Origin: Lachnospiraceae bacterium
Lineage (GTDB): Bacteria; Bacillota; Clostridia; Lachnospirales; Lachnospiraceae
NCBI GenBank assembly: GCA_017556805.1
Contig: JAFYMC010000036.1
Span: 62,001 to 126,000, forward strand
DNA length: 64,000 nucleotides
Direction of reading: 5' to 3'
Numbering within the stretch: position 1 is the first letter of the stretch; every line of letters starts with the position of its first letter. A program made the position numbers and the translations under genes. Under the pieces are notes generated by a model that saw nothing but the letters and a program-made list of their open reading frames with translations, searched no databases and was not told where the DNA came from. Below are positions 1 to 64,000 of this stretch, in pieces.

Positions 1-942
1 CCGAAGTACCTTGCGAAAGCATTCGCCCAAAAGCCGCAGATTCAGAAGGCAAAGGACACTTGCGGAATGGCATTGTGGAAATCTCTTGGATTCTACGACA
101 CCAATATTAACGCCGGCGTTACGGAGATGATAAAGCATGACGATTCCTGGTACGATGTGGCAAAGGAAAAGTCCATGTTTCTCGCGGAAAAGGCCGATGA
201 GCTTACCTGGGGATTCCTCTACAACGCGTGTGAGGCTGAAGTATCCGACAACAATCCGGGACTTTCCGGTGAAGCGAAGGACGAGGCAGTTGCAAAGAGA
301 CTGCGCGAGGTTATCTACAGCACCCAGGTGGTAGACTCCACGATGACCAGAACACAGGCTATGAGAAGTCGGTCCACATGGAGCCAGATTATCACATCCT
401 TCATGTCCGAGCCGATGGTATCCTACAATCTTCTGCACGAGCAGTTCATGAACTTTACTGCGGATACGAAGAAGTACGGATTCAAGGGAGCGATGAGGCG
501 GAACGGAAAGTACATCGCAAGAACGGCAGTGACCTACGCCATCACGACATTGTGTGCGGCAACGATGGGCGGACTCATTGATACCTTGCGAGATGACGAT
601 GAGGAGAAAGAATTCGGAGAGATTTTCTTTGCGAACATCAAGGACAACGCACTGTCCGATGTTCTGAGTATGTTACCGCTCATGAGAGACGTGGTATCCA
701 TCTACAAGGGATTCGGAGCAAACCGTCTTGATATGCAAGGCGTGACGAGCATGGTAAATGCAACGAAGAAGCTTGCGAAGGATTTGAGAGACGGAGATGG
801 TATTTCCTATAGCACCGCATATTCCGTAATGAGAGCATTCTCTCAGACGAGCGGTCTCCCAGTAAGCAATGCTATGCGTGATGTAGTAGCAATCTGGAAC
901 AGTACCATCGGAGAGATGTACGAGTCCTTAAAGCTCAAATAG
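1..942 (+). CDS. Large phage virion protein, C-terminal part (5' end outside window)
   Basis: The reading frame is open from base 1, so the true start lies upstream and about 313 C-terminal residues are visible. The first Met in the window (base 67) is internal. The visible part is mainly helical and charged, with one hydrophobic stretch just after the middle (around TYAITTLCAATMGG) followed by an acidic segment (DDDEEKEFGE). It sits directly before a BppU-like tail gene, holin and endolysin, so it belongs to the prophage structural module. C-termini like this occur in very large polyvalent virion proteins that may be injected with the DNA. That identification rests on context and general character, not on a catalytic motif. 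A hairpin terminator follows the stop codon. Confidence 0.6.
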   Translation, partial: PKYLAKAFAQKPQIQKAKDTCGMALWKSLGFYDTNINAGVTEMIKHDDSWYDVAKEKSMFLAEKADELTWGFLYNACEAEVSDNNPGLSGEAKDEAVAKRLREVIYSTQVVDSTMTRTQAMRSRSTWSQIITSFMSEPMVSYNLLHEQFMNFTADTKKYGFKGAMRRNGKYIARTAVTYAITTLCAATMGGLIDTLRDDDEEKEFGEIFFANIKDNALSDVLSMLPLMRDVVSIYKGFGANRLDMQGVTSMVNATKKLAKDLRDGDGISYSTAYSVMRAFSQTSGLPVSNAMRDVVAIWNSTIGEMYESLKLK

Positions 943-952
943 CAATAATTTC

Positions 953-985
953 AAGGGAAGGTTAGAGAATAGCCTTCCCTTTTGC
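953..985 (+). terminator. Rho-independent terminator in the prophage late region
   Basis: A perfect 9-bp stem (AAGGGAAGG, 953-961, with CCTTCCCTT, 973-981) is followed by TTTTG. It ends the transcript of the large virion gene about 10 bp after its stop codon, or attenuates it before the tail genes. Confidence 0.75.
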
Positions 986-1025
986 TTATACTGAGCGTAG
1001 AAAAGTCGGAAAGGAGATAAAGACG

Positions 1026-3011
1026 ATGGAAAAAATTTCTCATAGAATCACTCTTGACGTACATAAGGGCGGCATCCAGAAGGTACTTCATGGTATGTTC
1101 ACCGGTGATGTACTGTCGAGAAAAATAGTGATTTCTCTTGTGGCTGGCAGTGCTGTGTGTAATATGGACGAGAACACGACTGCGGTCATGTATGTTACCA
1201 AACCGAGCGGAGTTACGAATTACGGAGCGTGTACCGTAGAAGGCAACCTTGTTACCTATGACATTTTACCGGCGGACATTGACGAACCGGGAATCACCCA
1301 GATGCAGCTCAAGGTTGTTTCCGGAGAAAAAGTCTTGTATGCTCCGGTGTTTTCCGTAGAGGCACAGAAGAGTAGCACGAGCGATACGCCGGCGGAAACC
1401 TCTCCGCAGTTCTCTGCACTGGAACAGGCACTTGCACAGGTAGAGGAAGTGTACAACAAGCGCATCGTATCCGTAGAAGTGGAAGAGGACTATACCTTTG
1501 TCGTTACCTATGCAGACGGAGAAACGTATACTTCCGATGCTTTCAAGGCATTGATGGAAGAAATCGAGAAGGCGGAGCATGAGCGTGCGGAAGCGGAAGT
1601 GGCGAGAGATGTTGCGGAAGAGAATCGTGAGCTTGCAGAGAGTGCGAGAGCGAGTTCTTATGCTGATATGCAGAACGATATCCAGAGTGCCATCGATGCA
1701 AACACCGCACTCTACAACAGAGTCGAGGAGCTTGCAGACGAGGGACTCATCACCGAAAGTCGCGTGGTCGAAATCATCGAGGAGCAAGGTGGCGGAGGTG
1801 GTGGCGGTACCGTTGTGTTACCGGACAACGTACTCGTGGCATCCGATGTGACCGCTGCAGACGTAGAAGCACCGAAAAACAACGCTGATTTATTCGGCAG
1901 TCTTCCGCCTTCTGACTATGCAAAGACTACGGATGTAAATGCGATTAAGAACGGCACAACCCAAGTCGGCAACGCCAAAACCCTTGACGGACACGGAGCG
2001 GAGTATTTTGCTAGAGGTGGTTTTGGATTAGGTAGCGATACTGCAAATGACGCAATAGCAGAAACAATAGTGACTGACTTAAACAATGCGACTAAATGTG
2101 GTTGGTACTATGTGTCTAGTAGCACTACAAATAACATTCCTAGCGGATTCTCGACAACGGCAATCCTTTTAGTATCAGCAAGAAATAGTAATAATGCAAT
2201 ATGCCAACAGTATTTTGACATCGCATATCAAAAAAACGCAATTAGATTTTTTTACGGTGGTTCGTGGACATCTTGGGAAGAAGTAGCAAAAACAACAGAC
2301 CTTGCGAACTACTTACCGCTTATTAGTAATGCGGTAAATACGCTAAAGGTACTAAATAATACCGTACTGAAGCTGAGTAATACTGGTACTGGAGATTATA
2401 CATGGTTGCAGTTTTTAAAAGGTGATACATCACTTGGTTTTTTCGGTTTTGACAAAAACAAAGCACCGATGGTGTCTATAGATGGAATAGCAAGTACACT
2501 TCTCCACACTGGCAACATGGCAAATCATGTATTACCGCTTACGGGTGGAACGGTTGGTAACGGCTCAAAGTCATATCCTTTAATCGTTCGAGGTTCTTCT
2601 TCATATAGCTTAATTGATTATATGAATGATGCTAACGATGTTAGATGGGGTTCACTTGGTTTTGCGGGTGCGGAAGTGCCAGTTTTTCTTACTGGAGACA
2701 GAACGAATGCTTATCGGCTTCTCCACACTGGCAACAAGCCTACTGGCACTTACACTGGAAATGGTAGTACGGCAACGCGAACGATAAATATCGGTGGAAT
2801 TGGTAAATTACTCCATGTATTTAGTCCAAAAGCGGGTTGTCACGTTATCCTCGGTGCATATGGAGGCACATATTGGCGTTACAATGGAACTGTTGGAACT
2901 CTCAAAGAGGAAGAGGCTTCGTATAACCATAGCACTGGGGTGTTTTCTATTAGCACTGATTCATTTCCAGTAAACAATAGTGGTTATTCTTACGAGTGGA
3001 ATTTATTATAA
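1026..3011 (+). CDS. BppU-like phage baseplate/tail protein with knob domain
   Basis: The protein has 661 aa and a good RBS (GGAGATAAAGACG) before the ATG. Residues about 1-120 match the BppU N-terminal type of Gram-positive siphophage baseplate upper proteins. A charged coiled coil follows (about 175-245, repeats such as AEHERAEAEVARD), then a seven-glycine hinge. The distal part contains a pyocin-knob-like module (GWYY...GGSWTSW) and two copies of LLHTGN, a motif frequent in tail fibres. The likely role is attaching receptor-binding parts to the baseplate. It shares a 47-bp exact DNA repeat and several short identical blocks with the tail gene at 3870. BppU and knob assignments are family-level calls from sequence appearance. 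Confidence 0.8.
   Translation: MEKISHRITLDVHKGGIQKVLHGMFTGDVLSRKIVISLVAGSAVCNMDENTTAVMYVTKPSGVTNYGACTVEGNLVTYDILPADIDEPGITQMQLKVVSGEKVLYAPVFSVEAQKSSTSDTPAETSPQFSALEQALAQVEEVYNKRIVSVEVEEDYTFVVTYADGETYTSDAFKALMEEIEKAEHERAEAEVARDVAEENRELAESARASSYADMQNDIQSAIDANTALYNRVEELADEGLITESRVVEIIEEQGGGGGGGTVVLPDNVLVASDVTAADVEAPKNNADLFGSLPPSDYAKTTDVNAIKNGTTQVGNAKTLDGHGAEYFARGGFGLGSDTANDAIAETIVTDLNNATKCGWYYVSSSTTNNIPSGFSTTAILLVSARNSNNAICQQYFDIAYQKNAIRFFYGGSWTSWEEVAKTTDLANYLPLISNAVNTLKVLNNTVLKLSNTGTGDYTWLQFLKGDTSLGFFGFDKNKAPMVSIDGIASTLLHTGNMANHVLPLTGGTVGNGSKSYPLIVRGSSSYSLIDYMNDANDVRWGSLGFAGAEVPVFLTGDRTNAYRLLHTGNKPTGTYTGNGSTATRTINIGGIGKLLHVFSPKAGCHVILGAYGGTYWRYNGTVGTLKEEEASYNHSTGVFSISTDSFPVNNSGYSYEWNLL
1962..2008 (+). 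repeat. 47-bp direct repeat, copy 1
   Basis: Identical over 47 bp to 4047-4093. It encodes the QVGNAKTLDGHGAEYF block in two different tail genes. Synonymous positions are also conserved, which points to recent recombination or conversion between the two genes. Confidence 0.95.
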
Positions 3012-3023
3012 AGGAGGTATACC

Positions 3024-3407
3024 ATGAGCGAAGAAATCTTAAATGAAATCGAAGAAACTCAAACGGAAACTGAAATTTTTGAGATTCCGCAGAGGGTAAA
3101 TCCTTTCTGTGTAATTTCAAAGGCAACCTTCGGGGAATATGCGGTGCGTGACATTCAGACAAATTCCGCATGGAGCGAAAATCCGTATGAAGATTATGCG
3201 GTTGTACCCGATGATATGGTGCTTGCGATTCAAGAAACAAGAGGTTTCTGCGATATTGAGTTGAATGAGGATGGAACAGAGGTTGTGGAGTTTACTGCAA
3301 GGGAGATTCCGGAGATTCCGGAGATTCCGTCCGAGGAACCGACAGAGGAATCTTCCGTATGGGATGACATGGCACTTGCGATTGAGGAAGGAGTGAATGA
3401 AGTATGA
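3024..3407 (+). CDS. Acidic phage tail-associated hypothetical protein
   Basis: The protein has 127 aa and the ATG is preceded by AAAGGAGGTATACC. It is strongly acidic and has a short tandem EIPEIPEIP segment near residue 93, which reads as a linker between a conserved-looking N-terminal half and a short C-terminal tail (WDDMALAIEEG). No known domain was recognised. Its place between two tail genes and its 4-bp overlap (ATGA) with the next gene indicate a co-translated prophage tail or baseplate accessory protein. Confidence 0.6.
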   Translation: MSEEILNEIEETQTETEIFEIPQRVNPFCVISKATFGEYAVRDIQTNSAWSENPYEDYAVVPDDMVLAIQETRGFCDIELNEDGTEVVEFTAREIPEIPEIPSEEPTEESSVWDDMALAIEEGVNEV

Positions 3408-3853
3408 CAGGCAAAGAACTTGTTCTTGAGACACTGAAGAAATACGGTCTTGCCTATGCGGAAACTATCCAGGCGAAGGCGAGCAACATGACCGGTACGG
3501 AACTGTACGATGAGTACGCATTTATCCCTTCCTTCTACGCAGCTTGTGCGAAGAAGAATATGCTTGAAAGGCCGGTGGGCTTTGTGTGCCGTTCTCCACA
3601 GGGAAGGGTTGTGAAACTGCTTCAAAAATATGATAGCGATGTTTTTGCACAGGAACCGGAAGAGTTACCGGCACAGTGGGGATTCAAGTGGAGTACGAAT
3701 CCGAAGTATGCACTTCCGTATATTAAGAGTGCGGAGAGTCCGTATGGAGAGGGCGAGTGCTGTACCTGGAATGATGAGGTATACCGCTCCAAAATCAATG
3801 CGAATGTGTATACCCCGGAGGAGTATCCGGACGGATGGGAAAAGGTAGAGTAA
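3404..3853 (+). CDS. Phage protein with chitin-binding-like C-terminal module
   Basis: The protein has 149 aa and its start overlaps the previous stop by 4 bp, which implies translational coupling. The N-terminal half is helical. The C-terminal stretch, with tryptophan, a Gly-Glu-Cys turn, WNDEVYRSKINAN and a final W, has the spacing of small carbohydrate-binding modules of the CBM5/12 type found on many tail proteins. That suggests binding to host surface glycan. It lies between the acidic protein and the second tail fibre gene. The CBM call is by pattern only. Confidence 0.6.
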   Translation: MTGKELVLETLKKYGLAYAETIQAKASNMTGTELYDEYAFIPSFYAACAKKNMLERPVGFVCRSPQGRVVKLLQKYDSDVFAQEPEELPAQWGFKWSTNPKYALPYIKSAESPYGEGECCTWNDEVYRSKINANVYTPEEYPDGWEKVE

Positions 3854-3869
3854 AGAAAGGGGGTAGCTT

Positions 3870-4661
3870 ATGAGCGTAACAGAATTTAAAAGAGGCGTGC
3901 CGACCTACAAGGACAAGAACGATAACGAGTACGGCCTTCTTTGCGAGACCAAAGAAGTCTGCGTTACGGACAACGATGGAGTGAGTCTGGAGTACAAGCT
4001 TCAGAATCTGCTCCAGAATATCAACAACATAATTTCCGGTGCAAATCAAGTCGGCAACGCCAAAACCCTTGACGGACACGGAGCGGAGTATTTCGCGCCG
4101 TTAACGTCAATCGGATTTTTACAAAAAAGGAGCGAATGGAACGGTGCGTGGACAAAAATAGAGCAAGCAGCAGTGGGATTATATGTTCTTTTTGCAGAAA
4201 ACGCAATAGTGACAGATTTACCACCAAACGCAACCAAAGACCCGACCACCGCACACCATTTATTAGTTATGACTTACGGCAACCAAAACAGCTATATATT
4301 TACTGAACCATCAACGAGAAAAGTATGGTTTGGTGCGGTATATGGTTCGGGTATTACGTGGAATGAAATAGTGTTTGAAGTAAACCTTGCGAACTACTTA
4401 CCGCTTTATGGCGGTGGAACGCTTAGTGCTCCTTTAGAAGTTATACTATCCCTAATGGCGGTAGCGTCAACTAATTCTTATCTACAATTCAAAGGTAAAG
4501 ATGGAGTTATCGGTCACTTGGGATTTGCGGGTTTAGACAATCCAGTGTTTTTAAACGCTACCAATACGGCAATGCATAATCTTCTCCACACTGGCAACAG
4601 CTCCAAAGTAGTCATCAGTCAGACCGCTCCATCCGACACATCCGCCCTTTGGGTATGGTAA
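3870..4661 (+). CDS. Second knob-type phage tail fibre/receptor-binding protein
   Basis: The protein has 263 aa with RBS AAAGGGGGTAGCTT. Residues about 1-60 form a separate attachment region (helical, EYKLQNLLQNINN). The 47-bp repeat block follows at about residues 60-75, then a pyocin-knob-like module (WNGAWTKIEQ...GSGITWNEIV) and blocks ANYLPL and LLHTGN shared with the 661-aa protein. The architecture suggests an alternative or additional receptor-binding tip. The C-terminus ends in a short WVW motif. The shared DNA blocks suggest module exchange with the gene at 1026. Confidence 0.7.
   Translation: MSVTEFKRGVPTYKDKNDNEYGLLCETKEVCVTDNDGVSLEYKLQNLLQNINNIISGANQVGNAKTLDGHGAEYFAPLTSIGFLQKRSEWNGAWTKIEQAAVGLYVLFAENAIVTDLPPNATKDPTTAHHLLVMTYGNQNSYIFTEPSTRKVWFGAVYGSGITWNEIVFEVNLANYLPLYGGGTLSAPLEVILSLMAVASTNSYLQFKGKDGVIGHLGFAGLDNPVFLNATNTAMHNLLHTGNSSKVVISQTAPSDTSALWVW
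4047..4093 (+). repeat. 47-bp direct repeat, copy 2
   Basis: Identical to 1962-2008 and in the equivalent position of a second tail gene. The flanking base on each side differs, so the identity ends sharply. Confidence 0.95.
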
Positions 4662-4673
4662 GGGGGTGTCTGT

Positions 4674-5213
4674 ATGATTCAAAGATACGACACCACACAG
4701 CAGAAGAGAGTGGATGTATCGCAGATAAGGCGGTATGACGGAAGCAAGTGGGTGGATGTGCAGTTTGTGAGACGGTACGATGGAAGCAAATGGGTGGATG
4801 TGTTCGCTAGGGAGTACGAGTTTGAGAATCTTGGTTACAGTACCAAAGTGAATTATACTGCAAATGGTTCTACGGCAACAGTTGAGCTACATGGGGAGAG
4901 TGAATACTGCAGAATTGGTGTCGCATATGTTGATTCCGCTGGAGTTGTGTTTGAAAATCCGGTTTTAAAAGGCGTTGTTACGAGTTCTAGTTTTTCTAAC
5001 GGAGAAATGATCGGAGATGTAAATATAACCGACCATTATACCGGCGCGATAAACACCAAAACAGAATATATCTACAATGGAACAGCGTTTAATGTGAGTT
5101 TCAATGGTGATGCAAGAGTAATAGAAGTTGTTGTTCGTTCTCTTAGCAAATCATATGCATCTATCCAGTTGTCAAACTTTACACTTAACGGTATTCCTGT
5201 AAAATTCATTTAG
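4674..5213 (+). CDS. Phage tail protein with tandem RYDGSKWVDV motifs
   Basis: The protein has 179 aa. The N-terminus contains one degenerate and two near-identical copies of a motif (RRYDGSKWVDV, residues about 17-45), encoded by a roughly 42-bp tandem repeat at about 4729-4805. The remaining 130 residues are beta-rich (alternating hydrophobic and polar, many T/V/N) and look like a jelly-roll or fibre tip. Such short aromatic repeats occur in phage tail appendage proteins. It is probably the last structural gene before the lysis cassette. The exact function is unknown. Confidence 0.55.
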   Translation: MIQRYDTTQQKRVDVSQIRRYDGSKWVDVQFVRRYDGSKWVDVFAREYEFENLGYSTKVNYTANGSTATVELHGESEYCRIGVAYVDSAGVVFENPVLKGVVTSSSFSNGEMIGDVNITDHYTGAINTKTEYIYNGTAFNVSFNGDARVIEVVVRSLSKSYASIQLSNFTLNGIPVKFI

Positions 5214-5229
5214 AAAGAGAGGGGTTAAA

Positions 5230-5700
5230 ATGAACAAAGTAAAAGCGGTATTTATCAGTTTCTTCTCGGCGTTGTCGAGTCTTCTTGGGGTTTTGTACAT
5301 CCCGGTACTTCTCCTGGTGTTATGTAATGTCCTTGATTACTTCACAGGGTTGTTTGCTGCACCGGCAAGAGGGCAGAAGATAAGTTCTGCCATCGGAATC
5401 CGCGGCATAATCAAGAAGGTGTGTATGTGGCTCTTGGTTGTTGTTGGCGTGATTGTGGACGAGCTTTTGCGATACTCTGTGGAGTTTGTAGGGTTGACAA
5501 TGCCGCTCACGTTCCTGGTAGCTTGCATTGTATGCGTCTGGCTTGTGTGCAACGAGATTATTTCCATCCTGGAAAATATGGATGACATTGGAATCAAGTT
5601 GCCGCCTTTCCTCAAAAAGATAGTTTTATATCTCAAGAATAAGGCAGAACAGAAGGCAGATATTGTACCGAAGGAAGGTGAGGAGAATGGGGAAGATTAG
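5230..5700 (+). CDS. Phage holin (phage_holin_4 type)
   Basis: The protein has 156 aa and begins after AAAGAGAGGGGTT. Three hydrophobic segments are visible (about residues 8-40, 62-80 and 92-112), with a charged, Lys-rich C-terminal tail. The motif NVLDYFTGLFAA followed by a lysine-rich turn is typical of the phage_holin_4/Cph1 family in Firmicutes. It forms the membrane lesion that lets the endolysin reach the wall. The 3' end overlaps the endolysin start by 14 bp, the usual holin-lysin arrangement. Confidence 0.9.
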   Translation: MNKVKAVFISFFSALSSLLGVLYIPVLLLVLCNVLDYFTGLFAAPARGQKISSAIGIRGIIKKVCMWLLVVVGVIVDELLRYSVEFVGLTMPLTFLVACIVCVWLVCNEIISILENMDDIGIKLPPFLKKIVLYLKNKAEQKADIVPKEGEENGED

Positions 5701-6340
5701 CGCAGAGGGCGTAAAGAGATACTGTAAGTGGATGTTTGATGCAAAGGCAATCTACCTGTGGGGAGCCGATGTAGAGGTCTTAACGAGCGAGTTACTCGAA
5801 TCCTTGAAGAAGAGGTTCGGCACCAAGCATTATGAGAAGATATCCATCGAGAACAACGAGGGGAAGATTGGAGCGGATTGCAGTGGGTTCCTCAGACCGC
5901 TTTCCGGGCATGATAACACCGCAGCCGGGTATTACAAGGAGTGTACCAAGCGTGGTGATATCAGCAAGATGCCGAAGGACAAGATGTGTCTTGTATTCCG
6001 GAAGCAAGAGGGGATTATCGTCCATGTGGGAATCTACATGGGTGATGGGACTACTTATGAGATGTATAACGGATGCGAGTACAAGAAATTCAGTTCAACC
6101 AAATGGGACAGCTATGGTATCCCGGAATGGATTGAGCAGACGAAGAAGGCACTTGCGGTCGGAGACAAGGTTACTCTCGAAGAGGAAGTGAACGGTTACA
6201 GAACGGCGAAGGATGCGGAGAATAAGACCAATGTGGTCCATAAGGTTGTCCCTGGAGACTATTATGTGTACAAACTGTACGGCAAGGCCGTAAACATCTC
6301 CAGATACAAGAATAGTCCGGGAAGCTGGGTTGTGTTGTAA
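5687..6340 (+). CDS. Phage endolysin, NlpC/P60-type peptidase
   Basis: The protein has 217 aa. An upstream TTG at 5663 is in frame, but ATG 5687 is preferred because AAGGAAGG lies 8 nt upstream. The peptidase domain shows the catalytic Cys in GADCSGFLRPL (about residue 60) and the His in HVGIYMGDG (about residue 110), the NlpC/P60 signature of gamma-D-Glu/diamino acid endopeptidases. A C-terminal segment of about 60 residues after the catalytic domain is probably an SH3-like wall-binding module. It follows the holin and is the last gene of the prophage. Confidence 0.85.
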   Translation: MGKISAEGVKRYCKWMFDAKAIYLWGADVEVLTSELLESLKKRFGTKHYEKISIENNEGKIGADCSGFLRPLSGHDNTAAGYYKECTKRGDISKMPKDKMCLVFRKQEGIIVHVGIYMGDGTTYEMYNGCEYKKFSSTKWDSYGIPEWIEQTKKALAVGDKVTLEEEVNGYRTAKDAENKTNVVHKVVPGDYYVYKLYGKAVNISRYKNSPGSWVVL

Positions 6341-6557
6341 TTTTACTTGATTTTTATTCAGTAGAATGGTAATATATACGGTAGGTTGATTTTTCACTTA
6401 TAGTATGGCACAAGCTAATATACAGTGTTATAGTATGGCAAATAGCAACAAATTAGCAACACGACACAGTAAGAAGTGGCTTGTTTCAAGGGTTTCGCGC
6501 CTTTACTCGAATAGGTGAAAACTATAAATTTTAAATAAACGAAGGGAAGGACAAGTT
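6341..6557 (+). other. Prophage right boundary, probable attR region
   Basis: This 217-bp gap separates endolysin and glyA. It holds two 13-bp direct repeats (TTATAGTATGGCA at 6398-6410 and 6428-6440) and two 8-bp repeats (TAGCAACA at 6443-6450 and 6454-6461). Such clustered direct repeats resemble arm-type sites of a tyrosine integrase, placed just inside the phage end. The core site probably lies in 6462-6520, where composition changes to chromosomal style. attL and the integrase are outside the window, so this is inference. No tRNA fold was found. Confidence 0.4.
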
Positions 6558-7796
6558 ATGTATTCTTTTGAAGAAGTAATGAGAGTCGATGCCGATGTGG
6601 CAAAGGCAATGGACTTAGAACTTGGTCGTCAGAGAAAAAACATCGAACTGATTGCATCCGAGAACTTTGTCAGCAAGGCTGTTATGGCAGCAATGGGTAG
6701 CCCGTTAACCAACAAGTATGCGGAGGGTTATCCGGGAAAGCGTTACTACGGCGGATGTGAGTGCGTAGATATCGTGGAGAATTTAGCAATCGAGCGTGCA
6801 AAGGAGCTTTACGGATGTACTTACGCAAACGTACAGCCGCATTCCGGTGCACAAGCAAATATGGCAGTATTTTTCGCACTGCTTCAGCCGGGTGATACCG
6901 TTCTCGGTATGAACCTTGCACACGGCGGACATCTTTCACACGGGAGCCCGGTAAACTTCTCCGGTTCCTACTTCAACATCGTACCGTACGGTGTAAATGA
7001 TGACGGTTTCATCGATTATGACGAAGTACTTCGTATTGCAAAGGAAGCAAAGCCGAAGATGATTATCGCAGGTGCTTCCGCATACGCAAGAAAGATCGAT
7101 TTCAAGAGATTCCGTGAAATTGCGGATGAGGTTGGTGCATATTTGATGGTAGATATGGCACACATCGCAGGCCTTATCGCCGGTGGTGTACACGAGAGCC
7201 CGATTCCGTATGCTCACGTAACCACCACCACTACCCACAAGACTTTACGCGGACCGCGTGGCGGTATGATTCTTTCTTCCGCTGAGTTTGCAGAAGAGCA
7301 TAAGTTAAACAAGTGCGTATTCCCGGGTATCCAGGGCGGACCGTTGATGCATGTAATCGCTGCAAAGGCTGTTTGTTTCAAGGAAGCATTGTCTCCGGAG
7401 TTTAAGGTATATGCACAGAACATCGTTACCAATGCACAGGCTTTGGCAAAGGGCTTACTGGCAGAAGGCTTTAACCTTGTATCCGGCGGTACCGATAACC
7501 ACTTAATGTTAGTGGACCTTCAGAGCAAGAACGTAACCGGTAAGGAAGCAGAGAAGCTTCTTGATGCAGTAAACATCACCTGTAACAAGAACTCCATTCC
7601 GAACGATCCGGCATCTCCGTTCGTTACCAGCGGTATCCGTCTCGGTACGGCAGCTGCTACCACCCGTGGCTTAAATGCTGACGATATGGCACAGGTAGCA
7701 AAGGCAATTGCTCTGACCATCGATAAGAAGGAAGCTACCGACGAGGCAAGAGCCATCGTTGAGGCAATTACGAAGAAGTATCCGATGTACGAGTAG
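6558..7796 (+). CDS. glyA: Serine hydroxymethyltransferase
   Basis: The enzyme has 412 aa, the full family length, and ATG follows GAAGGGAAGG. It converts serine and tetrahydrofolate to glycine and 5,10-methylene-THF, using PLP in the cytoplasm. The PLP-lysine motif is intact ([14 protein letters not shown]). The N-terminal signature ([28 protein letters not shown]) and the C-terminal SGIRLGT arginine region are also present. The gene stands alone beside the prophage end, so the phage inserted just upstream and may have altered its leader. Confidence 0.98.
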
Positions 7797-7866
7797 TACG
7801 TTGTATAGATGGGCGCTATAATGCGAAAGAAAAGGGAACCCCGCATGGCGGGAGGAAGGAGTAAGT

Positions 7867-9300
7867 ATGGGTTTAATTAATGCAGCAACAAATGCGGTGC
7901 AGAATGTGTTTGCCGATACCTGGCGCGAGTATTTCTACTGTGACCGTATGGATGACGACGTCTTAATGGTAAAGGGCGAGAAGAAGATTTCCGGCAAGTC
8001 CTCCAATAAGAAGGGTACGGATAACATCATTTCCAACGGTTCCGTTATTGCCGTAAACGAAGGTCAGTGTATGTTAATCATCGACCAGGGCGGTATTGCC
8101 GAGGTATGTGCCGAGGCAGGCGAATACATTTACGACAGTTCCACTGAGCCGAGTATTTTCTACGGTAATTTGGGAGAAAGCCTGAAGAATTCCTTTAAGT
8201 CCCTCGGAAGACGTATTTCTTTCGGTGGTGATGTGGCAAAGGACCAGAGAGTTTATTTTGTAAATATCCGTGAGATTTTCAATAATAAATTCGGAACCCA
8301 GCAGCCGATTCAGTATCGTTTTTATCCGGATGCTACCGCGAAGGTACCGAAGACCTTGCGTATCCGTTGTAACGGAGAGTTCTCTTTCCGCATTAAGGAC
8401 CCTATTATTTTCTATAAGAATGTAGCAAATAATGTTTCCGATGCATATGAGAAGTCCGAGATTTTCAGTTTCCTGCGCTCCAGTATGGTAACTGCATTGC
8501 AGCCGGCTTTTGGAAGTCTGGCAAAGCAGGGCTATCATTACGGCGACTTAATTAATGCCAGTGTTCAATTAGGTAATGAAATTAAGGCTGCATTACAGGA
8601 AGAGTGGTATGAGAAGCGCGGTTTTGAGTTTAGTACGATTAATGTGCAGTCTACGTCCTTGCCTCCGGAAGATCAGGAGTGGCTTGACCAGTATGAGGAA
8701 GATAAGCTGTATTCCAGTGACCAGGATATGAACCGTAGAGACCTGATGAAAGATATGATCGGTGCAATGGATAGTGCAGCCAGCAACGAGAAAGGCTCAT
8801 TTAACGGAATCTACGGTCTTGGTATGATGACCAATGCCATGAACCAGATGGGCATGGGGCCTGCGGCTATGATGGGCGGAATGCAGAACGGTAATATGCA
8901 GAATAATATGATGCAGAACAACGGTATGCAGAATAACATGATGCCGAACAATGGTATGGTGCCGAATAACGGAATGGTTGGTGTAGCGGTTCAGACTCCG
9001 CAGGCTGCTCCGGCATCTCAGACTCCGGCAGCAGACAGTTGGACTTGTACCTGTGGTGCGGTTTGTACCGGTAAGTTCTGTACCGAGTGCGGAACTCCGA
9101 AGCCGATGGAAGGCGTTTGGACCTGTACTTGCGGTGCGGTGAATAAGGGCAAGTTCTGTTCCGAGTGCGGCGCTAAGAAGCCGGCAGGAGCTCCGTTATA
9201 CCGTTGTGATAAGTGCGGTTGGGAGCCGGAAGATCCGAAGAACCCGCCGAAGTTCTGTCCGGAGTGCGGTGACCCATTCACGGATAGTGACATTCAGTAA
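7867..9300 (+). CDS. SPFH-domain protein with zinc-ribbon tail (YdjI-like)
   Basis: The protein has 477 aa and RBS GGAGGAAGGAG. Residues about 30-270 form an SPFH/band-7-like domain of the YdjI (virion core protein-like) type. A Met/Asn-rich low-complexity linker follows (about 325-370, repeats of MQNN), then three CxC/CxxC zinc ribbons (CTCGAVCTGKFCTECG and two similar). In Bacillus, YdjI works with PspA and the membrane protein YdjG in membrane stress protection. The next two genes here are YdjG-like zinc-ribbon membrane proteins, so a similar membrane platform is likely. A small hairpin (CCCGC-atg-GCGGG, 7840-7852) sits just before the RBS. Confidence 0.85.
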   Translation: MGLINAATNAVQNVFADTWREYFYCDRMDDDVLMVKGEKKISGKSSNKKGTDNIISNGSVIAVNEGQCMLIIDQGGIAEVCAEAGEYIYDSSTEPSIFYGNLGESLKNSFKSLGRRISFGGDVAKDQRVYFVNIREIFNNKFGTQQPIQYRFYPDATAKVPKTLRIRCNGEFSFRIKDPIIFYKNVANNVSDAYEKSEIFSFLRSSMVTALQPAFGSLAKQGYHYGDLINASVQLGNEIKAALQEEWYEKRGFEFSTINVQSTSLPPEDQEWLDQYEEDKLYSSDQDMNRRDLMKDMIGAMDSAASNEKGSFNGIYGLGMMTNAMNQMGMGPAAMMGGMQNGNMQNNMMQNNGMQNNMMPNNGMVPNNGMVGVAVQTPQAAPASQTPAADSWTCTCGAVCTGKFCTECGTPKPMEGVWTCTCGAVNKGKFCSECGAKKPAGAPLYRCDKCGWEPEDPKNPPKFCPECGDPFTDSDIQ

Positions 9301-9397
9301 TACGAGATGATTTCAGGCGGTACAGGTGCGTTTGCATCTGTGCCGCTTGTCGGTATCGGGAAGAGTACAGAAGTAAAATAAAGAGGGAGACAAAAGA

Positions 9398-10510
9398 ATG
9401 GCAGAGCAGGAAACACAGGACTACATAGAGCCTGTGATTGTAGATACGAAAAAGGAAACCGACCGGAAATGTCCGCAGTGCGGTGGCGTCATGGATTTTG
9501 ATCCGAAGGAAGGAAAGCTTCATTGCCCGTATTGCGACTATCTGGAAGAAATTTTGCCGGACAACGAAGAGGAAACCGCTGCAGAGGAGCAGGACTTTGA
9601 AACGGCGGAACAGACCGGTAATTGTGACTGGGGTGTAGCGAAAAAGACGGTGCTTTGTAAGGCGTGTGGCGGTGAAATGGTGTACGATGCACTGGAAATC
9701 GCCGGAGAGTGCCCATATTGTGGTTCCAATCAGGTTATGGAAGCCCAGGCGGAAAATACCTTGGCACCGGGCGGTGTTTGTGTATTTAAGTTGGATGCAA
9801 AGCAGGCTGCGGAGAAGTTTAAGGATTGGATTAAGAAGCGCTGGTTTTGTCCGAAGGAAGCAAAGGAAACCGCAAAACCAAAGGATTTTAAGGGTGTATA
9901 TTTGCCGTACTGGACCTTTGATACCCAGACCACCACAAAGTACTCCGGTGAGTACGGAATTCGTAAGCAAAAGCGTAATTCCAAGGGAGAGACCGTAACG
10001 GTAACGGACTGGTACAGATGCAGCGGTACCCATCAGGAGTTTATTGATGACCAGGCAGTGTGCGGAAGTACCAGACATGAGAACGGTTTGTTAAACGGTA
10101 TCTTGCCGTTTGATACCGCAGATAATAAGGCGTATAAGCCGGAATATGTGGCAGGCTTTGCATCGGAGCGTTATTCCGTGGGTCTAAAGGACGCCTGGAA
10201 AACAGCCAAGGGAAAGATTATCATGCGTCTTAATAGTAATATTAAGAGAAAAATTATGACAGACCATCATGCGGATGATGTGCGTTCTTTGCAGATAGAT
10301 CCTTCTTTTTCGGATATCAAGTATAAATATCTGCTTCTTCCGGTATGGATGGCGAGCTTTAAGTTTAACGGAAAAGTATATCGTTTTATGGTAAACGGAC
10401 AGACCGGTCGTGTGTCCGGAAAGATTCCGATTTCGCCGGCAAAGGTAGCTATTACGGTAGTAGGTGTTCTTGCGGCCCTGGGCATTTTGTGGTTTATCGC
10501 AAATCTTTAA
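9398..10510 (+). CDS. TFIIB-type zinc-ribbon membrane protein (YdjG-like), copy 1
   Basis: The protein has 370 aa. Residues about 24-45 form a zinc ribbon (CPQCGGVMDF...HCPYCDY) and a second Cys pair set follows (CKACGGEM...CPYCGSNQ, about 88-110). A large central domain with Trp-rich YLPYWTFD and a single C-terminal membrane helix (about 350-370) follow. This is the layout of Bacillus YdjG, which forms a membrane complex that can recruit PspA and YdjI. It lies 97 bp after the SPFH gene, so an operon is likely. A close paralog starts 334 bp downstream. Confidence 0.8.
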   Translation: MAEQETQDYIEPVIVDTKKETDRKCPQCGGVMDFDPKEGKLHCPYCDYLEEILPDNEEETAAEEQDFETAEQTGNCDWGVAKKTVLCKACGGEMVYDALEIAGECPYCGSNQVMEAQAENTLAPGGVCVFKLDAKQAAEKFKDWIKKRWFCPKEAKETAKPKDFKGVYLPYWTFDTQTTTKYSGEYGIRKQKRNSKGETVTVTDWYRCSGTHQEFIDDQAVCGSTRHENGLLNGILPFDTADNKAYKPEYVAGFASERYSVGLKDAWKTAKGKIIMRLNSNIKRKIMTDHHADDVRSLQIDPSFSDIKYKYLLLPVWMASFKFNGKVYRFMVNGQTGRVSGKIPISPAKVAITVVGVLAALGILWFIANL

Positions 10511-10522
10511 GAACGAAGAGGG

Positions 10523-10820
10523 ACTTTCTTTTTCTGTGGTGTAGTGCTATTAACAGCCCCTTCCGCTTTCAATGTTTTTTCTCGCGTGATTCGGATATAA
10601 GTCTTTCTAATTGCTCTCAGAGAGTAGAGTGATGAGTGACGCAACCGCCCTGATGCGGCATCCATGCCTTATGGCGGGCTTGCTCAAACCTCCTGTTTGA
10701 GCATTGCTGACAGATGAACGTAGCAATAAGAAAGTCTAATATCCTGCTCAAAGCTCGAAAAAGCTATTGAAAGTGGAAGGGGCTGTAGGAATAGTATACA
10801 GAAACACAGAAAAAGAAAGT
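10523..10820. repeat. 298-bp imperfect inverted-repeat element (MITE-like or structured RNA)
   Basis: The ends are a perfect 16-bp inverted repeat (ACTTTCTTTTTCTGTG at 10523-10538, complement at 10805-10820). Pairing continues inward: CAGCCCCTTCCGCTTTCAAT (10554-10573) pairs with 10766-10785 at 19 of 20 positions, and 10596-10616 pairs with 10721-10741 at about 18 of 21. The centre holds a perfect 9-bp hairpin (TGCTCAAAC/GTTTGAGCA, 10681-10703) and GC-rich palindromes around 10641-10680. No ORF of note is inside. It could be a miniature transposable element or a long structured RNA. It lies exactly between two paralogous genes. Confidence 0.7.
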
Positions 10821-10844
10821 ACTCACCAAAAGGAGGTCTTAAGT

Positions 10845-11918
10845 ATGGAACAACCGGTTCCGGAGATAAAAACGGATTCAGGGAGGAAATGCCCGCGATG
10901 TCGCGGTTTTATGGAGTTTGATCCGAAGGAAGGGAAGCTTCGTTGTTTGAGTTGCGACTATATAGAGGCAGTATTGTCCGGGAACGAAGAGGATATCGTT
11001 GCGGAGGAACAGGATTTTATCTATGCAGAACGTGAAGGAAACCACGATTGGGGTGTAGCGAAAAAGACGGTGCGCTGTGAAAGCTGTGGCATGGAAATGA
11101 TTTATGACAAGGCAGATCCTCTGGAAGAATGTTTGTATTGCGGGTCCGGTCGGATCACAGAGATACAGGCGGAGGATATTTTGGCTCCGGGCGGAGTGTG
11201 TGTATTTGAACTGGACGCGAAGCAAGCAGCGGAACGATTTGAAAAATGGATTCGGAAACGGTGGTTTTGCCGGAAGGAAGTAAAGGAATCCGTACAACCA
11301 AAGAATTTTAAAGGAATTTTTGTGCCGTGTTGGACCTTTGATACCCATACCGATACTACCTACGATGCGAATTACGGAGTTTGTTATCAGGGGTCGAAAG
11401 GTGCAGCGGTGACCGAGTGGGACGGTTGTTGCGGCGAGTACAAAGAATTTATTGATGACCAGGTGGTAGACGGAAGCATACGTCACAAAAAAGAGTTCCC
11501 GGATATAGCCGGGGCATTTCGGACGGCAGATAATAAGTCTTACCGGCAGGAATATCTGGCAGGGTTCGCGGTGGAACGTTATTCCGTTGATTTAAAGACT
11601 GCTTGGGAAAGCGCAAAGGAGTTAATCTATAAACGGTTACGGAGACATGTATATAATAAGATTCTTGCGCTATATCATGCGGATGAAGTGGAGAATTTAA
11701 ATATGACATCTGTCTATACCAGAATTCAATATAAGCATCTGTTGCTTCCTGTATGGGTGGTTTGTTTTTCTGTAAAAGGGAAATTGTATCGCTTTACGGT
11801 GAACGGGCAGGACGGAAGTATTTCCGGTAAGATTCCGGTTTCCGTCGGCAAGATAGCGGCGGTTGTGCTGGGAGGACTTGCGCTGTTAGGCGGTCTGTGT
11901 TTTCTCTTATGCAGATAA
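10845..11918 (+). CDS. TFIIB-type zinc-ribbon membrane protein (YdjG-like), copy 2
   Basis: The protein has 357 aa. An in-frame ATG at 10767 lies inside the inverted-repeat element and lacks an RBS. ATG 10845, after AAAAGGAGGTCTTAAGT, also aligns with the start of copy 1. It has the same layout as copy 1: zinc ribbon (CPRCRGFMEF...CLSCDY), second Cys set (CESCGMEM...CLYCGSG), YLPYWTFD-like VPCWTFD, and a terminal membrane helix. It is clearly a tandem duplicate that has diverged: the second Cys set has CLYCG where copy 1 has CPYCG, and the central domain differs. The element at 10523-10820 separates the copies. Confidence 0.8.
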   Translation: MEQPVPEIKTDSGRKCPRCRGFMEFDPKEGKLRCLSCDYIEAVLSGNEEDIVAEEQDFIYAEREGNHDWGVAKKTVRCESCGMEMIYDKADPLEECLYCGSGRITEIQAEDILAPGGVCVFELDAKQAAERFEKWIRKRWFCRKEVKESVQPKNFKGIFVPCWTFDTHTDTTYDANYGVCYQGSKGAAVTEWDGCCGEYKEFIDDQVVDGSIRHKKEFPDIAGAFRTADNKSYRQEYLAGFAVERYSVDLKTAWESAKELIYKRLRRHVYNKILALYHADEVENLNMTSVYTRIQYKHLLLPVWVVCFSVKGKLYRFTVNGQDGSISGKIPVSVGKIAAVVLGGLALLGGLCFLLCR

Positions 11919-11920
11919 AA

Positions 11921-11946
11921 GAATCCGCAGCGTACACTGCGGATTC
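11921..11946 (-). terminator. Hairpin between convergent genes, terminator of thiT
   Basis: A perfect 10-bp stem (GAATCCGCAG, 11921-11930, and CTGCGGATTC, 11937-11946) has a 6-nt loop. On the minus strand it is followed by TTTTATC, so it works best as the thiT terminator. On the plus strand no T run follows. Confidence 0.7.
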
Positions 11947-11964
11947 GTAGAGTGGTTTGATTCG

Positions 11965-12645
11965 TTATTCTTCGGTCATCTGCTTGATACGGTTGAAGGT
12001 GCTTTTGACCGCCGGAATACAGAGGATGATTACCGTAACTACGCCTTCGATTAAGATGTAGGAGTAGTTGTACACAATCGGGTAAATGGCGGACAGGGAT
12101 TTCGGAAAGTTATCCGGCATGTAATCCATCCAGTACAGGTAGCCGCCCAGGGAATGGAAGGCACCTCTGAGGAAGATGCCCAGAAGATACCCTTTGATGA
12201 GACCGTTTTTCTTTCCGGCAAATACGCCGGCAAAGCCCAGTGCGGTGAATGCAAAGAAGTAGTCACAGCACACCTGGAGCGGGGTGAGTATGTAGGTACC
12301 GCCGCCTTGAAGAAATTGCAGAATACTGTAGGTAAAAGCAACGGTAAGTCCGGTGCGGAGGCCGTACCAGTTGCCGATAAGGCAGACAAACAGCATACTG
12401 AACAGGGTAACGGAACCGCCCCATGGCAGCTTGTAAGGCTGCAAATAGGACAGTATAAATGCCAGTGCCAGACATACTGCGGAGAAGACAAGTTTTTTTG
12501 CCTTCCAGTGTGGTTTGGCACTTTCTTTTTGCTTGGAAAAAAGTGTGGCCAATACAATAATCAGCAATACCGCAACCGCGCAGGCAACATACCCGGCAGT
12601 TGTGAGAACAGCATAGCCGTCCTCTTGAAACCGTTCGATAAACAT
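11965..12645 (-). CDS. thiT: Thiamine ECF transporter S component ThiT
   Basis: The protein has 226 aa. ATG 12645 is chosen over an in-frame TTG at 12663 because AGGAGG lies 7 nt upstream of the ATG. It is a multi-helix membrane protein with the ThiT pattern: a conserved helix with LAFILSYLQPYKLPWGGSVTL, then a Trp/Tyr-containing loop and YPIVYNYSYILIEG near the C-terminus. It binds thiamine with high affinity and is energised by the shared ECF ATPase/T module, which is not in this window. A TPP riboswitch directly precedes the gene, which confirms the substrate. Confidence 0.93.
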   Translation of the reverse strand: MFIERFQEDGYAVLTTAGYVACAVAVLLIIVLATLFSKQKESAKPHWKAKKLVFSAVCLALAFILSYLQPYKLPWGGSVTLFSMLFVCLIGNWYGLRTGLTVAFTYSILQFLQGGGTYILTPLQVCCDYFFAFTALGFAGVFAGKKNGLIKGYLLGIFLRGAFHSLGGYLYWMDYMPDNFPKSLSAIYPIVYNYSYILIEGVVTVIILCIPAVKSTFNRIKQMTEE

Positions 12646-12652
12646 AAAAAAT

Positions 12653-12679
12653 CCTCCTTGCAAACTGCTTAGGAGGGGC
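12653..12679 (-). promoter_or_regulatory. SD-sequestering hairpin of the thiT riboswitch
   Basis: On the minus strand CCTCCT (12676-12671) can pair with the thiT Shine-Dalgarno AGGAGG (12658-12653), leaving a 12-nt loop. The CCCCT part of the same anti-SD strand can also pair with AGGGG at the 5' edge of the aptamer. That gives a simple two-state switch in which TPP binding releases CCCCTCCT to mask the RBS. The mechanism is inferred from complementarity. Confidence 0.6.
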
Positions 12680-12689
12680 CGTGAATGAC

Positions 12690-12785
12690 CATGAAAATGG
12701 TCTGCTTCCTTACGCCGGAATTATCCGGATCAAGTTATGAGGGTCAGTAGCAAGGTGCTACCTCTCAGCATGGGCTCCCCTAGCG
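12690..12785 (-). promoter_or_regulatory. TPP riboswitch aptamer (THI box)
   Basis: Read on the minus strand, the sequence shows the conserved THI elements in order: GGGGAGCCCATGCTGAGAGG, then GACCCT, then CTTGATCCGGATAATTCCGG and CGTAAGGAAGC. These are the P2/P3 and P4/P5 signatures that bind thiamine pyrophosphate. It lies about 45 bp before thiT and represses uptake when TPP is plentiful. A GACCAT/ATGGTC hairpin follows the core. Confidence 0.95.
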
Positions 12786-12808
12786 AATTGTTTTATTTTA
12801 CAGATGCA

Positions 12809-12837
12809 AGTATAACGGTTCGGTTTTGTTTTGTCAA
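12809..12837 (-). promoter_or_regulatory. Promoter of the thiT riboswitch transcript
   Basis: On the minus strand a perfect -35 TTGACA (12837-12832) and -10 TATACT (12814-12809) are separated by 17 bp. Transcription would begin about 20 bp before the aptamer. Confidence 0.8.
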
Positions 12838-12880
12838 TACATTTTTGAGGAGTCGGAAGTGAATCCCAAAGGAAATTTTA

Positions 12881-12909
12881 TTGTTTTTCTTGTACGGTTA
12901 TGATAGAAT
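12881..12909 (+). promoter_or_regulatory. Putative promoter of the amidase gene
   Basis: TTGTTT (12881-12886) and TAGAAT (12904-12909) have a 17-bp spacer. The site is 25 bp before the amidase start and divergent from the thiT promoter. Confidence 0.5.
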
Positions 12910-12934
12910 GAGAGTGCCAAAGGAGGCATTGAAA

Positions 12935-13855
12935 ATGAAACGAAACATAGGGGTATTGATACTGTGCTGTGTTTTTTTGATAACAGGATGCAATAAGACG
13001 ATAGAGAAAGAAATTCCATCGGGCCTTCCGGTTCCTACGGCGACAGCAGTAACGCTGCCGGCTGAAGATGCGGAAGCATCGGAAACACCGATGACAACGA
13101 CGGGGGTGGATGCGACACCAATGTCGGAATCGACACCGACTGCCACGCCGAAGCCGACACTGACGCCGGAACCGGCGGTTACACCGACCGCTACGCCGGA
13201 ACCGACTGTGACGGTCACGGTTGAACGCAGAAAAATCATTGCCATCGATCCGGGACATCAGGCCAAGGGCAATTATGAAAAGGAGCCGGTGGGACCGGGG
13301 GCTACGGAGCAAAAGACCAAGGTTTCCTCCGGAACCCAGGGTGTATCTACGAAGGTACCGGAGCACGTGTTTGCCCTGGAGCTTTCCTTAAAGCTGCGGG
13401 ATGCGCTGATTGCCGAAGGTTATGAGGTGGTAATGACAAGAGAAAACGCCAATGTGAATATCAGCAATGTGGAGCGGGCGCAGCTTGCAAATGAGGCAGG
13501 TGCGGATATCTACATCCGCATTCATGCGGACGGGGCTGACAGTGAGGCGGCAAACGGAATTTCTGTATTGTATCCGTCGGAGAAGAATCCTTATGTGGCA
13601 GAACTTTCGACCGACAGTAAACGGCTGGCACAGGCGGTACTTAACGAAATGTGTGATGCTACCGGAGCAAAGAAGCGCGGAATTGTGAAGCGGGACGATT
13701 TGTCCGGAACCAATTGGGCGCAGATGCCGGTGATTTTAATCGAGGCCGGATTTATGACAAATAAGGCAGAGGATAAAAAACTGCAAGACCCGGAGTATCA
13801 GGAAAAGCTGGTGCAGGGAATTGTAGAGGGGATAGAGGAGTATTTTGAAGAATAA
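12935..13855 (+). CDS. N-acetylmuramoyl-L-alanine amidase, lipoprotein
   Basis: The protein has 306 aa. ATG 12935 follows AAAGGAGG; an upstream in-frame ATG at 12881 lacks an RBS. A lipoprotein signal peptide ends in LITGC (Cys about residue 18). A Thr/Pro-rich linker (residues about 30-92, TPTATPKPT style) leads to an Amidase_3 domain. Zinc ligands are visible as DPGH, the Glu of the EHVFALE segment and RIHADG, and the catalytic Glu in LIEAGFMTN. It cleaves the bond between MurNAc and the stem peptide at the outer face of the membrane. The gene is followed within 10 bp by truA. Confidence 0.93.
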   Translation: MKRNIGVLILCCVFLITGCNKTIEKEIPSGLPVPTATAVTLPAEDAEASETPMTTTGVDATPMSESTPTATPKPTLTPEPAVTPTATPEPTVTVTVERRKIIAIDPGHQAKGNYEKEPVGPGATEQKTKVSSGTQGVSTKVPEHVFALELSLKLRDALIAEGYEVVMTRENANVNISNVERAQLANEAGADIYIRIHADGADSEAANGISVLYPSEKNPYVAELSTDSKRLAQAVLNEMCDATGAKKRGIVKRDDLSGTNWAQMPVILIEAGFMTNKAEDKKLQDPEYQEKLVQGIVEGIEEYFEE

Positions 13856-13865
13856 GGAGAGAATC

Positions 13866-14639
13866 ATGCAACAGGAAAGAACAAGAAATATTAAGTTGAC
13901 ACTGGAATATGACGGTTCCCGCTATGCCGGATGGCAGAAAATAGTCGGGAAGGACCGTATGGTAACCATACAGGGAAAGCTGGAGGAGGTACTGGCGAAA
14001 CTGGAGGGAAAGCCGGTGGAGGTCATCGGTGCGGCGCGGACCGAACCGGGAGCCCACGCTTACGGACAGATTGCCAACTTTCATACCACGACGGATATGA
14101 GTGTGACGGAGATAAAGCAGTATCTGAACCGCTATCTTCCGATGGATATTGCGGTGTTGGAGGCGTGCGAGATGCCGGACCGTTTTCATGCATCTTATCT
14201 TGCGAAGGAGTTTGTATACGAGTACAAGGTGACGGTGGGAGATGTCCCGTCGGTATTTGAGCGGAAGTATAATTATTATTGCTTTAAGCGTCCGGACATT
14301 GAGAAGATGAAGAAGGCAGCCTCGTATTTGATCGGCGGACATGACTTCAAAGCTTTTTCCGATAACCGTAAGATGAAAAAGTCCACGGTGCGTGTGATGA
14401 AGGATATTACGATTTACGGTGATGATACGGAGATTTTGTTTACTTTTACGGCGGATGATTTCTGGCCGCATATGGTGCGTATTTTGGTGGGAACCTTGCT
14501 TTCGGTAGGTAAGGGGGAAACGGAGCCGGAGGCGGTGCAGAAGCTTCTTACTACCGGCGACAGAGACGCGGCGGGAGAGACCATTGAAGCCAGAGGATTG
14601 TTTTTGTCGGAAGTACGGTATGATGTGACGGAGAAATAG
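13866..14639 (+). CDS. truA: TruA-family tRNA pseudouridine synthase with Asp-to-Glu at the catalytic site
   Basis: The protein has 257 aa and ATG 13866 follows AAGGAGAGAATC. Family features are present: LEYDGSRYAGWQ near the N-terminus, FHASYLAKEFVYEY, SFKAFSD-like FKAFSDNRKMKKSTVR, and FLYNMVR-like FWPHMVRILVGT. TruA isomerises uridines 38-40 of the anticodon arm. The catalytic motif is normally RTDAGVH, with an essential Asp. Here it reads ARTEPGAHAYGQ, so residue 60 is Glu (codon GAA). The protein may be inactive, altered, or a paralog with a new role. The start overlaps no other gene and the reading frame is intact. Confidence 0.85.
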   Translation: MQQERTRNIKLTLEYDGSRYAGWQKIVGKDRMVTIQGKLEEVLAKLEGKPVEVIGAARTEPGAHAYGQIANFHTTTDMSVTEIKQYLNRYLPMDIAVLEACEMPDRFHASYLAKEFVYEYKVTVGDVPSVFERKYNYYCFKRPDIEKMKKAASYLIGGHDFKAFSDNRKMKKSTVRVMKDITIYGDDTEILFTFTADDFWPHMVRILVGTLLSVGKGETEPEAVQKLLTTGDRDAAGETIEARGLFLSEVRYDVTEK

Positions 14640-14731
14640 TCGGGAAGAGAAAGAGAGTATTTCGGGGATGGCGTGTTGAAACGGAAGCCATCGACCGGCT
14701 TAGAACATGAATAGAGAGGTAACGAAGGGAC

Positions 14732-16021
14732 ATGAGAATTTTAATTAAAAACGGTTATGTAATTGACCCGGTGACCGGGCGTGAAGGAAAATTTGATGTG
14801 TTAACGGAGGATACAAAGATTGTCCGTGTGGAGGAGCAGATTGCAGAGAATGAAGCAAAGGCGGACCGTGTGGTAGATGCTACGGGAAAGCATGTGCTTC
14901 CGGGCTTTATTGATTTGCATGTACATTACAGAGAGCCGGGGCTTGAGTATAAGGAGACCATTGCCACCGGTTCTGCGGCAGCGGCGGCAGGCGGCTATAC
15001 CACTGTTTGTCCGATGCCGAATACAAAGCCGACAACAGATTGTGCCGAGGTGGTACAGACGGTGCTTGCTAAGGCAAAGGAGGCAGGTAAGGTGCGCGTG
15101 CTTCCGGTAGGCGCGGTGACCCTTGGTCAGAGCGGTACGGAGCTTGCTGATATTGAGGCGATGGCAAAGGCCGGCGCGGCAGCGGTGTCCGAGGACGGTA
15201 AGTCCGTGATGAATCCGGTGGTATACGTGGAAGGTATGCGTCGTGCAAAGGAAGCGGGACTGCCGGTGTTTGCACATTGTGAGGAGATTTCCCTGGTACG
15301 GGGCGGTGTCATGAATGCGGGCGCAAAGGCGGAGGAGCTGGGGCTTCCGGGCATTACCAATGCGGTAGAGGATATTATTACCATGCGTGATATTTTGCTG
15401 GCGGAGGAGACCGGTGCAAAGCTTCATCTGTGTCATTGCTCCACCAAGTACAGCGTGGATTTTGTGAAGTTTGCAAAGGCAAAGGGCATTGACGTGACCG
15501 CAGAGGTTTGTCCGCACCATTTTGCTATGTGTGACGAGGATATTACGGCAGACTTATCGATGTTCAAGATGAATCCGCCCCTTCGTGGAAAAGAGGATGT
15601 AAAGGCATTGATTGCGGGCCTTTTGGACGGTACTATGGAGGTGATTTCCACGGACCATGCGCCACATTCCGCAGAGGAAAAGAGCGGTTCCATGATCGGT
15701 TCTCCGTTCGGAATCGTCGGTTCCGAGACGGCTTATGCATTAAGTAATACGGTGCTGGTAAAGGAATACGGTATGAGCCCGATGCAGCTTGCAAAGTGCA
15801 TGAGTTACAATCCGGCAAAAGTGCTGGGAAGAGACAAAGAAATCGGCGGTCTGGCGGAAGGATATTACGCGGATATTGCTATTGTGGCACCGGATGAAGA
15901 GTATGTGATTAACCCGGAAGAGTTTTTCTCCAAGGGTAAGAATACGCCGTTCGGAGGCAAGAAGGTAAAGGGTAAGGTGTATATGACTCTTTGCGAAGGA
16001 ACGGTTACCTACGAGAGATAA
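14732..16021 (+). CDS. pyrC: Dihydroorotase
   Basis: The enzyme has 429 aa, the full length of the class I family. It cyclises carbamoyl-aspartate to dihydroorotate in pyrimidine synthesis. Metal and substrate motifs are seen in order: DLHVHYREPG, MPNTKPTTD, SEDGKSV, FAHCEE, LCHCSTKYS and STDHAPHS. The C-terminal amidohydrolase beta-sandwich closes the protein (GKNTPFGGKKVKG). ATG follows AGAGAGGTAACGAAGG. It is 92 bp downstream of truA and probably co-transcribed. Confidence 0.97.
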   Translation: MRILIKNGYVIDPVTGREGKFDVLTEDTKIVRVEEQIAENEAKADRVVDATGKHVLPGFIDLHVHYREPGLEYKETIATGSAAAAAGGYTTVCPMPNTKPTTDCAEVVQTVLAKAKEAGKVRVLPVGAVTLGQSGTELADIEAMAKAGAAAVSEDGKSVMNPVVYVEGMRRAKEAGLPVFAHCEEISLVRGGVMNAGAKAEELGLPGITNAVEDIITMRDILLAEETGAKLHLCHCSTKYSVDFVKFAKAKGIDVTAEVCPHHFAMCDEDITADLSMFKMNPPLRGKEDVKALIAGLLDGTMEVISTDHAPHSAEEKSGSMIGSPFGIVGSETAYALSNTVLVKEYGMSPMQLAKCMSYNPAKVLGRDKEIGGLAEGYYADIAIVAPDEEYVINPEEFFSKGKNTPFGGKKVKGKVYMTLCEGTVTYER

Positions 16022-16145
16022 TAAACAAATGCATCGTTCTCTCATCTGCCGGTTGAAAAAATCTCGTTTCAGAAGTTATTGCGATACATGCTGTTTGCAC
16101 TATAATGATAAGAGCTCCAATCTAAAGAAAGATGAGGAAACAGAT

Positions 16146-16349
16146 ATGACAAACTCGATAGGAAATCAAATCAAAATTCTTCGTAAGGCAAAAGGAGTCA
16201 CCCAGGAGGAAATGGGGGCAACGCTCGGAATCAGCTATCAGGCGGTTTCAAAATGGGAGAATAGTACCGCGCTGCCGGATGTTCAAATGATTCGAAAATT
16301 GCAGATTATTTCGGAGTCACATTCTTGCGGTAACAGGGGATGCGCTTGA
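16146..16349 (+). pseudogene. XRE-family HTH regulator, frameshifted and truncated
   Basis: ATG 16146 begins a typical Cro/C1 helix-turn-helix (IGNQIKILRKAKGVTQEEMG, then GISYQAVSKWE and PDVQMIRKL). After RKL the frame reads unrelated residues to a stop at 16349. Shifting frame by one base at about 16303 restores the expected family sequence (ADYFGVTF), but that frame stops a few codons later. The gene is therefore a remnant with a 1-bp deletion and a lost C-terminus. It lies directly before the TetR promoter. Confidence 0.65.
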
Positions 16350-16375
16350 CAAGTGACCGTTTGGTCATGTATAAT
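16346..16375 (+). promoter_or_regulatory. Promoter of the TetR-family gene
   Basis: A perfect -35 TTGACA (16346-16351) and -10 TATAAT (16370-16375) have an 18-bp spacer. The spacer is filled by operator 1, so repressor binding would block RNA polymerase directly. Confidence 0.85.
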
Positions 16376-16396
16376 AAAGGTGACCAAACGGTCACC
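16352..16396 (+). promoter_or_regulatory. Paired palindromic TetR operators
   Basis: Operator 1 (16354-16367) is TGACCGTTTGGTCA, between -35 and -10. Operator 2 (16381-16394) is TGACCAAACGGTCA, at the expected transcription start. Operator 2 extends to an 18-bp palindrome (16379-16396). The two copies are exact reverse complements and share half-site TGACC-N4-GGTCA. This is a classic negative autoregulation layout. Confidence 0.85.
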
Positions 16397-16423
16397 TTTT
16401 GCTTTGTAAGAATGGAGGAATGC

Positions 16424-17029
16424 ATGGAACAGATAACGGACAACTCGACGAAAAGCAGAATCTTAGACGAGGCCCTGGTAATGTTTGCGGAAAACGGTTA
16501 TAAAGGGACCAATTTACGTGACCTGGCTGCTCGTCTCGGATTGAGTAAGTCTGCCCTCTATAAGCATTATGAAAGTAAGGAAGCGATATGGAATGCGCTT
16601 CTTGACCGGATGGAAGTTTATTATGGGGATCGGTTCGGTTCTGCGGAGAACATGCCAAAAACGCCGAAGTCCTGTGATGAATTGTTTCATTTAACCATGA
16701 ACATGATTGATTTTACGGTACATGATGAGCGGATTATACTTACAAGAAAGCTGTTGTTGACCGAGCAGTTTCATGACGAGAGGGTGTGCAGACTGGCAAC
16801 GAAGCATTTTCTGGCAGGGACGCAAAGAATGTTTACCACGCTTTTTAGAGCTATGATGGCAGAGGGGATTATGAAAAAGGATGACCCGGAGATGCTTGCG
16901 TTTCTCTATACTTCACCGGTAACATCGCTGATTCAGCTTTGTACCAGAGAGCCGGAACGGCAGGAGGAAGTGATGGGGCAGATAGAGATGTTTGTGAAGT
17001 ATTTTATTGATACCTATGTTGAGGTTTGA
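16424..17029 (+). CDS. TetR-family transcriptional regulator
   Basis: The protein has 201 aa. GGAGG at 16414 favours ATG 16424 over ATGs at 16412 and 16340. The N-terminal TetR_N domain is clear (RILDEALVMFAENGYKGTNL, then AARLGLSKSALYKHYESKEA). The C-terminal ligand domain is about 140 aa and helical, with no recognisable ligand signature. It probably represses its own promoter through the two operators. The stop is 22 bp before the PfkB gene, so the kinase is likely in the same transcript and may act on the inducer pathway. Confidence 0.92.
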   Translation: MEQITDNSTKSRILDEALVMFAENGYKGTNLRDLAARLGLSKSALYKHYESKEAIWNALLDRMEVYYGDRFGSAENMPKTPKSCDELFHLTMNMIDFTVHDERIILTRKLLLTEQFHDERVCRLATKHFLAGTQRMFTTLFRAMMAEGIMKKDDPEMLAFLYTSPVTSLIQLCTREPERQEEVMGQIEMFVKYFIDTYVEV

Positions 17030-17051
17030 TTCTAAAACAGGAGGGACTTTT

Positions 17052-17960
17052 ATGAGTTATGATGTGTACATGCATGGACAGGTATTGGGAACCCACTCCT
17101 TTTTGTTAAAGGGAGATTTTTTGAAGCCGGATGAGTATTCGGAGCTTCGGGCGAAGTACTTTCTTCCGGGGGGAGAGACCGGAACGGCGGCTACGGTATT
17201 GGCATCCCTTGGGGTAAGCGTAAAGCTTGACGGTACCCACATCGGAACCGAGGTGGCACCCCTTCTTAAGGAATTTTACAAGGACAAGCCGGTGGATTTA
17301 TCTTCTCTTTACTTTGACCCGGATTATGAGGGACTGATGGACTATGTGGTAATTGCGGGCTTGGTGCGTTCGCCGATGGGGGTGTTCCAGTCTTTGTATG
17401 AGCCGGGGGCTAAGAGGCGTTGGAGTATGCCGAAGGAAGCGGATGTCATAGGCTGTAAGGTGGCGGCAATCGACCCGTTCTTTATCGAGGCAACCCAGGC
17501 TGTAGCAGAGCTTTGCGTGAAGCATCAGAAGCCGTATGTGACCATTGATTGCAGACACGACAGTTATTTACATCAGCATTGTGCCATCAACGTGGTGTCA
17601 AAGGAATGCACCTCTTCCGAAGTTTATAAGGGAAAAAGTTTGGAAGAGATTTATAAGATGCTTGTGGAAACTACCGACGGTCTTGTGATTATTACTTCCG
17701 GTGAGAATGACATGTTGTACGGAAGAAAGGGCGAGCCGATGAAACGTATGAAACCGTTTTCCGTGGAGGTAAAGAGTACCCTCGGTGCCGGGGATACCTT
17801 TAAGGCCGGTTGCGTTTACGGCTTGCTCCACGGTATGAAGGATGATGAGTTGGTACGCTTTGCAAGTGCTTGCTCCGCCATTGCGATTTCAAGATTTCCG
17901 TTACCTCTTAATCCGCCGACCATGGAGGAAGTGAAGACACTCATAGAGAAAGGAATGTAA
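17052..17960 (+). CDS. PfkB-family carbohydrate kinase
   Basis: The protein has 302 aa with ATG 17052 after AGGAGGGACTTTT. The ribokinase-type fold is indicated by the N-terminal GGETGTAATVLASLG substrate region and the C-terminal PfkB signature STLGAGDTFKAGCVYGLL, with the catalytic Asp in GAGD. It phosphorylates a sugar or nucleoside using ATP; the substrate cannot be told from sequence. It is co-transcribed with the upstream TetR regulator, which may sense the substrate or product. The nucleotidyltransferase gene follows by 1 bp. Confidence 0.85.
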   Translation: MSYDVYMHGQVLGTHSFLLKGDFLKPDEYSELRAKYFLPGGETGTAATVLASLGVSVKLDGTHIGTEVAPLLKEFYKDKPVDLSSLYFDPDYEGLMDYVVIAGLVRSPMGVFQSLYEPGAKRRWSMPKEADVIGCKVAAIDPFFIEATQAVAELCVKHQKPYVTIDCRHDSYLHQHCAINVVSKECTSSEVYKGKSLEEIYKMLVETTDGLVIITSGENDMLYGRKGEPMKRMKPFSVEVKSTLGAGDTFKAGCVYGLLHGMKDDELVRFASACSAIAISRFPLPLNPPTMEEVKTLIEKGM

Positions 17961-17961
17961 C

Positions 17962-18627
17962 ATGGTTGATACTGAGAGTTATATTGGGCGTTTGATTGCA
18001 TTATTGAGGGACTGCTTTGGGGAGCGATTGGTATACGTTGGCTTACAGGGCAGTTATCTTCGCGGTGAGGCAACGGACAACAGCGATATTGATATTATGG
18101 TAGTGATTGATGACCTCAGCGTGTCCGATTTGGATAAGTACCGTGCTACGATTCAGTCTTTGGAGCATTTTGATAAATCTTGCGGTTTTATTTGCAGTAA
18201 AGAAGACATTGCGAATTGGAATCCTTTGGAAATCTGTCATTTGCTGAACTGTACCAAGGATTATTTCGGTATACTGAGTGAACTGGTTCCTGTCTATACG
18301 AAGGATGATATACGGAATTTTGTGAAAATGAGCGTGAATAATATGTACCATGAGATTTGCCACAGATACATTCATGCAGACCGGGAAAAGAGTGTAGCGA
18401 AGCTACCGGGAACCTATAAGGGCGTGTTTTTCATTCTTCAGAATATGTATTATCTGACAAACGGAAAATTTATTGCCACAAAAGCAGAACTGCGTCAGGC
18501 TTTGGCGGGCAAGAACCGGGCGGTATTGGAACGTTCCGTAAGTCTTAATAAGGGTGGAGCGTATGATTTTGCGGAAAGCTTTGCGCTTTTATTTTCCTGG
18601 TGTCAGGAAACGTTGAAGTCGCTGTAA
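17962..18627 (+). CDS. Nucleotidyltransferase-domain protein (MNT/KNTase type)
   Basis: The protein has 221 aa and ATG is 1 bp after the PfkB stop. The N-terminal Pol-beta-type nucleotidyltransferase motif is intact (GLQGSYLRGEATDNSDIDIM, GS...RG...SDID), with a third acidic strand possible near residue 75. The C-terminal 130 aa are helical with CHRYIH and FILQNMYYLTNG, resembling HEPN-like or substrate-binding helices of aminoglycoside nucleotidyltransferases. It may transfer AMP to a protein, RNA or small molecule. No antitoxin or toxin partner was recognised beside it except the Fic gene downstream, which has its own promoter. Confidence 0.75.
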   Translation: MVDTESYIGRLIALLRDCFGERLVYVGLQGSYLRGEATDNSDIDIMVVIDDLSVSDLDKYRATIQSLEHFDKSCGFICSKEDIANWNPLEICHLLNCTKDYFGILSELVPVYTKDDIRNFVKMSVNNMYHEICHRYIHADREKSVAKLPGTYKGVFFILQNMYYLTNGKFIATKAELRQALAGKNRAVLERSVSLNKGGAYDFAESFALLFSWCQETLKSL

Positions 18628-18636
18628 TATAATTCC

Positions 18637-18665
18637 TTGCGCTGATATCGCGACCGTGGTATAAT
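18637..18665 (+). promoter_or_regulatory. Promoter of the Fic gene
   Basis: TTGCGC (18637-18642) and perfect TATAAT (18660-18665) have a 17-bp spacer. The leader is about 60 bp before the Fic ATG. Confidence 0.65.
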
Positions 18666-18730
18666 ATTTGCGAAGGCATTGCCGAGCAAAAAAGGGTGGT
18701 ATGCCTAAGGAAGTTCGAAGGAGGTGTACC

Positions 18731-19336
18731 ATGGCTCTTACAAATAAGTTAGGAATTACAAGTGCTGCCGACCTTGCCAGAGAGGAAGAAAGTATCAGTA
18801 AGAAAAAAGCTCTTGAACTGTTTGAAACGGGGATTCTCGGCAAACTGGATGCAGGTAAATTTTCGGCACTGCAAGCAATTCACAGATTTCTATTTGAAGA
18901 CATTTACGATTTTGCAGGAGAACTCAGAACGGTAAATATTTCAAAGGGCAACTTCCGTTTTGCACCTTTGATGTATCTTGAAGTATCTTTGCAAAATATT
19001 GATAAAATGCCACAAAGTACCTTCGATGAGATTATTGAGAAATACGTGGAAATGAACATTGCTCATCCTTTTCGGGAAGGAAACGGGCGTAGTACTCGTA
19101 TTTGGCTGGATTTGATATTTAAGGTAGAGCTTGGAAAAGTAGTTGACTGGAGCAAAGTGGATAAGGATGATTATCTTCTGGCGATGGAACGTAGTCCGAT
19201 TCGGGATATTGAGATTAAGCATGTTTTAAGAGAAGCCCTTACGGATGAGGTTGATAGCCGAGAAGTGTATATGAAGGGAATTGACCACAGTTACTATTAC
19301 GAAGGTTATACCATGTTTAAGACAGAGGAACTGTAA
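18731..19336 (+). CDS. Fic-domain AMPylase, class III self-inhibited type
   Basis: The protein has 201 aa with RBS GAAGGAGGTGTACC; an upstream in-frame ATG at 18668 has no RBS. The Fic active-site loop is canonical (HPFREGNGR, residues 112-120). The catalytic His and Arg are present, so the enzyme should transfer AMP from ATP to protein hydroxyls. At the C-terminus SYYYEG (residues 187-192) fits the (S/T)xxxE(G/N) inhibitory helix of class III Fic proteins, in which the Glu blocks ATP orientation. This explains the absence of a separate antitoxin. It ends with a rho-independent terminator. Confidence 0.9.
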   Translation: MALTNKLGITSAADLAREEESISKKKALELFETGILGKLDAGKFSALQAIHRFLFEDIYDFAGELRTVNISKGNFRFAPLMYLEVSLQNIDKMPQSTFDEIIEKYVEMNIAHPFREGNGRSTRIWLDLIFKVELGKVVDWSKVDKDDYLLAMERSPIRDIEIKHVLREALTDEVDSREVYMKGIDHSYYYEGYTMFKTEEL

Positions 19337-19349
19337 TTAATTAAGCTGA

Positions 19350-19387
19350 CACACTGTACTTCGAATCAGAGGTGCAGTGTGTTTTTT
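19350..19387 (+). terminator. Terminator of the Fic gene
   Basis: The stem CACACTGTAC (19350-19359) pairs with GTGCAGTGTG (19372-19381) with one G-T pair, followed by TTTTTT. Confidence 0.8.
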
Positions 19388-19489
19388 GCGAGGAAAAGTT
19401 TTATAAAATTTTTCCTAACCTTTCCCCATCTCCTGTCACTTATTAAGTGAACAGCTGTGAAAAAGGAATTACGGAGGCAGGACTTGCAA

Positions 19490-21130
19490 GTGAAAAATCA
19501 ATTGTTTGAAGAAATTACAAAAGAGTACTCGTTGCAGATTTTAAAGTGGGCGTACAAAAAGTGCGGAGACAGCGACCGGGCGGAGGAACTTACCCAGGAG
19601 GTAATGGTGCAGATTTTTTCTGCCGTACAAAAGAGTGTCGCAGAAGGGAAACGAATCGAACAGGTGGAGCATTTTGTCTGGAAGATTGCCCGGTATGTCT
19701 GGTGCCACAGCCTGCGGAAGAATACCCGCTATGTCATGTGCCCGTTCCCGGAGGATTTGCGTGATGAATCCGACTTCGCGGGAGAACTGGCGGAGCGGGA
19801 AGAACGGGAGCAAATGATCGTACAGCTTCGCAAACAGGTCAGCAGATTAAATTATTTGCAACGGGAGATTTTGATTTCTTTTTACATTGACGGACTGCCT
19901 CAGAAGACAATCGCAGAAAAGCTCGGTATCAGCGAAAGTGCCGTGAAGTGGCATTTGCATGATACGAGACAGAAGTTAAAAAAGGAGATGGCAGAGGATA
20001 TGAAACAGCAGAAGGAAATGAATTATGTATACAGACCGAGAACACTTTTCATGGCAATTAACGGAATGATGCCGCCGAAGGCGGACATAAGGCCGTTGGA
20101 AGACAGTAAGGTACGGCAGAATCTTTGTATTGCATGCTATGAGGAGCCGAAGTCCCTGGATGAACTTACGGAGCTTTTGGGTATTCCGAAGGCGTATTTG
20201 GAATTTGACTTAGAATGGCTGGTGGACCGAGAGTTTATGACCTGTGAAAATGGGAAATATGCAACCACCTTTTACATTCGCAGTGAGACCGTAAATCAGG
20301 AGTGTTATAGGCTGTACGGCAGACTCAGAGAGCAGGTGTCGGATGTGATTATAAAGGGGCTTTTAGCGGCAGAGGATAAGATTCGTGCCGTGGGATTTCA
20401 CGGTAGTGAGTTTCCGATGGAGAAGCTTCTGTGGGTACTGATTTATAACTTTTGTGGTTATTATCAGTATGAAGATGAAGACAGGAAGCTGGAATTTCCG
20501 ATTCGTCCGGACGGTGGAAGGTATTTTCCGTTAGGCTATCTGGATGACAGTGACCTGATTACCGAGTGGGAAGTGGACAACCGTGGCTTTGCTTATAACG
20601 GGCCGTTAAGGGATGAAGGGTTTTCCTGGTTCGGACTTTATAATTTCGAATACTCCGATATTATAGACATGATAGACCGGTTTACACCGGAGAATGAGCG
20701 GTTGAACCGGCTTCTTGTGGAGCTTGTAAGCAAGGACTTCGACATTTCTTATCTCACAGAAGACCGTAAACATGACCTGGCAAAGCTGGTAGAGCGGGGC
20801 TATGTAAAGTTGCAGGAAAACAAGGCACTTCCGCAGTTTGTAGTGATGACCGGTACGCAGCTGAAGCAATTGTACACAGAGGTGTTTGCACCGATTGCGG
20901 AGAACTTGCAGCCGGGCTATGCACAGCTTAAGGAAGAGCTTAAGAAGCTGTATAGTGAGAAAATGCCGAAGCACTTAAAGGATATCAGCAGATTACCGTT
21001 TGTGCAGTCCTTATACACGATGGAATATGTGACTTCCCTGCTTGCTTTTAGGGATAATCTGCTTTATGTCCCGAAGGACAGTGAAGAAGGACAATTTTTG
21101 ACCTTGATGTATGTGGATTGGGAGAAATAA
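19490..21130 (+). CDS. Sigma-70-like factor fused to a long C-terminal domain
   Basis: The protein has 546 aa from GTG 19490, which follows GGAGG by 12 nt; a GTG at 19457 is in frame without an RBS. Residues about 10-80 form sigma region 2 (DRAEELTQEVMVQIF). Residues about 115-165 form region 4 (LNYLQREILISFYIDGLPQ, then IAEKLGISESAVKWHLHD). After this ECF-like part come about 370 residues, including a winged-helix-like segment (DELTELLGIPKAYLEFDLEW, about 220-265) and a long helical end. Typical ECF factors have under 200 aa. The extension may sense a signal or act as a built-in anti-sigma. No anti-sigma gene is adjacent. Confidence 0.8.
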   Translation: MKNQLFEEITKEYSLQILKWAYKKCGDSDRAEELTQEVMVQIFSAVQKSVAEGKRIEQVEHFVWKIARYVWCHSLRKNTRYVMCPFPEDLRDESDFAGELAEREEREQMIVQLRKQVSRLNYLQREILISFYIDGLPQKTIAEKLGISESAVKWHLHDTRQKLKKEMAEDMKQQKEMNYVYRPRTLFMAINGMMPPKADIRPLEDSKVRQNLCIACYEEPKSLDELTELLGIPKAYLEFDLEWLVDREFMTCENGKYATTFYIRSETVNQECYRLYGRLREQVSDVIIKGLLAAEDKIRAVGFHGSEFPMEKLLWVLIYNFCGYYQYEDEDRKLEFPIRPDGGRYFPLGYLDDSDLITEWEVDNRGFAYNGPLRDEGFSWFGLYNFEYSDIIDMIDRFTPENERLNRLLVELVSKDFDISYLTEDRKHDLAKLVERGYVKLQENKALPQFVVMTGTQLKQLYTEVFAPIAENLQPGYAQLKEELKKLYSEKMPKHLKDISRLPFVQSLYTMEYVTSLLAFRDNLLYVPKDSEEGQFLTLMYVDWEK

Positions 21131-21143
21131 GGCTCCGACCTTA

Positions 21144-21740
21144 TCACTGCGTATGTGCTTTCTTCCGCTTGTTATGTAAGAAAAGTACTACAACAATACC
21201 AATAAACACCGGTATCAAATATTGCTTATACCGGTCATAATACCCGGATACAGCGCCCCAGTTCTCTTGTAAGAAGTAGCCGAGAGATAACAGGGCGCTG
21301 TTCCATATGGTAATACCAAGGAGGGAGTAGGGAAAGTAGACAGAAGGAGATTGCCCCACAGCTCCCGCCACAAAGGCGATATAGGTGCGACAAATCGGAA
21401 TCACTCTCCCGATACAGACGGCTCCGGCACCGTATTTTGTAAATTTTGCGCGGGAAGCGGTAATAGCCTTCTCAGTTTTAGGAAACCGTGTTACAAGCTT
21501 TGTAAGAACCGCATCTCCGCCGATACGTCCTGCCAAGTAGCAAAGACCGGTGCCAAAAAGTCCTGCCAGAACCGACAGCGGAAGAAGCAGGAAGAAGGAT
21601 ACATCTTCCGCCCGGGCCACCGCACCGGAAAAAGGGAGTATCAGCTCGCTGGATATGGGGAAGCAGGCATATTCCAAAAAGATAATGAGAATCATGGCAA
21701 AAATGCCGTAACGGTCAAACAAAGACAAAATAGTTTCCAT
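21144..21740 (-). CDS. DedA-family membrane protein
   Basis: The protein has 198 aa. It shows the DedA/VTT pattern: N-terminal helix FAMILIIFLEYACFPISSELILPFSG, central GLCYLAGRIGG, the conserved arginine motif IGRVIPICRTYIAFVAG, and C-terminal helices. Members of this family take part in lipid (polyprenyl phosphate) flipping or membrane homeostasis. RBS GAAAGGAACCCT precedes the ATG on the minus strand. It follows two hypothetical genes on the same strand and converges with the sigma factor gene, 13 bp away. Confidence 0.88.
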   Translation of the reverse strand: METILSLFDRYGIFAMILIIFLEYACFPISSELILPFSGAVARAEDVSFFLLLPLSVLAGLFGTGLCYLAGRIGGDAVLTKLVTRFPKTEKAITASRAKFTKYGAGAVCIGRVIPICRTYIAFVAGAVGQSPSVYFPYSLLGITIWNSALLSLGYFLQENWGAVSGYYDRYKQYLIPVFIGIVVVLFLHNKRKKAHTQ

Positions 21741-21758
21741 AGGGTTCCTTTCGGGACG

Positions 21759-22028
21759 TTACTTTTTCATAAATTTCTTTAAGATCTCAAATTTCGCCTT
21801 TTCGGCAGGCGATAAATTCGACATTAGTGTAGTCATTAAAAAAGTGCTTTCCTCTGTAGTGAATTGAATGTTTTGTGTTTTCATCCGGGATTGAGCCTTT
21901 AAAAGAATCGGTAACATAGCGTCTCCGGAAGCAGTTTCCGCATCCTTTACGATTTCACAGATCAGAGCCTGCTTTGCGGGCGAAAGTTTTTGATATTCAG
22001 GTAATGTTTTTAAGGTTTCCGGACTCAT
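21759..22028 (-). CDS. Hypothetical small helical protein
   Basis: The protein has 89 aa and AAAGGAGTTTCT precedes the start. It is predicted to be all-helical and soluble. The last 16 residues (LSPAEKAKFEILKKFM) resemble the end of the upstream protein (LTPEQQKIYEQLM), and an earlier LSPAKQALICEI has the same pattern. No known domain was recognised. The short spacing to DedA (18 bp) and to the upstream gene (49 bp) suggests one operon. Confidence 0.65.
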   Translation of the reverse strand: MSPETLKTLPEYQKLSPAKQALICEIVKDAETASGDAMLPILLKAQSRMKTQNIQFTTEESTFLMTTLMSNLSPAEKAKFEILKKFMKK

Positions 22029-22077
22029 AGAAACTCCTTTATTTCGTTTTGGTTTGATTACAACTTATGTGACAAGG

Positions 22078-22788
22078 CTAATCCGTATGCATCAGCTGTT
22101 CGTAAATCTTTTGTTGTTCCGGTGTCAAAAAGGAGTATAGGGTATTGTACATGGTGTCATCCGTTGCAGTGGTTGAGGTTTGTTCGGTTTGTTCGGAAGG
22201 TTCCGCAGAATTTTCTGTGTCGTTATTTTCGGAGGAAGAAGCAGCAGTATCTTTTTCGGTGGAGGAGGCGGTTGAGAATCCGGAAAATAAAGAGGATAGT
22301 AAATCCGGAGAAAGTCCCCCAAGCATAGAGAATAAATCCGGGGACGGATTGCCCTGCCCGGTCGTTCCCCCTAAACCGCCGAGGCCCGAAAACAGGCCTG
22401 CCATACGTTCGAAAGCGGCCGGATCTTGAGCTGCACCTCCTATACCGGAGAATATTCCCGGAAGAATATCCTTATAAGTGCGGTAAAATTGCATGCCCTG
22501 AAGTAAGGTGGCAATGGCGGATAACAGCGGCATGCGGAACATTCTTCCGTAAAAAGAGAGAGAACGAAGCATAATGTCCTTGTCCGTGATAAATGTATCA
22601 ATGCCGGATATGCCGGAGAGCGGAGGCATTGCGGGGATATTTTTTAACCTTGTCAGTTCTGTCATATGATAGGCGAAGGCGGCAAAAGGACGGTAAGTTT
22701 CCTGCAGACAGGGAAGAACCGCAAACAAAAGTGCGCCAAGTTCCGTGGAAGGAGGCAGCATCGGTGGGAAAGAAGAATCCTGATTCAT
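22078..22788 (-). CDS. Hypothetical protein with Gly/Ser/Thr-rich middle
   Basis: The protein has 236 aa from ATG 22788, after AAGGGAGACGTT; an in-frame ATG at 22824 lacks an RBS. Residues 1-110 are helical, with hydrophobic patches that are too short for membrane spans. Residues about 110-170 are Gly/Phe/Leu-rich (GLFSGLGGLGG), then a Ser/Thr/Glu-rich acidic linker (about 172-212). The C-terminus ends in a short motif shared with the next gene (LTPEQQKIYEQLM). Function is unknown. The pattern suggests a scaffold-like protein. Confidence 0.6.
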   Translation of the reverse strand: MNQDSSFPPMLPPSTELGALLFAVLPCLQETYRPFAAFAYHMTELTRLKNIPAMPPLSGISGIDTFITDKDIMLRSLSFYGRMFRMPLLSAIATLLQGMQFYRTYKDILPGIFSGIGGAAQDPAAFERMAGLFSGLGGLGGTTGQGNPSPDLFSMLGGLSPDLLSSLFSGFSTASSTEKDTAASSSENNDTENSAEPSEQTEQTSTTATDDTMYNTLYSFLTPEQQKIYEQLMHTD

Positions 22789-22945
22789 AACGTCTCCCTT
22801 CAAAACGGCACGGTTTCCGAACATAACAGAAACACATTTGCAACAGTATATGCGGGAAAAGGGAAAAGGAGAATGAAATAAACGAGAAAAGGTTCGTTTT
22901 TTTATATAGAAAAATACTTTTTATGTAGATATTTTTTTGAGAATA

Positions 22946-22954
22946 TGTTATAAT
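22946..22954 (+). promoter_or_regulatory. Extended -10 promoter of the xylanase gene
   Basis: TGTTATAAT gives an extended -10 (TG at 22946, TATAAT at 22949-22954). No good -35 is seen in the AT-rich stretch before it. The leader is about 120 nt. Confidence 0.55.
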
Positions 22955-23004
22955 TTTTGCTAAGGCAAGGCGATGTTTTTAGAGAACAGCCTTGGGGGAC
23001 GGAA

Positions 23005-23032
23005 TTGTTTCAGAATTTTGTCGCTGAAACAA
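23005..23032 (+). promoter_or_regulatory. Hairpin in the xylanase leader
   Basis: A perfect 9-bp stem (TTGTTTCAG, 23005-23013, and CTGAAACAA, 23024-23032) lies in the 5' UTR, 48 bp before the ATG. No T run follows. It may be a stability or regulatory element. Confidence 0.5.
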
Positions 23033-23079
23033 GAAACAGTACTACTTAGTTTTTTTGAAAGAGAAGGAGGATAAATGGT

Positions 23080-24129
23080 ATGAGTTTAAAGAAAGCATTT
23101 GAGCAGTATTTTAGAATCGGAACTTCAGTATCCCGGTTTGATCTGGCTTCCGATAAAGCAAAGGAGGAGCTCAAGAAGCATTACAGCAGTATGACGGCTG
23201 AGAATGATATGAAGCCGATGTTTTTTGTGGATAAGGATGCTACCCTTGCAGATCCGGAGAAGTATAACTTACAGCCGGTTATGACCTATGATACGGCAAG
23301 ACCGTATTTGGAGTTTGCGAAGGCAAACGGTATTGCGCTCCGCGGACACACCCTTGCTTGGCATAATCAGACTCCGATTTGGTTCTTTAAGGAGAACTTC
23401 CAGGATGATTTCGAGGCACCGTGGGCATCCAAGGAGACCATGATTGCCCGTTTGGAATGGTATATTAAGAATGTATTGAACTTTGTACAGACTGAGTATC
23501 CGGGTGTGATTTATGCATGGGATGTGGTAAACGAGGCAGTTGAGGAGCAGGATGAACTTGGATGGAGACAGCGTTCTCCGTGGTATAAGACCGTAGGTCC
23601 GGAGTTTGTGATGTATGCGTTCCGTTTTGCCAGAAAGTATGCGGCACCGGGGGTAAAGCTGTTTTATAATGATTACAACACCTTCAATCCGTTTAAGAGA
23701 GACTTTATTTTAGAGAATATTGTAAAGCCGTTAATGGAAGAGAAGTTAATCGACGGTATCGGTATGCAGACCCACTTGGTAATGCAGTATTTTGATCATG
23801 ATTTGGAGCAGTATGCAACGGCATTAGAAATGTACGGTGCAACCGGACTTGAAATTCATTCCACGGAGCTTGACCTCCACTGTGCAGATCCGTCCGAGGA
23901 GGGCATGCAGAAGCTTGCGGATGCTTACAAGCGTTTGTTTGAGGTTTATGTAAATGCAAAGAAGGCGGGCAAGGCGAATATTACCTGTGTTACCTTCTGG
24001 GGCATGAAGGACGACGTGAGCTGGCTTACCGGTTTCCGTAAGGAGAGAAGTTATCCGCTTTTATTCGGCGACAATTGGGAAGAGAAGGAAGCGTATCGCG
24101 CAGTGGTAAAGGTTGCGGAGGAAGCGTAA
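23080..24129 (+). CDS. Endo-1,4-beta-xylanase, GH10, no signal peptide
   Basis: The enzyme has 349 aa. GH10 motifs are complete: LRGHTLAWHNQTPIWFF, the acid/base Glu in WDVVNEAVE (about residue 151) and the nucleophile Glu in IHSTELDLHC. A C-terminal TFWGMKDDVSWL closes the barrel. There is no signal peptide, no CBM and no linker, so it probably acts in the cytoplasm on short xylo-oligosaccharides. RBS AAGGAGG precedes ATG 23080. An overlapping ATG at 23075 reads two codons to a stop. The gene is flanked by its own promoter and terminator. Confidence 0.95.
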   Translation: MSLKKAFEQYFRIGTSVSRFDLASDKAKEELKKHYSSMTAENDMKPMFFVDKDATLADPEKYNLQPVMTYDTARPYLEFAKANGIALRGHTLAWHNQTPIWFFKENFQDDFEAPWASKETMIARLEWYIKNVLNFVQTEYPGVIYAWDVVNEAVEEQDELGWRQRSPWYKTVGPEFVMYAFRFARKYAAPGVKLFYNDYNTFNPFKRDFILENIVKPLMEEKLIDGIGMQTHLVMQYFDHDLEQYATALEMYGATGLEIHSTELDLHCADPSEEGMQKLADAYKRLFEVYVNAKKAGKANITCVTFWGMKDDVSWLTGFRKERSYPLLFGDNWEEKEAYRAVVKVAEEA

Positions 24130-24137
24130 GTAAATAG

Positions 24138-24177
24138 AAAAGCTCCACAGATGCGTTTGCGGATGTGGAGCTTTTAT
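24138..24177 (+). terminator. Terminator of the xylanase gene
   Basis: The stem AAAGCTCCACA (24138-24148) pairs with TGTGGAGCTTT (24164-24174), with T-rich sequence after it. Confidence 0.85.
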
Positions 24178-24188
24178 ATTAAATTCCC

Positions 24189-24218
24189 TTGACAAATCCC
24201 GCTTCCTCTGCATATAAT
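24189..24218 (+). promoter_or_regulatory. Promoter of the cysE-cysS operon leader
   Basis: TTGACA (24189-24194) and TATAAT (24213-24218) are both perfect, with an 18-bp spacer. Transcription starts about 24225, at the beginning of the T-box leader. Confidence 0.85.
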
Positions 24219-24224
24219 GAGGAG

Positions 24225-24482
24225 TAGAGAAACGCAGAGAAGAAAAGAGTAACCGAGAGGGAGCGCAACAGAGAGGAACTGTCACCGGCTGAAAGCAGTT
24301 CCGGCAGGAGGTCTTGGCGAAGTGCATTTCGGAGCGGACGGGTGAGCACGTCAGTGGGTAGCCTTGTACGGTGGCAGTCGTTATCATGCAGAAAGAACAG
24401 GAGACGCGTGTGCGACTCTTGTAAAAGTTGAGTGGAACCGTGTATATCGCACCTCATCCTTGGATGAGGTGCGTTTTGTTTT
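24225..24482 (+). promoter_or_regulatory. Cys T-box leader with antiterminator and terminator
   Basis: The leader has the AGTA loop-E element (about 24249-24252), a long stem I, a likely specifier codon TGC followed by A (24323-24325), and the conserved T-box sequence (GTGGAACC, 24432-24439). A 12-bp terminator stem (CGCACCTCATCC, 24448-24459, with 24462-24473) and TTTTG end it. Uncharged tRNA-Cys would pair at both sites and allow read-through. The specifier agrees with the genes it controls, cysE and cysS. Confidence 0.92.
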
Positions 24483-24496
24483 GTTAGGAGGTCTCT

Positions 24497-25153
24497 ATGG
24501 GCTTTATTCAATATGTCAAGGAAGAAATGCAAGTGATAAAGGAACGGGATGCCGCGATTAAATCCTCCTGGGAGGTGTTTTTATATCCCAGCTTCCGGGC
24601 GATTTTAAGGCATCGTCTAGCGCATAAATTATATCAAAAGAAGCACTATTTCTTAGCTCGTTGGTATTCCCAGCGGACTGCGCGGAAAACCGGTATCGAG
24701 ATTCATCCGGGTGCAACCATCGGCAAAGGATTGTTTATCGACCACGGTCACGGAGTGGTTATCGGTGAGACGGCCATTATCGGCGATAACGTGACGCTGT
24801 ATCAGGGAGTGACGTTGGGTGGTACCGGTAAGGAACAGGGAAAGCGTCATCCTACCATCGGCGACAATGTCATGATCAGTGCGGGAGCAAAGGTGCTAGG
24901 TTCCTTTACTGTAGGTGAGAATTCCAAAATCGGTGCGGGCTCCGTGGTGCTAAAGGAAGTGCCGCCGAATTCCACGGTAGTGGGTGTTCCGGGCATTGTG
25001 GTAAAGAGAGACAATGTGCGTGTACCTCGCGAGGATTTGGATCAGGTACATTTGCCGAACCCGGTCATGATGGAAATCGACAGACTACAGCAAGAGAATA
25101 TCAAGCTCAAAGAGCGCATAGATGCCTTGTTTGCTACGGTTGAGAAGAAATAA
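24497..25153 (+). CDS. cysE: Serine O-acetyltransferase
   Basis: The protein has 218 aa and ATG follows TAGGAGGTCTCT. It forms O-acetylserine from serine and acetyl-CoA, the entry step of cysteine synthesis. The left-handed beta-helix hexapeptide repeats are clear ([35 protein letters not shown]). The catalytic His is in DHGHGVV. The N-terminal helical domain is short, as in Gram-positive enzymes. It is the first gene after the Cys T-box, upstream of cysS. Confidence 0.97.
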
Positions 25154-25322
25154 TACCTGTTGTAAAAGTCTGAAAAACGAGAAAAGTTAACAGTGAGTAG
25201 AATGTAAAACTTTCCAAAAGTAATACAGAAAATGACAAATAGAAACAAATGTCAACAGAACAACAATCAATAAAACAAAGGTTAATGAATGCAAAATTTA
25301 ACAGCAAGAAAAGGAGTCAGTT
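25154..25322 (+). other. A-rich intergenic leader between cysE and cysS
   Basis: These 169 bp are strongly A-rich on the sense strand (repeated ACAAAT, AACAGA, CAATAAAACAAA) with no hairpin, terminator or clear promoter. The lack of a terminator suggests cysE and cysS are co-transcribed under the T-box. The unstructured stretch may be an enhancer of translation initiation. Confidence 0.5.
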
Positions 25323-26756
25323 ATGGAAAACAAGTTTCAGTTATTTAACACCTTAACAAGAAAAGTAGAGCCGTTTATTCCGAATGCGGACGGCAAGGTA
25401 AAGATGTACACCTGCGGACCGACGGTGTATCATTTTGCACACATCGGTAACCTACGCAGCTACATTATGGAGGATGTGCTGGAGAAGTCCCTTCGGTTCG
25501 GCGGTTATGATGTAAAGCGTGTTATGAACATCACCGACGTAGGTCATCTTTCTAGTGATGCGGATACCGGCGAGGATAAGATGTTGAAGGGTGCAAAGCG
25601 TGAGAATAAGACTGTGATGGAGATTGCAAAGTTTTATACCGATGCCTTTTTCTCCGATTGCAGTAAGTTAAATATTAAGACACCGGACGTGGTGGAGCCG
25701 GCAACCAATTGTATCGGTGAGTTCATCCACATGGTAGAGGTGCTGTTAGAGAAAGGCTATGCTTATGAAGCCGGCGGCAATATTTACTTTGATACTTCTA
25801 AGCTTGACGATTATTACGTTTTCTCCAGCCAGAGTGAAAAGGAGCTTTTGGTGGGTGTACGTGATGATGTAGAGCAGGATGAGAACAAGAAGAATAAGAG
25901 CGACTTTGTACTTTGGTTTACCAAGTCCAAGTTTGACGATCAGGAATTAAAGTGGGATAGCCCTTGGGGCGTAGGATATCCGGGCTGGCACATTGAGTGT
26001 TCCGGTATTTCCATTAAGCACCTTGGTGGGGATATGGATATTCACTGCGGCGGCGTAGACAATATTTTCCCACACCATACCAACGAGATTGCCCAGAGTG
26101 AAGCATATTTGGGCCACAAGTGGTGTAACTACTGGTTCCATGTGCATCATTTGAATGACCGTTCCGGTAAGATGAGTAAGTCCAAGGGAGACTTCTTAAC
26201 CGTTTCCTTACTTGAGGAAAAGGGCTACAATCCGCTGGTTTACCGTATGTTCTGCTTACAGTCCCATTACCGCAAGCCGTTAGAATTCTCCTACGAGGTG
26301 CTGGACCAGGTGGCAGCGGCTTATCAGAAGCTGGTAAAGCGTATTGCGGGCTTGGATAAGAGCGGTGCAGTGGATGAAGCAAAGAAGGCAGAATATCGTG
26401 AGAAGTTCTTGGAGGCATTGGCAAATGATATTAATACCTCCAGCGCATTGACCGTCGTATACGATGTGTTAAAGGATGATATGAACGGTGCAACCAAGTT
26501 TGCTTTGGTAGAGGAAATGGACTATGTACTGGGGCTGAATCTGACCGCAAGTACAGTAGCAAACGATACCGCAGACAACGGTGCAGCCGGTGCGGACGAT
26601 GAATTGACCGCATTTGTTCTGGCAAAGATCGAGGAACGTAAGGAAGCAAAGAAGGCAAAGGATTTTGCGAAGGCCGATGCGATTCGTGACGAGCTTTTGG
26701 CAAAGGGTGTTGCTATTAAGGATACGAGAGAAGGCGTAGTTTGGGAACTGGTATAA
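25323..26756 (+). CDS. cysS: Cysteinyl-tRNA synthetase
   Basis: The enzyme has 477 aa. It charges tRNA-Cys in the cytoplasm. Class I motifs are present: HIGH as AHIGNLR after YTCGPTVYHF (first zinc Cys), and KMSKS in SGKMSKSKGDF. The zinc site continues with WHIECSG and the HCGG/HH block (MDIHCGGVDNIFPHHTNE). A short insert (about residues 405-420, ANDTADNGAAGADD) lies between the anticodon-binding helices. RBS AAAAGGAGTCAGTT. The stop is followed within 18 bp by mrnC. Confidence 0.98.
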   Translation: MENKFQLFNTLTRKVEPFIPNADGKVKMYTCGPTVYHFAHIGNLRSYIMEDVLEKSLRFGGYDVKRVMNITDVGHLSSDADTGEDKMLKGAKRENKTVMEIAKFYTDAFFSDCSKLNIKTPDVVEPATNCIGEFIHMVEVLLEKGYAYEAGGNIYFDTSKLDDYYVFSSQSEKELLVGVRDDVEQDENKKNKSDFVLWFTKSKFDDQELKWDSPWGVGYPGWHIECSGISIKHLGGDMDIHCGGVDNIFPHHTNEIAQSEAYLGHKWCNYWFHVHHLNDRSGKMSKSKGDFLTVSLLEEKGYNPLVYRMFCLQSHYRKPLEFSYEVLDQVAAAYQKLVKRIAGLDKSGAVDEAKKAEYREKFLEALANDINTSSALTVVYDVLKDDMNGATKFALVEEMDYVLGLNLTASTVANDTADNGAAGADDELTAFVLAKIEERKEAKKAKDFAKADAIRDELLAKGVAIKDTREGVVWELV

Positions 26757-26773
26757 GCGAGGAGGCTTCTGTA

Positions 26774-27253
26774 ATGTCGGATACGTTGGAACAGGCAAAT
26801 AAGACAGGGACAGAGCTCCCATTGTTCGGAGCGATTTGTACCGCCTTTTCCTTAAAAGAGCAGGATGCAAGACAGTATTCGCCTTTGACACTGGCGTATA
26901 TCGGAGATGCGGTGTACGAGATGATTGTGCGAACCATTTTGGTAGAGCATGGCAATGCGCCGGTAAATGTACTGCATAAGCATGCCAGTAAGCTGGTGAA
27001 GGCGGAGGCGCAGGCGGACGCTTATCACCGCATCAAGGAGATGCTGACGGAGGAAGAACTGTCGGTATTTCGCAGAGGACGGAATGCGAAGTCTTATACC
27101 AGCGCGAAGAATGCTACCATCGGAGATTACCGGGTGGCGACGGGATTTGAGGCATTGTTCGGATTTTGGTATTTGACGGGGCAGACGGAGCGGATGCTGG
27201 CGGTAGCAAAAGCAGGAATGACGGAGGAACACACATGCGATACGAAGAATTAA
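26774..27253 (+). CDS. mrnC: Mini-ribonuclease III
   Basis: The protein has 159 aa; ATG 26774 follows GCGAGGAGGCTTCTG, while an in-frame ATG at 26741 lies inside cysS. It contains only the RNase III catalytic domain, with the signature LTLAYIGDAVYEMIVR holding the catalytic acidic residues, and no dsRNA-binding domain. In Bacillus, Mini-III matures 23S rRNA ends. Its place between cysS and rlmB matches the Bacillus order. The 3' end overlaps rlmB by 19 bp. Confidence 0.95.
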   Translation: MSDTLEQANKTGTELPLFGAICTAFSLKEQDARQYSPLTLAYIGDAVYEMIVRTILVEHGNAPVNVLHKHASKLVKAEAQADAYHRIKEMLTEEELSVFRRGRNAKSYTSAKNATIGDYRVATGFEALFGFWYLTGQTERMLAVAKAGMTEEHTCDTKN

Positions 27254-27978
27254 CCATTGAAGGAAGAAACGCGGTGATGGAGGCGTTTCGTTCCGGGAAA
27301 ACCATAGACCGTTTGTTGGTGCTGGATGGAAATAAAGAGGGTGCCATGCTGACGATATTAAAAGAAGCAAAGAAGCACAATACCGTGGTGTCCTTTGTGA
27401 AGAAGGAGCGTTTGGACCAAATTTCCACCACCGGAAAGCATCAGGGTGTCATTGCGTATGCGGCAGCCTATGAATATGCGGAGGTAGAAGATATTCTCGC
27501 TATTGCACGGGAAAAGGGCGAGGCCCCGTTTTTGGTGCTTTTGGATGGGATTGAGGACCCGCATAATTTAGGTGCGATTATCCGTACCGCAAATTTGGCG
27601 GGAGCTCATGGTGTGATTATTCCGAAGCGTCGGGCGGTAGGATTGACTGCTACGGTGGCAAAGACCAGTGCGGGTGCGCTGAATTATACTCCGGTTGCTA
27701 AGGTGACGAATTTAGTACAGACTATGGAAGATCTGAAGAAGGAAGGACTTTGGTTTGTATGTGCGGATATGGACGGCGAAGTAATGTATCGCCAGAATCT
27801 TACGGGACCGATTGGTTTGGTAATCGGCAATGAGGGTGAGGGTGTCAGTCGTCTGGTAAAAGAAAAGTGTGATTTCGTGACCTGTATTCCGATGGCGGGC
27901 GACATTGATTCTCTGAATGCATCGGTGGCAGCGGGCGTTCTGATGTATGAGATTGTACGTCAGAGACTGGGGAAGTAA
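27235..27978 (+). CDS. rlmB: 23S rRNA (guanosine-2'-O)-methyltransferase RlmB
   Basis: The protein has 247 aa; ATG 27235 is preceded by GACGGAGGAACACAC. It belongs to the SpoU/TrmH SPOUT family: substrate-binding N-terminal domain (LTIEGRNAVMEAFRSG), then the knotted SAM domain with motif 1 (DPHNLGAIIRTANLAG), motif 2 (IGNEGEGVSRLV) and motif 3 (IPMAGDIDSLNASVA). It methylates G2251 (E. coli numbering) in the 23S peptidyl-transferase loop. The start lies inside mrnC, so the two are translationally coupled. Confidence 0.95.
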   Translation: MRYEELTIEGRNAVMEAFRSGKTIDRLLVLDGNKEGAMLTILKEAKKHNTVVSFVKKERLDQISTTGKHQGVIAYAAAYEYAEVEDILAIAREKGEAPFLVLLDGIEDPHNLGAIIRTANLAGAHGVIIPKRRAVGLTATVAKTSAGALNYTPVAKVTNLVQTMEDLKKEGLWFVCADMDGEVMYRQNLTGPIGLVIGNEGEGVSRLVKEKCDFVTCIPMAGDIDSLNASVAAGVLMYEIVRQRLGK

Positions 27979-28069
27979 GCAGCCGGCTTTCGGCGGAACG
28001 GATAGCGGAACGAGGCGCGGAGTTAGAATTCCAACGGGTTTGTATCGGTACAGAGAAAGAAGGTACGTC

Positions 28070-28720
28070 ATGGAAAAAACGGGATCGGAACAACTGAATA
28101 ATCCGGGACGCGAGGATGAACGGGAGCTTTTGGTACGATGTCAGCAGGGTGACAATGATGCCACGGAGGAAATGTTAAACCGCTATAAAAACATGGTGCG
28201 GAGCAAAGCGACCGCGCTGTATTTGGTGGGTGCCGATAAAGAGGATTTGATTCAGGAAGGTATGATCGGGTTGTTTAAAGCAATCCGCGAGTATGACCCG
28301 GAACGGAACGATTCCTTTACCGCCTTTGCTGGACTTTGTATTACAAGGCAGATGTATACCGCGATTAAGGCCTCCAATACGAAAAAAAATCAGCCGTTAA
28401 ATAACTATGTTTCTTTTGATTTGTATGCCTTTGCGGAGGATGGGTCTCCGGTAGGGGAAAGCGCAGGCTCTTACGAAGGAATCGGTTACTGGCAGAAGGA
28501 TCCGGAGGAGTCTGTCATTGACAGAGAGAATGCCATCCGCATTGAGGAAGAGGTGTTTTCGACCTTAAGTGTCATGGAACGCCAGGTGCTTTCCTTTTAT
28601 GCCTCCGGCATGCCCTATCAGGAGATTGCCAGAGTCATGGAAAAGGAGCCGAAATCCATTGATAATGCGCTTCAGAGGATTCGGAAGAAGCTCAAAACGG
28701 TGCTTGCGATAAAGGCGTAA
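28070..28720 (+). CDS. sigH: RNA polymerase sigma-H factor
   Basis: The protein has 216 aa from ATG 28070 (RBS AAAGAAGGTACGTC). Region 2 has the SigH-like DLIQEGMIGLFKAIREYDP, followed by FAGLCITRQMYTAIKAS. Region 4 is LSVMERQVLSFYASGMPYQE with the HTH IARVMEKEPKSIDNALQRI. In Bacillus and Clostridia SigH drives early sporulation and stationary-phase genes. The synteny rlmB-sigH matches Bacillus, except that no yacP (rae1) gene lies between them here. A terminator-like hairpin follows at 28758. Confidence 0.93.
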   Translation: MEKTGSEQLNNPGREDERELLVRCQQGDNDATEEMLNRYKNMVRSKATALYLVGADKEDLIQEGMIGLFKAIREYDPERNDSFTAFAGLCITRQMYTAIKASNTKKNQPLNNYVSFDLYAFAEDGSPVGESAGSYEGIGYWQKDPEESVIDRENAIRIEEEVFSTLSVMERQVLSFYASGMPYQEIARVMEKEPKSIDNALQRIRKKLKTVLAIKA

Positions 28721-28732
28721 ATGTGGTAAAAT
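28704..28732 (+). promoter_or_regulatory. Putative promoter inside the 3' end of sigH
   Basis: TTGCGA (28704-28709) and TAAAAT (28727-28732) have a 17-bp spacer. The start would be about 20 bp before the hairpin at 28758, so any transcript would be very short unless the hairpin is read through. Confidence 0.4.
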
Positions 28733-28757
28733 ATAACTTAGATTTCGAGGTGTTTTT

Positions 28758-28784
28758 AAGGGTGAATCTGTTCACCCTTTTTTG
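28758..28784 (+). terminator. Terminator of the cysE-sigH block
   Basis: A 9-bp stem (AAGGGTGAA, 28758-28766, and TTCACCCTT, 28771-28779) with a TCTG loop is followed by five T. Confidence 0.85.
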
Positions 28785-28877
28785 CGATGTTCGGGAGTAT
28801 GGGAGCGAAGGGTACCCCGAACCGAAATAGAGATTTATGTTTACACAGAATCGGGAATTACGGAGAGGTAAGAGGAT

Positions 28878-29384
28878 ATGATAAACATTGTATTATTGGA
28901 GCCGGAGATTCCGGCAAATACGGGAAATATCGGACGGACCTGTGTGGCTACGGGGAGTCGTTTACATTTGATTGAGCCGTTAGGCTTTGATATTTCGGAA
29001 AAGGCGGTACGTCGTGCCGGTATGGATTACTGGAAGGATATCGATTTGCATGTATATAAAAACTACGAGGAGTTTCTTCTGAAGAATCCGGGAGCCCGTC
29101 CGTATATGGCAACCACAAAGGGACAGAGTCTGTACTCCGAGGTAGCCTACGAGGACGATGCGTATATTATGTTCGGCAAGGAAAGCGCCGGTATTCCGGA
29201 GGAGATTTTGATGACGGATAAGGAACGGTGTATCCGGATTCCGATGTTATCGGAGATTCGTTCCCTGAATCTGTCCAATTCGGTGGCAATTGTGACCTAT
29301 GAGGCACTGCGTCAGAAGGGTTTTTCCCATATGAAGATGCAGGGAGAGCTTCATCGTCACAGCTGGAGTGAAGTAGATTCATAA
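28878..29384 (+). CDS. trmL: tRNA (cytidine/uridine-34-2'-O)-methyltransferase TrmL
   Basis: The protein has 168 aa and GGTAAGAGGAT precedes the ATG. It is a minimal SPOUT (alpha/beta-knot) enzyme: IVLLEPEIPANTGNIGRTCVATG at the N-terminus, GKESAGIPEEIL in motif 2 and NLSNSVAIVTYEALRQ in motif 3. TrmL methylates the wobble ribose of tRNA-Leu in the cytoplasm. It stands 93 bp after the sigH terminator, upstream of mutS2. Confidence 0.95.
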   Translation: MINIVLLEPEIPANTGNIGRTCVATGSRLHLIEPLGFDISEKAVRRAGMDYWKDIDLHVYKNYEEFLLKNPGARPYMATTKGQSLYSEVAYEDDAYIMFGKESAGIPEEILMTDKERCIRIPMLSEIRSLNLSNSVAIVTYEALRQKGFSHMKMQGELHRHSWSEVDS

Positions 29385-29434
29385 AGCTTTTGTAAAATGC
29401 AAAGGCGTGTTTAGAATAGTAAGAGGATTTAAAA

Positions 29435-31810
29435 ATGAGTGTAAATGAAAAAGCATTGCGTACCTTAGAGTACGGGAAAATAATCGAACGCCTGCAGCAT
29501 TATGCGGGCTCGGAGCCGGGGCGTAAGCTTTGTGCGGAATTAAAGCCGCAGACGAAGCTTTCTAAGATTGAGGAATTACAAAGGGAAACCACCGACGCCT
29601 TAAAGCGTGTATTCAAAAAGGGCAGTCTTTCCTTTAACGGTTTGCCGGATATCGGCGGGACCTTAAAGCTTCTTGAGGTGGGTTCTTCTTTATTGGCGGG
29701 AGAACTGTTAAAAATCAGTTCGGTGCTGACCGCCACCTTACGGGTAAAGCAGTACGGAACCACGGGGGAGGAGGAAATTGCGGATTGTCTGACGGAGCGT
29801 TTTACTCTTTTGGAGCCGCTTGTGACCTTAAATAACGAGATTCAGCGTTGCATTATATCCGAGGAGGAAATTGCGGACGATGCCAGTGCCGGTTTAAAGC
29901 AGGTACGTCGTCAGATGCGCATTACCAACGATAAAATCAGAGAGCAGTTAGCTTCCATCGTGAATTCCCAGGATAACCAGATGATGTTCCAGGACGCACT
30001 GGTTACCATGCGAAACGGCAGATATTGTCTGCCGGTAAAGCAGGAGTATCAGGGAAAGTTTTCCGGTATGATTCACGACCGCTCCTCCAAGGGTTCTACC
30101 GTGTTTATGGAGCCGATGGCGGTGGTGAAGTTAAATAACGAACTTGCGGAGCTGGCAGAAAAGGAAAAAATCGAAATCGAAAAAATTTTGGCGGAGCTAT
30201 CTGCATTTGCAGCAGAACATGTGGAAAATCTTGCCTATAACATGAAGACTCTTACTGAGCTGGACTTCATTTTTGCCAGAGCGGTGCTGTCAAAGAGTAT
30301 GAAGGGAACGGAGCCGAAGTTTAACGAGCGAGGCTATATTAATATTAAAAAGGGCCGTCATCCTCTCATCGATTCCCATAAGGTAGTGCCGATTGATATT
30401 TATCTGGGCGGGGATTTTTCGCTTCTTGTGATTACCGGTCCGAATACCGGCGGTAAGACCGTATCCTTAAAGACAGTGGGTCTGTTTACCCTGATGGGAC
30501 AGGCGGGACTGCACATTCCGGCCTTTGACGGTTCGGAGCTGGCGGTTTTTCAGGATGTGTTTGCGGACATCGGTGATGAGCAGAGCATTGAACAGAGCTT
30601 AAGTACCTTCTCTTCCCATATGACCAATACGGTGTCCATTTTGGAGCAGGCGGATGAGAACTCTTTGGTATTATTCGATGAGCTGGGTGCAGGAACGGAC
30701 CCGACGGAAGGGGCGGCTCTTGCCATGTCTATCCTGACCTTTTTACATCGGAAGGGTATCCGTACCATGGCTACCACCCATTACAGCGAATTAAAGATTT
30801 TTGCTTTGTCTACGGAGGGTGTGTCCAATGCTTGTTGCGAGTTTTCCGTAGAGACCCTGCGTCCGACCTATCGTCTCTTAATCGGTATTCCGGGAAAGAG
30901 TAACGCCTTTGCGATTTCTCAGAAGCTGGGACTTTCCGAGACGATTATTGAAGAGGCAAAGAGCTTTATCGGTGTGAAGGACCAGAGCTTTGAGGATGTC
31001 ATTGCGGATTTGGAGCAGAAGCGTATTGCTACGGAGCGGGATGTGGCGGAAGCTGCGAAGCGTCTTTCCGAGGCAGAGGCATTAAAGAAAAAGTATCAGG
31101 AGAAGAGTGACCGGCTGGATGCGGCAAAGGAGCGTGTTCTGCGGGAGGCAAATGAGAAGGCAAAGGATATTTTGCAGGAAGCAAAGGACTATGCCGACAG
31201 CACGATAAAGAAGTTTAACAAGTGGGAGAAATCCGGCGCGGGTCGTGACATGGAAAATGAGCGGAACGCCTTGAGAGAGAAGTTGGGAGAGAAAGAAAAT
31301 TCTCTTGCAATCAAAAAGAAAAAACAGAAAAACCGTAAGGTGATGACCGTAGAGGAGATTAAGGTAGGAGATACCGTACAGGTACTGAGCCTGAATCTGA
31401 CCGGTACGGTGGCGACGCTTCCGAATGCCAAGGGTGAGCTTTATGTACAAATCGGTGCGCTTCGTACCCAGGCCAATATTAAGGATATTGCGCCGGCAGA
31501 GGCGGTACAGGAGCCGGAGAAGAAGGCTCGTACCGAAGTGGGTAAGATTAAGATGAGCAAGAGTATGAGTGTCAGTCCGGAGTGTAACCTCATCGGAAAG
31601 CGCGTGGATGAGGCCCTCCCGATATTGGAGAAGTATCTGGATGATGCGTATCTCGCCCATTTGCCGCAGGTGACGATTATTCACGGAAGAGGCACCGGAG
31701 CGCTCCGGGATGCGGTGCATCAGTATTTGAAGCGGTTGCGTTATGTGAAGAGTTACCGGGTAGGCGGTTTCGGAGAAGGAGACCACGGAGTTACCATTGT
31801 AGAGTTTTAA
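29435..31810 (+). CDS. mutS2: MutS2 family ATPase/nuclease
   Basis: The protein has 791 aa, the full family length. It has the MutS2 lever/clamp region (about 100-300), the MutS ATPase domain with Walker A GPNTGGKTVSLKT (about residue 337) and Walker B LVLFDELGAGTDPTEG, a long coiled coil (about 520-620), and a C-terminal Smr domain (IHGRGTGALRDAVH). MutS2 acts in ribosome rescue and in suppressing recombination in Firmicutes. The RBS is weak (AAGAGGATTTAAAA). The response regulator gene begins 13 bp later. Confidence 0.97.
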   Translation: MSVNEKALRTLEYGKIIERLQHYAGSEPGRKLCAELKPQTKLSKIEELQRETTDALKRVFKKGSLSFNGLPDIGGTLKLLEVGSSLLAGELLKISSVLTATLRVKQYGTTGEEEIADCLTERFTLLEPLVTLNNEIQRCIISEEEIADDASAGLKQVRRQMRITNDKIREQLASIVNSQDNQMMFQDALVTMRNGRYCLPVKQEYQGKFSGMIHDRSSKGSTVFMEPMAVVKLNNELAELAEKEKIEIEKILAELSAFAAEHVENLAYNMKTLTELDFIFARAVLSKSMKGTEPKFNERGYINIKKGRHPLIDSHKVVPIDIYLGGDFSLLVITGPNTGGKTVSLKTVGLFTLMGQAGLHIPAFDGSELAVFQDVFADIGDEQSIEQSLSTFSSHMTNTVSILEQADENSLVLFDELGAGTDPTEGAALAMSILTFLHRKGIRTMATTHYSELKIFALSTEGVSNACCEFSVETLRPTYRLLIGIPGKSNAFAISQKLGLSETIIEEAKSFIGVKDQSFEDVIADLEQKRIATERDVAEAAKRLSEAEALKKKYQEKSDRLDAAKERVLREANEKAKDILQEAKDYADSTIKKFNKWEKSGAGRDMENERNALREKLGEKENSLAIKKKKQKNRKVMTVEEIKVGDTVQVLSLNLTGTVATLPNAKGELYVQIGALRTQANIKDIAPAEAVQEPEKKARTEVGKIKMSKSMSVSPECNLIGKRVDEALPILEKYLDDAYLAHLPQVTIIHGRGTGALRDAVHQYLKRLRYVKSYRVGGFGEGDHGVTIVEF

Positions 31811-31823
31811 AGGAGACGGGGCT

Positions 31824-32540
31824 ATGGCAGTAAAACAAAAAATAATGATTGTAGATGATGATTCCAGTATTGCAGAGCTGATTTCCCTGTATTTACGGAA
31901 GGAGTGCTTCGATACGTTATGTGTGGAGGACGGAGAGGAGGCGTTGCGCCAATTTGCGGAGTATGAACCGAATCTCATTCTTCTGGATTTGATGCTTCCG
32001 GGTATGGACGGTTACGAGGTATGCAGAGAACTTCGAAAGACCTCGAAAGTGCCGATTATCATGTTGTCCGCCAAGGGTGAAATCTTTGATAAGGTTTTGG
32101 GCTTGGAGCTCGGCGCGGATGACTATATGATTAAACCGTTTGATTCTAAGGAGCTGGTTGCCCGGGTAAAGGCGGTATTACGCCGCTTTACGCCGGAGGT
32201 AGCTAAGCCGGAGGAATTCCCGAACGAGAAGCAGGGTGACTGTGTAATTTATCAGGATTTGTTAATCAATCAGACCAATTATGCCGTGACCTATCTGGGC
32301 AAGCAGGTGGAGATGCCGCCGAAAGAGTTGGAGCTTTTATATTTCCTGGCGTCTCATCCGAATCAGGTGTTTACGAGAGAACAGCTCTTAGATCATATCT
32401 GGGGCTATGAGTACATAGGTGATACAAGAACCGTTGACGTACATGTAAAACGAGTGCGTGAAAAGATTAAGGACCGTGCGAACTGGAGCATTGCGACGGT
32501 TTGGGGCATCGGTTACAAATTTGAGGTAAAGAAGGTATGA
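31824..32540 (+). CDS. OmpR/PhoB-family response regulator
   Basis: The protein has 238 aa and AAAGGAGACGGGGCT precedes the ATG. The receiver domain (1-120) has the phospho-acceptor Asp in LILLDLMLPGMDGYE (about 54) and Lys in the MIKPFD loop. The C-terminal winged helix (about 145-238) ends with TRTVDVHVKRVREKI. It is co-translated with the kinase through an ATGA overlap and probably receives phosphate from it. The target genes are not obvious. The neighbouring HtrA-like gene is a candidate. Confidence 0.95.
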   Translation: MAVKQKIMIVDDDSSIAELISLYLRKECFDTLCVEDGEEALRQFAEYEPNLILLDLMLPGMDGYEVCRELRKTSKVPIIMLSAKGEIFDKVLGLELGADDYMIKPFDSKELVARVKAVLRRFTPEVAKPEEFPNEKQGDCVIYQDLLINQTNYAVTYLGKQVEMPPKELELLYFLASHPNQVFTREQLLDHIWGYEYIGDTRTVDVHVKRVREKIKDRANWSIATVWGIGYKFEVKKV

Positions 32541-33952
32541 AAGGAAGTCTGACGAGAAAACTGGTCGTTTACTATCTGCTGATTGCTTGTGTATTGTTTA
32601 TTCTGGTGAATACGGTACTGGCCGATATGGCGGAGAAGAAAATATTCCGGCAGAGAGAACAGGCCATGTATGAGCAGACGGTAGCCGTAATGGACGGCTA
32701 TGTAAAGCGTTATTACGACAGTAGGATTTCAATTTCCACACTGATGGATAATCTGACTCCGGTGGCGAATATGCTTGATGCGCGGATTTTGATTGCGGCA
32801 TCCTGGGGAAAGGTTGTGGGGGATACGGCTCCGGTGGTCAACAAGCAGGTTGATTTTGAAAAGATTGCACCGGGATTTCTGAATGAAACGTTTCAACGGA
32901 ATGTGTTTTATCCGGATTTGACGTCGGAGCCGATGCTTGCGGTTACGGTTCCGTTGACCCATCAATATCAAATCAGGGGATACGTTTGTATGATGGTAAC
33001 TATGGAGTCGGTGAACCGGGAGGTAAGCGAAGCGGTTTATGAGATGAACTGGTATTATCTCGGGACCATGGTCATCGTGTTATTTATTTTTATCGTAATT
33101 TATTGCTTTCTTATTCTTCCGTTACGAAAGACCATTGCAGCTGCAAAGACCTATTCTTTAGGTGATTTTGAAAAGAAGCCGAATCTCCGGCTGTCGGGAG
33201 AATTGGGGGCATTGTCGGATGTCATCGGTTACATGGGGGATACCATGAACCGTTTCAACGAATATCAAAGAGAGATTATTGCTAACATTTCGCATGATTT
33301 CCGTTCACCGCTTACGTCCATCAAAGGCTATGCGGAGGCAATCAAGGACGGCACCATTCCGCCGGAGCAACAGGAAAAGTATCTGGATGTGGTATTGTTT
33401 GAGGTGGAGCGATTGACAAAGCTTACGTCAAATCTTCTGACCTTAAATACCATGGATAAAAAGGGAATGATTTTACAACCGTCGGAGTTTGATGTGAACG
33501 ATGTAATAAAGAATCTTGCCAGAACCTTTGAAGGTCAGTGTAAGAAAAAACGTCTGGTGATTCAGTTGATTTTTTCCGCAAAGGAGATTTTTGTTTCTGC
33601 GGATCGTGATAAAATCGCACAGGTGCTATATAATCTGGTAGATAATGCCATTAAATTCAGTCATATGGATTCTGCTATTGAGATTTCGGTGGAGGAGAAG
33701 GGAAGAAAGGCGATGGTGTCCGTAAAGGATACCGGTTCCGGTATTCCGAAGGAGGATTTACCGAAAATATGGGATCGTTTCTACAAGTCCGACAGCTCCC
33801 GCGGTAAGGATAAGAGAGGAACCGGACTGGGATTATCTATTGTAAAAGAGATTATGACGGCTCATAAGGAAAATATCAATGTAATCAGTACGGAGGGCGT
33901 CGGAACGGAGTTTGTTTTTACGCTGCCGCTTGTTAAAACGGAAGAAATCTAA
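32537..33952 (+). CDS. Membrane sensor histidine kinase
   Basis: The protein has 471 aa and overlaps the regulator stop by 4 bp. Two membrane helices (about 8-28 and 178-200) flank an extracellular sensor of about 150 aa. A HAMP-like stretch follows (about 205-245). The phospho-acceptor His lies in NISHDFRSPLTSIKGYAEAI. The ATPase domain shows the N box (LYNLVDNAIKFS), DTGSGIPKED and GTGLGLSIVKEI. It senses an envelope signal of unknown kind and pairs with the OmpR-type regulator upstream. Confidence 0.95.
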   Translation: MKGSLTRKLVVYYLLIACVLFILVNTVLADMAEKKIFRQREQAMYEQTVAVMDGYVKRYYDSRISISTLMDNLTPVANMLDARILIAASWGKVVGDTAPVVNKQVDFEKIAPGFLNETFQRNVFYPDLTSEPMLAVTVPLTHQYQIRGYVCMMVTMESVNREVSEAVYEMNWYYLGTMVIVLFIFIVIYCFLILPLRKTIAAAKTYSLGDFEKKPNLRLSGELGALSDVIGYMGDTMNRFNEYQREIIANISHDFRSPLTSIKGYAEAIKDGTIPPEQQEKYLDVVLFEVERLTKLTSNLLTLNTMDKKGMILQPSEFDVNDVIKNLARTFEGQCKKKRLVIQLIFSAKEIFVSADRDKIAQVLYNLVDNAIKFSHMDSAIEISVEEKGRKAMVSVKDTGSGIPKEDLPKIWDRFYKSDSSRGKDKRGTGLGLSIVKEIMTAHKENINVISTEGVGTEFVFTLPLVKTEEI

Positions 33953-33997
33953 ACACAAGGCGTTCGGGTTGAGGAGTTGTGTTAGGAGGTTTGTGCT

Positions 33998-35395
33998 ATG
34001 GATGAAAACAAAGAAAGAGAACATACGGAAGAACAGCAGGTAATACAAGAGCAGATTGTACCGAAAAAGAATAAGAATTGGAGACGTTTCGGAAAGGGAC
34101 TGGCTCGTGCCGCAATTTACGGAGTGGTGTTCGGATTGGCCGGCGGAGTTACCCTTGTGTTTACCGGAAATCTTTTGATTGAAAAGCTTGGTTTGGACCA
34201 TACATTACGTCAAATGGTGGGAATCGGTACCGCTACACAGGTCCCGTCTCCTACCGGTGTGCCCGGGATGACGCCGCCGCCGATGCTGACAGGAAGCCCG
34301 CATGGGACCGACACACCGACGCCGCCGGGACTTACGGCAACACCGCCGGAGACGACACCGGGAGTTACCGTTACCATTGAAGGCAACAAAACAGAGGGCG
34401 GTACAGAGCTGCCGGTAACGGATGAGACAGTACAGGGATTTTTGAACATGTATTCCGGAATTGCTGCGTTGTCCGGTGAATTAGAAAAGTCTCTGGTACA
34501 GATTACGGCAATTACGGAAGGAGTAGACTGGTTTGAAGAGTCTTATGAGACCGTAGGAAATGCAACGGGACTTTATGTAGGGGACAATGGTTTGGATATG
34601 CTGTTTTTGGCGAATTTGGATAGTATCGAAGGTGCAACGAAGTTCAGTGTGACCTTTGCAAACGGAGAATCGCTGCCGTGTGCCATTTTCTCTTATGATA
34701 CCAATTATCGTCTGGCTGTGGTGTCGGTACGTTTGTCGGCGGTGGCTCATATAGACAAGACATTATTTCCGGTTGAGGCGAAATTTGCGTTAGATGAGGT
34801 GGAGGTAGGAGCGCCGGTAATGGTACTGGGAAATCCGAACGGACATCCGGGGGCAATGGAGCTTGGCATGGCTACGGGAACAGGACAGGTGGTACAGGTA
34901 ATTGATGATGAAGTGGCGTATTTTACTACCGGTATTACGGAATATGCCGAGGGTGACGGCTTTGTATTTAATCTGGAGGGAGAAATCATCGGGATTGTCA
35001 GCCGGTCACTAAACAGCGGAGAACAGGGGGTTATCACGGCTGCAGCAGTAAATGGCATGCATGATATTATTGAAGCGATGTTGAATAATGTGCCGCGCAT
35101 GTATTGTGGCTTGCGCATGGAGACAGTGGATACCGTCATGGGCGGTAAATATAAGCTGCCGGAGGGAATCTATGTGACCGAGGTACTTACGGGAAGCCCG
35201 GCCATGTATGCGGGTATCAAGAACGGCGATATTATTACCACGGTAGGCATTACACCGGTAACCGGGGTACGGCAGTTTTATGAAGAAATCAGTAAGGTAG
35301 GTACACAAAGTGTCCGGATTCTTGTCAGTAGGGATATCAAGGGGGACCGTAAGGAGCAGACCCTGTTTATGACACCGGAGACCAGATTGCATTAA
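33998..35395 (+). CDS. HtrA-like membrane protein with degenerate protease domain and PDZ
   Basis: The protein has 465 aa. It has a Lys/Arg-rich N-terminus, one membrane helix (about 40-58) and a Pro/Thr/Gly-rich linker (about 78-128). A trypsin-like domain and a PDZ domain follow (LTGSPAMYAGIKNGDIITTVG). The fold matches DegP/HtrA, but the catalytic sites are lost. The His region reads LDMLFLANLDSI, not ILTNNHV. The Asp region reads NYRLAVVSV, not DLAVL. The Ser motif GNSGGP reads EGDGFVFN. It is probably a non-proteolytic peptide-binding sensor or scaffold linked to the adjacent two-component system. Confidence 0.8.
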   Translation: MDENKEREHTEEQQVIQEQIVPKKNKNWRRFGKGLARAAIYGVVFGLAGGVTLVFTGNLLIEKLGLDHTLRQMVGIGTATQVPSPTGVPGMTPPPMLTGSPHGTDTPTPPGLTATPPETTPGVTVTIEGNKTEGGTELPVTDETVQGFLNMYSGIAALSGELEKSLVQITAITEGVDWFEESYETVGNATGLYVGDNGLDMLFLANLDSIEGATKFSVTFANGESLPCAIFSYDTNYRLAVVSVRLSAVAHIDKTLFPVEAKFALDEVEVGAPVMVLGNPNGHPGAMELGMATGTGQVVQVIDDEVAYFTTGITEYAEGDGFVFNLEGEIIGIVSRSLNSGEQGVITAAAVNGMHDIIEAMLNNVPRMYCGLRMETVDTVMGGKYKLPEGIYVTEVLTGSPAMYAGIKNGDIITTVGITPVTGVRQFYEEISKVGTQSVRILVSRDIKGDRKEQTLFMTPETRLH

Positions 35396-35421
35396 AGGGG
35401 ATAGAAAACGGAGGAAGTAAA

Positions 35422-36360
35422 ATGCATTATTTAAAGGAATTACGGGACGGCGAGATGGTCTCGGAAAATTATTTTTGTAAGCAAAAGCAGACACTGCAGA
35501 CAAAGGCGGGGAAGAATTATTATTCCTTGATTTTACAGGATAAAACCGGCACCATTGACGGTAAGGTATGGGAATTAAATGCGGGAATCGAGCATTTTGA
35601 GGCGCTGGATTATATCCGTGTAGAGGGACAGGTGGTAAGTTTTCAGGGAGCGCTTCAGTTAAATATCCGCAGGGTGCGTCGTCTGTCTGAGGGGGAATAT
35701 GATGTCAGCGAGTACATGCCGTGTACCAAGAGGGATACCGCGGAAATGTACAAGGAGCTTCTTGGCTATATCGATTCCTTAAAGGATGCGCAGTTTAAGT
35801 TGTTGGCGGAGAGCTATTACAAAGAAGACCCGAAGTTTAAGGAGATGTTTTTGGCTCATTCCGCGGCAAAGACCATGCACCACAACTTTGTTGGAGGCCT
35901 TTTGGAGCATACGGTTTCCGTGACCAAGCTTTGCTCGTACCTTGCGGAGAATTATCCGGTACTGGACAGAGATTTGCTCCTTACGGCGGCGATGTTCCAT
36001 GATGTAGGTAAGCTTTCGGAGATTTCTCCGTTTCCGGAGAATGACTATACGGATGCGGGGCAGCTCCTCGGTCATATTTACATCGGTGCCGACTGGTTGT
36101 CGAAGCGGATGGATAAGCTGGGCGGATTTACGGTAAAACGTAAGAACGAACTGTTGCATTGCATTTTGTCCCATCACGGAGAGTTGGAATTCGGTTCTCC
36201 GAAGAAGCCGGAGCTTGCGGAGGCACTGGCCCTCAGTATGGCAGACAACCTGGATGCGAAGCTGGCAGGGGTTACCGCCCTCTTTGACAGCACTGAGGAA
36301 ACCGGCTGGCTGGGATATCAAAAGATGTTTGAGACAAACATGAGAAAAACTACAAAATAA
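35422..36360 (+). CDS. yhaM: 3'-5' exoribonuclease YhaM family
   Basis: The protein has 312 aa. An N-terminal OB fold (about 10-95, KNYYSLILQDKTGTIDGKVW) precedes an HD domain with HNFVGGLLEHTVSV, FHDVGKL and a distal LSHHG. YhaM degrades RNA and single-stranded DNA from the 3' end in the cytoplasm. The gene follows the HtrA-like gene by 26 bp with RBS ACGGAGGAAGTAAA. A MerR-type promoter begins 4 bp after its stop codon. Confidence 0.93.
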   Translation: MHYLKELRDGEMVSENYFCKQKQTLQTKAGKNYYSLILQDKTGTIDGKVWELNAGIEHFEALDYIRVEGQVVSFQGALQLNIRRVRRLSEGEYDVSEYMPCTKRDTAEMYKELLGYIDSLKDAQFKLLAESYYKEDPKFKEMFLAHSAAKTMHHNFVGGLLEHTVSVTKLCSYLAENYPVLDRDLLLTAAMFHDVGKLSEISPFPENDYTDAGQLLGHIYIGADWLSKRMDKLGGFTVKRKNELLHCILSHHGELEFGSPKKPELAEALALSMADNLDAKLAGVTALFDSTEETGWLGYQKMFETNMRKTTK

Positions 36361-36364
36361 TGAC

Positions 36365-36395
36365 TTGACATTACCCTTAGGGGAAGGTGTAGAGT
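36365..36395 (+). promoter_or_regulatory. MerR-type promoter/operator upstream of galE
   Basis: TTGACA (36365-36370) and TAGAGT (36390-36395) are separated by 19 bp, which is too long for normal sigma-A use. The spacer holds a palindrome (ACATTACCC, 36368-36376, and GGGGAAGGT, 36380-36388, 7 of 9 paired). This is the hallmark of promoters activated by MerR-family regulators. No MerR gene is in the window. Confidence 0.55.
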
Positions 36396-36434
36396 GTTCA
36401 TGGCGAAGATATTTTTAAACGGGAGGAGAACGAA

Positions 36435-37424
36435 ATGACGATTTTAGTATTAGGAGGAGCCGGTTATATCGGTTCCCACATGGTGTATGAGCTGGTAGAC
36501 AGAGGAATCGATGTAGTGGTAGCGGACAATCTGGAGACCGGTCATAAGGAAGCAGTACATGAAAAAGCACGTTTTTACGAGGGAGATATCCGGAACCGCG
36601 CTTTCGTGGACTCGGTATTTGAGAACGAAAAGATAGATGCGGTGATTCATTTTGCGGCCAATTCTTTGGTGGCGGAGAGTATGAAGAATCCGTTAAAGTA
36701 TTACGACAACAATGTATGCGGAACGAAGGTACTGTTGGAGTCTATGATTGCCCATGATGTAAAGAAGATTGTATTTTCCTCTACGGCGGCAACCTACGGA
36801 GAACCGGAAAATATTCCGATTCTGGAGTCCGATAAGACGTCTCCGATTAATACTTACGGTGAGACGAAGCTTGCTATGGAAAAGATGATGAAGTGGACGG
36901 ATACCGCCCATGGACTTAAGTATGTGGCACTGCGTTATTTCAATGCCTGCGGCGCACATCCGAGCGGTGCTATCGGTGAGGCCCATTCTCCGGAGAGCCA
37001 CCTGATTCCGTTGGTGCTTCAGGTGCCGCTTAACCAGCGTGACCACATCGACATTTGCGGAACGGACTATCCGACCAAGGACGGTACCTGCATCCGGGAT
37101 TACGTCCATGTCATGGATTTGGCACAGGCCCATGTGCTTGCGGTAGAGTATTTAATGCAGGGGAACGAAAGTAATGTATTTAATCTCGGTAGCGGCGAAG
37201 GCTACAGTGTAAGAGAAATCGTAGAGGGAGCGAGACGTGTGACCGGTCTGCCGATTAAGGCTCAGGATGCACCGCGTCGCGGCGGTGACCCGGCAACTCT
37301 CATTGCTTCCAGTGAAAAGGCGAGAACGGTACTGGGCTGGAAACCGCAGTATACCGATATGGAAGAGATTATTGCTACGGCGTGGAGGTGGCACAGCAGT
37401 CACCCGAACGGGTATCAGAAGTAA
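36435..37424 (+). CDS. galE: UDP-glucose 4-epimerase
   Basis: The protein has 329 aa and AACGGGAGGAGAACGAA precedes the ATG. It interconverts UDP-glucose and UDP-galactose. The NAD-binding GGAGYIGSH is at residues 7-15. The catalytic Tyr/Lys pair is in [11 protein letters not shown], with Ser in FSSTAATYG. The C-terminal YRPPRRAGD-like [15 protein letters not shown] is intact. The promoter upstream is of MerR type, which suggests induction by a stress or effector. A hairpin follows the stop. Confidence 0.96.
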
Positions 37425-37431
37425 AATTTTG

Positions 37432-37472
37432 AGGTCAAAACGGTTGGGAAATCCGGACGTTTTGACCTTAAA
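37432..37472 (+). terminator. Hairpin after galE
   Basis: A perfect 11-bp stem (AGGTCAAAACG, 37432-37442, and CGTTTTGACCT, 37458-37468) has only a weak T tract (TAAATT) after it, so termination may be partial. Confidence 0.6.
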
Positions 37473-37504
37473 TTCCGATAAGAACAGAAAGCGGGAAAGT
37501 TAGT

Positions 37505-38980
37505 ATGATTCCGAAAAAGAACGAGATTGTGACAATTGAGATTACGGATATGGGAAGTGGCGGAGAAGGCATCGGTCGTGCGGACGGGTTTACCCTGTTT
37601 GTAAAGGGAGCCGTGGTAGGCGATGTGATTGAAGCCAAAGTATTAAAGGCAAAGAAGACCTACGGCTATGCAAAAATTGAAACGATTGTGCGTCCGTCAG
37701 AGAATCGTGTGGAGCCGGTATGTCCGGTGGCGGGACGGTGCGGCGGATGTCAGCTACAGTCCATGAGCTATCCCGCTCAGCTGGCGTGGAAGGAACGTAA
37801 GGTAAAGGGATGCTTGGAACGCATCGGAGGAGTAGAGTTTGCAGAGGAAGGTGACGCACAGGGAGTAGGTGAAGTTGAAAACCTTACGGATGCGGCACCG
37901 GGGGATGTGGCAAAACAGGACAAGCCACGCTTCCTTGCGATTCTTGGCATGGAGGACTGCTTTGCTTACCGGAATAAAGCTCAGTTTCCGGTAGGAAAAG
38001 ATAAGAATGGGAAGATTGTTACCGGTTTTTATGCGGGACACAGCCATGCGATTATTCCGAGTACATCCTGTGCGATACAGGCACCGGTCAATGAAGTGAT
38101 ATGTAAAACGGTATGCGAGCATATGGAGCAGTATCGGATTGCTCCGTATGACGAGGAGATCCATACCGGTCTGGTGCGTCATATTTTAACGAGAGTGGGC
38201 GCGGCAACCGGAGAGGTGCTGGTATGTCTGATTGTGAACGGTAAGAATTTCCCGAAGACAGAGATGCTGGCGGAGCGGCTAAAAGAAGCAGTAGAGCAGC
38301 AGAAGTTGACGTTAAAAGGAGTTTGCCTAAATGTAAATCGCGAGAAAACTAATGTGATTCTCGGAACCGAAGTCATCCCGGTGTGGGGCGATACCTATAT
38401 TACGGATTATATCGGAGATGTGTCCTTCCGGATTTCCCCTTTGTCCTTTTATCAGGTGAATCCGAAGCAGACAAAGGTACTGTATGAAAAAGCGTTGGAG
38501 TTTGCGGGTCTGACCGGTGACGAAATCGTTTGGGACTTATATTGCGGTATCGGAACCATTTCCTTGTTCCTTGCCAAAAAGGCAAAGCAGGTGTACGGTG
38601 TGGAAATCGTACCCCAGGCTATTGAGGATGCGAAGAAGAATGCTGTCCGAAATGAGATTACCAATGCGGAGTTTTTCGTGGGCGCCGCAGAGGATGTATT
38701 GCCGGCGAAATATAAAGAAAGTAACGGCAGTATGCGTGCGGACGTGATTGTGGTGGATCCGCCGCGAAAGGGCTGTGACGAGGCACTTTTGCAGACCGTG
38801 GTCAATATGGAACCGAAGCGTGTAGTCTATGTTTCCTGTGACCCGGCGACTCTGGCAAGGGATGTGAAATACCTGGAAGAGAACGGGTACAAGCTTGTAA
38901 AGGCACAACCGGTGGATATGTTCCCGTTTACGGAGCATGTCGAGACGGTATGCTTATTGTCTAAACTTCATGAAGCATAG
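37505..38980 (+). CDS. rlmD: 23S rRNA (uracil-1939-C5)-methyltransferase RlmD family
   Basis: The protein has 491 aa. An N-terminal TRAM domain (about 1-65) is followed by the 4Fe-4S Cys motif CPVAGRCGGCQLQ and the Cys in STSCAIQ. The SAM domain has VWDLYCGIGTISLFLA, and the catalytic Cys is in VSCDPATLARD. It methylates U1939 or a related uridine of 23S rRNA. Compared with usual lengths near 450 it has an extra acidic insert (about residues 118-143, rich in Gly/Glu/Asp). The close relative RumA/TrmA cannot be excluded fully. The RBS is GCGGGAAAGTTAGT. Confidence 0.88.
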   Translation: MIPKKNEIVTIEITDMGSGGEGIGRADGFTLFVKGAVVGDVIEAKVLKAKKTYGYAKIETIVRPSENRVEPVCPVAGRCGGCQLQSMSYPAQLAWKERKVKGCLERIGGVEFAEEGDAQGVGEVENLTDAAPGDVAKQDKPRFLAILGMEDCFAYRNKAQFPVGKDKNGKIVTGFYAGHSHAIIPSTSCAIQAPVNEVICKTVCEHMEQYRIAPYDEEIHTGLVRHILTRVGAATGEVLVCLIVNGKNFPKTEMLAERLKEAVEQQKLTLKGVCLNVNREKTNVILGTEVIPVWGDTYITDYIGDVSFRISPLSFYQVNPKQTKVLYEKALEFAGLTGDEIVWDLYCGIGTISLFLAKKAKQVYGVEIVPQAIEDAKKNAVRNEITNAEFFVGAAEDVLPAKYKESNGSMRADVIVVDPPRKGCDEALLQTVVNMEPKRVVYVSCDPATLARDVKYLEENGYKLVKAQPVDMFPFTEHVETVCLLSKLHEA

Positions 38981-39071
38981 CATCTGTGGCTGAGCATAAT
39001 GATGGAATGAAGGTTTCTCAATCCGTCAAAGAGCGTGAATGCAAAGCAACCATAGTGTCAGGAGGAGAAGG

Positions 39072-39182
39072 GTGCAAGAGGTCCGGCGGATCTGCTCTGC
39101 GCGGACCGAAGCGGAGCGGAGACAGGCGGTTGTAGAGGCGTTGAAACACTTTAGGATGGTGAATCGTTCAACGAAGATGTAA
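39072..39182 (+). CDS. Short 36-aa ORF upstream of the HTH gene
   Basis: A 36-codon ORF starts at GTG 39072 with AGGAGGAGAAGG just before it. The product is Arg-rich and helical (begins VQEVRRICSARTEAERRQA). Its stop at 39180-39182 lies 13 nt before the apparent start of the HTH gene. Codon content looks coding-like. It may be a real small protein or a leader that couples translation to the next gene. No homologue is recognised. Confidence 0.45.
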   Translation: MQEVRRICSARTEAERRQAVVEALKHFRMVNRSTKM

Positions 39183-39195
39183 TGGAGGATGTAAC

Positions 39196-39714
39196 ATAGC
39201 ACGTGTATCTGCAAAAGAGGACAAAAGCATATATCAGGTACGTAGAGAAGAGCTGGGACTTTCCAGAGAAAAGGCAAGTGAGCTTTTGGTGACGATACCA
39301 CCGGAGAAAATCGAACGTATCGAGAATGAGAAGATTCTTCCCCGGCCGGAGGACATTCTGACCATGGCGGAGGGGTATAAGATGCCCAGCCTGTGCAATT
39401 ATTATTGTGCCAATGAATGTCCCATCGGGAAACAATATGTGCCGGAGATTAAAGTAAAGGATTTGTCCCAGATTGTGCTGGAAATGCTGGCATCCTTAAA
39501 TACCATGCAGAGAAAGCAGGAGCGTCTTATTGAGATTACGGCAGACGGGAAGATTGAGGAGAACGAGATTCGGGACTTTATTCACATTCAGGAGGAACTG
39601 GAGAGGATTTCGATTACGGTGGAAACGATGCAGCTTTGGGTGGAGAAGATGCTGGCGGAGAATGTGATTAACATGGATGTATACCGTGAATATAAAGATA
39701 AAACGAAGCAGTAG
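39196..39714 (+). CDS. HTH-domain protein with apparent AUA start
   Basis: The frame has no ATG, GTG or TTG until TTG 39286, yet coding sequence clearly starts earlier. It reads ARVSAKEDKSIYQVRREELG before the track of LSREKASELL, a helix-turn-helix. A perfect SD (GGAGG, 39184-39188) is 7 nt before ATA 39196, giving 172 aa. The rest is a regulator-like protein with Cys (CNYYCANECPIG, about residue 60-72) and a coiled C-terminus. The start is either a true AUA initiation or an ATG-to-ATA mutation. A 36-aa ORF precedes it. Confidence 0.7.
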   Translation: MARVSAKEDKSIYQVRREELGLSREKASELLVTIPPEKIERIENEKILPRPEDILTMAEGYKMPSLCNYYCANECPIGKQYVPEIKVKDLSQIVLEMLASLNTMQRKQERLIEITADGKIEENEIRDFIHIQEELERISITVETMQLWVEKMLAENVINMDVYREYKDKTKQ

Positions 39715-39753
39715 TACGGCGGGAGAGTTATTTTGCACATTTTGTAAAAATAG

Positions 39754-39784
39754 TGACTCTTTTTTTGCGAAATGAGTCATTTTC
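39754..39784 (+). terminator. Terminator of the HTH gene
   Basis: The stem TGACTCtTTT (39754-39763) pairs with AAAtGAGTCA (39770-39779) with one mismatch, and TTTTC follows. Confidence 0.65.
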
Positions 39785-39857
39785 TGTTGCAAAAAGATAC
39801 GGTACAATAAACATATGTTGTAGGAAACAAAACAAATGATTACGGAGGTTTTATAAA

Positions 39858-40280
39858 ATGAAATCAGCAACGTATCGCGTATTTTCCGGAGTTTTTATCT
39901 GCATGGGTATATTTTTTCTTGTGGCAAATATTTTGATAATGGTACCGAGCATGAAATTCAGGAAAACGGCACAGGAGGTTACGGGAAGCATCGCCGAAAT
40001 AGAAGAGACGTATCTCGGAGGCGGCAGATACATTCGTACAGTGTATGTCGATTTTACTTATGAAGGGAAGAGATATGAAAAGGTACAAATGAACCAGTAT
40101 AGTAACGGTATGAAGGAGGGAGAGCAACTGGATTTGTTGATAGACCCGAATAATCCGACGGAAGTGAGAACCGTAGACGGAGATCGGAACGGTGGAATTC
40201 TTTTGACGATTGTGGGCGTTATTTCCCTTGCAATCGGCATTTTGCCGAGGGTATTAAGACGTAAGAAAAAGGAAACGTAA
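39858..40280 (+). CDS. DUF3592-type membrane protein
   Basis: The protein has 140 aa and TTACGGAGGTTTTATAAA precedes the ATG. An N-terminal membrane helix (about 8-28) is followed by a beta-rich exposed domain (YVDFTYEGKRYE...LDLLIDPNNP) and a second helix near the C-terminus (about 113-132), ending in a lysine-rich tail. This is the layout of DUF3592 proteins, whose function is unknown. The next gene, also a membrane protein, follows at 40 bp, so the two may form an operon. Confidence 0.7.
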   Translation: MKSATYRVFSGVFICMGIFFLVANILIMVPSMKFRKTAQEVTGSIAEIEETYLGGGRYIRTVYVDFTYEGKRYEKVQMNQYSNGMKEGEQLDLLIDPNNPTEVRTVDGDRNGGILLTIVGVISLAIGILPRVLRRKKKET

Positions 40281-40320
40281 GAGGAGGCGTCGCCTGACAG
40301 TAACGAAAAGGAGAGAGCGT

Positions 40321-40968
40321 ATGTATACTGTAAAAAACGTTTTATTTGAACAATTGAAAACCATTCCGAAAAGAGTAAAGGTTTTAGGCATTCTGTATTT
40401 CTTTTTCCCGTTTCTGTGCTTATGCGGCATGGGAATTCCGGAAGTCAGAAACGTTTTGCTTAGCGGACCGGAGCTGCTGGATAATATCGTGCAGGCACTA
40501 TTGGTTGGAGGGTTGATTTTATGGGCACCTGCCGGTTTTTTTTTCTTAATCGTAACAAGAAAGCGAGGTGTCGGTGCCTATAAATATTATCCGAACTGTC
40601 CGGATGACTGTCGTTTTGAAATCGAAACCACCTTTGATTTTGAATCCCAACCGGGAGAGGTATTTTGTATCATTCGGAATCCGGCAAATAACAACGCCCC
40701 GTACAAACAACCTGTTAAAGAATTTCAATACGACCACATTACCAAGGTTCTGTTATATGTCTGGAATACGCCGGTTACTCTTGTACCGGGCGGCAAAAAC
40801 CTTGTACAGCCTTCAGCCAGATTCTTTACAGGAGCGATTATTTCCCCGTATTCCGAAGAGTTAATTGACCTTATACTGAAAAACGACATCAATGACAGTA
40901 TTTCTATCAAAAAATTAGACACAAAAGCAGCTAACTATATCGAGCAGGCTGTGAAGGAAAAACGTTAA
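40321..40968 (+). CDS. Hypothetical membrane protein
   Basis: The protein has 215 aa. Two hydrophobic segments (about 20-40 and 58-82) form a membrane pair, then a cytosolic or exposed domain of about 130 aa with a PN-rich loop follows. No domain is recognised. The RBS AAAGGAGAGAGCGT is good. It ends with a strong terminator. Its neighbour is a DUF3592-type membrane protein. Confidence 0.65.
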   Translation: MYTVKNVLFEQLKTIPKRVKVLGILYFFFPFLCLCGMGIPEVRNVLLSGPELLDNIVQALLVGGLILWAPAGFFFLIVTRKRGVGAYKYYPNCPDDCRFEIETTFDFESQPGEVFCIIRNPANNNAPYKQPVKEFQYDHITKVLLYVWNTPVTLVPGGKNLVQPSARFFTGAIISPYSEELIDLILKNDINDSISIKKLDTKAANYIEQAVKEKR

Positions 40969-40973
40969 AAACA

Positions 40974-41006
40974 GGAGAAGGCTTCAATGGCGCCTTCTCC
41001 TTTGTT
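40974..41006 (+). terminator. Terminator after the membrane protein gene
   Basis: A perfect 9-bp stem (GGAGAAGGC, 40974-40982, and GCCTTCTCC, 40992-41000) is followed by TTTGTTTG. Confidence 0.8.
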
Positions 41007-41080
41007 TGTTTGCATTGTCATTTAGAGCATCCGGAACAAAGCTTACACTTACATAATTTGTAAATAGTTCAAATTAGGGC

Positions 41081-41144
41081 TTGACATATTATCGAAATGA
41101 TAGTATCATAATAATGAAAAGATGTTATCAAAATAATACTATCA
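41081..41144 (+). promoter_or_regulatory. Promoter with palindromic operator before a lipoprotein gene
   Basis: TTGACA (41081-41086) and TATCAT (41104-41109) are 17 bp apart. A 13-bp palindrome ATGATAGTATCAT (41097-41109) overlaps the -10, and a 9-bp inverted copy of its left part (ATACTATCA, 41136-41144) lies 30 bp downstream. This double site looks like an operator for an unknown repressor. Confidence 0.6.
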
Positions 41145-41165
41145 AAAACAAAAAGGAGAAAACAA

Positions 41166-41798
41166 ATGAAGAAAAGAGTTTTTGTAACTGTAGCAGTTAT
41201 GGCAATGACATTATTGTGCATGGGATGTAAAACCACAACCAATGAGAATCCGAAGGGAAATGATGAGAACGTTGTTGCTTCGGAAGAGGTGTCTAAGGGC
41301 GACGCAAAGGATGAGAAAGAGCAAATTTCTCTTGATTTTGCCGAGGATGGAATGCATGTGGGAGACAAAGTGATTCCGCTGCCGGTTGACGGAGCAGAGC
41401 TGATTGCGCTGTGGGGAGAGCCGAGAGTCGTGGTACATGAAAACGAGGTGAACCTTGATGCGCCGAAGCGTACGAATTATGTGTGGGACGAAATTGGAAT
41501 TTTCTGCTATTTATATGAGCAAGACGGGGTACATAGTGATGTGTACAGTATCGGTGTCGTGGTAAATAAGGATAATGATTATGTACATTATCCGGAAAAG
41601 ATGTTTAAAGGCACTATGACCATTGAAGGCAAGCCGTGGTACAAGGCACTGCCGACCGGTGAGGATTTGGAACTCTTTCGCGTGTATACCGTCGGAGACT
41701 ATTCTTTGTGGAGTGAGTACACGGACATTTATAATCCGGAGAAAACCGGAACTGCGGCGGATTATGTAGGTATCGAGATGTCGATTGCATCGGAGTAA
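41166..41798 (+). CDS. Lipoprotein of unknown function
   Basis: The protein has 210 aa and AAAAAGGAGAAAACAA precedes the ATG. The signal peptide ends with LLCMGC, a good lipobox (Cys about residue 20). A Lys/Glu-rich linker (about 22-55) follows, then a globular domain with many Tyr and Trp (YVWDEIGIFCYLYEQDG). No family is recognised. It sits on the outer membrane face and is controlled by a palindromic operator. Confidence 0.75.
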   Translation: MKKRVFVTVAVMAMTLLCMGCKTTTNENPKGNDENVVASEEVSKGDAKDEKEQISLDFAEDGMHVGDKVIPLPVDGAELIALWGEPRVVVHENEVNLDAPKRTNYVWDEIGIFCYLYEQDGVHSDVYSIGVVVNKDNDYVHYPEKMFKGTMTIEGKPWYKALPTGEDLELFRVYTVGDYSLWSEYTDIYNPEKTGTAADYVGIEMSIASE

Positions 41799-41821
41799 GA
41801 GGGATGAAATAAGGGACTTTG

Positions 41822-41855
41822 AAAAAGCTTGGACTATTGTGGTCCGGGCTTTTTG
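41822..41855 (+). terminator. Terminator of the lipoprotein gene
   Basis: The stem AAAAAGCTTGGAC (41822-41834) pairs with GTCCGGGCTTTTT (41842-41854), allowing G-T pairs, and ends in a T run. Confidence 0.75.
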
Positions 41856-41859
41856 GTCT

Positions 41860-41887
41860 TTGTTTTTGATGCAATGTGTGATATAAT
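41860..41887 (+). promoter_or_regulatory. Promoter of the zinc-ribbon gene
   Basis: TTGTTT (41860-41865) and perfect TATAAT (41882-41887) are separated by 16 bp. The leader to ATG 41967 is about 75 nt. Confidence 0.55.
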
Positions 41888-41966
41888 GAATGAGCAGGAC
41901 AATCAATGAAGTGGGAAAACATAGAGCGTTCGTTGCGTTTTGCGACTATTTCGGAGGGAGCACAGT

Positions 41967-42125
41967 ATGAGAATTAAATGTGATTATTGCGGCAGCATAA
42001 TAGAGGAACTGAATGAGGTTTGTCCCAATTGCGGTGCCGCATTGAGTGGAGTAAATCGCTTTGCGGGGGAGCAACCGCAAACCATAGAAGAACTGAAAGC
42101 GTGGTACATAGCGAGGAAGCGATGA
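41967..42125 (+). pseudogene. Zinc-ribbon protein, frameshifted before its acidic tail
   Basis: ATG 41967 (RBS GGAGGGAGCACAGT) encodes a zinc ribbon (CDYCGSIIEELNEVCPNCG) and a helix (TIEELKAWYIAR), then stops at 42125 after 52 aa. One base further on, the plus-one frame (42121-42213) gives an unusual tail of about 30 residues made almost only of Asp, Trp, Ser, Gly, Tyr (units DWDSG). Such acidic tails fit this protein type. The frame is thus broken by one extra base, a real mutation, a sequencing error, or a programmed +1 shift at CGA-TGA. A third frame has an ATG (42122) overlapping the stop. Confidence 0.5.
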
Positions 42126-42244
42126 TTACGATGATGATTGGGACACTGACTATGACTGGGATTCCGGAAGCGATTGGGATTCCGGCGGAACGGACTGGGA
42201 TTCCGATTGGTGATAAAGGAAATTTTAGCTGAAGGAGACATAGG

Positions 42245-43063
42245 ATGAAAATCATAGAACTGAAATGTTCCGGATGCGGAGCGCAGATTACGCCGGATTT
42301 GGAGACCGGAATCGGGATATGCGAGTATTGCGGATTGCAGGTTATCTTCGATAACAAAGACGTCCTTAAGAAGATTCTTGTCGGTGTAAAGGAAAGGTCT
42401 GTCGGAGATGACGTGGGACAGGTGAAATTGCCCAAGGCTCCGGAACCGAAGTATTTTCCGTGGTGCGACAGTGGCCTTAAGGACCATGTCATGGATTGGA
42501 AGGATCCGGCGTTGGAGACGGCAATGCGTGAAGTGACAGGGATTAAGAATCGCGACATTATGCTCAGTGACGTATATAAATTGACAAGCCTGCAGTTGAA
42601 CGAAAAGGGCATTGAGAAGGTAGATGCATTAAACGAACTGGTCAATCTGCAGAGACTTGTGTTGGAAAACAACAGCATTTCCAGCATCGCCGGTTTGACA
42701 AAGTTGAAAAATCTTACGTTTTTGAATTTATATAAAAACAATGTGGCGGATATCGGCGGAATTGCGTATATGCCGCTCTTAAACAATATTTGTCTGGCAT
42801 ATAATTCGGTTACGGATTTGACGCCTCTTGCGGGCTTAAAGTATATCGAGACTTTGTACGTATTTATGAACCGGGTGACGGATGTTTCACCGTTGGCGAA
42901 TTTGGTTTCTTTAAAGGATTTGCGCATTGATTTTAACCCGATTCGGGATGTCAGCCCACTTGTCGGGCTACGGTATCTGGAGAGTTTAAATATTCAGCAG
43001 ACGGACATCGAGAATTTGGGCCCGTTGCTGAAACTGACGAATTTAAAGAATTTGCATCAGTAA
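42245..43063 (+). CDS. Zinc-ribbon and leucine-rich repeat protein
   Basis: The protein has 272 aa and TGAAGGAGACATAGG precedes the ATG. The N-terminus (1-35) is a zinc ribbon (CSGCGAQI...CEYCG). After a linker, six internalin-type leucine-rich repeats of about 22 residues (LVNLQRLVLENNSISSI, ANLVSLKDLRIDFNPIRDV) run to the C-terminus. There is no signal peptide, so it is intracellular and probably binds a protein partner. It lies 31 bp after the frameshifted zinc-ribbon gene's tail frame and may share its operon. Confidence 0.85.
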   Translation: MKIIELKCSGCGAQITPDLETGIGICEYCGLQVIFDNKDVLKKILVGVKERSVGDDVGQVKLPKAPEPKYFPWCDSGLKDHVMDWKDPALETAMREVTGIKNRDIMLSDVYKLTSLQLNEKGIEKVDALNELVNLQRLVLENNSISSIAGLTKLKNLTFLNLYKNNVADIGGIAYMPLLNNICLAYNSVTDLTPLAGLKYIETLYVFMNRVTDVSPLANLVSLKDLRIDFNPIRDVSPLVGLRYLESLNIQQTDIENLGPLLKLTNLKNLHQ

Positions 43064-43099
43064 TTTGACATAGTCTGAGCCTGGATGGGCAGGAAAAGG

Positions 43100-43138
43100 T
43101 ATGTATTTTAAAATTTTTGAAATACATATCTTTTTTTG
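43100..43138 (+). terminator. Terminator of the LRR gene
   Basis: A 9-bp stem (TATGTATTT, 43100-43108, and AAATACATA, 43120-43128) is followed by TCTTTTTTTG. Confidence 0.85.
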
Positions 43139-43190
43139 TAACGAATCCATATACGAAAACGTCTGTTAAAGTGAAAGGAGGTGAGTCGGT

Positions 43191-43685
43191 GTGAAGGATG
43201 CGGATTTTAGTAAGTTGTACGAAAGCCATGCCGAGCAGGTGTACAAATTTCTGTTAGGACTTTGCGGAGATGTACATCAGGCAGAGGATTTGCTGCAGGA
43301 TACCTTTGTAAAGGCAATACAGAACGTAGACGGCTTTGATAATCGGTGCAAATTTACCACGTGGTTGTACACGATTGCAAAGAATACATATTATGATAGC
43401 TTGCGTAAGAAAAAGAGGCATCCGGAAGAGGCGTTGACAGAGGATGTGGCTTGGGAACAATCGTTGGAAGCACACATACTGGACGGTGACTCGGCGAAGG
43501 AAATTCGTAGGATGATACACCGACTGCCGGAACCTTATAAGGAAGTCTTTTTACTGCGATTTTACGGGGAACTGTCCTTTCGGGAAATCGGAGAAACCTT
43601 CGGTAAGTCTGAAGTTTGGGGCAGAGTAACCTACCTTCGCGGAAAAGAATTGTTGCGCACGTATTTAAGTGAAAGGGGCTGTTGA
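43191..43685 (+). CDS. ECF RNA polymerase sigma factor
   Basis: The protein has 164 aa and starts at GTG, after AAAGGAGGTGAGTCGGT. Region 2 has FLLGLCGDVHQAEDLLQDTF and FTTWLYTIAKNTYYDS. Region 4 has LPEPYKEVFLLRFYGELSF and the HTH EIGETFGKSEVWGRVTYLR. It is immediately followed by its likely anti-sigma gene (2 bp spacing). The stimulus is probably envelope related. Confidence 0.95.
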   Translation: MKDADFSKLYESHAEQVYKFLLGLCGDVHQAEDLLQDTFVKAIQNVDGFDNRCKFTTWLYTIAKNTYYDSLRKKKRHPEEALTEDVAWEQSLEAHILDGDSAKEIRRMIHRLPEPYKEVFLLRFYGELSFREIGETFGKSEVWGRVTYLRGKELLRTYLSERGC

Positions 43686-43686
43686 G

Positions 43687-44880
43687 ATGAATTGTGAAGT
43701 GGCAAAGGATTTAATGACCCTCTATGTGGAGGATATGTGTTCTCAGGAGAGTAAAAAAGCCTTGGAAGAGCATGTGAAGGAGTGCACGGCATGTGCCGGA
43801 TTTTTACAGAAGGTTAGGAATGAACTGGAAGTCGGGGAGGATGCGGACAGAAAGGATTATACGCAAGAAAACGAGACTTCTTTAAAACCTTTGAAAAAGG
43901 TGAAAAAAAGTTTGGCTCGCCGTAAGTTGACTGCTATCACTTTGGGCCTATTACTGGTTGCGGTTTTGGCAGGAATCGTTTTTTTGAGTTATGGACAGGT
44001 TACCAATCGATGTATGAGTTTCTCTGCCATTGTAGATGCTTTTAAGGTGAAACGTGTATGTGAGAAATTGACCGAAGGGGATACACAGGCGCTTTTAGAT
44101 GTGATTGCGTTTCGGATAGAAGATTATTATAGTATGCAATATGACGATTCCATGACAGAGGGGATGGAGGAGTATAAGAAATCGATTCAAAAATCTATTG
44201 ACGAGGCGTATGCGTACTATTTTGAGGGAAAGGATATTAAGGTTAAAATTGAAGAAATATGGTTGACGCCGTACGATGAAAATCTGGCGGATAACATGGT
44301 CTTTACGTCATATCTCGTAGGATTTTACGAAAAGGGTGAGTTGATTTATTCGATGGATTTTGGGAAAATCGCTCCGAAAAAATATGCACTGTATGAAGAA
44401 AATGCAGAGGGAAAACCGAATTTTACGGCAAATCTTCGTAACTATTATGATGTGGTTTTCGAAATTGCGCTCAGGTATTCAACCGTCAGGACATATAATA
44501 AGCTGGTAGCGGGAGAAACGGTGAATAGTTACGGTTCCGGTTTTAAGATGGGAATCCGAAAGACGATGGATGCCGATGAACAGAAGGAATTTTCGGATGG
44601 TCTGGAGCAACGTCTGAAGGTGCTGTACGAATCGGGCTGGTATTTTAAGGATGTGATGTTTGCGGCGGATGAGTTTGATACGGAGAAGAACCGTTGGATT
44701 TATAAGGTATGGTTTTTGAGTGAAAATCAGGAAGACGGTACCTTGGCAATGCTGGAACAGCGTTTCGCTTATTATAATTCCCATCTGTATGTGATGGAGG
44801 AAGAAGAACCGACGTTAATTGTGCAAACGGGTGAGGTGCCGGAGGAGATTGAGGAGCGGTTGATAACATTATTCCGGTAA
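43687..44880 (+). CDS. Anti-sigma factor with zinc-finger and membrane anchor
   Basis: The protein has 397 aa from ATG 43687 (GAAAGGGGCTGTTGAG). The N-terminal zf-HC2 (ZAS-like) domain shows MNCEVAKDLMTLYVED and EEHVKECTAC, the Cys/His cluster that holds the ECF factor. One membrane helix (about 76-98) follows, then an extracellular domain of about 300 aa. It should keep the sigma factor inactive until an outside signal releases it. The large outer domain has no recognised fold. Confidence 0.9.
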   Translation: MNCEVAKDLMTLYVEDMCSQESKKALEEHVKECTACAGFLQKVRNELEVGEDADRKDYTQENETSLKPLKKVKKSLARRKLTAITLGLLLVAVLAGIVFLSYGQVTNRCMSFSAIVDAFKVKRVCEKLTEGDTQALLDVIAFRIEDYYSMQYDDSMTEGMEEYKKSIQKSIDEAYAYYFEGKDIKVKIEEIWLTPYDENLADNMVFTSYLVGFYEKGELIYSMDFGKIAPKKYALYEENAEGKPNFTANLRNYYDVVFEIALRYSTVRTYNKLVAGETVNSYGSGFKMGIRKTMDADEQKEFSDGLEQRLKVLYESGWYFKDVMFAADEFDTEKNRWIYKVWFLSENQEDGTLAMLEQRFAYYNSHLYVMEEEEPTLIVQTGEVPEEIEERLITLFR

Positions 44881-45101
44881 ACTTGCGGTGTGGAGCTTTT
44901 TCATCAGTGGTGCTTTGGAAAGGGTTTTTTGGGTGATATCATTTGATTTAAATATATGAACTTTCCGGCTTTGTATAAATCTATATATTTATAGTGCTTT
45001 TTTACTAAAGATGTGCTATAATAAAATAAATAGAGCGTGGGTGATAAGATAATTTTGATATAAGTATCGAGTGTTTCCGAGGAAGGAAAGGCAGGTGTCC
45101 T
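44881..45101 (+). other. Intergenic region with the EAL gene promoter
   Basis: This 221-bp gap has an extended -10 (TGCTATAAT, TATAAT 45017-45022) with AT-rich sequence upstream and no clear -35. The leader to ATG 45102 is about 75 nt. No terminator for the anti-sigma gene was found. Confidence 0.5.
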
Positions 45102-46910
45102 ATGGTCAAAATAACATCTACGATGATTGTACATAGACCGGAAAGGCTGTTGTACTATTTGCCGAAAGTAACGGAAGAAGTGAATCTGTGTATCGCGGAC
45201 GGAGTATGCCCTCCCGGTTTAAAGGAGTACCGGTATGACTTCGGTACCTATGATGATGCCGGGGCTTTCTGTTTGCCACCTGCGTTGCGGGCGAAGGCAG
45301 GGACGGACTGGGTAGTGGGACTTGAGTACAGAAAGGATGACTCTGCAGTGAAGTTGCCGGAGCAGCTTCCGTTTGTGGAACTTCCGGAGTGCAACGTGAT
45401 TATTCAGGATGTCTCTTATGAGGGACAGCTGACAGAGGCCGTATTGGATGAAATTATCAGTTACGGCAGAACGTATAAAGATGATAACAGTGCAGAGTAT
45501 CGTTATGTACAGGATGGTTTGGTGGCCGCATTTACTTCAAAAGAGAAGCTTCGTATTTTGTATGAAATCGAATTGGTTGCCGAGAATGCTCTATATTTTA
45601 ACAGGATGGGGCATGACTATTCGAAGGAAGAACTGCTCATAAAAGCGTACCATGACCCGATTACCGGATATTATAACTGGTCCTGGATGTGGGACCGTTT
45701 GGCGTCTTACTATTTAGACGGAATCAAGGATTATGGGTTTGTACATTTTGATATCAAAGATTTTAATATGATTAACGAATTGTACAATCATCAGGTGGCA
45801 AATGATGTATTGGCACGGGTAACCCGGAATATCGAAGCCCATAAGGACTGGATTTATTATGGGGCAAGATGTGATAATGACAATTTTGCATTGATGATTC
45901 GCGATATGCCGGAAGCAGAGGCAAGAGAGAAGCTGACGGAGTTTTTTGAGGAAATATCGGTTCTTAAGGAGGATCCGTCTTATCGGATTTACTACCGATG
46001 TGGCGTTGTGAATATGCGGAATGCCATGAATGTAGGAAGTATTGTCGCAGATTGTGCGAAGATGGCGCAGACTACGGGAACAAAGATTAATGTTACCGAG
46101 ATTAATTTCTACACAAATGAGATGCATGAGGATCTTCTTTGGGGAAAGCATTTAAAGGCTTATCTGAATACGGCGATTGATGAGGATGAGTTTATGGTAT
46201 ATCTGCAGCCGAAGATTGATATTCATACGGAACGGATTTACGGTGCGGAGGCATTGGTGCGTTGGAATTATAAGCACAGAAAACTGCTTACACCGTATCA
46301 CTTTATTCCGCATTTTGAAGCAGATGATTCGATTATAAAGGTAGATAATCTCGTACTGCGTAAGGTATGCGAGAAGCTTATGGAGTGGAAGAGGAAAGGA
46401 CTTCCGTTGTATCCGGTTTCGGTGAATTTGTCCCGGAAGCATATGGAGCAGGCGTATTTGTCGGATTATTTGACCGAGATTGTAGATACCTACGGAGTGG
46501 ACCACTCTCTGATTGAGTTTGAGCTGACAGAGACGGTTGCTTCCGAGAATCATAGGTATATGATTTCCGTGATGGAGGATTTAAAGGAAAAGGGTTTCCG
46601 GATATCCATGGATGATTTCGGGACCGGTTATTCCTCCTTTGCATTGTTAAAGGAAATGCCGCTGGATACGTTGAAAATCGACAAAAGCTTTGTAGATTTG
46701 CTTGCAGCAGAGGAAAATCCGGAGAAAATTCGTATTATTTTACGCCACATTATTTCCATGGCAAGAGAACTGGGAATGCACTGTGTTGCGGAAGGTGCGG
46801 AAGAGTATGCACAGGTACACGCTTTGGGAGAATTGGGCTGTGAGGTGATTCAAGGCTATTACTACAGCAAGCCGATACCTATGCAGGAATATGAAGAGAT
46901 ATATCTTTAA
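45102..46910 (+). CDS. Degenerate-GGDEF/EAL cyclic-di-GMP phosphodiesterase
   Basis: The protein has 602 aa. Residues about 1-170 form an unassigned N-terminal domain. The GGDEF domain (about 180-330) has lost its motif: the segment is GARCDNDNFAL. The EAL domain (about 345-600) is complete: EALVRW, the Asn in VNLSRKH, the Glu in FELTET, DDFGTGYSS and KIDKSF. It should therefore hydrolyse c-di-GMP, with the GGDEF part possibly sensing GTP. There is no membrane segment, so it is soluble. The gene is single, with its own promoter and terminator. Confidence 0.92.
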   Translation: MVKITSTMIVHRPERLLYYLPKVTEEVNLCIADGVCPPGLKEYRYDFGTYDDAGAFCLPPALRAKAGTDWVVGLEYRKDDSAVKLPEQLPFVELPECNVIIQDVSYEGQLTEAVLDEIISYGRTYKDDNSAEYRYVQDGLVAAFTSKEKLRILYEIELVAENALYFNRMGHDYSKEELLIKAYHDPITGYYNWSWMWDRLASYYLDGIKDYGFVHFDIKDFNMINELYNHQVANDVLARVTRNIEAHKDWIYYGARCDNDNFALMIRDMPEAEAREKLTEFFEEISVLKEDPSYRIYYRCGVVNMRNAMNVGSIVADCAKMAQTTGTKINVTEINFYTNEMHEDLLWGKHLKAYLNTAIDEDEFMVYLQPKIDIHTERIYGAEALVRWNYKHRKLLTPYHFIPHFEADDSIIKVDNLVLRKVCEKLMEWKRKGLPLYPVSVNLSRKHMEQAYLSDYLTEIVDTYGVDHSLIEFELTETVASENHRYMISVMEDLKEKGFRISMDDFGTGYSSFALLKEMPLDTLKIDKSFVDLLAAEENPEKIRIILRHIISMARELGMHCVAEGAEEYAQVHALGELGCEVIQGYYYSKPIPMQEYEEIYL

Positions 46911-46915
46911 CAGAC

Positions 46916-46947
46916 AGGAGAAGGGGCGAGGCTCTTTCTCCTTTTTT
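46916..46947 (+). terminator. Terminator of the EAL gene
   Basis: The stem AGGAGAAGG (46916-46924) pairs with TTTCTCCT (46935-46942), and six T follow. Confidence 0.8.
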
Positions 46948-46949
46948 GA

Positions 46950-46978
46950 TTGAATAAAACAGAAGAATACGGTATACT
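46950..46978 (+). promoter_or_regulatory. Promoter of the AAC(3)-like gene
   Basis: TTGAAT (46950-46955) and TATACT (46973-46978) have a 17-bp spacer. The -35 touches the end of the upstream terminator's T run. Confidence 0.6.
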
Positions 46979-47033
46979 GGAACTGGGATAAACGGAGTTG
47001 ACAAATATAGGATGAATGGAACGGAGCGTAGAT

Positions 47034-47825
47034 ATGATGTATTCCAAAGAGGATTTAATGCAGGATTTAAAAGGGATGGGACTGAAACCGACGGATGCCC
47101 TGATGGTGCATTCTTCTATGAAATCTATCGGTGCGGTAGATGGTGGCGCAGATACTGTTGTGGATACATTTATGGAGTATCTGAAAGAAGGTTTGTTTAT
47201 GACGCCGACCCACACCTGGGCACAAATGAGCAGGGAGTATTCCACTTTTAATCCGGCGACAGAACCGGCTTGTGTGGGCATTATTCCGAATGTTTTCAGG
47301 CAAAGGGAGGGTGTGGTACGCTCGCTGCATCCCACACACAGTATTGCGGCGTACGGACCGAATGCGGCAGAGTACATAAAGGGAGAAGAGAATGCGACAT
47401 CGCCGTGTCCGCCCGGCGGATGTTGGGACCGGTTACGGGAGATTGATGCGAAGATTTTGCTGCTTGGTGTGACACATACAAGAAATACCTATATCCATAG
47501 TGTGGACGAGGTGCTGAGAATAAAGGATCGTTTGACGGATGAACCGACCCTGATGCATGTGGTGATGCCGGACGGGAGTGTAAAAGATGTGCCGATGTAC
47601 CGACACTTTAACCGTACACTGGGCACGGGAAATTTCTCGGAAGAATTTGATAAGATGAAGCAGGCGTTTTATGACCTGGGGGCAGCGAAGCCGGTAAAAT
47701 TCGGAGATGCGGAGTGTATATTGTGTGAAGCGAGAAAGATATTTGAGGTATGTGAGAAACTGTTTTCCATCGAAGAAAACTGTGTGATTGACCGGGATGT
47801 GATACCGGAACACTGGTGGAAGTAA
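47034..47825 (+). CDS. AAC(3)-family N-acetyltransferase
   Basis: The protein has 263 aa. ATG 47034 has ACGGAG at the right spacing; an earlier in-frame ATG at 47016 has none. It matches the Antibiotic_NAT fold of aminoglycoside 3-N-acetyltransferases: DALMVHSSMKSIGAVDGGAD, the catalytic motif LHPTHSIAAYGP, and CWDRL. It uses acetyl-CoA. Many such chromosomal proteins act on other amines, so antibiotic resistance is not assured. It is followed by a small hypothetical gene. Confidence 0.85.
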   Translation: MMYSKEDLMQDLKGMGLKPTDALMVHSSMKSIGAVDGGADTVVDTFMEYLKEGLFMTPTHTWAQMSREYSTFNPATEPACVGIIPNVFRQREGVVRSLHPTHSIAAYGPNAAEYIKGEENATSPCPPGGCWDRLREIDAKILLLGVTHTRNTYIHSVDEVLRIKDRLTDEPTLMHVVMPDGSVKDVPMYRHFNRTLGTGNFSEEFDKMKQAFYDLGAAKPVKFGDAECILCEARKIFEVCEKLFSIEENCVIDRDVIPEHWWK

Positions 47826-47867
47826 AGTTTTGAAGGAGAATACATAGAAAGATGAGGTTATGTTAGC

Positions 47868-48122
47868 ATGAGTTTCTTTAAATTTTCCAAGAAGCATATT
47901 CATTTGGAAATGATTATTTCCCGGATGGAGTCGAATAAAGAGAATAATTATAAGGATGCGGCTCAACAGGATTTTAAAGAGTTGATAGATTGCTTTGAAA
48001 AATTGTCCGAGGCAGGATGTCTTTCCGAACGTCAGAAGAAGTATTATGACGGAAAGATATCCGCATATAGGGAAGAATTAAAGGGGTATACCCATAAGGA
48101 TCAGAAACCGTTTTGGACATAA
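47868..48122 (+). CDS. Hypothetical small helical protein
   Basis: The protein has 84 aa, is highly charged and predicted all-helical (EMIISRMESNKENNYKDAAQ). No signal peptide or membrane segment. RBS GATGAGGTTATG is moderate. The spacing to the AAC gene is 42 bp. No family recognised. Confidence 0.55.
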   Translation: MSFFKFSKKHIHLEMIISRMESNKENNYKDAAQQDFKELIDCFEKLSEAGCLSERQKKYYDGKISAYREELKGYTHKDQKPFWT

Positions 48123-48164
48123 GAAAAGAATCAGGCAAAAAGAGGAAAATTATTGCTCGCCAAC

Positions 48165-48193
48165 TTGCTATTTTCTGAGAAAAGTGGTAAAAT
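48165..48193 (+). promoter_or_regulatory. Promoter of the membrane protein/deacetylase pair
   Basis: TTGCTA (48165-48170) and TAAAAT (48188-48193) have a 17-bp spacer, 29 bp before ATG 48222. Confidence 0.6.
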
Positions 48194-48221
48194 ATCAGAA
48201 AAGAGTGAAAAGGGGTGTGCG

Positions 48222-48638
48222 ATGGGAGAACGGTTAAAGAAGTACCTAAAAAAGACCGAAGCGTTGGTAGAGAATTTGTCACGGCTTGCGGAGAAAGAAC
48301 ATACACAAGAAAGTAATCCGAAGCAGAACAACGGTGCGGAAGAGGAAACTTTTCGAAAACGCCTTGCAAAGGAAAAGGCGGAACTTCTGATACAAATCGG
48401 ATTCTTTCAGCATGAACGCCTGATTCACTTGATTGTTACGGTGCTGTTTGCACTGATGACGATATTAGTATTTTTACTGGCTGTAACGAATTTTTCGTTA
48501 TGGACGGGAGTGTTACTGTTGTTACTGATGGTGCTTCTGATACCGTACATCAAGCATTACTGGTTGCTGGAAAACGGGACACAGAAGTTGTATCAATATT
48601 ATGACAAATTGGAGGAACTGTATTATGGAGAAGACTAA
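48222..48638 (+). CDS. Small membrane protein with coiled N-terminus
   Basis: The protein has 138 aa from ATG 48222 (RBS AAAAGGGGTGTGCG); an in-frame codon at 48153 has no RBS and lies before the promoter -10. Residues 1-65 are charged and likely coiled. Two adjacent membrane helices (about 68-110, LIVTVLFALMTILVFLLA and WTGVLLLLLMVLLIPY) follow, then a short tail. It overlaps the deacetylase start by 14 bp. Function unknown. Confidence 0.65.
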   Translation: MGERLKKYLKKTEALVENLSRLAEKEHTQESNPKQNNGAEEETFRKRLAKEKAELLIQIGFFQHERLIHLIVTVLFALMTILVFLLAVTNFSLWTGVLLLLLMVLLIPYIKHYWLLENGTQKLYQYYDKLEELYYGED

Positions 48639-49257
48639 GTTAGTAGCGTTTACCTTTGATGACGGTCCGTTGCCGTATGCCGATGACAGTACTGCTATGC
48701 GGATTTTAAAGACCTACGAAAAGTACGGTCAAACTGCAACCTTCTTTTATTGGGGTGAGAGAATCAATGATGCCAGTGCACCGGAGATGAAGTTCGCGCA
48801 GAGCATCGGTTGTGAAGCGGGAAATCACACCTTTACCCATTGCCCGCTGACGGAAAAGACAGTGGAGGAGATGAAGGATGAACTGAAAAAGACTTCGGAT
48901 GCAGTGGAAAATGTTTTGGGTGTGGCTCCGAAGCTGATGCGTCTGCCATATCTGGCATCAAACGAAACCGTAACGGCTACGGTGGATTACCCGATGATTA
49001 ACTGCAGTGCGGACAGCAGAGACTGGGATAATGCAACGACGGAAGAAATCATTCAGAGAATTATGGACGTGGAAGCTGCGGGAGAACTGGAAAATGCAAT
49101 TATACTTATGCATGAGCCGTATGCGACTACGGCAGCGGCAGTAGAGTACTTAATTCCGACCCTCATGGAAAAGGGCTATCGTTTTGTGAGCGTATCCGAG
49201 CTTGCAAAGCAGAACGGAGTCGAACTTCAGAAGCATACGATTTACGGAAAGCTGTAA
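48625..49257 (+). CDS. Polysaccharide deacetylase (NodB/CE4) without signal peptide
   Basis: The protein has 210 aa; ATG 48625 follows TTGGAGGAACTGTATT. CE4 motifs are clear: TFDDGP, the metal-binding NHTFTH (H-T-x-T-H), the arginine motif RLPY, and the late LMHEP. It removes acetyl groups from N-acetylglucosamine polymers or acetylated xylan, using a metal. No signal peptide is seen. Since the GH10 enzyme here also lacks one, the two may act on imported oligosaccharides, which is speculation. The gene ends in a terminator. Confidence 0.93.
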   Translation: MEKTKLVAFTFDDGPLPYADDSTAMRILKTYEKYGQTATFFYWGERINDASAPEMKFAQSIGCEAGNHTFTHCPLTEKTVEEMKDELKKTSDAVENVLGVAPKLMRLPYLASNETVTATVDYPMINCSADSRDWDNATTEEIIQRIMDVEAAGELENAIILMHEPYATTAAAVEYLIPTLMEKGYRFVSVSELAKQNGVELQKHTIYGKL

Positions 49258-49281
49258 TACAACGAAAAAGAATAAAAAGAA

Positions 49282-49311
49282 AAGGGACTGTGCGATACAG
49301 TCCCTTGTTTT
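49282..49311. terminator. Bidirectional terminator
   Basis: A perfect 10-bp stem (AAGGGACTGT, 49282-49291, and ACAGTCCCTT, 49297-49306) has T-rich flanks on both strands (GTTTTTA after it; A-rich before it). It serves the deacetylase and the minus-strand small gene. Confidence 0.85.
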
Positions 49312-49505
49312 TATTTACCGCCGATGAGCGTTGGCTCGGAAAGCCTGTAGGTATAGTATTTTACAACGTTGCCGCTCTCCATGGCAATCTTTTCCGGCGG
49401 GATTAGATTGATATCCCTGACATAGGGAACCGGATAATAAATTACGAAATTTTCTGCTGCCGTGGAATCAAACGGTAACAGGGGAGTATAGCATTTTTCA
49501 CTCAT
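49311..49505 (-). CDS. Hypothetical 64-aa protein
   Basis: ATG 49505 is preceded on the minus strand by AAAAAAAAGGAGGCGCGGATT, a strong RBS. The product begins MSEKCYTPLLPFDSTAAEN, has a YYPVPYVRDINLIPPEK segment and ends at the terminator. No family recognised. It is 58 bp downstream of the calcium ATPase gene on the same strand and may share its transcript. Confidence 0.6.
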   Translation of the reverse strand: MSEKCYTPLLPFDSTAAENFVIYYPVPYVRDINLIPPEKIAMESGNVVKYYTYRLSEPTLIGGK

Positions 49506-49563
49506 AATCCGCGCCTCCTTTTTTTTCAGTATAGCACGGAAAACGGCAAAATGCAAGGTGTTG

Positions 49564-52224
49564 TCAGGCTTTTTGCATGCGCTTTTGCAGCTCCACAATC
49601 GGTAGCGGCAGGAGAGAAAGAATGGCCACGATACACCATGCACTCACAGAAAGCGGAGTGACGGAAAAAATCTTTGCCGCAAACGGAAATGTGATGACGC
49701 TGATTTGTAAAAAGGCGCAGAGGGCAAAGGAAAACAGCAGCTTTGGATTCGTGAAAAAGCCGATATCCGCAAGGGGCCGGTCGCTGCGCATATGGAAGGA
49801 ATGCACCAGCTGGGAGAGGCTCAACACTGCAAAGGTCATGGTGGAACCGGCCCCAAACCGGTGATTCCCGATCACATAAGCCATCAGGGAAATTGCCCCG
49901 ATCATCGCTCCTTCGAAAGCGATTTTGTAACCTAATCCTCCGGCAAAAAGACTTTTTCCGGTGTTACACGGCGGATGCTTCATGACGTCCTTTTCCGGAG
50001 GCTCTACTCCGAGAGCGGCAGCCGGCAAGGAGTCTGTGATTAAATTTACCCAGAGAAGCTGTACCGCAAGGAGCGGCGTCGGCATACCGAATAATAGCGC
50101 AAACAGGATCGTAATGATTTCGCCGATGTTACAGGAAAGTAAAAAGTGCACACAACGACGGACATTTGCGTAAATACTGCGTCCCTCCCGGACGGCGGCT
50201 ACAATGGTGGCAAAATTATCATCCATCAATACCATATCCGCTGCCTCCTTTGCCACATCCGTACCGGACCGTCCCATGGCGCAACCGATGTCCGCAGCCT
50301 TAAGAGCCGGGGCGTCATTAATCCCGTCTCCGGTCATGGCAACTACCTCACCTCTGGCTTGCAGAGCCCGGACAATTGCTACTTTATGTTCCGGTGCCAC
50401 GCGGGCAAAGACGCGGCAGGTGCCGACACAGTCAATTAATTCTGCATCGCTCATGGCGGAAAGCTGTGTTCCGGTAACCACCCGGTCCTTCGGTGTGCAA
50501 ATACCTAAATCCGCGGCAATGGCCCGGGCGGTGAGGGCGTGGTCTCCGGTAATCATCACCGGGGTAATGCCGGCTTCTTTGCAAACCCGGACACAGTCCC
50601 GGACCTCCGGGCGAGGCGGGTCCATGAGACCGAGAAAGCCCAGTAAAATGAGTTCCTGCTCCGCATCCGTAGTATTGCCGTCCGTATTGCTGATTTTACG
50701 GCAGGCGGAGTCCGTAAGCGGGCGATAGGCCACGGCTAGAACCCGTAGGGCGCGTTCGGCGCACCGGTTACAGTATTCGGTCAACGTCTGACGTAACGGT
50801 GCGGTAAACGGTGTCATGGAACCGTTGTCGTAGAGGGCGGTACAGCGGGAGAGCACCACCTCCGGAGCGCCTTTACATACAAGGAATGCATAGGTATCCT
50901 GTGGCATCCGCGGAAGTGTGGCGGCAGGTTTTCCGGAAAGCAAATGAACGGTAGACATGCGCTTTCTGGAGGAATCAAAGGGATATTCCGCCAGACGTTT
51001 ATAACGGGTATCCGGCATGGGAGAACACAGACCGGCTCCCTTGGCGGCATTTAATAAGGCCAGCTCCGTCGGCTCTCCGTTCCCGGTACCGTCGGCTTCG
51101 TAATAGGCATTGTTGCAAAGCGATGCGCACAAAAGTAACGGTGCCGCTTCCGGTGAAGTTTCGGTAAGGGGATTTCGACCGTCGGACAGTTCCGTCACGG
51201 TCATTTTGTTCTGTGTAAGGGTACCGGTTTTGTCGGAGCAGATAAAGGTGGCACTGCCCAGTGTCTCTACCGCCGGCAGGTGCCGGATAATGGCCTTTTT
51301 CTTTGCCATCCGCTGTACACCCAGAGATAACACGATGGTTACAATGGCAGGCAGGCCTTCCGGGATAGCCGCAACACCGAGGCTGACGGCGGTCATAAAC
51401 ATAGTGAACATGGGACGACCCTGTAGGGTGCCTAAGATAAAAACAAGAAAGCAGATGGCAAGAACCGTGATGCCAAGCACCTTCCCCGTATGGGCCAGGT
51501 GCTTTTTTAACGGAGTCTCCGGTGCGGTGTCCTGTTGAATCAAACCCGCGATTTTGCCCACCTGAGTCTGCATGCCGGTTTGAGATACCAATGCGGTGGC
51601 ATGCCCCGACAATACCACAGACCCGGCACTTACCATATTGATTAAATCACCGATGGGAGTGTCCTCTTTCAGGGTACAGGAGGCGTTTTTCTTCACCGGC
51701 TCCGATTCCCCGGTAAGGGCGGATTCGTCCACCTTCAGACCGTCGGTGTGCAGAAGTCTGGCATCGGCTGGGACCATGGAGCCCGCCGACAGCAGGATAA
51801 TGTCCCCCGGCACCAGTTCACGGGAAGGAACCATGGTACGTTTACCCTCCCGGATTACCTGTGCCTCCGGGGAGGAAAGCTTTTGGAGCATAGCCAGGGA
51901 ATGCTCTGCTTTGGCCTCCTGAATCACGCCGAGAACCGCATTCATGACCACGATAAAGAGGATAATGAGAGGCTCTGCAAAGTCAGCCTTCCCCTCCCAG
52001 AGAGAGGTCAGAAAGGAGATGAGGGCGGCTCCCAGCAGAATCAGAATCATGAAATCGTTGAACTGTTCCGCAAAGCGGGACAGCAGACTGCGAGGCTTTT
52101 GACCGGACAGTTCGTTGGTACCGTAGCGGGCAAGGCGCAGCTTGACTTCTTTCTCTGACAAGCCTTCCTCCTTGCTCTGCAGGGCGTCCAGGGCGTCCGG
52201 AACAGAAAGGGTATGAAGCTTCAT
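49564..52224 (-). CDS. Calcium-transporting P-type ATPase (SERCA-like)
   Basis: The protein has 886 aa, full length for a type IIA pump. Seen in order: A-domain TGES (LTGESEPVKK), phosphorylation motif ICSDKTGTLT, and hinge TGDGINDAPALKAADIG. Ca2+-site residues are all present: PEGLP in M4, NIGEI in M5 and NLITDSLPAAALG in M6. It moves Ca2+ out of the cytoplasm at the expense of ATP. RBS CGGGAG precedes the ATG. The next minus-strand gene is a small hypothetical. Confidence 0.95.
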   Translation of the reverse strand: MKLHTLSVPDALDALQSKEEGLSEKEVKLRLARYGTNELSGQKPRSLLSRFAEQFNDFMILILLGAALISFLTSLWEGKADFAEPLIILFIVVMNAVLGVIQEAKAEHSLAMLQKLSSPEAQVIREGKRTMVPSRELVPGDIILLSAGSMVPADARLLHTDGLKVDESALTGESEPVKKNASCTLKEDTPIGDLINMVSAGSVVLSGHATALVSQTGMQTQVGKIAGLIQQDTAPETPLKKHLAHTGKVLGITVLAICFLVFILGTLQGRPMFTMFMTAVSLGVAAIPEGLPAIVTIVLSLGVQRMAKKKAIIRHLPAVETLGSATFICSDKTGTLTQNKMTVTELSDGRNPLTETSPEAAPLLLCASLCNNAYYEADGTGNGEPTELALLNAAKGAGLCSPMPDTRYKRLAEYPFDSSRKRMSTVHLLSGKPAATLPRMPQDTYAFLVCKGAPEVVLSRCTALYDNGSMTPFTAPLRQTLTEYCNRCAERALRVLAVAYRPLTDSACRKISNTDGNTTDAEQELILLGFLGLMDPPRPEVRDCVRVCKEAGITPVMITGDHALTARAIAADLGICTPKDRVVTGTQLSAMSDAELIDCVGTCRVFARVAPEHKVAIVRALQARGEVVAMTGDGINDAPALKAADIGCAMGRSGTDVAKEAADMVLMDDNFATIVAAVREGRSIYANVRRCVHFLLSCNIGEIITILFALLFGMPTPLLAVQLLWVNLITDSLPAAALGVEPPEKDVMKHPPCNTGKSLFAGGLGYKIAFEGAMIGAISLMAYVIGNHRFGAGSTMTFAVLSLSQLVHSFHMRSDRPLADIGFFTNPKLLFSFALCAFLQISVITFPFAAKIFSVTPLSVSAWCIVAILSLLPLPIVELQKRMQKA

Positions 52225-52492
52225 AAAAAACTCCCGAAAGTATCATCGGAAAAATATATGTCACAGCGGGTCAAAGTATGACAACCCCTTTGTTTTCAAG
52301 GGTTTGAGGGTGTTTTTGAAGAAAAAAATCTTTGTTGAAATGTACCAAAAATCCGGAAAAAATCTGTGGGATTTTCCGATATGTACAAAGGGTAGAAAAC
52401 GTAGTATGATTTTCTTGTCTGATAAAAGTATCTGTTTTCCGTAGAAATATCCTAATGATTTCCTGTTAATAACACATAGGTAAGGGTGAAGT
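52225..52492. other. Divergent intergenic region before the Tad-like locus
   Basis: This 268-bp region separates the minus-strand ATPase gene from the plus-strand Tad-like genes. It is T/A rich, with a partial inverted repeat (GGAAAAAATC near 52352 and GATTTTCC near 52371) and a repeated ATGTAC. No convincing sigma-A promoter was found for the locus. Confidence 0.45.
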
Positions 52493-53293
52493 ATGAATAT
52501 TGCATTTTGGAGCAATGTCAGGCACCAAAGCGGAGTGACATCCGGTGTCGCTTTAATCGGTATACTTTGGGTCGAATTGTTTGGGGAAGAAATTGCGGTG
52601 ACATCGAATCATATTTGCAATTTCGGTTTGGCCAAACGGTTATACGGCGGTAGCGGTTATGAGGAGCGAACTGCGCAAAAGGCATATCGTTATGTACTGG
52701 GAGAACCGGAATATTTTCGAATGCTGTATGGCGGAAAGGTCCGATCTACGCTTTGTTTGAATGATAATTTGCGTTTTATACCCATGGAGGGATACAAATC
52801 CGATTTGTTTGGTGCCGAGGGCTTAAGAGGGGTAAAGAAGAAGGTTACGGAGAACGAATACTTATTGATTGATACTGCATGCGGCTGTGGGTTGGGATCA
52901 CAGAAAATATTGGAGGAGGCAGAACTTACGGTGGTTATACTTCCTTCCGAGAAAGAAAGTGTAGATATGTTTTTTCAGTCAGAAATAAGTTTTAAGGAGA
53001 ACAGTTTTTTTATTTTAGGAAAGTATCGGACCGAGTCATCCTGTAAACCATCATATCTTACGAGTAAATATCGTATTCCGAGGAGTCGAATCGGTATGAT
53101 TCCTTATAATGCGGGATTTGAGCAGGCGATGAAAGAAGGGAGTACCATCGCTTATGTAACAAGGAATATGAATTGCTCAAAACGTAACAATGCATATCGT
53201 TTTATTCGATGTGCTACGGAAACGGTAAAAAAGCTGAGGGAATATGCCAACGGTAGGAGGGATTTGTTATGTGGAGAATGCGACGAAGTGTAA
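52493..53293 (+). CDS. CpaE/MinD-like protein with eroded P-loop (Tad-like locus)
   Basis: The protein has 266 aa. The N-terminus (MNIAFWSNVRHQSGVTSG) is laid out like the deviant Walker A of ParA/MinD/CpaE proteins found in Tad clusters, but the P-loop lysines are absent. A Walker B-like strand is visible (YLLIDTACGCG). It is likely to be a localisation or assembly factor without normal ATPase activity. It is the first gene of the tight run, and its 3' end overlaps the CpaB-like gene by 25 bp. Confidence 0.65.
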   Translation: MNIAFWSNVRHQSGVTSGVALIGILWVELFGEEIAVTSNHICNFGLAKRLYGGSGYEERTAQKAYRYVLGEPEYFRMLYGGKVRSTLCLNDNLRFIPMEGYKSDLFGAEGLRGVKKKVTENEYLLIDTACGCGLGSQKILEEAELTVVILPSEKESVDMFFQSEISFKENSFFILGKYRTESSCKPSYLTSKYRIPRSRIGMIPYNAGFEQAMKEGSTIAYVTRNMNCSKRNNAYRFIRCATETVKKLREYANGRRDLLCGECDEV

Positions 53294-54066
53294 GGAAAAA
53301 GCTTTTTGTATGCGGTCTTTGTATAGTGGGGCAGTTGGTGCTGTTTCTGGTGGGGCAGACGGTTGTATATCGAGTGGCAGCGGGAAAGTATGAGGCTGTA
53401 CTGGCGGAAAAGGAAGCAAAACTGGCTATGGCGGGCCGGACGGTCTATATAACGAAACGCGAGGTTAAGACAGGAGAACTATTGACGGAGGAGAATACGG
53501 AAAAACGGTATTTGTTGTCGGAACAAAATCCCCAAGCGTTGCCGCTTGAGGTATTTGGAATGAAGGCTTGCGCGGATTTGGAGGAAGGCGTAATAATCAA
53601 TACATCTCTTTGTTGTATGCCGGAGGTGATTGCTTCGGAGAGAATGTGTGTGTTTGATTATATACGGTTTGCGGAATGTTTCTCGGAGTATGATGTGGTT
53701 GATGTGCGTCTGCGTTATGCCAACGGAGAAAACTACTGTGTGTTAAAGAAAAAGCAGTTGCAAAAAGAGGATAAGGAATCGCTGTGTGCTTTTTATTTGA
53801 CGGAGTCGGAGCAATTGTTAATGAGTGCTGCCAGATATGACGTAGAGTGTTATGACGGAGCGGAATTATATCTGGTGGCTTTCAGGGAGGCAAGACTACA
53901 GGAGGATGCGGTAAGTGAATATTTGCCGTCGGTACAAGTGGTCGCTCAACTGCAAAACTGGTGTGATGAATATAAGGGAAACTATCAGGGGTGGTGCAGG
54001 AAACGATTGGAGTTGGAACAAAGGCTGGCAGAATATTATAAATTACGTCTTGCCGGTTTGATATAA
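53269..54066 (+). CDS. CpaB-like SAF-domain membrane protein
   Basis: The protein has 265 aa and GGTAGGAGGGATTTGTT precedes the ATG. A membrane helix (about 10-32) is followed by a coiled stretch and an SAF-type domain (about 60-118: RTVYITKREVKTGELLTEEN, CADLEEGVIINTSL), as in CpaB/RcpC of Flp pili. The remaining 150 residues form an outer domain with no recognised fold. CpaB is a periplasmic or surface assembly factor. The position after a CpaE-like gene supports the call. Confidence 0.75.
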   Translation: MWRMRRSVRKKLFVCGLCIVGQLVLFLVGQTVVYRVAAGKYEAVLAEKEAKLAMAGRTVYITKREVKTGELLTEENTEKRYLLSEQNPQALPLEVFGMKACADLEEGVIINTSLCCMPEVIASERMCVFDYIRFAECFSEYDVVDVRLRYANGENYCVLKKKQLQKEDKESLCAFYLTESEQLLMSAARYDVECYDGAELYLVAFREARLQEDAVSEYLPSVQVVAQLQNWCDEYKGNYQGWCRKRLELEQRLAEYYKLRLAGLI

Positions 54067-54076
54067 GGAGGCAGCA

Positions 54077-54736
54077 TTGAAAAGGAGAATCGGTTTTATC
54101 GGATGTTATAGTCATGATGTGATACTTATGTTAACCAGAGCAATGGCAAGTATGGGAAAGAAGGTGTTGCTTCGGGATTGTAACCGGCATCATACATTGC
54201 GCGCTTCATTGCCTATACCGGAAGATATGGAGACTAAATTAACTGTACTGGAGTATGATGGCTTTTGGTTTACGGAAAAGGGTACAGAAAGTGCAGTGAC
54301 AGAAGCGTTTGATTTTGAGTTGGTTGACCTTGGTATGGAAGGGGCGCAGGCAGATATTGTATCGTGTGGGGAATTGATTGTGATTACAGATATTTTATTA
54401 CATCATATACGCAGATTGGAGCGAATACAGATTCCGAAAGAAAAGGTAAAGATTTGTGTGATGAGGGATTCTTATGAGGAGGTATGTAAAAATGAGCAGG
54501 AGATTCAGAACTTTTTACAGTCCTTTCCCGACAAGAAAGTATTTTATTTGCCGATAGATGTGAGGGATGTAAAGAATCGCTATGTTTGTGAGACATTACA
54601 TGAATATAACATAGGCAAAGCATCTTATGAGATGCAGGATATGATATACCGATTGGCAAAGGGGTTCTGTCCGGAGTTCTCGGAAAAGGAAATCAGACGT
54701 TGCATAAAGCATAGAGAAAGGAGGCGGTATCGTTGA
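54077..54736 (+). CDS. ParA-like protein lacking a P-loop
   Basis: The protein has 219 aa and starts at TTG 54077 (AAGGAGG, 6 nt upstream). It has a Rossmann-like beginning (MKRRIGFIGCYSHDVILML) and a helix plus strand like ParA (ASMGKKVLLRDCN). A normal Walker A is missing: the loop reads GCYSHDV. A later FELVDLGMEGAQADIV resembles the switch region. The C-terminus is basic. It is a second ATPase-like protein in the locus, and overlaps the next start by 4 bp. Confidence 0.6.
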   Translation: MKRRIGFIGCYSHDVILMLTRAMASMGKKVLLRDCNRHHTLRASLPIPEDMETKLTVLEYDGFWFTEKGTESAVTEAFDFELVDLGMEGAQADIVSCGELIVITDILLHHIRRLERIQIPKEKVKICVMRDSYEEVCKNEQEIQNFLQSFPDKKVFYLPIDVRDVKNRYVCETLHEYNIGKASYEMQDMIYRLAKGFCPEFSEKEIRRCIKHRERRRYR

Positions 54737-55557
54737 AAATTATGGTATGGGGCCCTACGCCGTTTGCGGGCAGAAAAAGCGCAAATCTTCTTTTGCTGGC
54801 ATTACAAGCAGCGGAAGAAGACGGTAGGGAACAATTAGTGATACATGCAGATCCCGATGGGAGCGGACCGGAGCATTTTTTACTATCCGGGCATCACAGA
54901 AGACGAATGATGGAACAAAAGGAATTTGGGGTTGAATTCTTATGCAGGATGTTACTATGCGAACGTTTTACAAAGGAAGCAGTGAGGAATGCATCCTATA
55001 CCTTTGCCGATGGTAAACTACATGTTCTTCCGGGAGGGAGCCGAGGCTTTTATGAAGAAAAAGAAACGATGGAGACTATTTTAAATCTGATACAGGCGGC
55101 AGATAAGGAATTTCAAAATGTCTGGGTAGAGCTCCCGGCGGGCAGAATGGCGGAGAACGAAACGTTTTTTTGCGAAGCGGACTGCATTCTGGTCAATTTG
55201 ACACAAAGTCCATGGGAAGCAGAAAAGCTGTCTAAGCTTCCGGGATTTGAAAAGGCATTTTATGTTATGGGGGCGTATGAATCCCGCAATATTTATACGG
55301 TAGGGAATATGATGCTTTTATTTCCGGAAATAAGGGGAAGATGTGGAGCGGTTCCTTACTATCCGGAATTTTCCGAAGCCTGTTGTACCGGAGAAGCGGA
55401 ACGTTTTTGGATGCGGAAGGGAAGAGAAGCGGAGGAACATATATATCCGTGTTTTTTTCGAGAGGTAGAGCGGTTGTATAGAAAATGGAAAGAGGGGTGT
55501 GAGCGGAGGATATGCGGGGAAAGCGGCGACGGGATACAGACAGACCGGAGTTTGTAG
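54733..55557 (+). CDS. Third ParA-like protein, partial P-loop
   Basis: The protein has 274 aa and starts at TTG 54733, overlapping the previous stop (TTGA), with AAAGGAGGCGG upstream. The N-terminal strand-loop (MVWGPTPFAGRKSANLLL) keeps a Walker-A-like GRKS. A VWVELPAGRMAENE segment could be Walker B-like. The C-terminus is charged and Cys-containing. With the two genes at 52493 and 54077 it gives three related ATPase-like proteins in a row. The next gene starts inside its 3' end (46-bp overlap). Confidence 0.6.
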   Translation: MKIMVWGPTPFAGRKSANLLLLALQAAEEDGREQLVIHADPDGSGPEHFLLSGHHRRRMMEQKEFGVEFLCRMLLCERFTKEAVRNASYTFADGKLHVLPGGSRGFYEEKETMETILNLIQAADKEFQNVWVELPAGRMAENETFFCEADCILVNLTQSPWEAEKLSKLPGFEKAFYVMGAYESRNIYTVGNMMLLFPEIRGRCGAVPYYPEFSEACCTGEAERFWMRKGREAEEHIYPCFFREVERLYRKWKEGCERRICGESGDGIQTDRSL

Positions 55558-57161
55558 AACTAAAAAGCTTACGAGCGTATGTAAAATCAGCGATCAGAGA
55601 GTATTTGGAAAGTGATACTCCGTTTGGACTCCGAAAGGAAGAAAGAGAGAAATATCGCTTGCAGGTACAACGGTTACGGCATGCGTTGAGAACCTGTATT
55701 TATGGAGAAGGTGGTGAGAAGGATTATGTAAAACATTATATCATGCGTGAAATTGTAGGGTTAAATCTTTCGGTTTGGGAAAAGACTTGTCTTTTACCGG
55801 TAAACAATCCGGAAAAATTAACGGTTGAACAGCAATTTCGAATTATATTATATCGCTATATGAAACAATACGGAAAGGACGGATTTCGTAAATTGTGTGA
55901 GAAAGGAGGCTTACCCAGGGAAACAGAACGAGAGGATGGGAACTACTACGAAATTACAGAACAGGATATCAGACAAATTTATACAGACGAAACAATCATT
56001 TTAAGTAATCAGGAGATTATGGATTTGATATGCGATATGGTGTATGAAGGATTTGGACATGGGATTATTGATCGGTTAAGAGATTGCAGACTGGAAGGAA
56101 TCTCGGGAGGTGTAGCAGGTTTACCGGAGCAGTTTTTTCGCTATGAAACGATACGGAATAGAGAGTATGAGGAGAAATATGCCCACGACAGTGTGTTTGT
56201 TATGTTAAACGGTATAACGGTACGGCTATCGTTCTTAAGTTTTGGGAGCGAGCAAGAGCTGAAGCGGGTAATCAAATCATTGCTCCGGTTTGAGGCACCC
56301 GGAGAACTGTCCTACTATCGTCCGTACATGGTGAATGATATGAAGGACGGAAGTCGGGTGTTTGCCTGCAGACCGCCGTTTTCTGAAACATGGGCTTTTT
56401 TTATTCGGAAATTTGATTCTGCTGAAGAAAAAAAGCCGGAGGAATTAGTTATCGGAGAGGGGGCGGAGGATGTAATACAGGCGCTACGATATTTTGTAAG
56501 CGGCGGTTTACATATTGCGATTACCGGAGCTCAGGGGAGTGGTAAAACAACGTTATTGAAAGCATTGGTACGGTATATCAGTCCAAAATATAATTTACGA
56601 ATCGCAGAAAGCGTGTTTGAATTATGGATGAGAAGAGTGCTACCGCAGAGAAACATTTTGACCTTTCGGGAGACAGAGAGCGTGGATTCTACGGAAGGAC
56701 TGGATGCATTTCGAAAGACAGACGGTAATTGTTTAATGATGGGAGAAGTGGCTTCCATACAAGCAGCGGCATTAATGATTGAGTTAAGTCAGGTATCGGA
56801 ACAACAATTATTTACGCATCATGCCGTAACGACAGAAAAACTTTTGGGATATTTTAAAAATGCATTGTTGCGGACCGGAGTATATTCGGATGAGAAAATG
56901 GCACGAGAGCAGGTGGCGGAGGCCTTTGATATCCATGTACTATGCGAAAGAGATTTAAACGGAAAGCGCTATATAAAAGAAATTGCGGAGGTAAATGCCA
57001 CAGAAGGAGGAAGTATTAGGAGATTATATTGTTATAGGGACGGAAAATACGTGAGGGAAGGAATTCCGACGAAGGAATTGTTGGAGCGGATGAGAGTACG
57101 AATCGAGACAAAGGACAAAGAGAGGATAGGGAGATTTTTTGACGGAGGTGTGGAATTATAA
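55512..57161 (+). CDS. CpaF/TadA-like secretion ATPase
   Basis: The protein has 549 aa. Residues 1-260 are an N-terminal domain with charged helices. The motor domain has Walker A GAQGSGKTTL (about residue 345), a Walker B-like NCLMMGEVAS and the preceding acidic RETESVDSTEG region. Secretion ATPases of the CpaF type drive Tad pilus assembly from the cytoplasm. Start ATG 55512 has an SD only 2 nt away, so initiation may rely on coupling or on the GAGGGGTG 12 nt upstream. The downstream membrane gene follows closely. Confidence 0.8.
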   Translation: MRGKRRRDTDRPEFVELKSLRAYVKSAIREYLESDTPFGLRKEEREKYRLQVQRLRHALRTCIYGEGGEKDYVKHYIMREIVGLNLSVWEKTCLLPVNNPEKLTVEQQFRIILYRYMKQYGKDGFRKLCEKGGLPRETEREDGNYYEITEQDIRQIYTDETIILSNQEIMDLICDMVYEGFGHGIIDRLRDCRLEGISGGVAGLPEQFFRYETIRNREYEEKYAHDSVFVMLNGITVRLSFLSFGSEQELKRVIKSLLRFEAPGELSYYRPYMVNDMKDGSRVFACRPPFSETWAFFIRKFDSAEEKKPEELVIGEGAEDVIQALRYFVSGGLHIAITGAQGSGKTTLLKALVRYISPKYNLRIAESVFELWMRRVLPQRNILTFRETESVDSTEGLDAFRKTDGNCLMMGEVASIQAAALMIELSQVSEQQLFTHHAVTTEKLLGYFKNALLRTGVYSDEKMAREQVAEAFDIHVLCERDLNGKRYIKEIAEVNATEGGSIRRLYCYRDGKYVREGIPTKELLERMRVRIETKDKERIGRFFDGGVEL

Positions 57162-57169
57162 CCGGGTAT

Positions 57170-58579
57170 GTGATACCGATGCTGTGCTTTGTTGCAGTAT
57201 TAGTAATAGAGTATAGGGGATTTCAAAGAAGGACAAGAGAATATCGGGAGTTGGAACATTTCGCGGAGTTTTTGTCGGATCTAAAAAATCAATTCTACCT
57301 CTGTAAAAATATTACAGAGTCTATTTTCCGGGCAATGGAGCGGATGCCCGGAAGTCTGCGAAAAAGGTTGGAAGAGATATGCTTCTTACTGGAGGATGAT
57401 GTCGGAGGAACGACAATGGCGGAACCGGTTTTCCCGGAGCATCTGAAAAGTGTCCGGTTGTTTTGGGGGCAATGTCGGAGTGCGGTACGGTACGGAAGCG
57501 GGAGAAATAGTGCAGAGTCGGTATTTATCAAAAATATGACAGAACTCCGCAGAGATGTTCAAAATGAATGTTACCAAAGAGCTCAAGCGAGATATTTGTT
57601 TGCCGGGATGGGGGTGGTAGTTGCGTTGCCGGTGTTATTTTTGCCGTTCGTGAGATGGTTCGGAACCGTTACATTGGAGGAACTGAATGGTTTTTACAGT
57701 GGAATCTTCGGTCGGGCGGTTGTGTGTGTATTCTTTTTGCTGTCGGCAGGGTGTTATTTATTGCTGAATTTTGTGAGACAGGCAGATAAAAGAGGATATA
57801 CCAGACCGGAATTCATACGTCGATTTTTTTCTAGCACTGTATTCAGACCAAATAAAGAAGCTGAGAAAGAGAATAAGGCAGAAAGATACGGAAGAAAAAA
57901 ATTAAAGGAGGCAGGAATTGATGCAGACGGAAGGCAATACTGGATGATTTGCGGCATAGTTGGCGTAATCGGAGGGCTTATTGTTGCGATTTTGCTTTAT
58001 GATGTACCGGTTATGATGAAAACGGTGACGTGTATCGGTGGTGTCTTTGCGGGAATGGGTGTAATGATGTTTTTCTATAAATATCTGGCCTATTTGCGGA
58101 AGCTTGGGATAAAGAGTGAAGTGATGAGTCTGCAGGCCGTAATTCTTTTGTTGATTGATGTACCAAACATTACGTTGACAGAGATTTTGGATGTACTGGG
58201 AAATTGCAGTGAGTTATTTCAAAACCGTTTGTCGCGGTGTGCGGACGAATATGCTGCGGATGATGTTGTGGCGCTGGAGCAATTAGCGGAAGAGGATGAC
58301 ATGCAGGAACTTCGTCAATTGACCGGGCGCATGATTGCGGCAGAAAGAGTAGGATTGCAGACCGCATTTGAGGAGGTAGCAGCGGACCGACTTTTCTTTC
58401 GGGAACAACTGCGACTTGATTCTGAGTACGAGCAAAAGAAAAAAGCTGCGAACGCGCAAGTAATTGCTTTTTTACCCATGATGTTTTTATTGTTTGCATA
58501 TTTGATTTTGCCGTTCTTGGGCGCAAGTTTGGTACAGATGCGGGAGATATTTGCGGAGATGGAACAAATTCGTTTATAG
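57170..58579 (+). CDS. TadB/TadC-like membrane protein of the T2SF type
   Basis: The protein has 469 aa from GTG 57170. ATT 57155, 6 nt after GGAGG, would add IITGY and give a more natural membrane start. Six hydrophobic segments are visible: about 1-16, 145-165, 180-202, 255-300 (two helices), and 430-455. Cytoplasmic charged regions lie between them. Tad systems normally have TadB and TadC as two proteins with this layout; one gene here may replace both. A T2SF-type motif is not obvious by eye. Confidence 0.65.
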   Translation: MIPMLCFVAVLVIEYRGFQRRTREYRELEHFAEFLSDLKNQFYLCKNITESIFRAMERMPGSLRKRLEEICFLLEDDVGGTTMAEPVFPEHLKSVRLFWGQCRSAVRYGSGRNSAESVFIKNMTELRRDVQNECYQRAQARYLFAGMGVVVALPVLFLPFVRWFGTVTLEELNGFYSGIFGRAVVCVFFLLSAGCYLLLNFVRQADKRGYTRPEFIRRFFSSTVFRPNKEAEKENKAERYGRKKLKEAGIDADGRQYWMICGIVGVIGGLIVAILLYDVPVMMKTVTCIGGVFAGMGVMMFFYKYLAYLRKLGIKSEVMSLQAVILLLIDVPNITLTEILDVLGNCSELFQNRLSRCADEYAADDVVALEQLAEEDDMQELRQLTGRMIAAERVGLQTAFEEVAADRLFFREQLRLDSEYEQKKKAANAQVIAFLPMMFLLFAYLILPFLGASLVQMREIFAEMEQIRL

Positions 58580-58607
58580 GCAGGAATAGGAAGGAAAGTG
58601 AGTATGA

Positions 58608-59048
58608 ATGAGTCATGGATCGAAAGCATTATTATTGGCGGCCTCTACTATTATTACCTGTATTATTGTAGCCCTGGGGTTTCGGATGGCACGGGAGGCA
58701 AAACAGATTGGAAATCATGTGGTGGAAGAATTGCACCGGTATCGTACAACAATCGAAGAACAGGATTATACAAAATATGACGGAGCTACGGTGTACGGAA
58801 ATGATGTAGTAAATTTAATGAAAAAAGAATTTTCTGCGGGGAGATCAACCGTAAAAATAAGAGTGGAGACGGGAAGCGTCGGATTCACATATCAAGCCCC
58901 GGAGGATGTCGCAAAGGTACAGGAGTGGGAATCGGTGCACTATATCGTTCCGGTGGCAGAGTATGTGGGACGTGTTGTCAGAAACCGGAATGATGTGATT
59001 GTAGAACTTGTTTTTAAGAAAATAACGGAGGAGAAAGAGGATGAATAA
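58608..59048 (+). CDS. Pilin-like membrane protein 1
   Basis: The protein has 146 aa. One N-terminal membrane helix after a 5-residue lead (KALLLAASTIITCIIVALGF) is followed by a basic REAK turn and a beta-rich outer domain. It lacks the G/xxxxE prepilin cleavage pattern. The next gene encodes a paralog with the same layout. The 3' end overlaps that gene by 8 bp. A role as a pilin-like subunit of the locus is inferred. Confidence 0.6.
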   Translation: MSHGSKALLLAASTIITCIIVALGFRMAREAKQIGNHVVEELHRYRTTIEEQDYTKYDGATVYGNDVVNLMKKEFSAGRSTVKIRVETGSVGFTYQAPEDVAKVQEWESVHYIVPVAEYVGRVVRNRNDVIVELVFKKITEEKEDE

Positions 59049-59496
59049 CGGTTTAAAGGCATTATTGATTGCAGCAGGAATTATTATTACGTGTATTGTC
59101 GCAGGTCTGGCGTTTCAGAATACCCGTGAGGGAAAAGCGCAGGCCAGCAGTGCGTTTGCACAGTTTAATACGACCATGAGTGAGTATCAGGATTTGGGAA
59201 AGTCCATGTATGACGGATTATTGGTATCCGGTGCAGAGGTGCGTCGTTTGATTGAAAACAGCATAGCCGCGAAAGAGTATGTGCAGATAAAGGTGGTGAC
59301 CGGAGACGGTGCGGAGAAAGGCTATGTGTATGAAACGTGGGATCAGGAAAACAAGAAACTTTTAAAAGAAAGCAAGGAATTGCCTTCGGACGATAAGGGA
59401 AGTGAAGGCTATATCAATTCCAGAGCGGTCTTTTTGGGAAGTATTGCAAAGGATGACAACGGAATTATCGTGCAGATTACGTTTGAACAGCAATGA
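59041..59496 (+). CDS. Pilin-like membrane protein 2 (paralog of 1)
   Basis: The protein has 151 aa. RBS GGAGGAGAAAGAGG precedes the ATG. Its start (LKALLIAAGIIITCIVAGLAF, then NTREGK) matches the previous protein closely. The outer domain contains a repeat-free beta region ending in DDNGIIVQITFEQQ. The tandem pair suggests a duplicated major or minor subunit. No prepilin site is seen. The codon style matches the neighbouring genes. Confidence 0.6.
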   Translation: MNNGLKALLIAAGIIITCIVAGLAFQNTREGKAQASSAFAQFNTTMSEYQDLGKSMYDGLLVSGAEVRRLIENSIAAKEYVQIKVVTGDGAEKGYVYETWDQENKKLLKESKELPSDDKGSEGYINSRAVFLGSIAKDDNGIIVQITFEQQ

Positions 59497-59513
59497 GGGG
59501 ATGGATATAAGAT

Positions 59514-59675
59514 ATGACAGATATGACGGAGCATGCACTGGAATATGTGGTTGGCGGGATTTTGTTTTGTATCGCAATTGTGATGTTACTGTGGTTACAT
59601 AGCAGCTTTGTGCATCTGACAAAGGCTGTTGGAACATCTCCGGAGCGAGTCATTTTGTTTGAAAAGAAAGGGTGA
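59514..59675 (+). CDS. 53-aa single-pass membrane protein
   Basis: A short ORF (ATG 59514, TGA 59673-59675) follows the pilin-like pair with a weak GGGGATGG RBS. It has a hydrophobic segment (about 12-34: VVGGILFCIAIVMLLWLH) and a short charged tail. The stop overlaps the optional GTG start of the next gene. Its place in a tight run of membrane proteins supports it as real. Confidence 0.55.
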   Translation: MTDMTEHALEYVVGGILFCIAIVMLLWLHSSFVHLTKAVGTSPERVILFEKKG

Positions 59676-59680
59676 AAGAG

Positions 59681-60109
59681 ATGGAAGCATTCGGGCGTTC
59701 GATTGCGGTAATGCTTAGTATGGCAGGAATTGTGTTTTCTCTCCTTTTTTATAAAACGGCAGCCGTCCGGTGGCAGAAGACAGAAACGGTACGTAGTATG
59801 AGTCAGAGGTATGCGGAGTATGTGTTAAGCGTTAGGGAGATTCGCGCCTCCGATTGGAAGGTGTTTCGGGAACAATTGAATCGCCTTGGGGAATACCGGA
59901 CGGAGCTTGCCGTATATGAAAGAAAAAGGTATGAGGGAGAACGAGGCAGAGTGTATTTGTATGAGGAATCGGACGTAGAAGAGGAAGACAGAATGCTTAC
60001 GGACGGAAGTTATATCCGGCTCGTTGTTACGGAAGCAGAAAATGGGAAAATGGAGACAATACTTTACGGAAACGGTTATCCGATTATTGCCGGAGGTCGG
60101 GTGGGATGA
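59681..60109 (+). CDS. Tad-locus membrane protein, minor pilin-like
   Basis: The protein has 142 aa from ATG 59681 (a GTG at 59672 is in frame). An N-terminal membrane helix (about 6-25, SIAVMLSMAGIVFSLLF) is followed by a charged outer domain ending in LYGNGYPIIAGG. It is shaped like TadE/TadF pseudopilins but has no clear family motif. The stop overlaps the next start by 4 bp (ATGA). Confidence 0.55.
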   Translation: MEAFGRSIAVMLSMAGIVFSLLFYKTAAVRWQKTETVRSMSQRYAEYVLSVREIRASDWKVFREQLNRLGEYRTELAVYERKRYEGERGRVYLYEESDVEEEDRMLTDGSYIRLVVTEAENGKMETILYGNGYPIIAGGRVG

Positions 60110-60546
60110 ATGCATTAGAGAAAATAGTGGATTTACTGGCTGCGTCCTGTTTACTTTTTTTGCTGCCGCTTTTTTTCTATGGGAGCGGAAAGAGGGTATG
60201 TCAAACGATGCTTGCGGGACAGGCAGGAGAACATTTTTTAAATACAATCAGTACTTCGGGAGAGATTACGCTGTCCGTTTGGATGCAATTGGAACATTCG
60301 ATGGAACGGTTCGGTTGTGAGGCAATTGATCTGCAACGGGAGCGGTATGTGTTTGAACCCGGGAAAGAGGAAGGTAGTGTGGTGGAACGGGTTTATACGA
60401 ATGGAAGGGAAGAACTGCTTGCGGAAATACAAGAGGAAGGCGGTAGCCGGTTAAGAAAGGGAGATCGGATAACGCTTACGCTGTATGTAAATGAGTTCCC
60501 GATGGTCTATAGCGAATGTATCAGGACGGGGGCGAACGGTGGGTGA
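60106..60546 (+). CDS. Tad-locus membrane protein, small
   Basis: The protein has 146 aa. A short N-terminus is followed by one membrane helix (about 8-26, LLAASCLLFLLPLFFYG) and an exposed domain with repeated Glu/Arg. It overlaps both neighbours by 4 bp, so it is translated with them. The fold is unknown. Confidence 0.55.
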   Translation: MNALEKIVDLLAASCLLFLLPLFFYGSGKRVCQTMLAGQAGEHFLNTISTSGEITLSVWMQLEHSMERFGCEAIDLQRERYVFEPGKEEGSVVERVYTNGREELLAEIQEEGGSRLRKGDRITLTLYVNEFPMVYSECIRTGANGG

Positions 60547-61298
60547 AACTGCATCATTTTTCAATGCTTTTTGCAGTAATTGCGATAGGATTTTTTGTGA
60601 CGGCACAAACTGCTCTTGTAACGAAAATGCAACGCGAAGGACGGAAAAAGACCGAGTATGATTGCCTTGTATCAGCGGTTGATGCTACGGTGGAAACGGT
60701 GTTTCACGGGATGGACAATACCGTATCTCCGGTAACGCTTCGGCAGGCGGAGGAGGTGTTTTTTCAGACCTTATCTGTTTTGCGGGCCGGGACTGCGGAC
60801 CGGGCCGCATGGGAGGCTGTAAGAGAGAGGGTTCCGTGTCTGGTTGTCTTTGAGGAAAGAGGATATTACAAATATTCCCTCTGTGGTGAGGAAGGATACG
60901 GTTGGTCGGAGTTGGTGTTATATGATTGGGGTGAATTACCGAAGATGTTCTTTGAGGAAACGGAAGAACTGTTGGAGCAATACCACAATCTGCAATACCG
61001 CTCGGATAAAAGTTACCGGATGGAGCAGGCGGGACAGGGAATATGGGAACAGTGCATAACACCTCCCTGTGTATTTGCGATATATGCGCCGGAATCCATA
61101 GGGTTGCCGGAGGATATCACAGGTTTTTTGTATGCGGCATCCGGAAGGGAATACGAGGCTTACTACGTAACGGAGGATAATTACTGTCATTTGCCGTTTT
61201 GCGAGGCATACACAGAAGAGAATGTGATAGCACGTTATGCGACTCAGCGGGAGAGCGCAGAGGACGGGGCACTTCCTTGTGAGCATTGTCTGAAATAA
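60543..61298 (+). CDS. Tad-locus protein with Cys-containing outer domain
   Basis: The protein has 251 aa from GTG 60543 (overlaps the previous stop by 4 bp). One N-terminal membrane helix (about 6-22, FSMLFAVIAIGFFVTAQ) is followed by an outer domain with several Cys (CPCEHC-like end: LPCEHCLK) that may form disulfides or bind metal. It is the last gene of the run. After it a promoter for a separate small gene begins. No domain recognised. Confidence 0.55.
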   Translation: MKLHHFSMLFAVIAIGFFVTAQTALVTKMQREGRKKTEYDCLVSAVDATVETVFHGMDNTVSPVTLRQAEEVFFQTLSVLRAGTADRAAWEAVRERVPCLVVFEERGYYKYSLCGEEGYGWSELVLYDWGELPKMFFEETEELLEQYHNLQYRSDKSYRMEQAGQGIWEQCITPPCVFAIYAPESIGLPEDITGFLYAASGREYEAYYVTEDNYCHLPFCEAYTEENVIARYATQRESAEDGALPCEHCLK

Positions 61299-61352
61299 AT
61301 GAACGTTGGAAATTGAATAGGGGAAATAGGTTTAAGCGGGATAAAAAAGAAC

Positions 61353-61381
61353 TTTACATTTGATAGAATTCTTTTTATACT
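61353..61381 (+). promoter_or_regulatory. Promoter of the small protein and lipoprotein genes
   Basis: TTTACA (61353-61358) and TATACT (61376-61381) have a 17-bp spacer. It ends the Tad-like transcription unit. Confidence 0.7.
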
Positions 61382-61417
61382 ATAAGTAGAAAGCTTATAT
61401 GGAAAGGAAGTGGAAGG

Positions 61418-61609
61418 ATGGATAATGAAATGAGTGAAAAAGAATTAAAGGATATGATAATTAAAGAGTTTGTGGATTTGCAGAGATTAAAGACTGCGGC
61501 GGACAGAGATGCGGAAATTGCTTACCAGGAGAATGTATTAAAGGCCAGAATGCAATCTCTGGGAATTGCAACTGAGACTTTGGAACTGAGACAGTGCCAG
61601 GGTATATAG
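61418..61609 (+). CDS. Hypothetical small helical protein
   Basis: The protein has 63 aa, mostly charged helices (SEKELKDMIIKEFVDLQRL). RBS GGAAAGGAAGTGGAAGG. There is no membrane segment or Cys cluster. The lipoprotein gene follows 15 bp downstream, so they are co-transcribed. No family recognised. Confidence 0.55.
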   Translation: MDNEMSEKELKDMIIKEFVDLQRLKTAADRDAEIAYQENVLKARMQSLGIATETLELRQCQGI

Positions 61610-61624
61610 CGGGAGAAATGACAT

Positions 61625-62956
61625 ATGAAACGATATTTTAAGCATGCCGCACTTGTGCTGGCAATAACAACTATGCTGTCCGGGTGTTCCGGTTGTAATG
61701 TAAATACACCGGTTGTTACAACTCCTACGACAGCAGTAAGTGCTACCCCTGCGCCTACCGCTGAACCGACGGCGGAGGTAGTGCCTACCGTAGCTCCGAC
61801 TGCAGGGCCTACAAAGGAAGTGCTTCCGACAGCAACTCCGGAAATTGTACCGACAGAAGAGGTCACTCCCACGGAGGAGCCGGTTATTACTGAAGAGGCT
61901 GTTCTGACCGAAGCGCCGGTAGCTACCCCGACAGAGGCTGTGGCGCCTACTGCGGGACCGACCCTGACCCCAACGAGTACGCCTACTCCGGAGCCGACCG
62001 CAACCCCGGTACCTACGGCTACGGTAGCACCGACTGCGACTCCTACACCAAAGCCTACGGCAACCCCGAAGCCAACCACTACTCCGGTGCCGGAAGTCAA
62101 CGGTATTAAGGCCGGAGATTACTTCACTTTCGGCAATTATTATCAGACGAGACTTACGGGAGATGCGTTGACAGCAGAGATTTTGAACGCTTCTTACAAC
62201 TCCGCCGGAAAGGCAGTAATTAACGGCAAGGAGTATTATAAGATGCCGAACAAGTTCTATAATGAGTCCAACAGCTTAATTGGTTCCCAGGAACCGGAAC
62301 TCATTATTGACGCCTATCACTATTTTGTGAAGGAACCGGTAGAATGGCAGGTGCTGGAGGTAAAGGACGGAAAGGCATTTGTGGTGTCCAGATATGGTCT
62401 GGATAACCGCCAGTATCATCATGTTGACTGTATTGATGGAAACTGGATGAAATCCCTTAAGGTTACCTGGGAGATGTGCGATTTGCACTCCTGGATGAGT
62501 ATGGTTATGTACAACGAGATGTTTACCGAGGAAGAAAAGGAGAGCATCCTTCGTACTAAGGTAACGTGCCCGGACAATAAAACATACAACGTAGACGGCG
62601 GCAAAGATACCTACGATTATCTCTACATCCTCAGTAACGAGGAGACCGAGAAGTATTTCGGCAGGGAGAAGTGGATAGGTGCCGGTATCGGATATCGTAA
62701 CGAGAATTCCCTTTCACCGGCAACGGATTATGTAAAGGTACAGGGAGTCTGGAATGGAGCTTATCCGAATGATTGGGAATATCCTAACTGCAACTATTGG
62801 CTTCGTACTCCGGGAATGGACGTAAACTGGGCATCCTATATTGCTTCTAGCGGTACTCTCATGGATGGGATGTCTACATTAGTGACCGGATATCTGATTG
62901 TCCGTCCGTGTATGTGGATTGACCTTGCCACAGCAGAGGTAGAAAAAGTAGACTAA
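61625..62956 (+). CDS. Lipoprotein with Thr/Pro-rich linker and DUF6273-like domain
   Basis: The protein has 443 aa. The signal peptide ends with MLSGC (lipobox). Residues about 25-155 are a Thr/Pro/Glu-rich linker with repeats like TPTATPKPT. The C-terminal domain (about 165-443) follows the DUF6273 pattern: EWQVLEVKDGKAFVVS near the start, a middle WMSMVMYNEMF, and late YWLRTPG and GYLIVRPCMWI. That domain resembles C-type-lectin-like folds. It is probably displayed on the outer membrane face and binds a ligand. No catalytic motif is seen. Confidence 0.8.
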   Translation: MKRYFKHAALVLAITTMLSGCSGCNVNTPVVTTPTTAVSATPAPTAEPTAEVVPTVAPTAGPTKEVLPTATPEIVPTEEVTPTEEPVITEEAVLTEAPVATPTEAVAPTAGPTLTPTSTPTPEPTATPVPTATVAPTATPTPKPTATPKPTTTPVPEVNGIKAGDYFTFGNYYQTRLTGDALTAEILNASYNSAGKAVINGKEYYKMPNKFYNESNSLIGSQEPELIIDAYHYFVKEPVEWQVLEVKDGKAFVVSRYGLDNRQYHHVDCIDGNWMKSLKVTWEMCDLHSWMSMVMYNEMFTEEEKESILRTKVTCPDNKTYNVDGGKDTYDYLYILSNEETEKYFGREKWIGAGIGYRNENSLSPATDYVKVQGVWNGAYPNDWEYPNCNYWLRTPGMDVNWASYIASSGTLMDGMSTLVTGYLIVRPCMWIDLATAEVEKVD

Positions 62957-62963
62957 AGCACAG

Positions 62964-62999
62964 ATTCCACTGCCCTTGATATGGACGGTGGAATTTTTA
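62964..62999 (+). terminator. Terminator of the DUF6273 lipoprotein gene
   Basis: The stem ATTCCAC (62964-62970) pairs with GTGGAAT (62988-62994) with inner C/G pairs, and TTTTTAT follows. Confidence 0.75.
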
Positions 63000-63097
63000 T
63001 ACCCTTTTATCATCAAAAGTACCCCTTTCTTTTTATTTTTCACAAATTATTTCCCTTAACAGTATATAGCTTTTAAATAGAAAATCAAACAGGTCCG

Positions 63098-63122
63098 GCA
63101 TGTGTAGTTTCACATGCTTTTT
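63098..63122 (+). terminator. Hairpin with T run in the leader of the last gene
   Basis: The stem GCATGTG (63098-63104) and CACATGC (63111-63117) with a TAGTTT loop is followed by TTTTT. It lies about 36 bp before ATG 63158, where a leader attenuator or an extra terminator could act. Confidence 0.6.
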
Positions 63123-63157
63123 CGTAGATTCCGAAGAAAACAGAACGGAGGCTCACA

Positions 63158-64000
63158 ATGAAGAAATGTAAATTCCCTAAAAAATCAATCTTAATTCTGC
63201 TCTTAGCCATATTGATACCACTGGGGGCATTGGTGGCAACTGCCATTGCGGCAACCACAGCCACCACTAACTTAACGGTGGTAAAGGACCCGAGCGGCAA
63301 TAACTTATATACCGTGGAAACCGTGAAGGGCGTGATAAATTACAGCACACGGTATGTACACAGCAGCAGTGCGGTTCTTTCCTATCATACACAAACGTTC
63401 TACTTTACAAAAGAAAATACAGGAGGCAACCCAACATCTGTGCTGAACTATCCCATTGACAGAAATGCTATTAAGTCCTCTGATTACGTAGAGGGTGGTT
63501 TTACCTATGCCGCCTTCTCTATTCCGCAGTATGTAGTAGAAGACGCGATAGCGTACCTGTACGGGCAGGATTATCTTTACGACCAGTCAAAGCTTGTGGA
63601 TGTCAAGCTGTACTTAAGTCATGGTTTTATTATTAAACGACGCAGTTCGGCAAGCGCGGAATGGGAGTATTACGACAGTCCGGTGTATAATTCGTTAACA
63701 GGAATTCAGAATGAAGCAGAGGACCCCTATAACGGAGCCATCGTTACCTGGCCATCGAGCACATACCAAAATTTTCAATTTTACTTCGACTGTCCCCTCA
63801 AACTCAACGTTGCCAAGTACAGTATTATTGCCGACACTGACGGCGGAGGTAGGGCAGAACAGAGCCACTATGACGCCTACCTAAACGAAACGGTCACCGT
63901 CTACGCGTACCCGGATGATGGATATTCCTTTGCCGGGTGGGAAGTAAAAAAAGGCAGCATCAGTAACTTTGACAAGACTTCTGCAGAGTCTTCCTTTGTT
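63158..64000 (+). CDS. Secreted protein with InlB-type repeat, 3' end outside window
   Basis: ATG 63158 follows AACGGAGGCTCACA, and the frame stays open to the window end (281 codons). The N-terminus has a basic lead and a hydrophobic signal segment (KKSILILLLAILIPLGALVA) with a likely cut after TAIA. The next 220 residues are a beta-rich domain without a recognised family. Near the end YPDDGYSFAGWEV matches the bacterial InlB/Listeria-Bacteroides repeat found in surface proteins. It is therefore probably a cell-surface protein. The gene is partial. Confidence 0.75.
   Translation, partial: MKKCKFPKKSILILLLAILIPLGALVATAIAATTATTNLTVVKDPSGNNLYTVETVKGVINYSTRYVHSSSAVLSYHTQTFYFTKENTGGNPTSVLNYPIDRNAIKSSDYVEGGFTYAAFSIPQYVVEDAIAYLYGQDYLYDQSKLVDVKLYLSHGFIIKRRSSASAEWEYYDSPVYNSLTGIQNEAEDPYNGAIVTWPSSTYQNFQFYFDCPLKLNVAKYSIIADTDGGGRAEQSHYDAYLNETVTVYAYPDDGYSFAGWEVKKGSISNFDKTSAESSFV

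Follow-up and report, generated by a model that had tools for sequence, protein, structure and literature searches.

A conserved eleven-gene cluster in Lachnospiraceae and other Bacillota that resembles a divergent Tad-related type IV filament machine

The window analysed here is a stretch of 64,000 nucleotides from a Lachnospiraceae genome, and positions 52493 to 61298 of it hold an intact cluster of eleven open reading frames (ORFs), all on the plus strand. As the original prediction had it, the genes are tightly packed and often overlap; spacings range from -46 to +28 nt, and only the gap from gene 8 to gene 9 is wider, at 184 nt. Judged from relatives, two starts are better placed than in the first stage of the analysis, that of gene 9 at 59681 (142 aa) rather than 59672, and that of gene 11 at 60543 (251 aa) rather than 60516; gene 11 then begins with a GTG in a 4-nt overlap with the gene 10 stop. 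A hydropathy scan gave a single N-terminal membrane segment in six proteins, those of genes 2 and 7 to 11. Gene 6 showed six segments, and gene 1 a single one (1.65 against a cut-off of 1.6) which is probably not a membrane helix, since the score is weak and the protein is MinD-like. When searched against Pfam, gene 5 passed the T2SSE cut-off (27.5 bits versus 24.9), gene 2 gave a SAF match below cut-off (14 bits), and genes 1, 3, 4 and 6 to 11 gave no convincing family. None of the eleven proteins matched A24 or Flp.

Genes 1 (52493..53293) and 4 (54733..55557) fall into the same phmmer cluster, family E, which was related to canonical TadZ by hhalign at 97.5% (E 8e-12). Gene 4 is TadZ/CpaE-like, and gene 1 is a second such protein with a P-loop fold and no Walker A motif. 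Gene 3 (54077..54736, family Z) is a degenerate MinD/TadZ-like protein that matched TadZ at 90.9% (E 1e-6) and the ParA structure 3ea0 at E 0.005. The Walker A pattern was found in 0/69 E proteins and 1/51 Z proteins. Gene 4 approached NCBIfam CpaE_hom_Actino below cut-off (E 0.064), and 6 of 33 E proteins touched AAA_31 in member-by-member Pfam scans, which gave no consistent family for E, P or the platform family F. Against solved structures, family E yielded noise (best E 0.16), while families S and Z gave weak FlgA and ParA matches. Gene 2 (53269..54066, family S) is CpaB/RcpC-like, with one N-terminal membrane helix and a SAF-like domain. Its family aligned at 98.1% (E 1.2e-13) with a four-member canonical CpaB cluster, one member of which passes Pfam RcpC and SAF, and the S protein of a distant relative, G524, passes SAF. 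These profiles agree with the CpaE/MinD-like and CpaB/SAF-like proteins predicted for the locus.

Gene 5 (55512..57161, family A) encodes a secretion ATPase, probably of the TadA/CpaF class. Its N-terminus is long and its Walker A motif intact, a motif present in 56/56 of the ATPase ORFs of at least 480 aa. Its best match in a PDB sequence search was CpaF (8rkd, E 6.8e-26), as expected of the predicted CpaF-type ATPase and not of an unrelated family. The ATPases form their own long-stemmed clade apart from TadA (support 100/100). In a PilB/PilT-rooted tree this clade lies outside a group of TadA, CpaF, haloarchaeal and TrbB/VirB11 sequences (97/92), a placement for which the program warns that long branches meet. 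Because of these warnings the tree was set aside as evidence for age or kinship, and the proposed kinship to Tad would rest on the profiles.

Gene 6 (57170..58579, family F) is the membrane platform, a single chain in which a TadB-like T2SSF-type domain is followed by a TadC-like one. The one TadB/TadC-like membrane protein of the original prediction is indeed a single protein, but it is not half of a pair, as both domains are in the chain. Using hhalign, the N half matched TadB at 97.4% and the C half TadC at 97.0%; each half matched the other partner too (96.0-96.6%), while unrelated control profiles gave 0.2-2.0%. A first test of domain order, with Firmicutes TadB and TadC only, was undecided (N half TadB-like in 24/30, C half TadC-like in 12/30). 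With proteobacterial sequences added, the order TadB-TadC was obtained in 47 of 60 resamples and the reverse in one, a result drawn from 16 TadB and 16 TadC sequences with an archaeal control that was clear for the N half only. A 'pre-fission' platform in the archaeal TadC-TadB order was rejected on these counts, and the order found favours a secondary joining of the domains, as far as can be judged from sequence. In loci L108 and L115 the platform occurs as two adjoining ORFs, as it apparently does in L077. By sequence, family F matched solved structures at noise level (opioid receptors).

Genes 7 (58608..59048) and 8 (59041..59496) make up family P and are pilin-like candidates. Each starts with a short hydrophilic leader (MSHGSKA and MNNGLKA, respectively) in which Lys-Ala stands ahead of a hydrophobic helix. 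The class III signal, as defined in PMC10191384, is a leader ending in Gly or Ala followed by 20-25 hydrophobic residues, with Glu5 often but not always present. We found a class III-type N-terminus without Glu5 in 92/103 P proteins, compared with 26/102 control ORFs; the site lay directly after [KR][GA] in 79/103, compared with 16/102, and this motif fits the class III sites described in PMC10191384 and PMC4371748. The rule permits more than one cut site per protein (in gene 8, after Gly4 or Ala7), and processing of P is a prediction. None of the 103 P proteins has an acidic residue (Glu or Asp) at +5 from a permitted site, while M1, N3, K6 and A7 are at least 90% conserved in 20 diverse members. 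The earlier statement that the short proteins lack prepilin sites thus holds for the Glu5/Flp pattern, but fails for the class III-type N-terminus of the gene 7/8 family.

Gene 9 (59681..60109) and its paralogue gene 10 (60106..60546) fall into one cluster, family Q, of single-helix, minor-pilin-like candidates. Gene 11 (60543..61298, family X) encodes a larger single-helix protein and is the final gene of the conserved core. A class III N-terminus was found in 13/68 Q and 2/50 X proteins, neither above control. Q proteins with long C-terminal extensions occur (1012, 695, 1262, 581, 510 and 465 aa), and modular minor pilins with such extensions are known (PMC10191384). Families P, Q and X reached at most 5.1% against a TadE-like profile and matched no curated pilin family above its cut-off. 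Of 35 members, isolated ones touched archaeal Pilin_N (E 0.037) and archaeal flagellin (E 0.059), at noise level. One P protein, from the OF4 plasmid, was compared with a phage collection and matched nothing there.

The gene order A-F-P-Q-X is kept in 28/38 loci of a first set, drawn from the window, MAG loci and family genomes, and in 20/20 loci at class or phylum level. These counts exclude L003, L011, L012, L083 (a 3.1-kb contig) and the controls L081 and L082; L011 and L012 were rejected as members of the system on account of weak ATPase matches. Seven of the ten exceptions (L051, L054, L055, L059, L067, L068 and L078) reach the end of a contig or of the fetched sequence, L053 holds a Q gene that was dropped by an overlap filter, and X was not recognised in L079 and L080. 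Different genomes share the order, and its recurrence exceeds chance. A second E copy lies upstream in 13/38 first-set loci; the Q cluster comprises 40 proteins from 29 loci and the X cluster covers 25 loci. The ATPase was found in 28/200 Lachnospiraceae genomes and 64/118 genomes of a second Bacillota family, by inference the Paenibacillaceae, and a phylum-wide search, in which the best three candidates per genome were scored, gave at least 5/398. It also matches 25 plasmids, all 25 typed as non-mobilizable. Its ORF is split in L108, L115 and L116. Two annotated plasmids label every one of their E, Z, F, P, Q and X genes 'hypothetical protein', and we found no description of the gene family in the open-licence PMC literature.

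Two further plus-strand genes follow the core. The first (61625..62956) encodes a lipoprotein-like product that combines a Pro/Thr-rich stem with DUF6273 (E 1.1e-21) and may belong to the system; Pro/Thr-rich lipoprotein-like ORFs also lie downstream of X in L004-L007 and L009. The second is a 2476-aa surface protein, of which only the start is in the window (63158..64000) and which continues to G000:C1:132589. Its N- and C-terminal modules are common to DUF5704 proteins, and its middle consists of BspA-type LRR and InlB-type repeats. Because low-complexity Pro/Thr stems had partly joined the downstream cluster, both modules were re-tested. The N module, missed by plain hmmsearch, gave 97.1% (E 5.8e-11) in a profile-profile comparison, and the C module scored 45.7 bits with a four-sequence profile, against 2.2 bits for the best of 200 shuffles. 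Among family genomes with DUF5704 surface proteins, 24/25 hold the locus, versus 28/200 overall (Fisher 8e-26); in 8 of the 24 the DUF5704 gene shares the contig of the locus, at a distance of up to about 14 kb, and in 16 it is on another contig. At class level the locus was present in 6/9 DUF5704 genomes, and DUF5704 in 6/33 locus genomes. Four genomes (G014, G285, G475 and G494) have DUF5704 but no ATPase of the system, and G000, G115, G096 and G199 have the system but no DUF5704. No mention of DUF5704 was found in the open-licence PMC literature.

Judged by its sequences, the locus seems to represent a branch, as yet undescribed, within a known surface-filament machine family, because it combines a one-piece platform with pilin-like subunits of no recognised kind and with a giant surface protein linked to it. 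The proposal of a new branch of type IVc machinery gains support from the motor and the TadZ-, CpaB- and TadB+TadC-like parts in conserved order. We consider it reasonably probable that the cluster encodes a type IV filament machine of monoderm bacteria that is related to Tad but divergent, and this includes the pilin and cargo roles that we infer beyond the component homologies and the conserved order. The gene 5 ATPase would drive the one-chain platform of gene 6, with the degenerate TadZ-like proteins (genes 1, 3 and 4) docking or positioning the machine and the CpaB-like protein of gene 2 forming an extracytoplasmic collar. Family P would be the pilin, polymerised from the membrane, its short leader being removed by a prepilin peptidase borrowed from the other type IV systems of the genome, or possibly kept. 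Q and X (genes 9 to 11) may be minor-pilin-like tip or initiator subunits. The resulting filament or endopilus would present or push out an unanchored exported surface protein, in relatives the DUF5704 proteins and in the window the 2476-aa BspA/InlB-type protein.

A monoderm counterpart of type II secretion, in which a short endopilus pushes the DUF5704/BspA proteins through wall and S-layer in place of a pilus with a tip adhesin, is possible, but in our judgement somewhat unlikely. It would suit a large partner whose N-terminus looks signal-like by eye and which, in the five proteins inspected, lacks a C-terminal membrane anchor or LPXTG; it would also suit the conserved N and C modules flanking a variable middle, and the persistence of DUF5704 co-occurrence on other contigs. 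However, these data fit a piston or a tip adhesin alike, and the SLH-bearing proteins next to the locus, in L056 and on the OF4 plasmid, might just as well anchor a pilus to the wall.

The original prediction of a locus with neither flp nor tadV was confirmed for the eleven proteins; no A24 peptidase lies at the window locus, and two A24 genes occur elsewhere in the genome. Across the loci, some of them cut by contig ends, an A24 gene within 20 kb on the same contig was seen in G524 only, as a 174-aa open frame just downstream of the operon, and G391 has one 24 kb away. All 47 family genomes tested have A24 (27 with the locus, 20 without), so that its presence was of no use as a discriminator within the family. 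At class or phylum level 31 of 36 locus genomes gave an A24 match, 30 of them over cut-off and G450 below it. The five others (G272, G317, G411, G516 and G551) are each 98-99% complete. Assembly gaps are the likely cause there, because these are drafts of 40-220 contigs and four of them hold PilB-like (G317, G516) or canonical TadA-like (G272, G411) ATPases; G551 has no PilB or canonical TadA match at 1e-6, yet keeps the ATPase of the system at 9e-218.

It is conceivable, but unlikely in our estimate, that the machine is type IV-like and peptidase-independent, with P, Q and X left uncleaved and neither prepilin peptidase nor Glu5 used. The scarcity of A24 genes near the locus, the five genomes without a match, the case of G551 and the conservation of P residues 1-7 as such would agree with this, as would G524, whose P protein fails the N-terminal rule although the peptidase is adjacent. 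On the other hand, A24 is universal in the family genomes tested, the five absences are probably gaps, and [KR][GA] before the P hydrophobic stretch is what class III sites would have. Since the gene 7/8 proteins carry a class III-type N-terminus, a peptidase encoded elsewhere could serve them. The degenerate TadZ-like proteins, the plasmid matches and the split ATPase ORFs might suggest that a Tad locus has decayed or become pseudogenised, or that the cluster is a transfer module of a mobile element, but such a reading is highly improbable given ORFs that stay intact over great divergence, the invariant Walker A motif, the spread of the ATPase in both families, non-mobilizable plasmids and the absence of relaxase, VirB4 and coupling protein from the eleven genes.

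A more far-reaching version of the filament reading is offered tentatively and strikes us as doubtful. It would make the system an unnamed type IV filament class of Bacillota, with Glu5-less and possibly uncleaved pilins, a joined TadB-TadC platform and a dedicated modular surface-protein cargo, serving export or display in monoderms without a prepilin peptidase of its own. As it stands, a widespread machine has almost no named parts except the ATPase and the SAF-domain protein. If the interpretation is true, it would add a type IV filament branch with a one-chain Tad-type platform, whose pilin-like subunits bypass the rules of Glu5 and of a peptidase in the operon. It would also give a first context for DUF5704 and the BspA/InlB-type giant protein, in display or transport by monoderm gut and soil bacteria.

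Among known systems, the type II secretion system and the Com pseudopilus resemble the present one in what it may do, namely move an exported protein by means of an endopilus, but here the ATPase, TadZ and CpaB relatives are Tad-type and no secretin was matched in the eleven genes. Imam et al. 2011 (PMC3244431) describe 'no Flp_2' tad-like loci in five species of Gram-positive bacteria, with Clostridia among the hosts. These are likewise Tad-like and hold no protein with an apparent prepilin motif; their biosynthetic genes are distant from those of other tad loci, tadA being the exception. They are reported to contain tadV and a tadA close to that of other clostridia, whereas in the present system tadV turned up in a single relative and it is the ATPase that stands apart. 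With the Tad or type IVc pilus the system shares TadZ/CpaE-like and CpaB/RcpC-like partners, the platform domains and, probably, the ATPase class; an extension ATPase with a platform of two T2SSF-type domains is also what marks type IV filaments in general. It differs in that the platform domains are joined, the ATPase forms its own clade, two or three TadZ-like proteins lack Walker A, and the locus has no Flp pilin with Glu5 and Tyr6, no TadE-like pseudopilin and no TadV; the same genome carries a separate canonical Tad locus (L081). Archaeal type IV pili have two platform domains in one protein of similar length (674-701 aa in three haloarchaeal plasmids), and their pilins, according to PMC4371748, have G/A/S at -1, a charge at -2 and an acidic +5 in a subset only. 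Family F matched a small archaeal profile over one domain only (66.8%). The N halves of the three haloarchaeal platforms scored TadC 74.9 and TadB 61.9, and the C halves were tied (TadC 66.5, TadB 65.9). Archaeal platforms are described as TadC-like followed by TadB-like domains by Denise et al. 2019 (PMC6668835), whereas in gene 6 the TadB-like domain comes before the TadC-like one.

The original prediction of eleven plus-strand genes with close spacing and overlaps at 52493-61298 of the window was confirmed, though comparison with relatives places the starts of genes 9 and 11 better at 59681 and 60543. Genes 1 and 4 (family E), 7 and 8 (P) and 9 and 10 (Q) each form one sequence cluster; the other families are S (gene 2), Z (gene 3), A (gene 5, the ATPase), F (gene 6, the membrane platform) and X (gene 11). 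The ATPase was the sole gene above the Pfam cut-off (T2SSE, 27.5 bits); gene 2 gave a weak SAF match, and no convincing Pfam family was obtained for the remaining nine. A 63-aa ORF with a ribosome-site-like AGGA 5' of it lies between gene 11 and a lipoprotein gene (61418-61609), and no family was found for it. On the minus strand, a P-type cation ATPase gene (49564-52224) occupies a patch of 55.7% G+C, and the same gene divergently flanks the operon in six close relatives as well (L004-L009).

On comparison of the family A profile with solved structures, CpaF was the best match (E 6.8e-26), followed by FlaI, an archaeal type II secretion-like ATPase, PilT and VirB11. The Walker A motif was present in all 56 ATPase ORFs of at least 480 aa. 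The partner families were compared by hhalign (E-values are those of single comparisons) with reference profiles built on the canonical Tad loci of the window's genome and of relatives. E matched TadZ (97.5%, E 8e-12), S matched CpaB (98.1%, E about 1e-13; this profile has four members, of which the one checked passes Pfam RcpC) and Z matched TadZ (90.9%, E 1e-6). The Walker A pattern was absent from 69 of 69 E proteins and from 50 of 51 Z proteins; the sole exception is the Z protein of G524, a distant member in which a peptidase gene also adjoins the locus. In the ATPase tree these proteins form their own clade (support 100/100); because long branches meet there, the tree does not fix the position of this clade with respect to Tad. 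Three loci from a single family (L108, L115 and L116) have the ATPase as two adjoining ORFs, as is the platform in L108 and L115, and in these latter two neither ATPase piece carries the Walker A pattern.

Family F had been read as one TadB/TadC-like membrane protein. Its kinship to the platforms stood, but it carries two such domains: its N half matches TadB (97.4%) and its C half TadC (97.0%), with crossed pairings at 96.0-96.6% and unrelated control profiles at 0.2-2.0%. The order TadB-TadC was recovered in 47 of 60 resamples and the reverse in one, whereas for archaeal platforms the opposite order is reported by Denise et al. (PMC6668835). Of three haloarchaeal PilC proteins, the N half agreed with the order of Denise et al. 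and the C half was tied.

In the scan of GTDB contigs, the ATPase was found in eight loci of Lachnospiraceae or Clostridia MAGs, seven at 68-77% identity and one, partial, at 63%; two further weak matches were rejected as not belonging to this system. Counting the window's own genome each time, the ATPase was detected at 1e-20 in 28 of 200 genomes of its family, P at 1e-6 in 33 of 391 genomes of its class and the ATPase at 1e-80 in at least five of 398 genomes of its phylum. At this last threshold it was also present in 64 of 118 genomes of a second Bacillota family. Matches to the ATPase were also obtained in 25 plasmids, in 23 of which they span over 80% of its length. The host genera among the matches listed include Paenibacillus, Lysinibacillus, Butyrivibrio, Cohnella and Alkalihalophilus, and Alkalihalophilus pseudofirmus OF4 carries one such plasmid copy. 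The expectation that gene order would be kept elsewhere was borne out: A-F-P..Q..X was observed in 28 of 38 loci of the first set (the window, seven MAG loci and thirty from family genomes) and in 20/20 class- or phylum-level loci, and Z-E-A-F in 27 and 19 loci, respectively. Since the flanks vary from lineage to lineage, the conserved unit is the operon.

The short proteins had been described as lacking a prepilin site. For P this has to be revised, as 92 of 103 proteins obey an N-terminal rule (a leader ending in Gly/Ala, a polar or charged residue at -2, then a clean hydrophobic stretch), compared with 26 of 102 controls, drawn from the remaining ORFs with an N-terminal anchor at these loci. 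A site directly after [KR][GA] is possible in 79/103 P proteins and in 16/102 controls. Residues 1-7 are the best conserved stretch of P, with M1, N3, K6 and A7 at least 90% conserved among 20 diverse members. The cut site is not fixed because the rule often permits two cuts, after residue 4 or residue 7. The earlier description held for Glu5, no permitted site in P having Glu or Asp at +5. Published accounts allow Glu5 to be missing (PMC10191384), and describe G/A/S at -1, a charged -2 residue in the case of some peptidases and an acid at +5 in a subset only of archaeal pilins (PMC4371748). Together with these definitions, the N-terminal counts make P a fair pilin candidate; the P protein of G524 breaks the rule, which counts against this reading. 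One operon of a 1.1-Mb genome (L109:7878-11166, G385) has six P-family ORFs in a row, two of only 68 aa.

The N-terminal test does not support Q and X as pilins, the rule being obeyed by 13 of 68 Q and 2 of 50 X proteins, and none of P, Q and X matched a TadE-like profile. Several Q proteins bear long C-terminal extensions, reaching 465-1262 aa (L052:12517-15555; L079:1479-3566; L102:4801-6546; L103:5599-7131; L104:11004-12401 and 13275-17063), a C-terminal growth reminiscent of modular minor pilins.

The window's genome has two genes of the prepilin peptidase family A24, one inside a canonical Tad locus and the other close to genes for PilB/PilT-like ATPases. Of the family genomes, 47 were tested, 27 carrying the locus and 20 lacking it, and every one had A24; among 36 locus genomes from the class and phylum levels, 31 had it, 30 of them above cut-off. 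Among the five without it, two have a PilB-like ATPase and two others a canonical TadA-like one, so that assembly gaps are likely in these four; G551 alone gave no PilB, canonical TadA or A24 match, yet keeps the system. Two genomes assembled as single contigs (G907 and G946) each gave one A24 match only, separated from the canonical TadA gene by about 6 kb but from this operon by roughly 2.2-2.3 Mb. In G524 an A24 gene is directly downstream of the operon. The simplest reading is that the operon would rely on a peptidase borrowed from elsewhere in the genome, though it may also work independently of one. The canonical Tad locus of the window's genome (L081, on G000:C14) encodes TadE-like proteins whose probable cut site, read by eye, has Ala rather than Gly at -1; leaders with Lys-Ala, as in genes 7 and 8, may therefore be substrates of its peptidase. 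G524 also has a protein-kinase-like gene upstream of the operon (L101), and its genome gives 11 T2SSE matches at 1e-6.

A large exported protein recurs downstream of X in relatives. DUF5704 was present in each of the six that were scanned at L053, L056, L057, L063, L112 and L150, sometimes accompanied by an SLH protein, whereas those scanned from close relatives of the window (L004, L006 and L009) and from L055 had InlB- or Ig-type repeats instead. Among 200 family genomes, DUF5704 occurred in 25, the ATPase in 28 and both in 24 (Fisher 8e-26). In eight of these 24, DUF5704 shared a contig with the locus at a distance of up to about 14 kb, and in sixteen it was on another contig, which argues for a link beyond adjacency, with the caveat that some contig ends could fall close to the locus. 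The association weakens at class level, where the overlap is 6/9 DUF5704 genomes and 6/33 locus genomes (p 2e-5). The ATPase at 1e-40 was missing from four DUF5704 genomes (G014, G285, G475 and G494).

No DUF5704 was found in the window's genome. A gene for a 2476-aa surface protein starts at 63158 (63158-64000, the rest in L148:159-7589). Both of its terminal modules match those of DUF5704 proteins, the N-terminal one at 97.1% (E 6e-11) and the C-terminal one at 45.7 bits, where 200 shuffles gave at most 2.2. The ends are all that they have in common; its middle carries BspA-type LRRs, InlB-type and Listeria-Bacteroides repeats and weak RCC1-like stretches. The two look like a single cargo family with an exchangeable middle.

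Taking together the homologies, gene order and co-occurrence observed, we propose that P would be polymerised, perhaps after cleavage, by a Tad-type motor acting with a one-chain platform, giving a filament or endopilus capped by Q and X. The TadZ-like and CpaB-like partners would work alongside assembly, and the filament might present or expel the modular surface protein as cargo. The original prediction of a Tad/Flp-like locus without Flp or peptidase agrees with our search for Flp and TadV at the locus, which found neither. As separate TadB/TadC and TadE were likewise looked for and not found, we do not class the system as a Tad pilus; it probably operates as a type IV filament machine whose closest kin, judged by profile, is Tad. 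Among published systems, the closest counterparts are the tad-like loci that Imam et al. (PMC3244431) class as 'no Flp_2', from C. kluyveri, C. cellulolyticum, C. bolteae, C. sp. L2-50 and D. hafniense; these are reported to have tadV and an unremarkable tadA, unlike the system described here.
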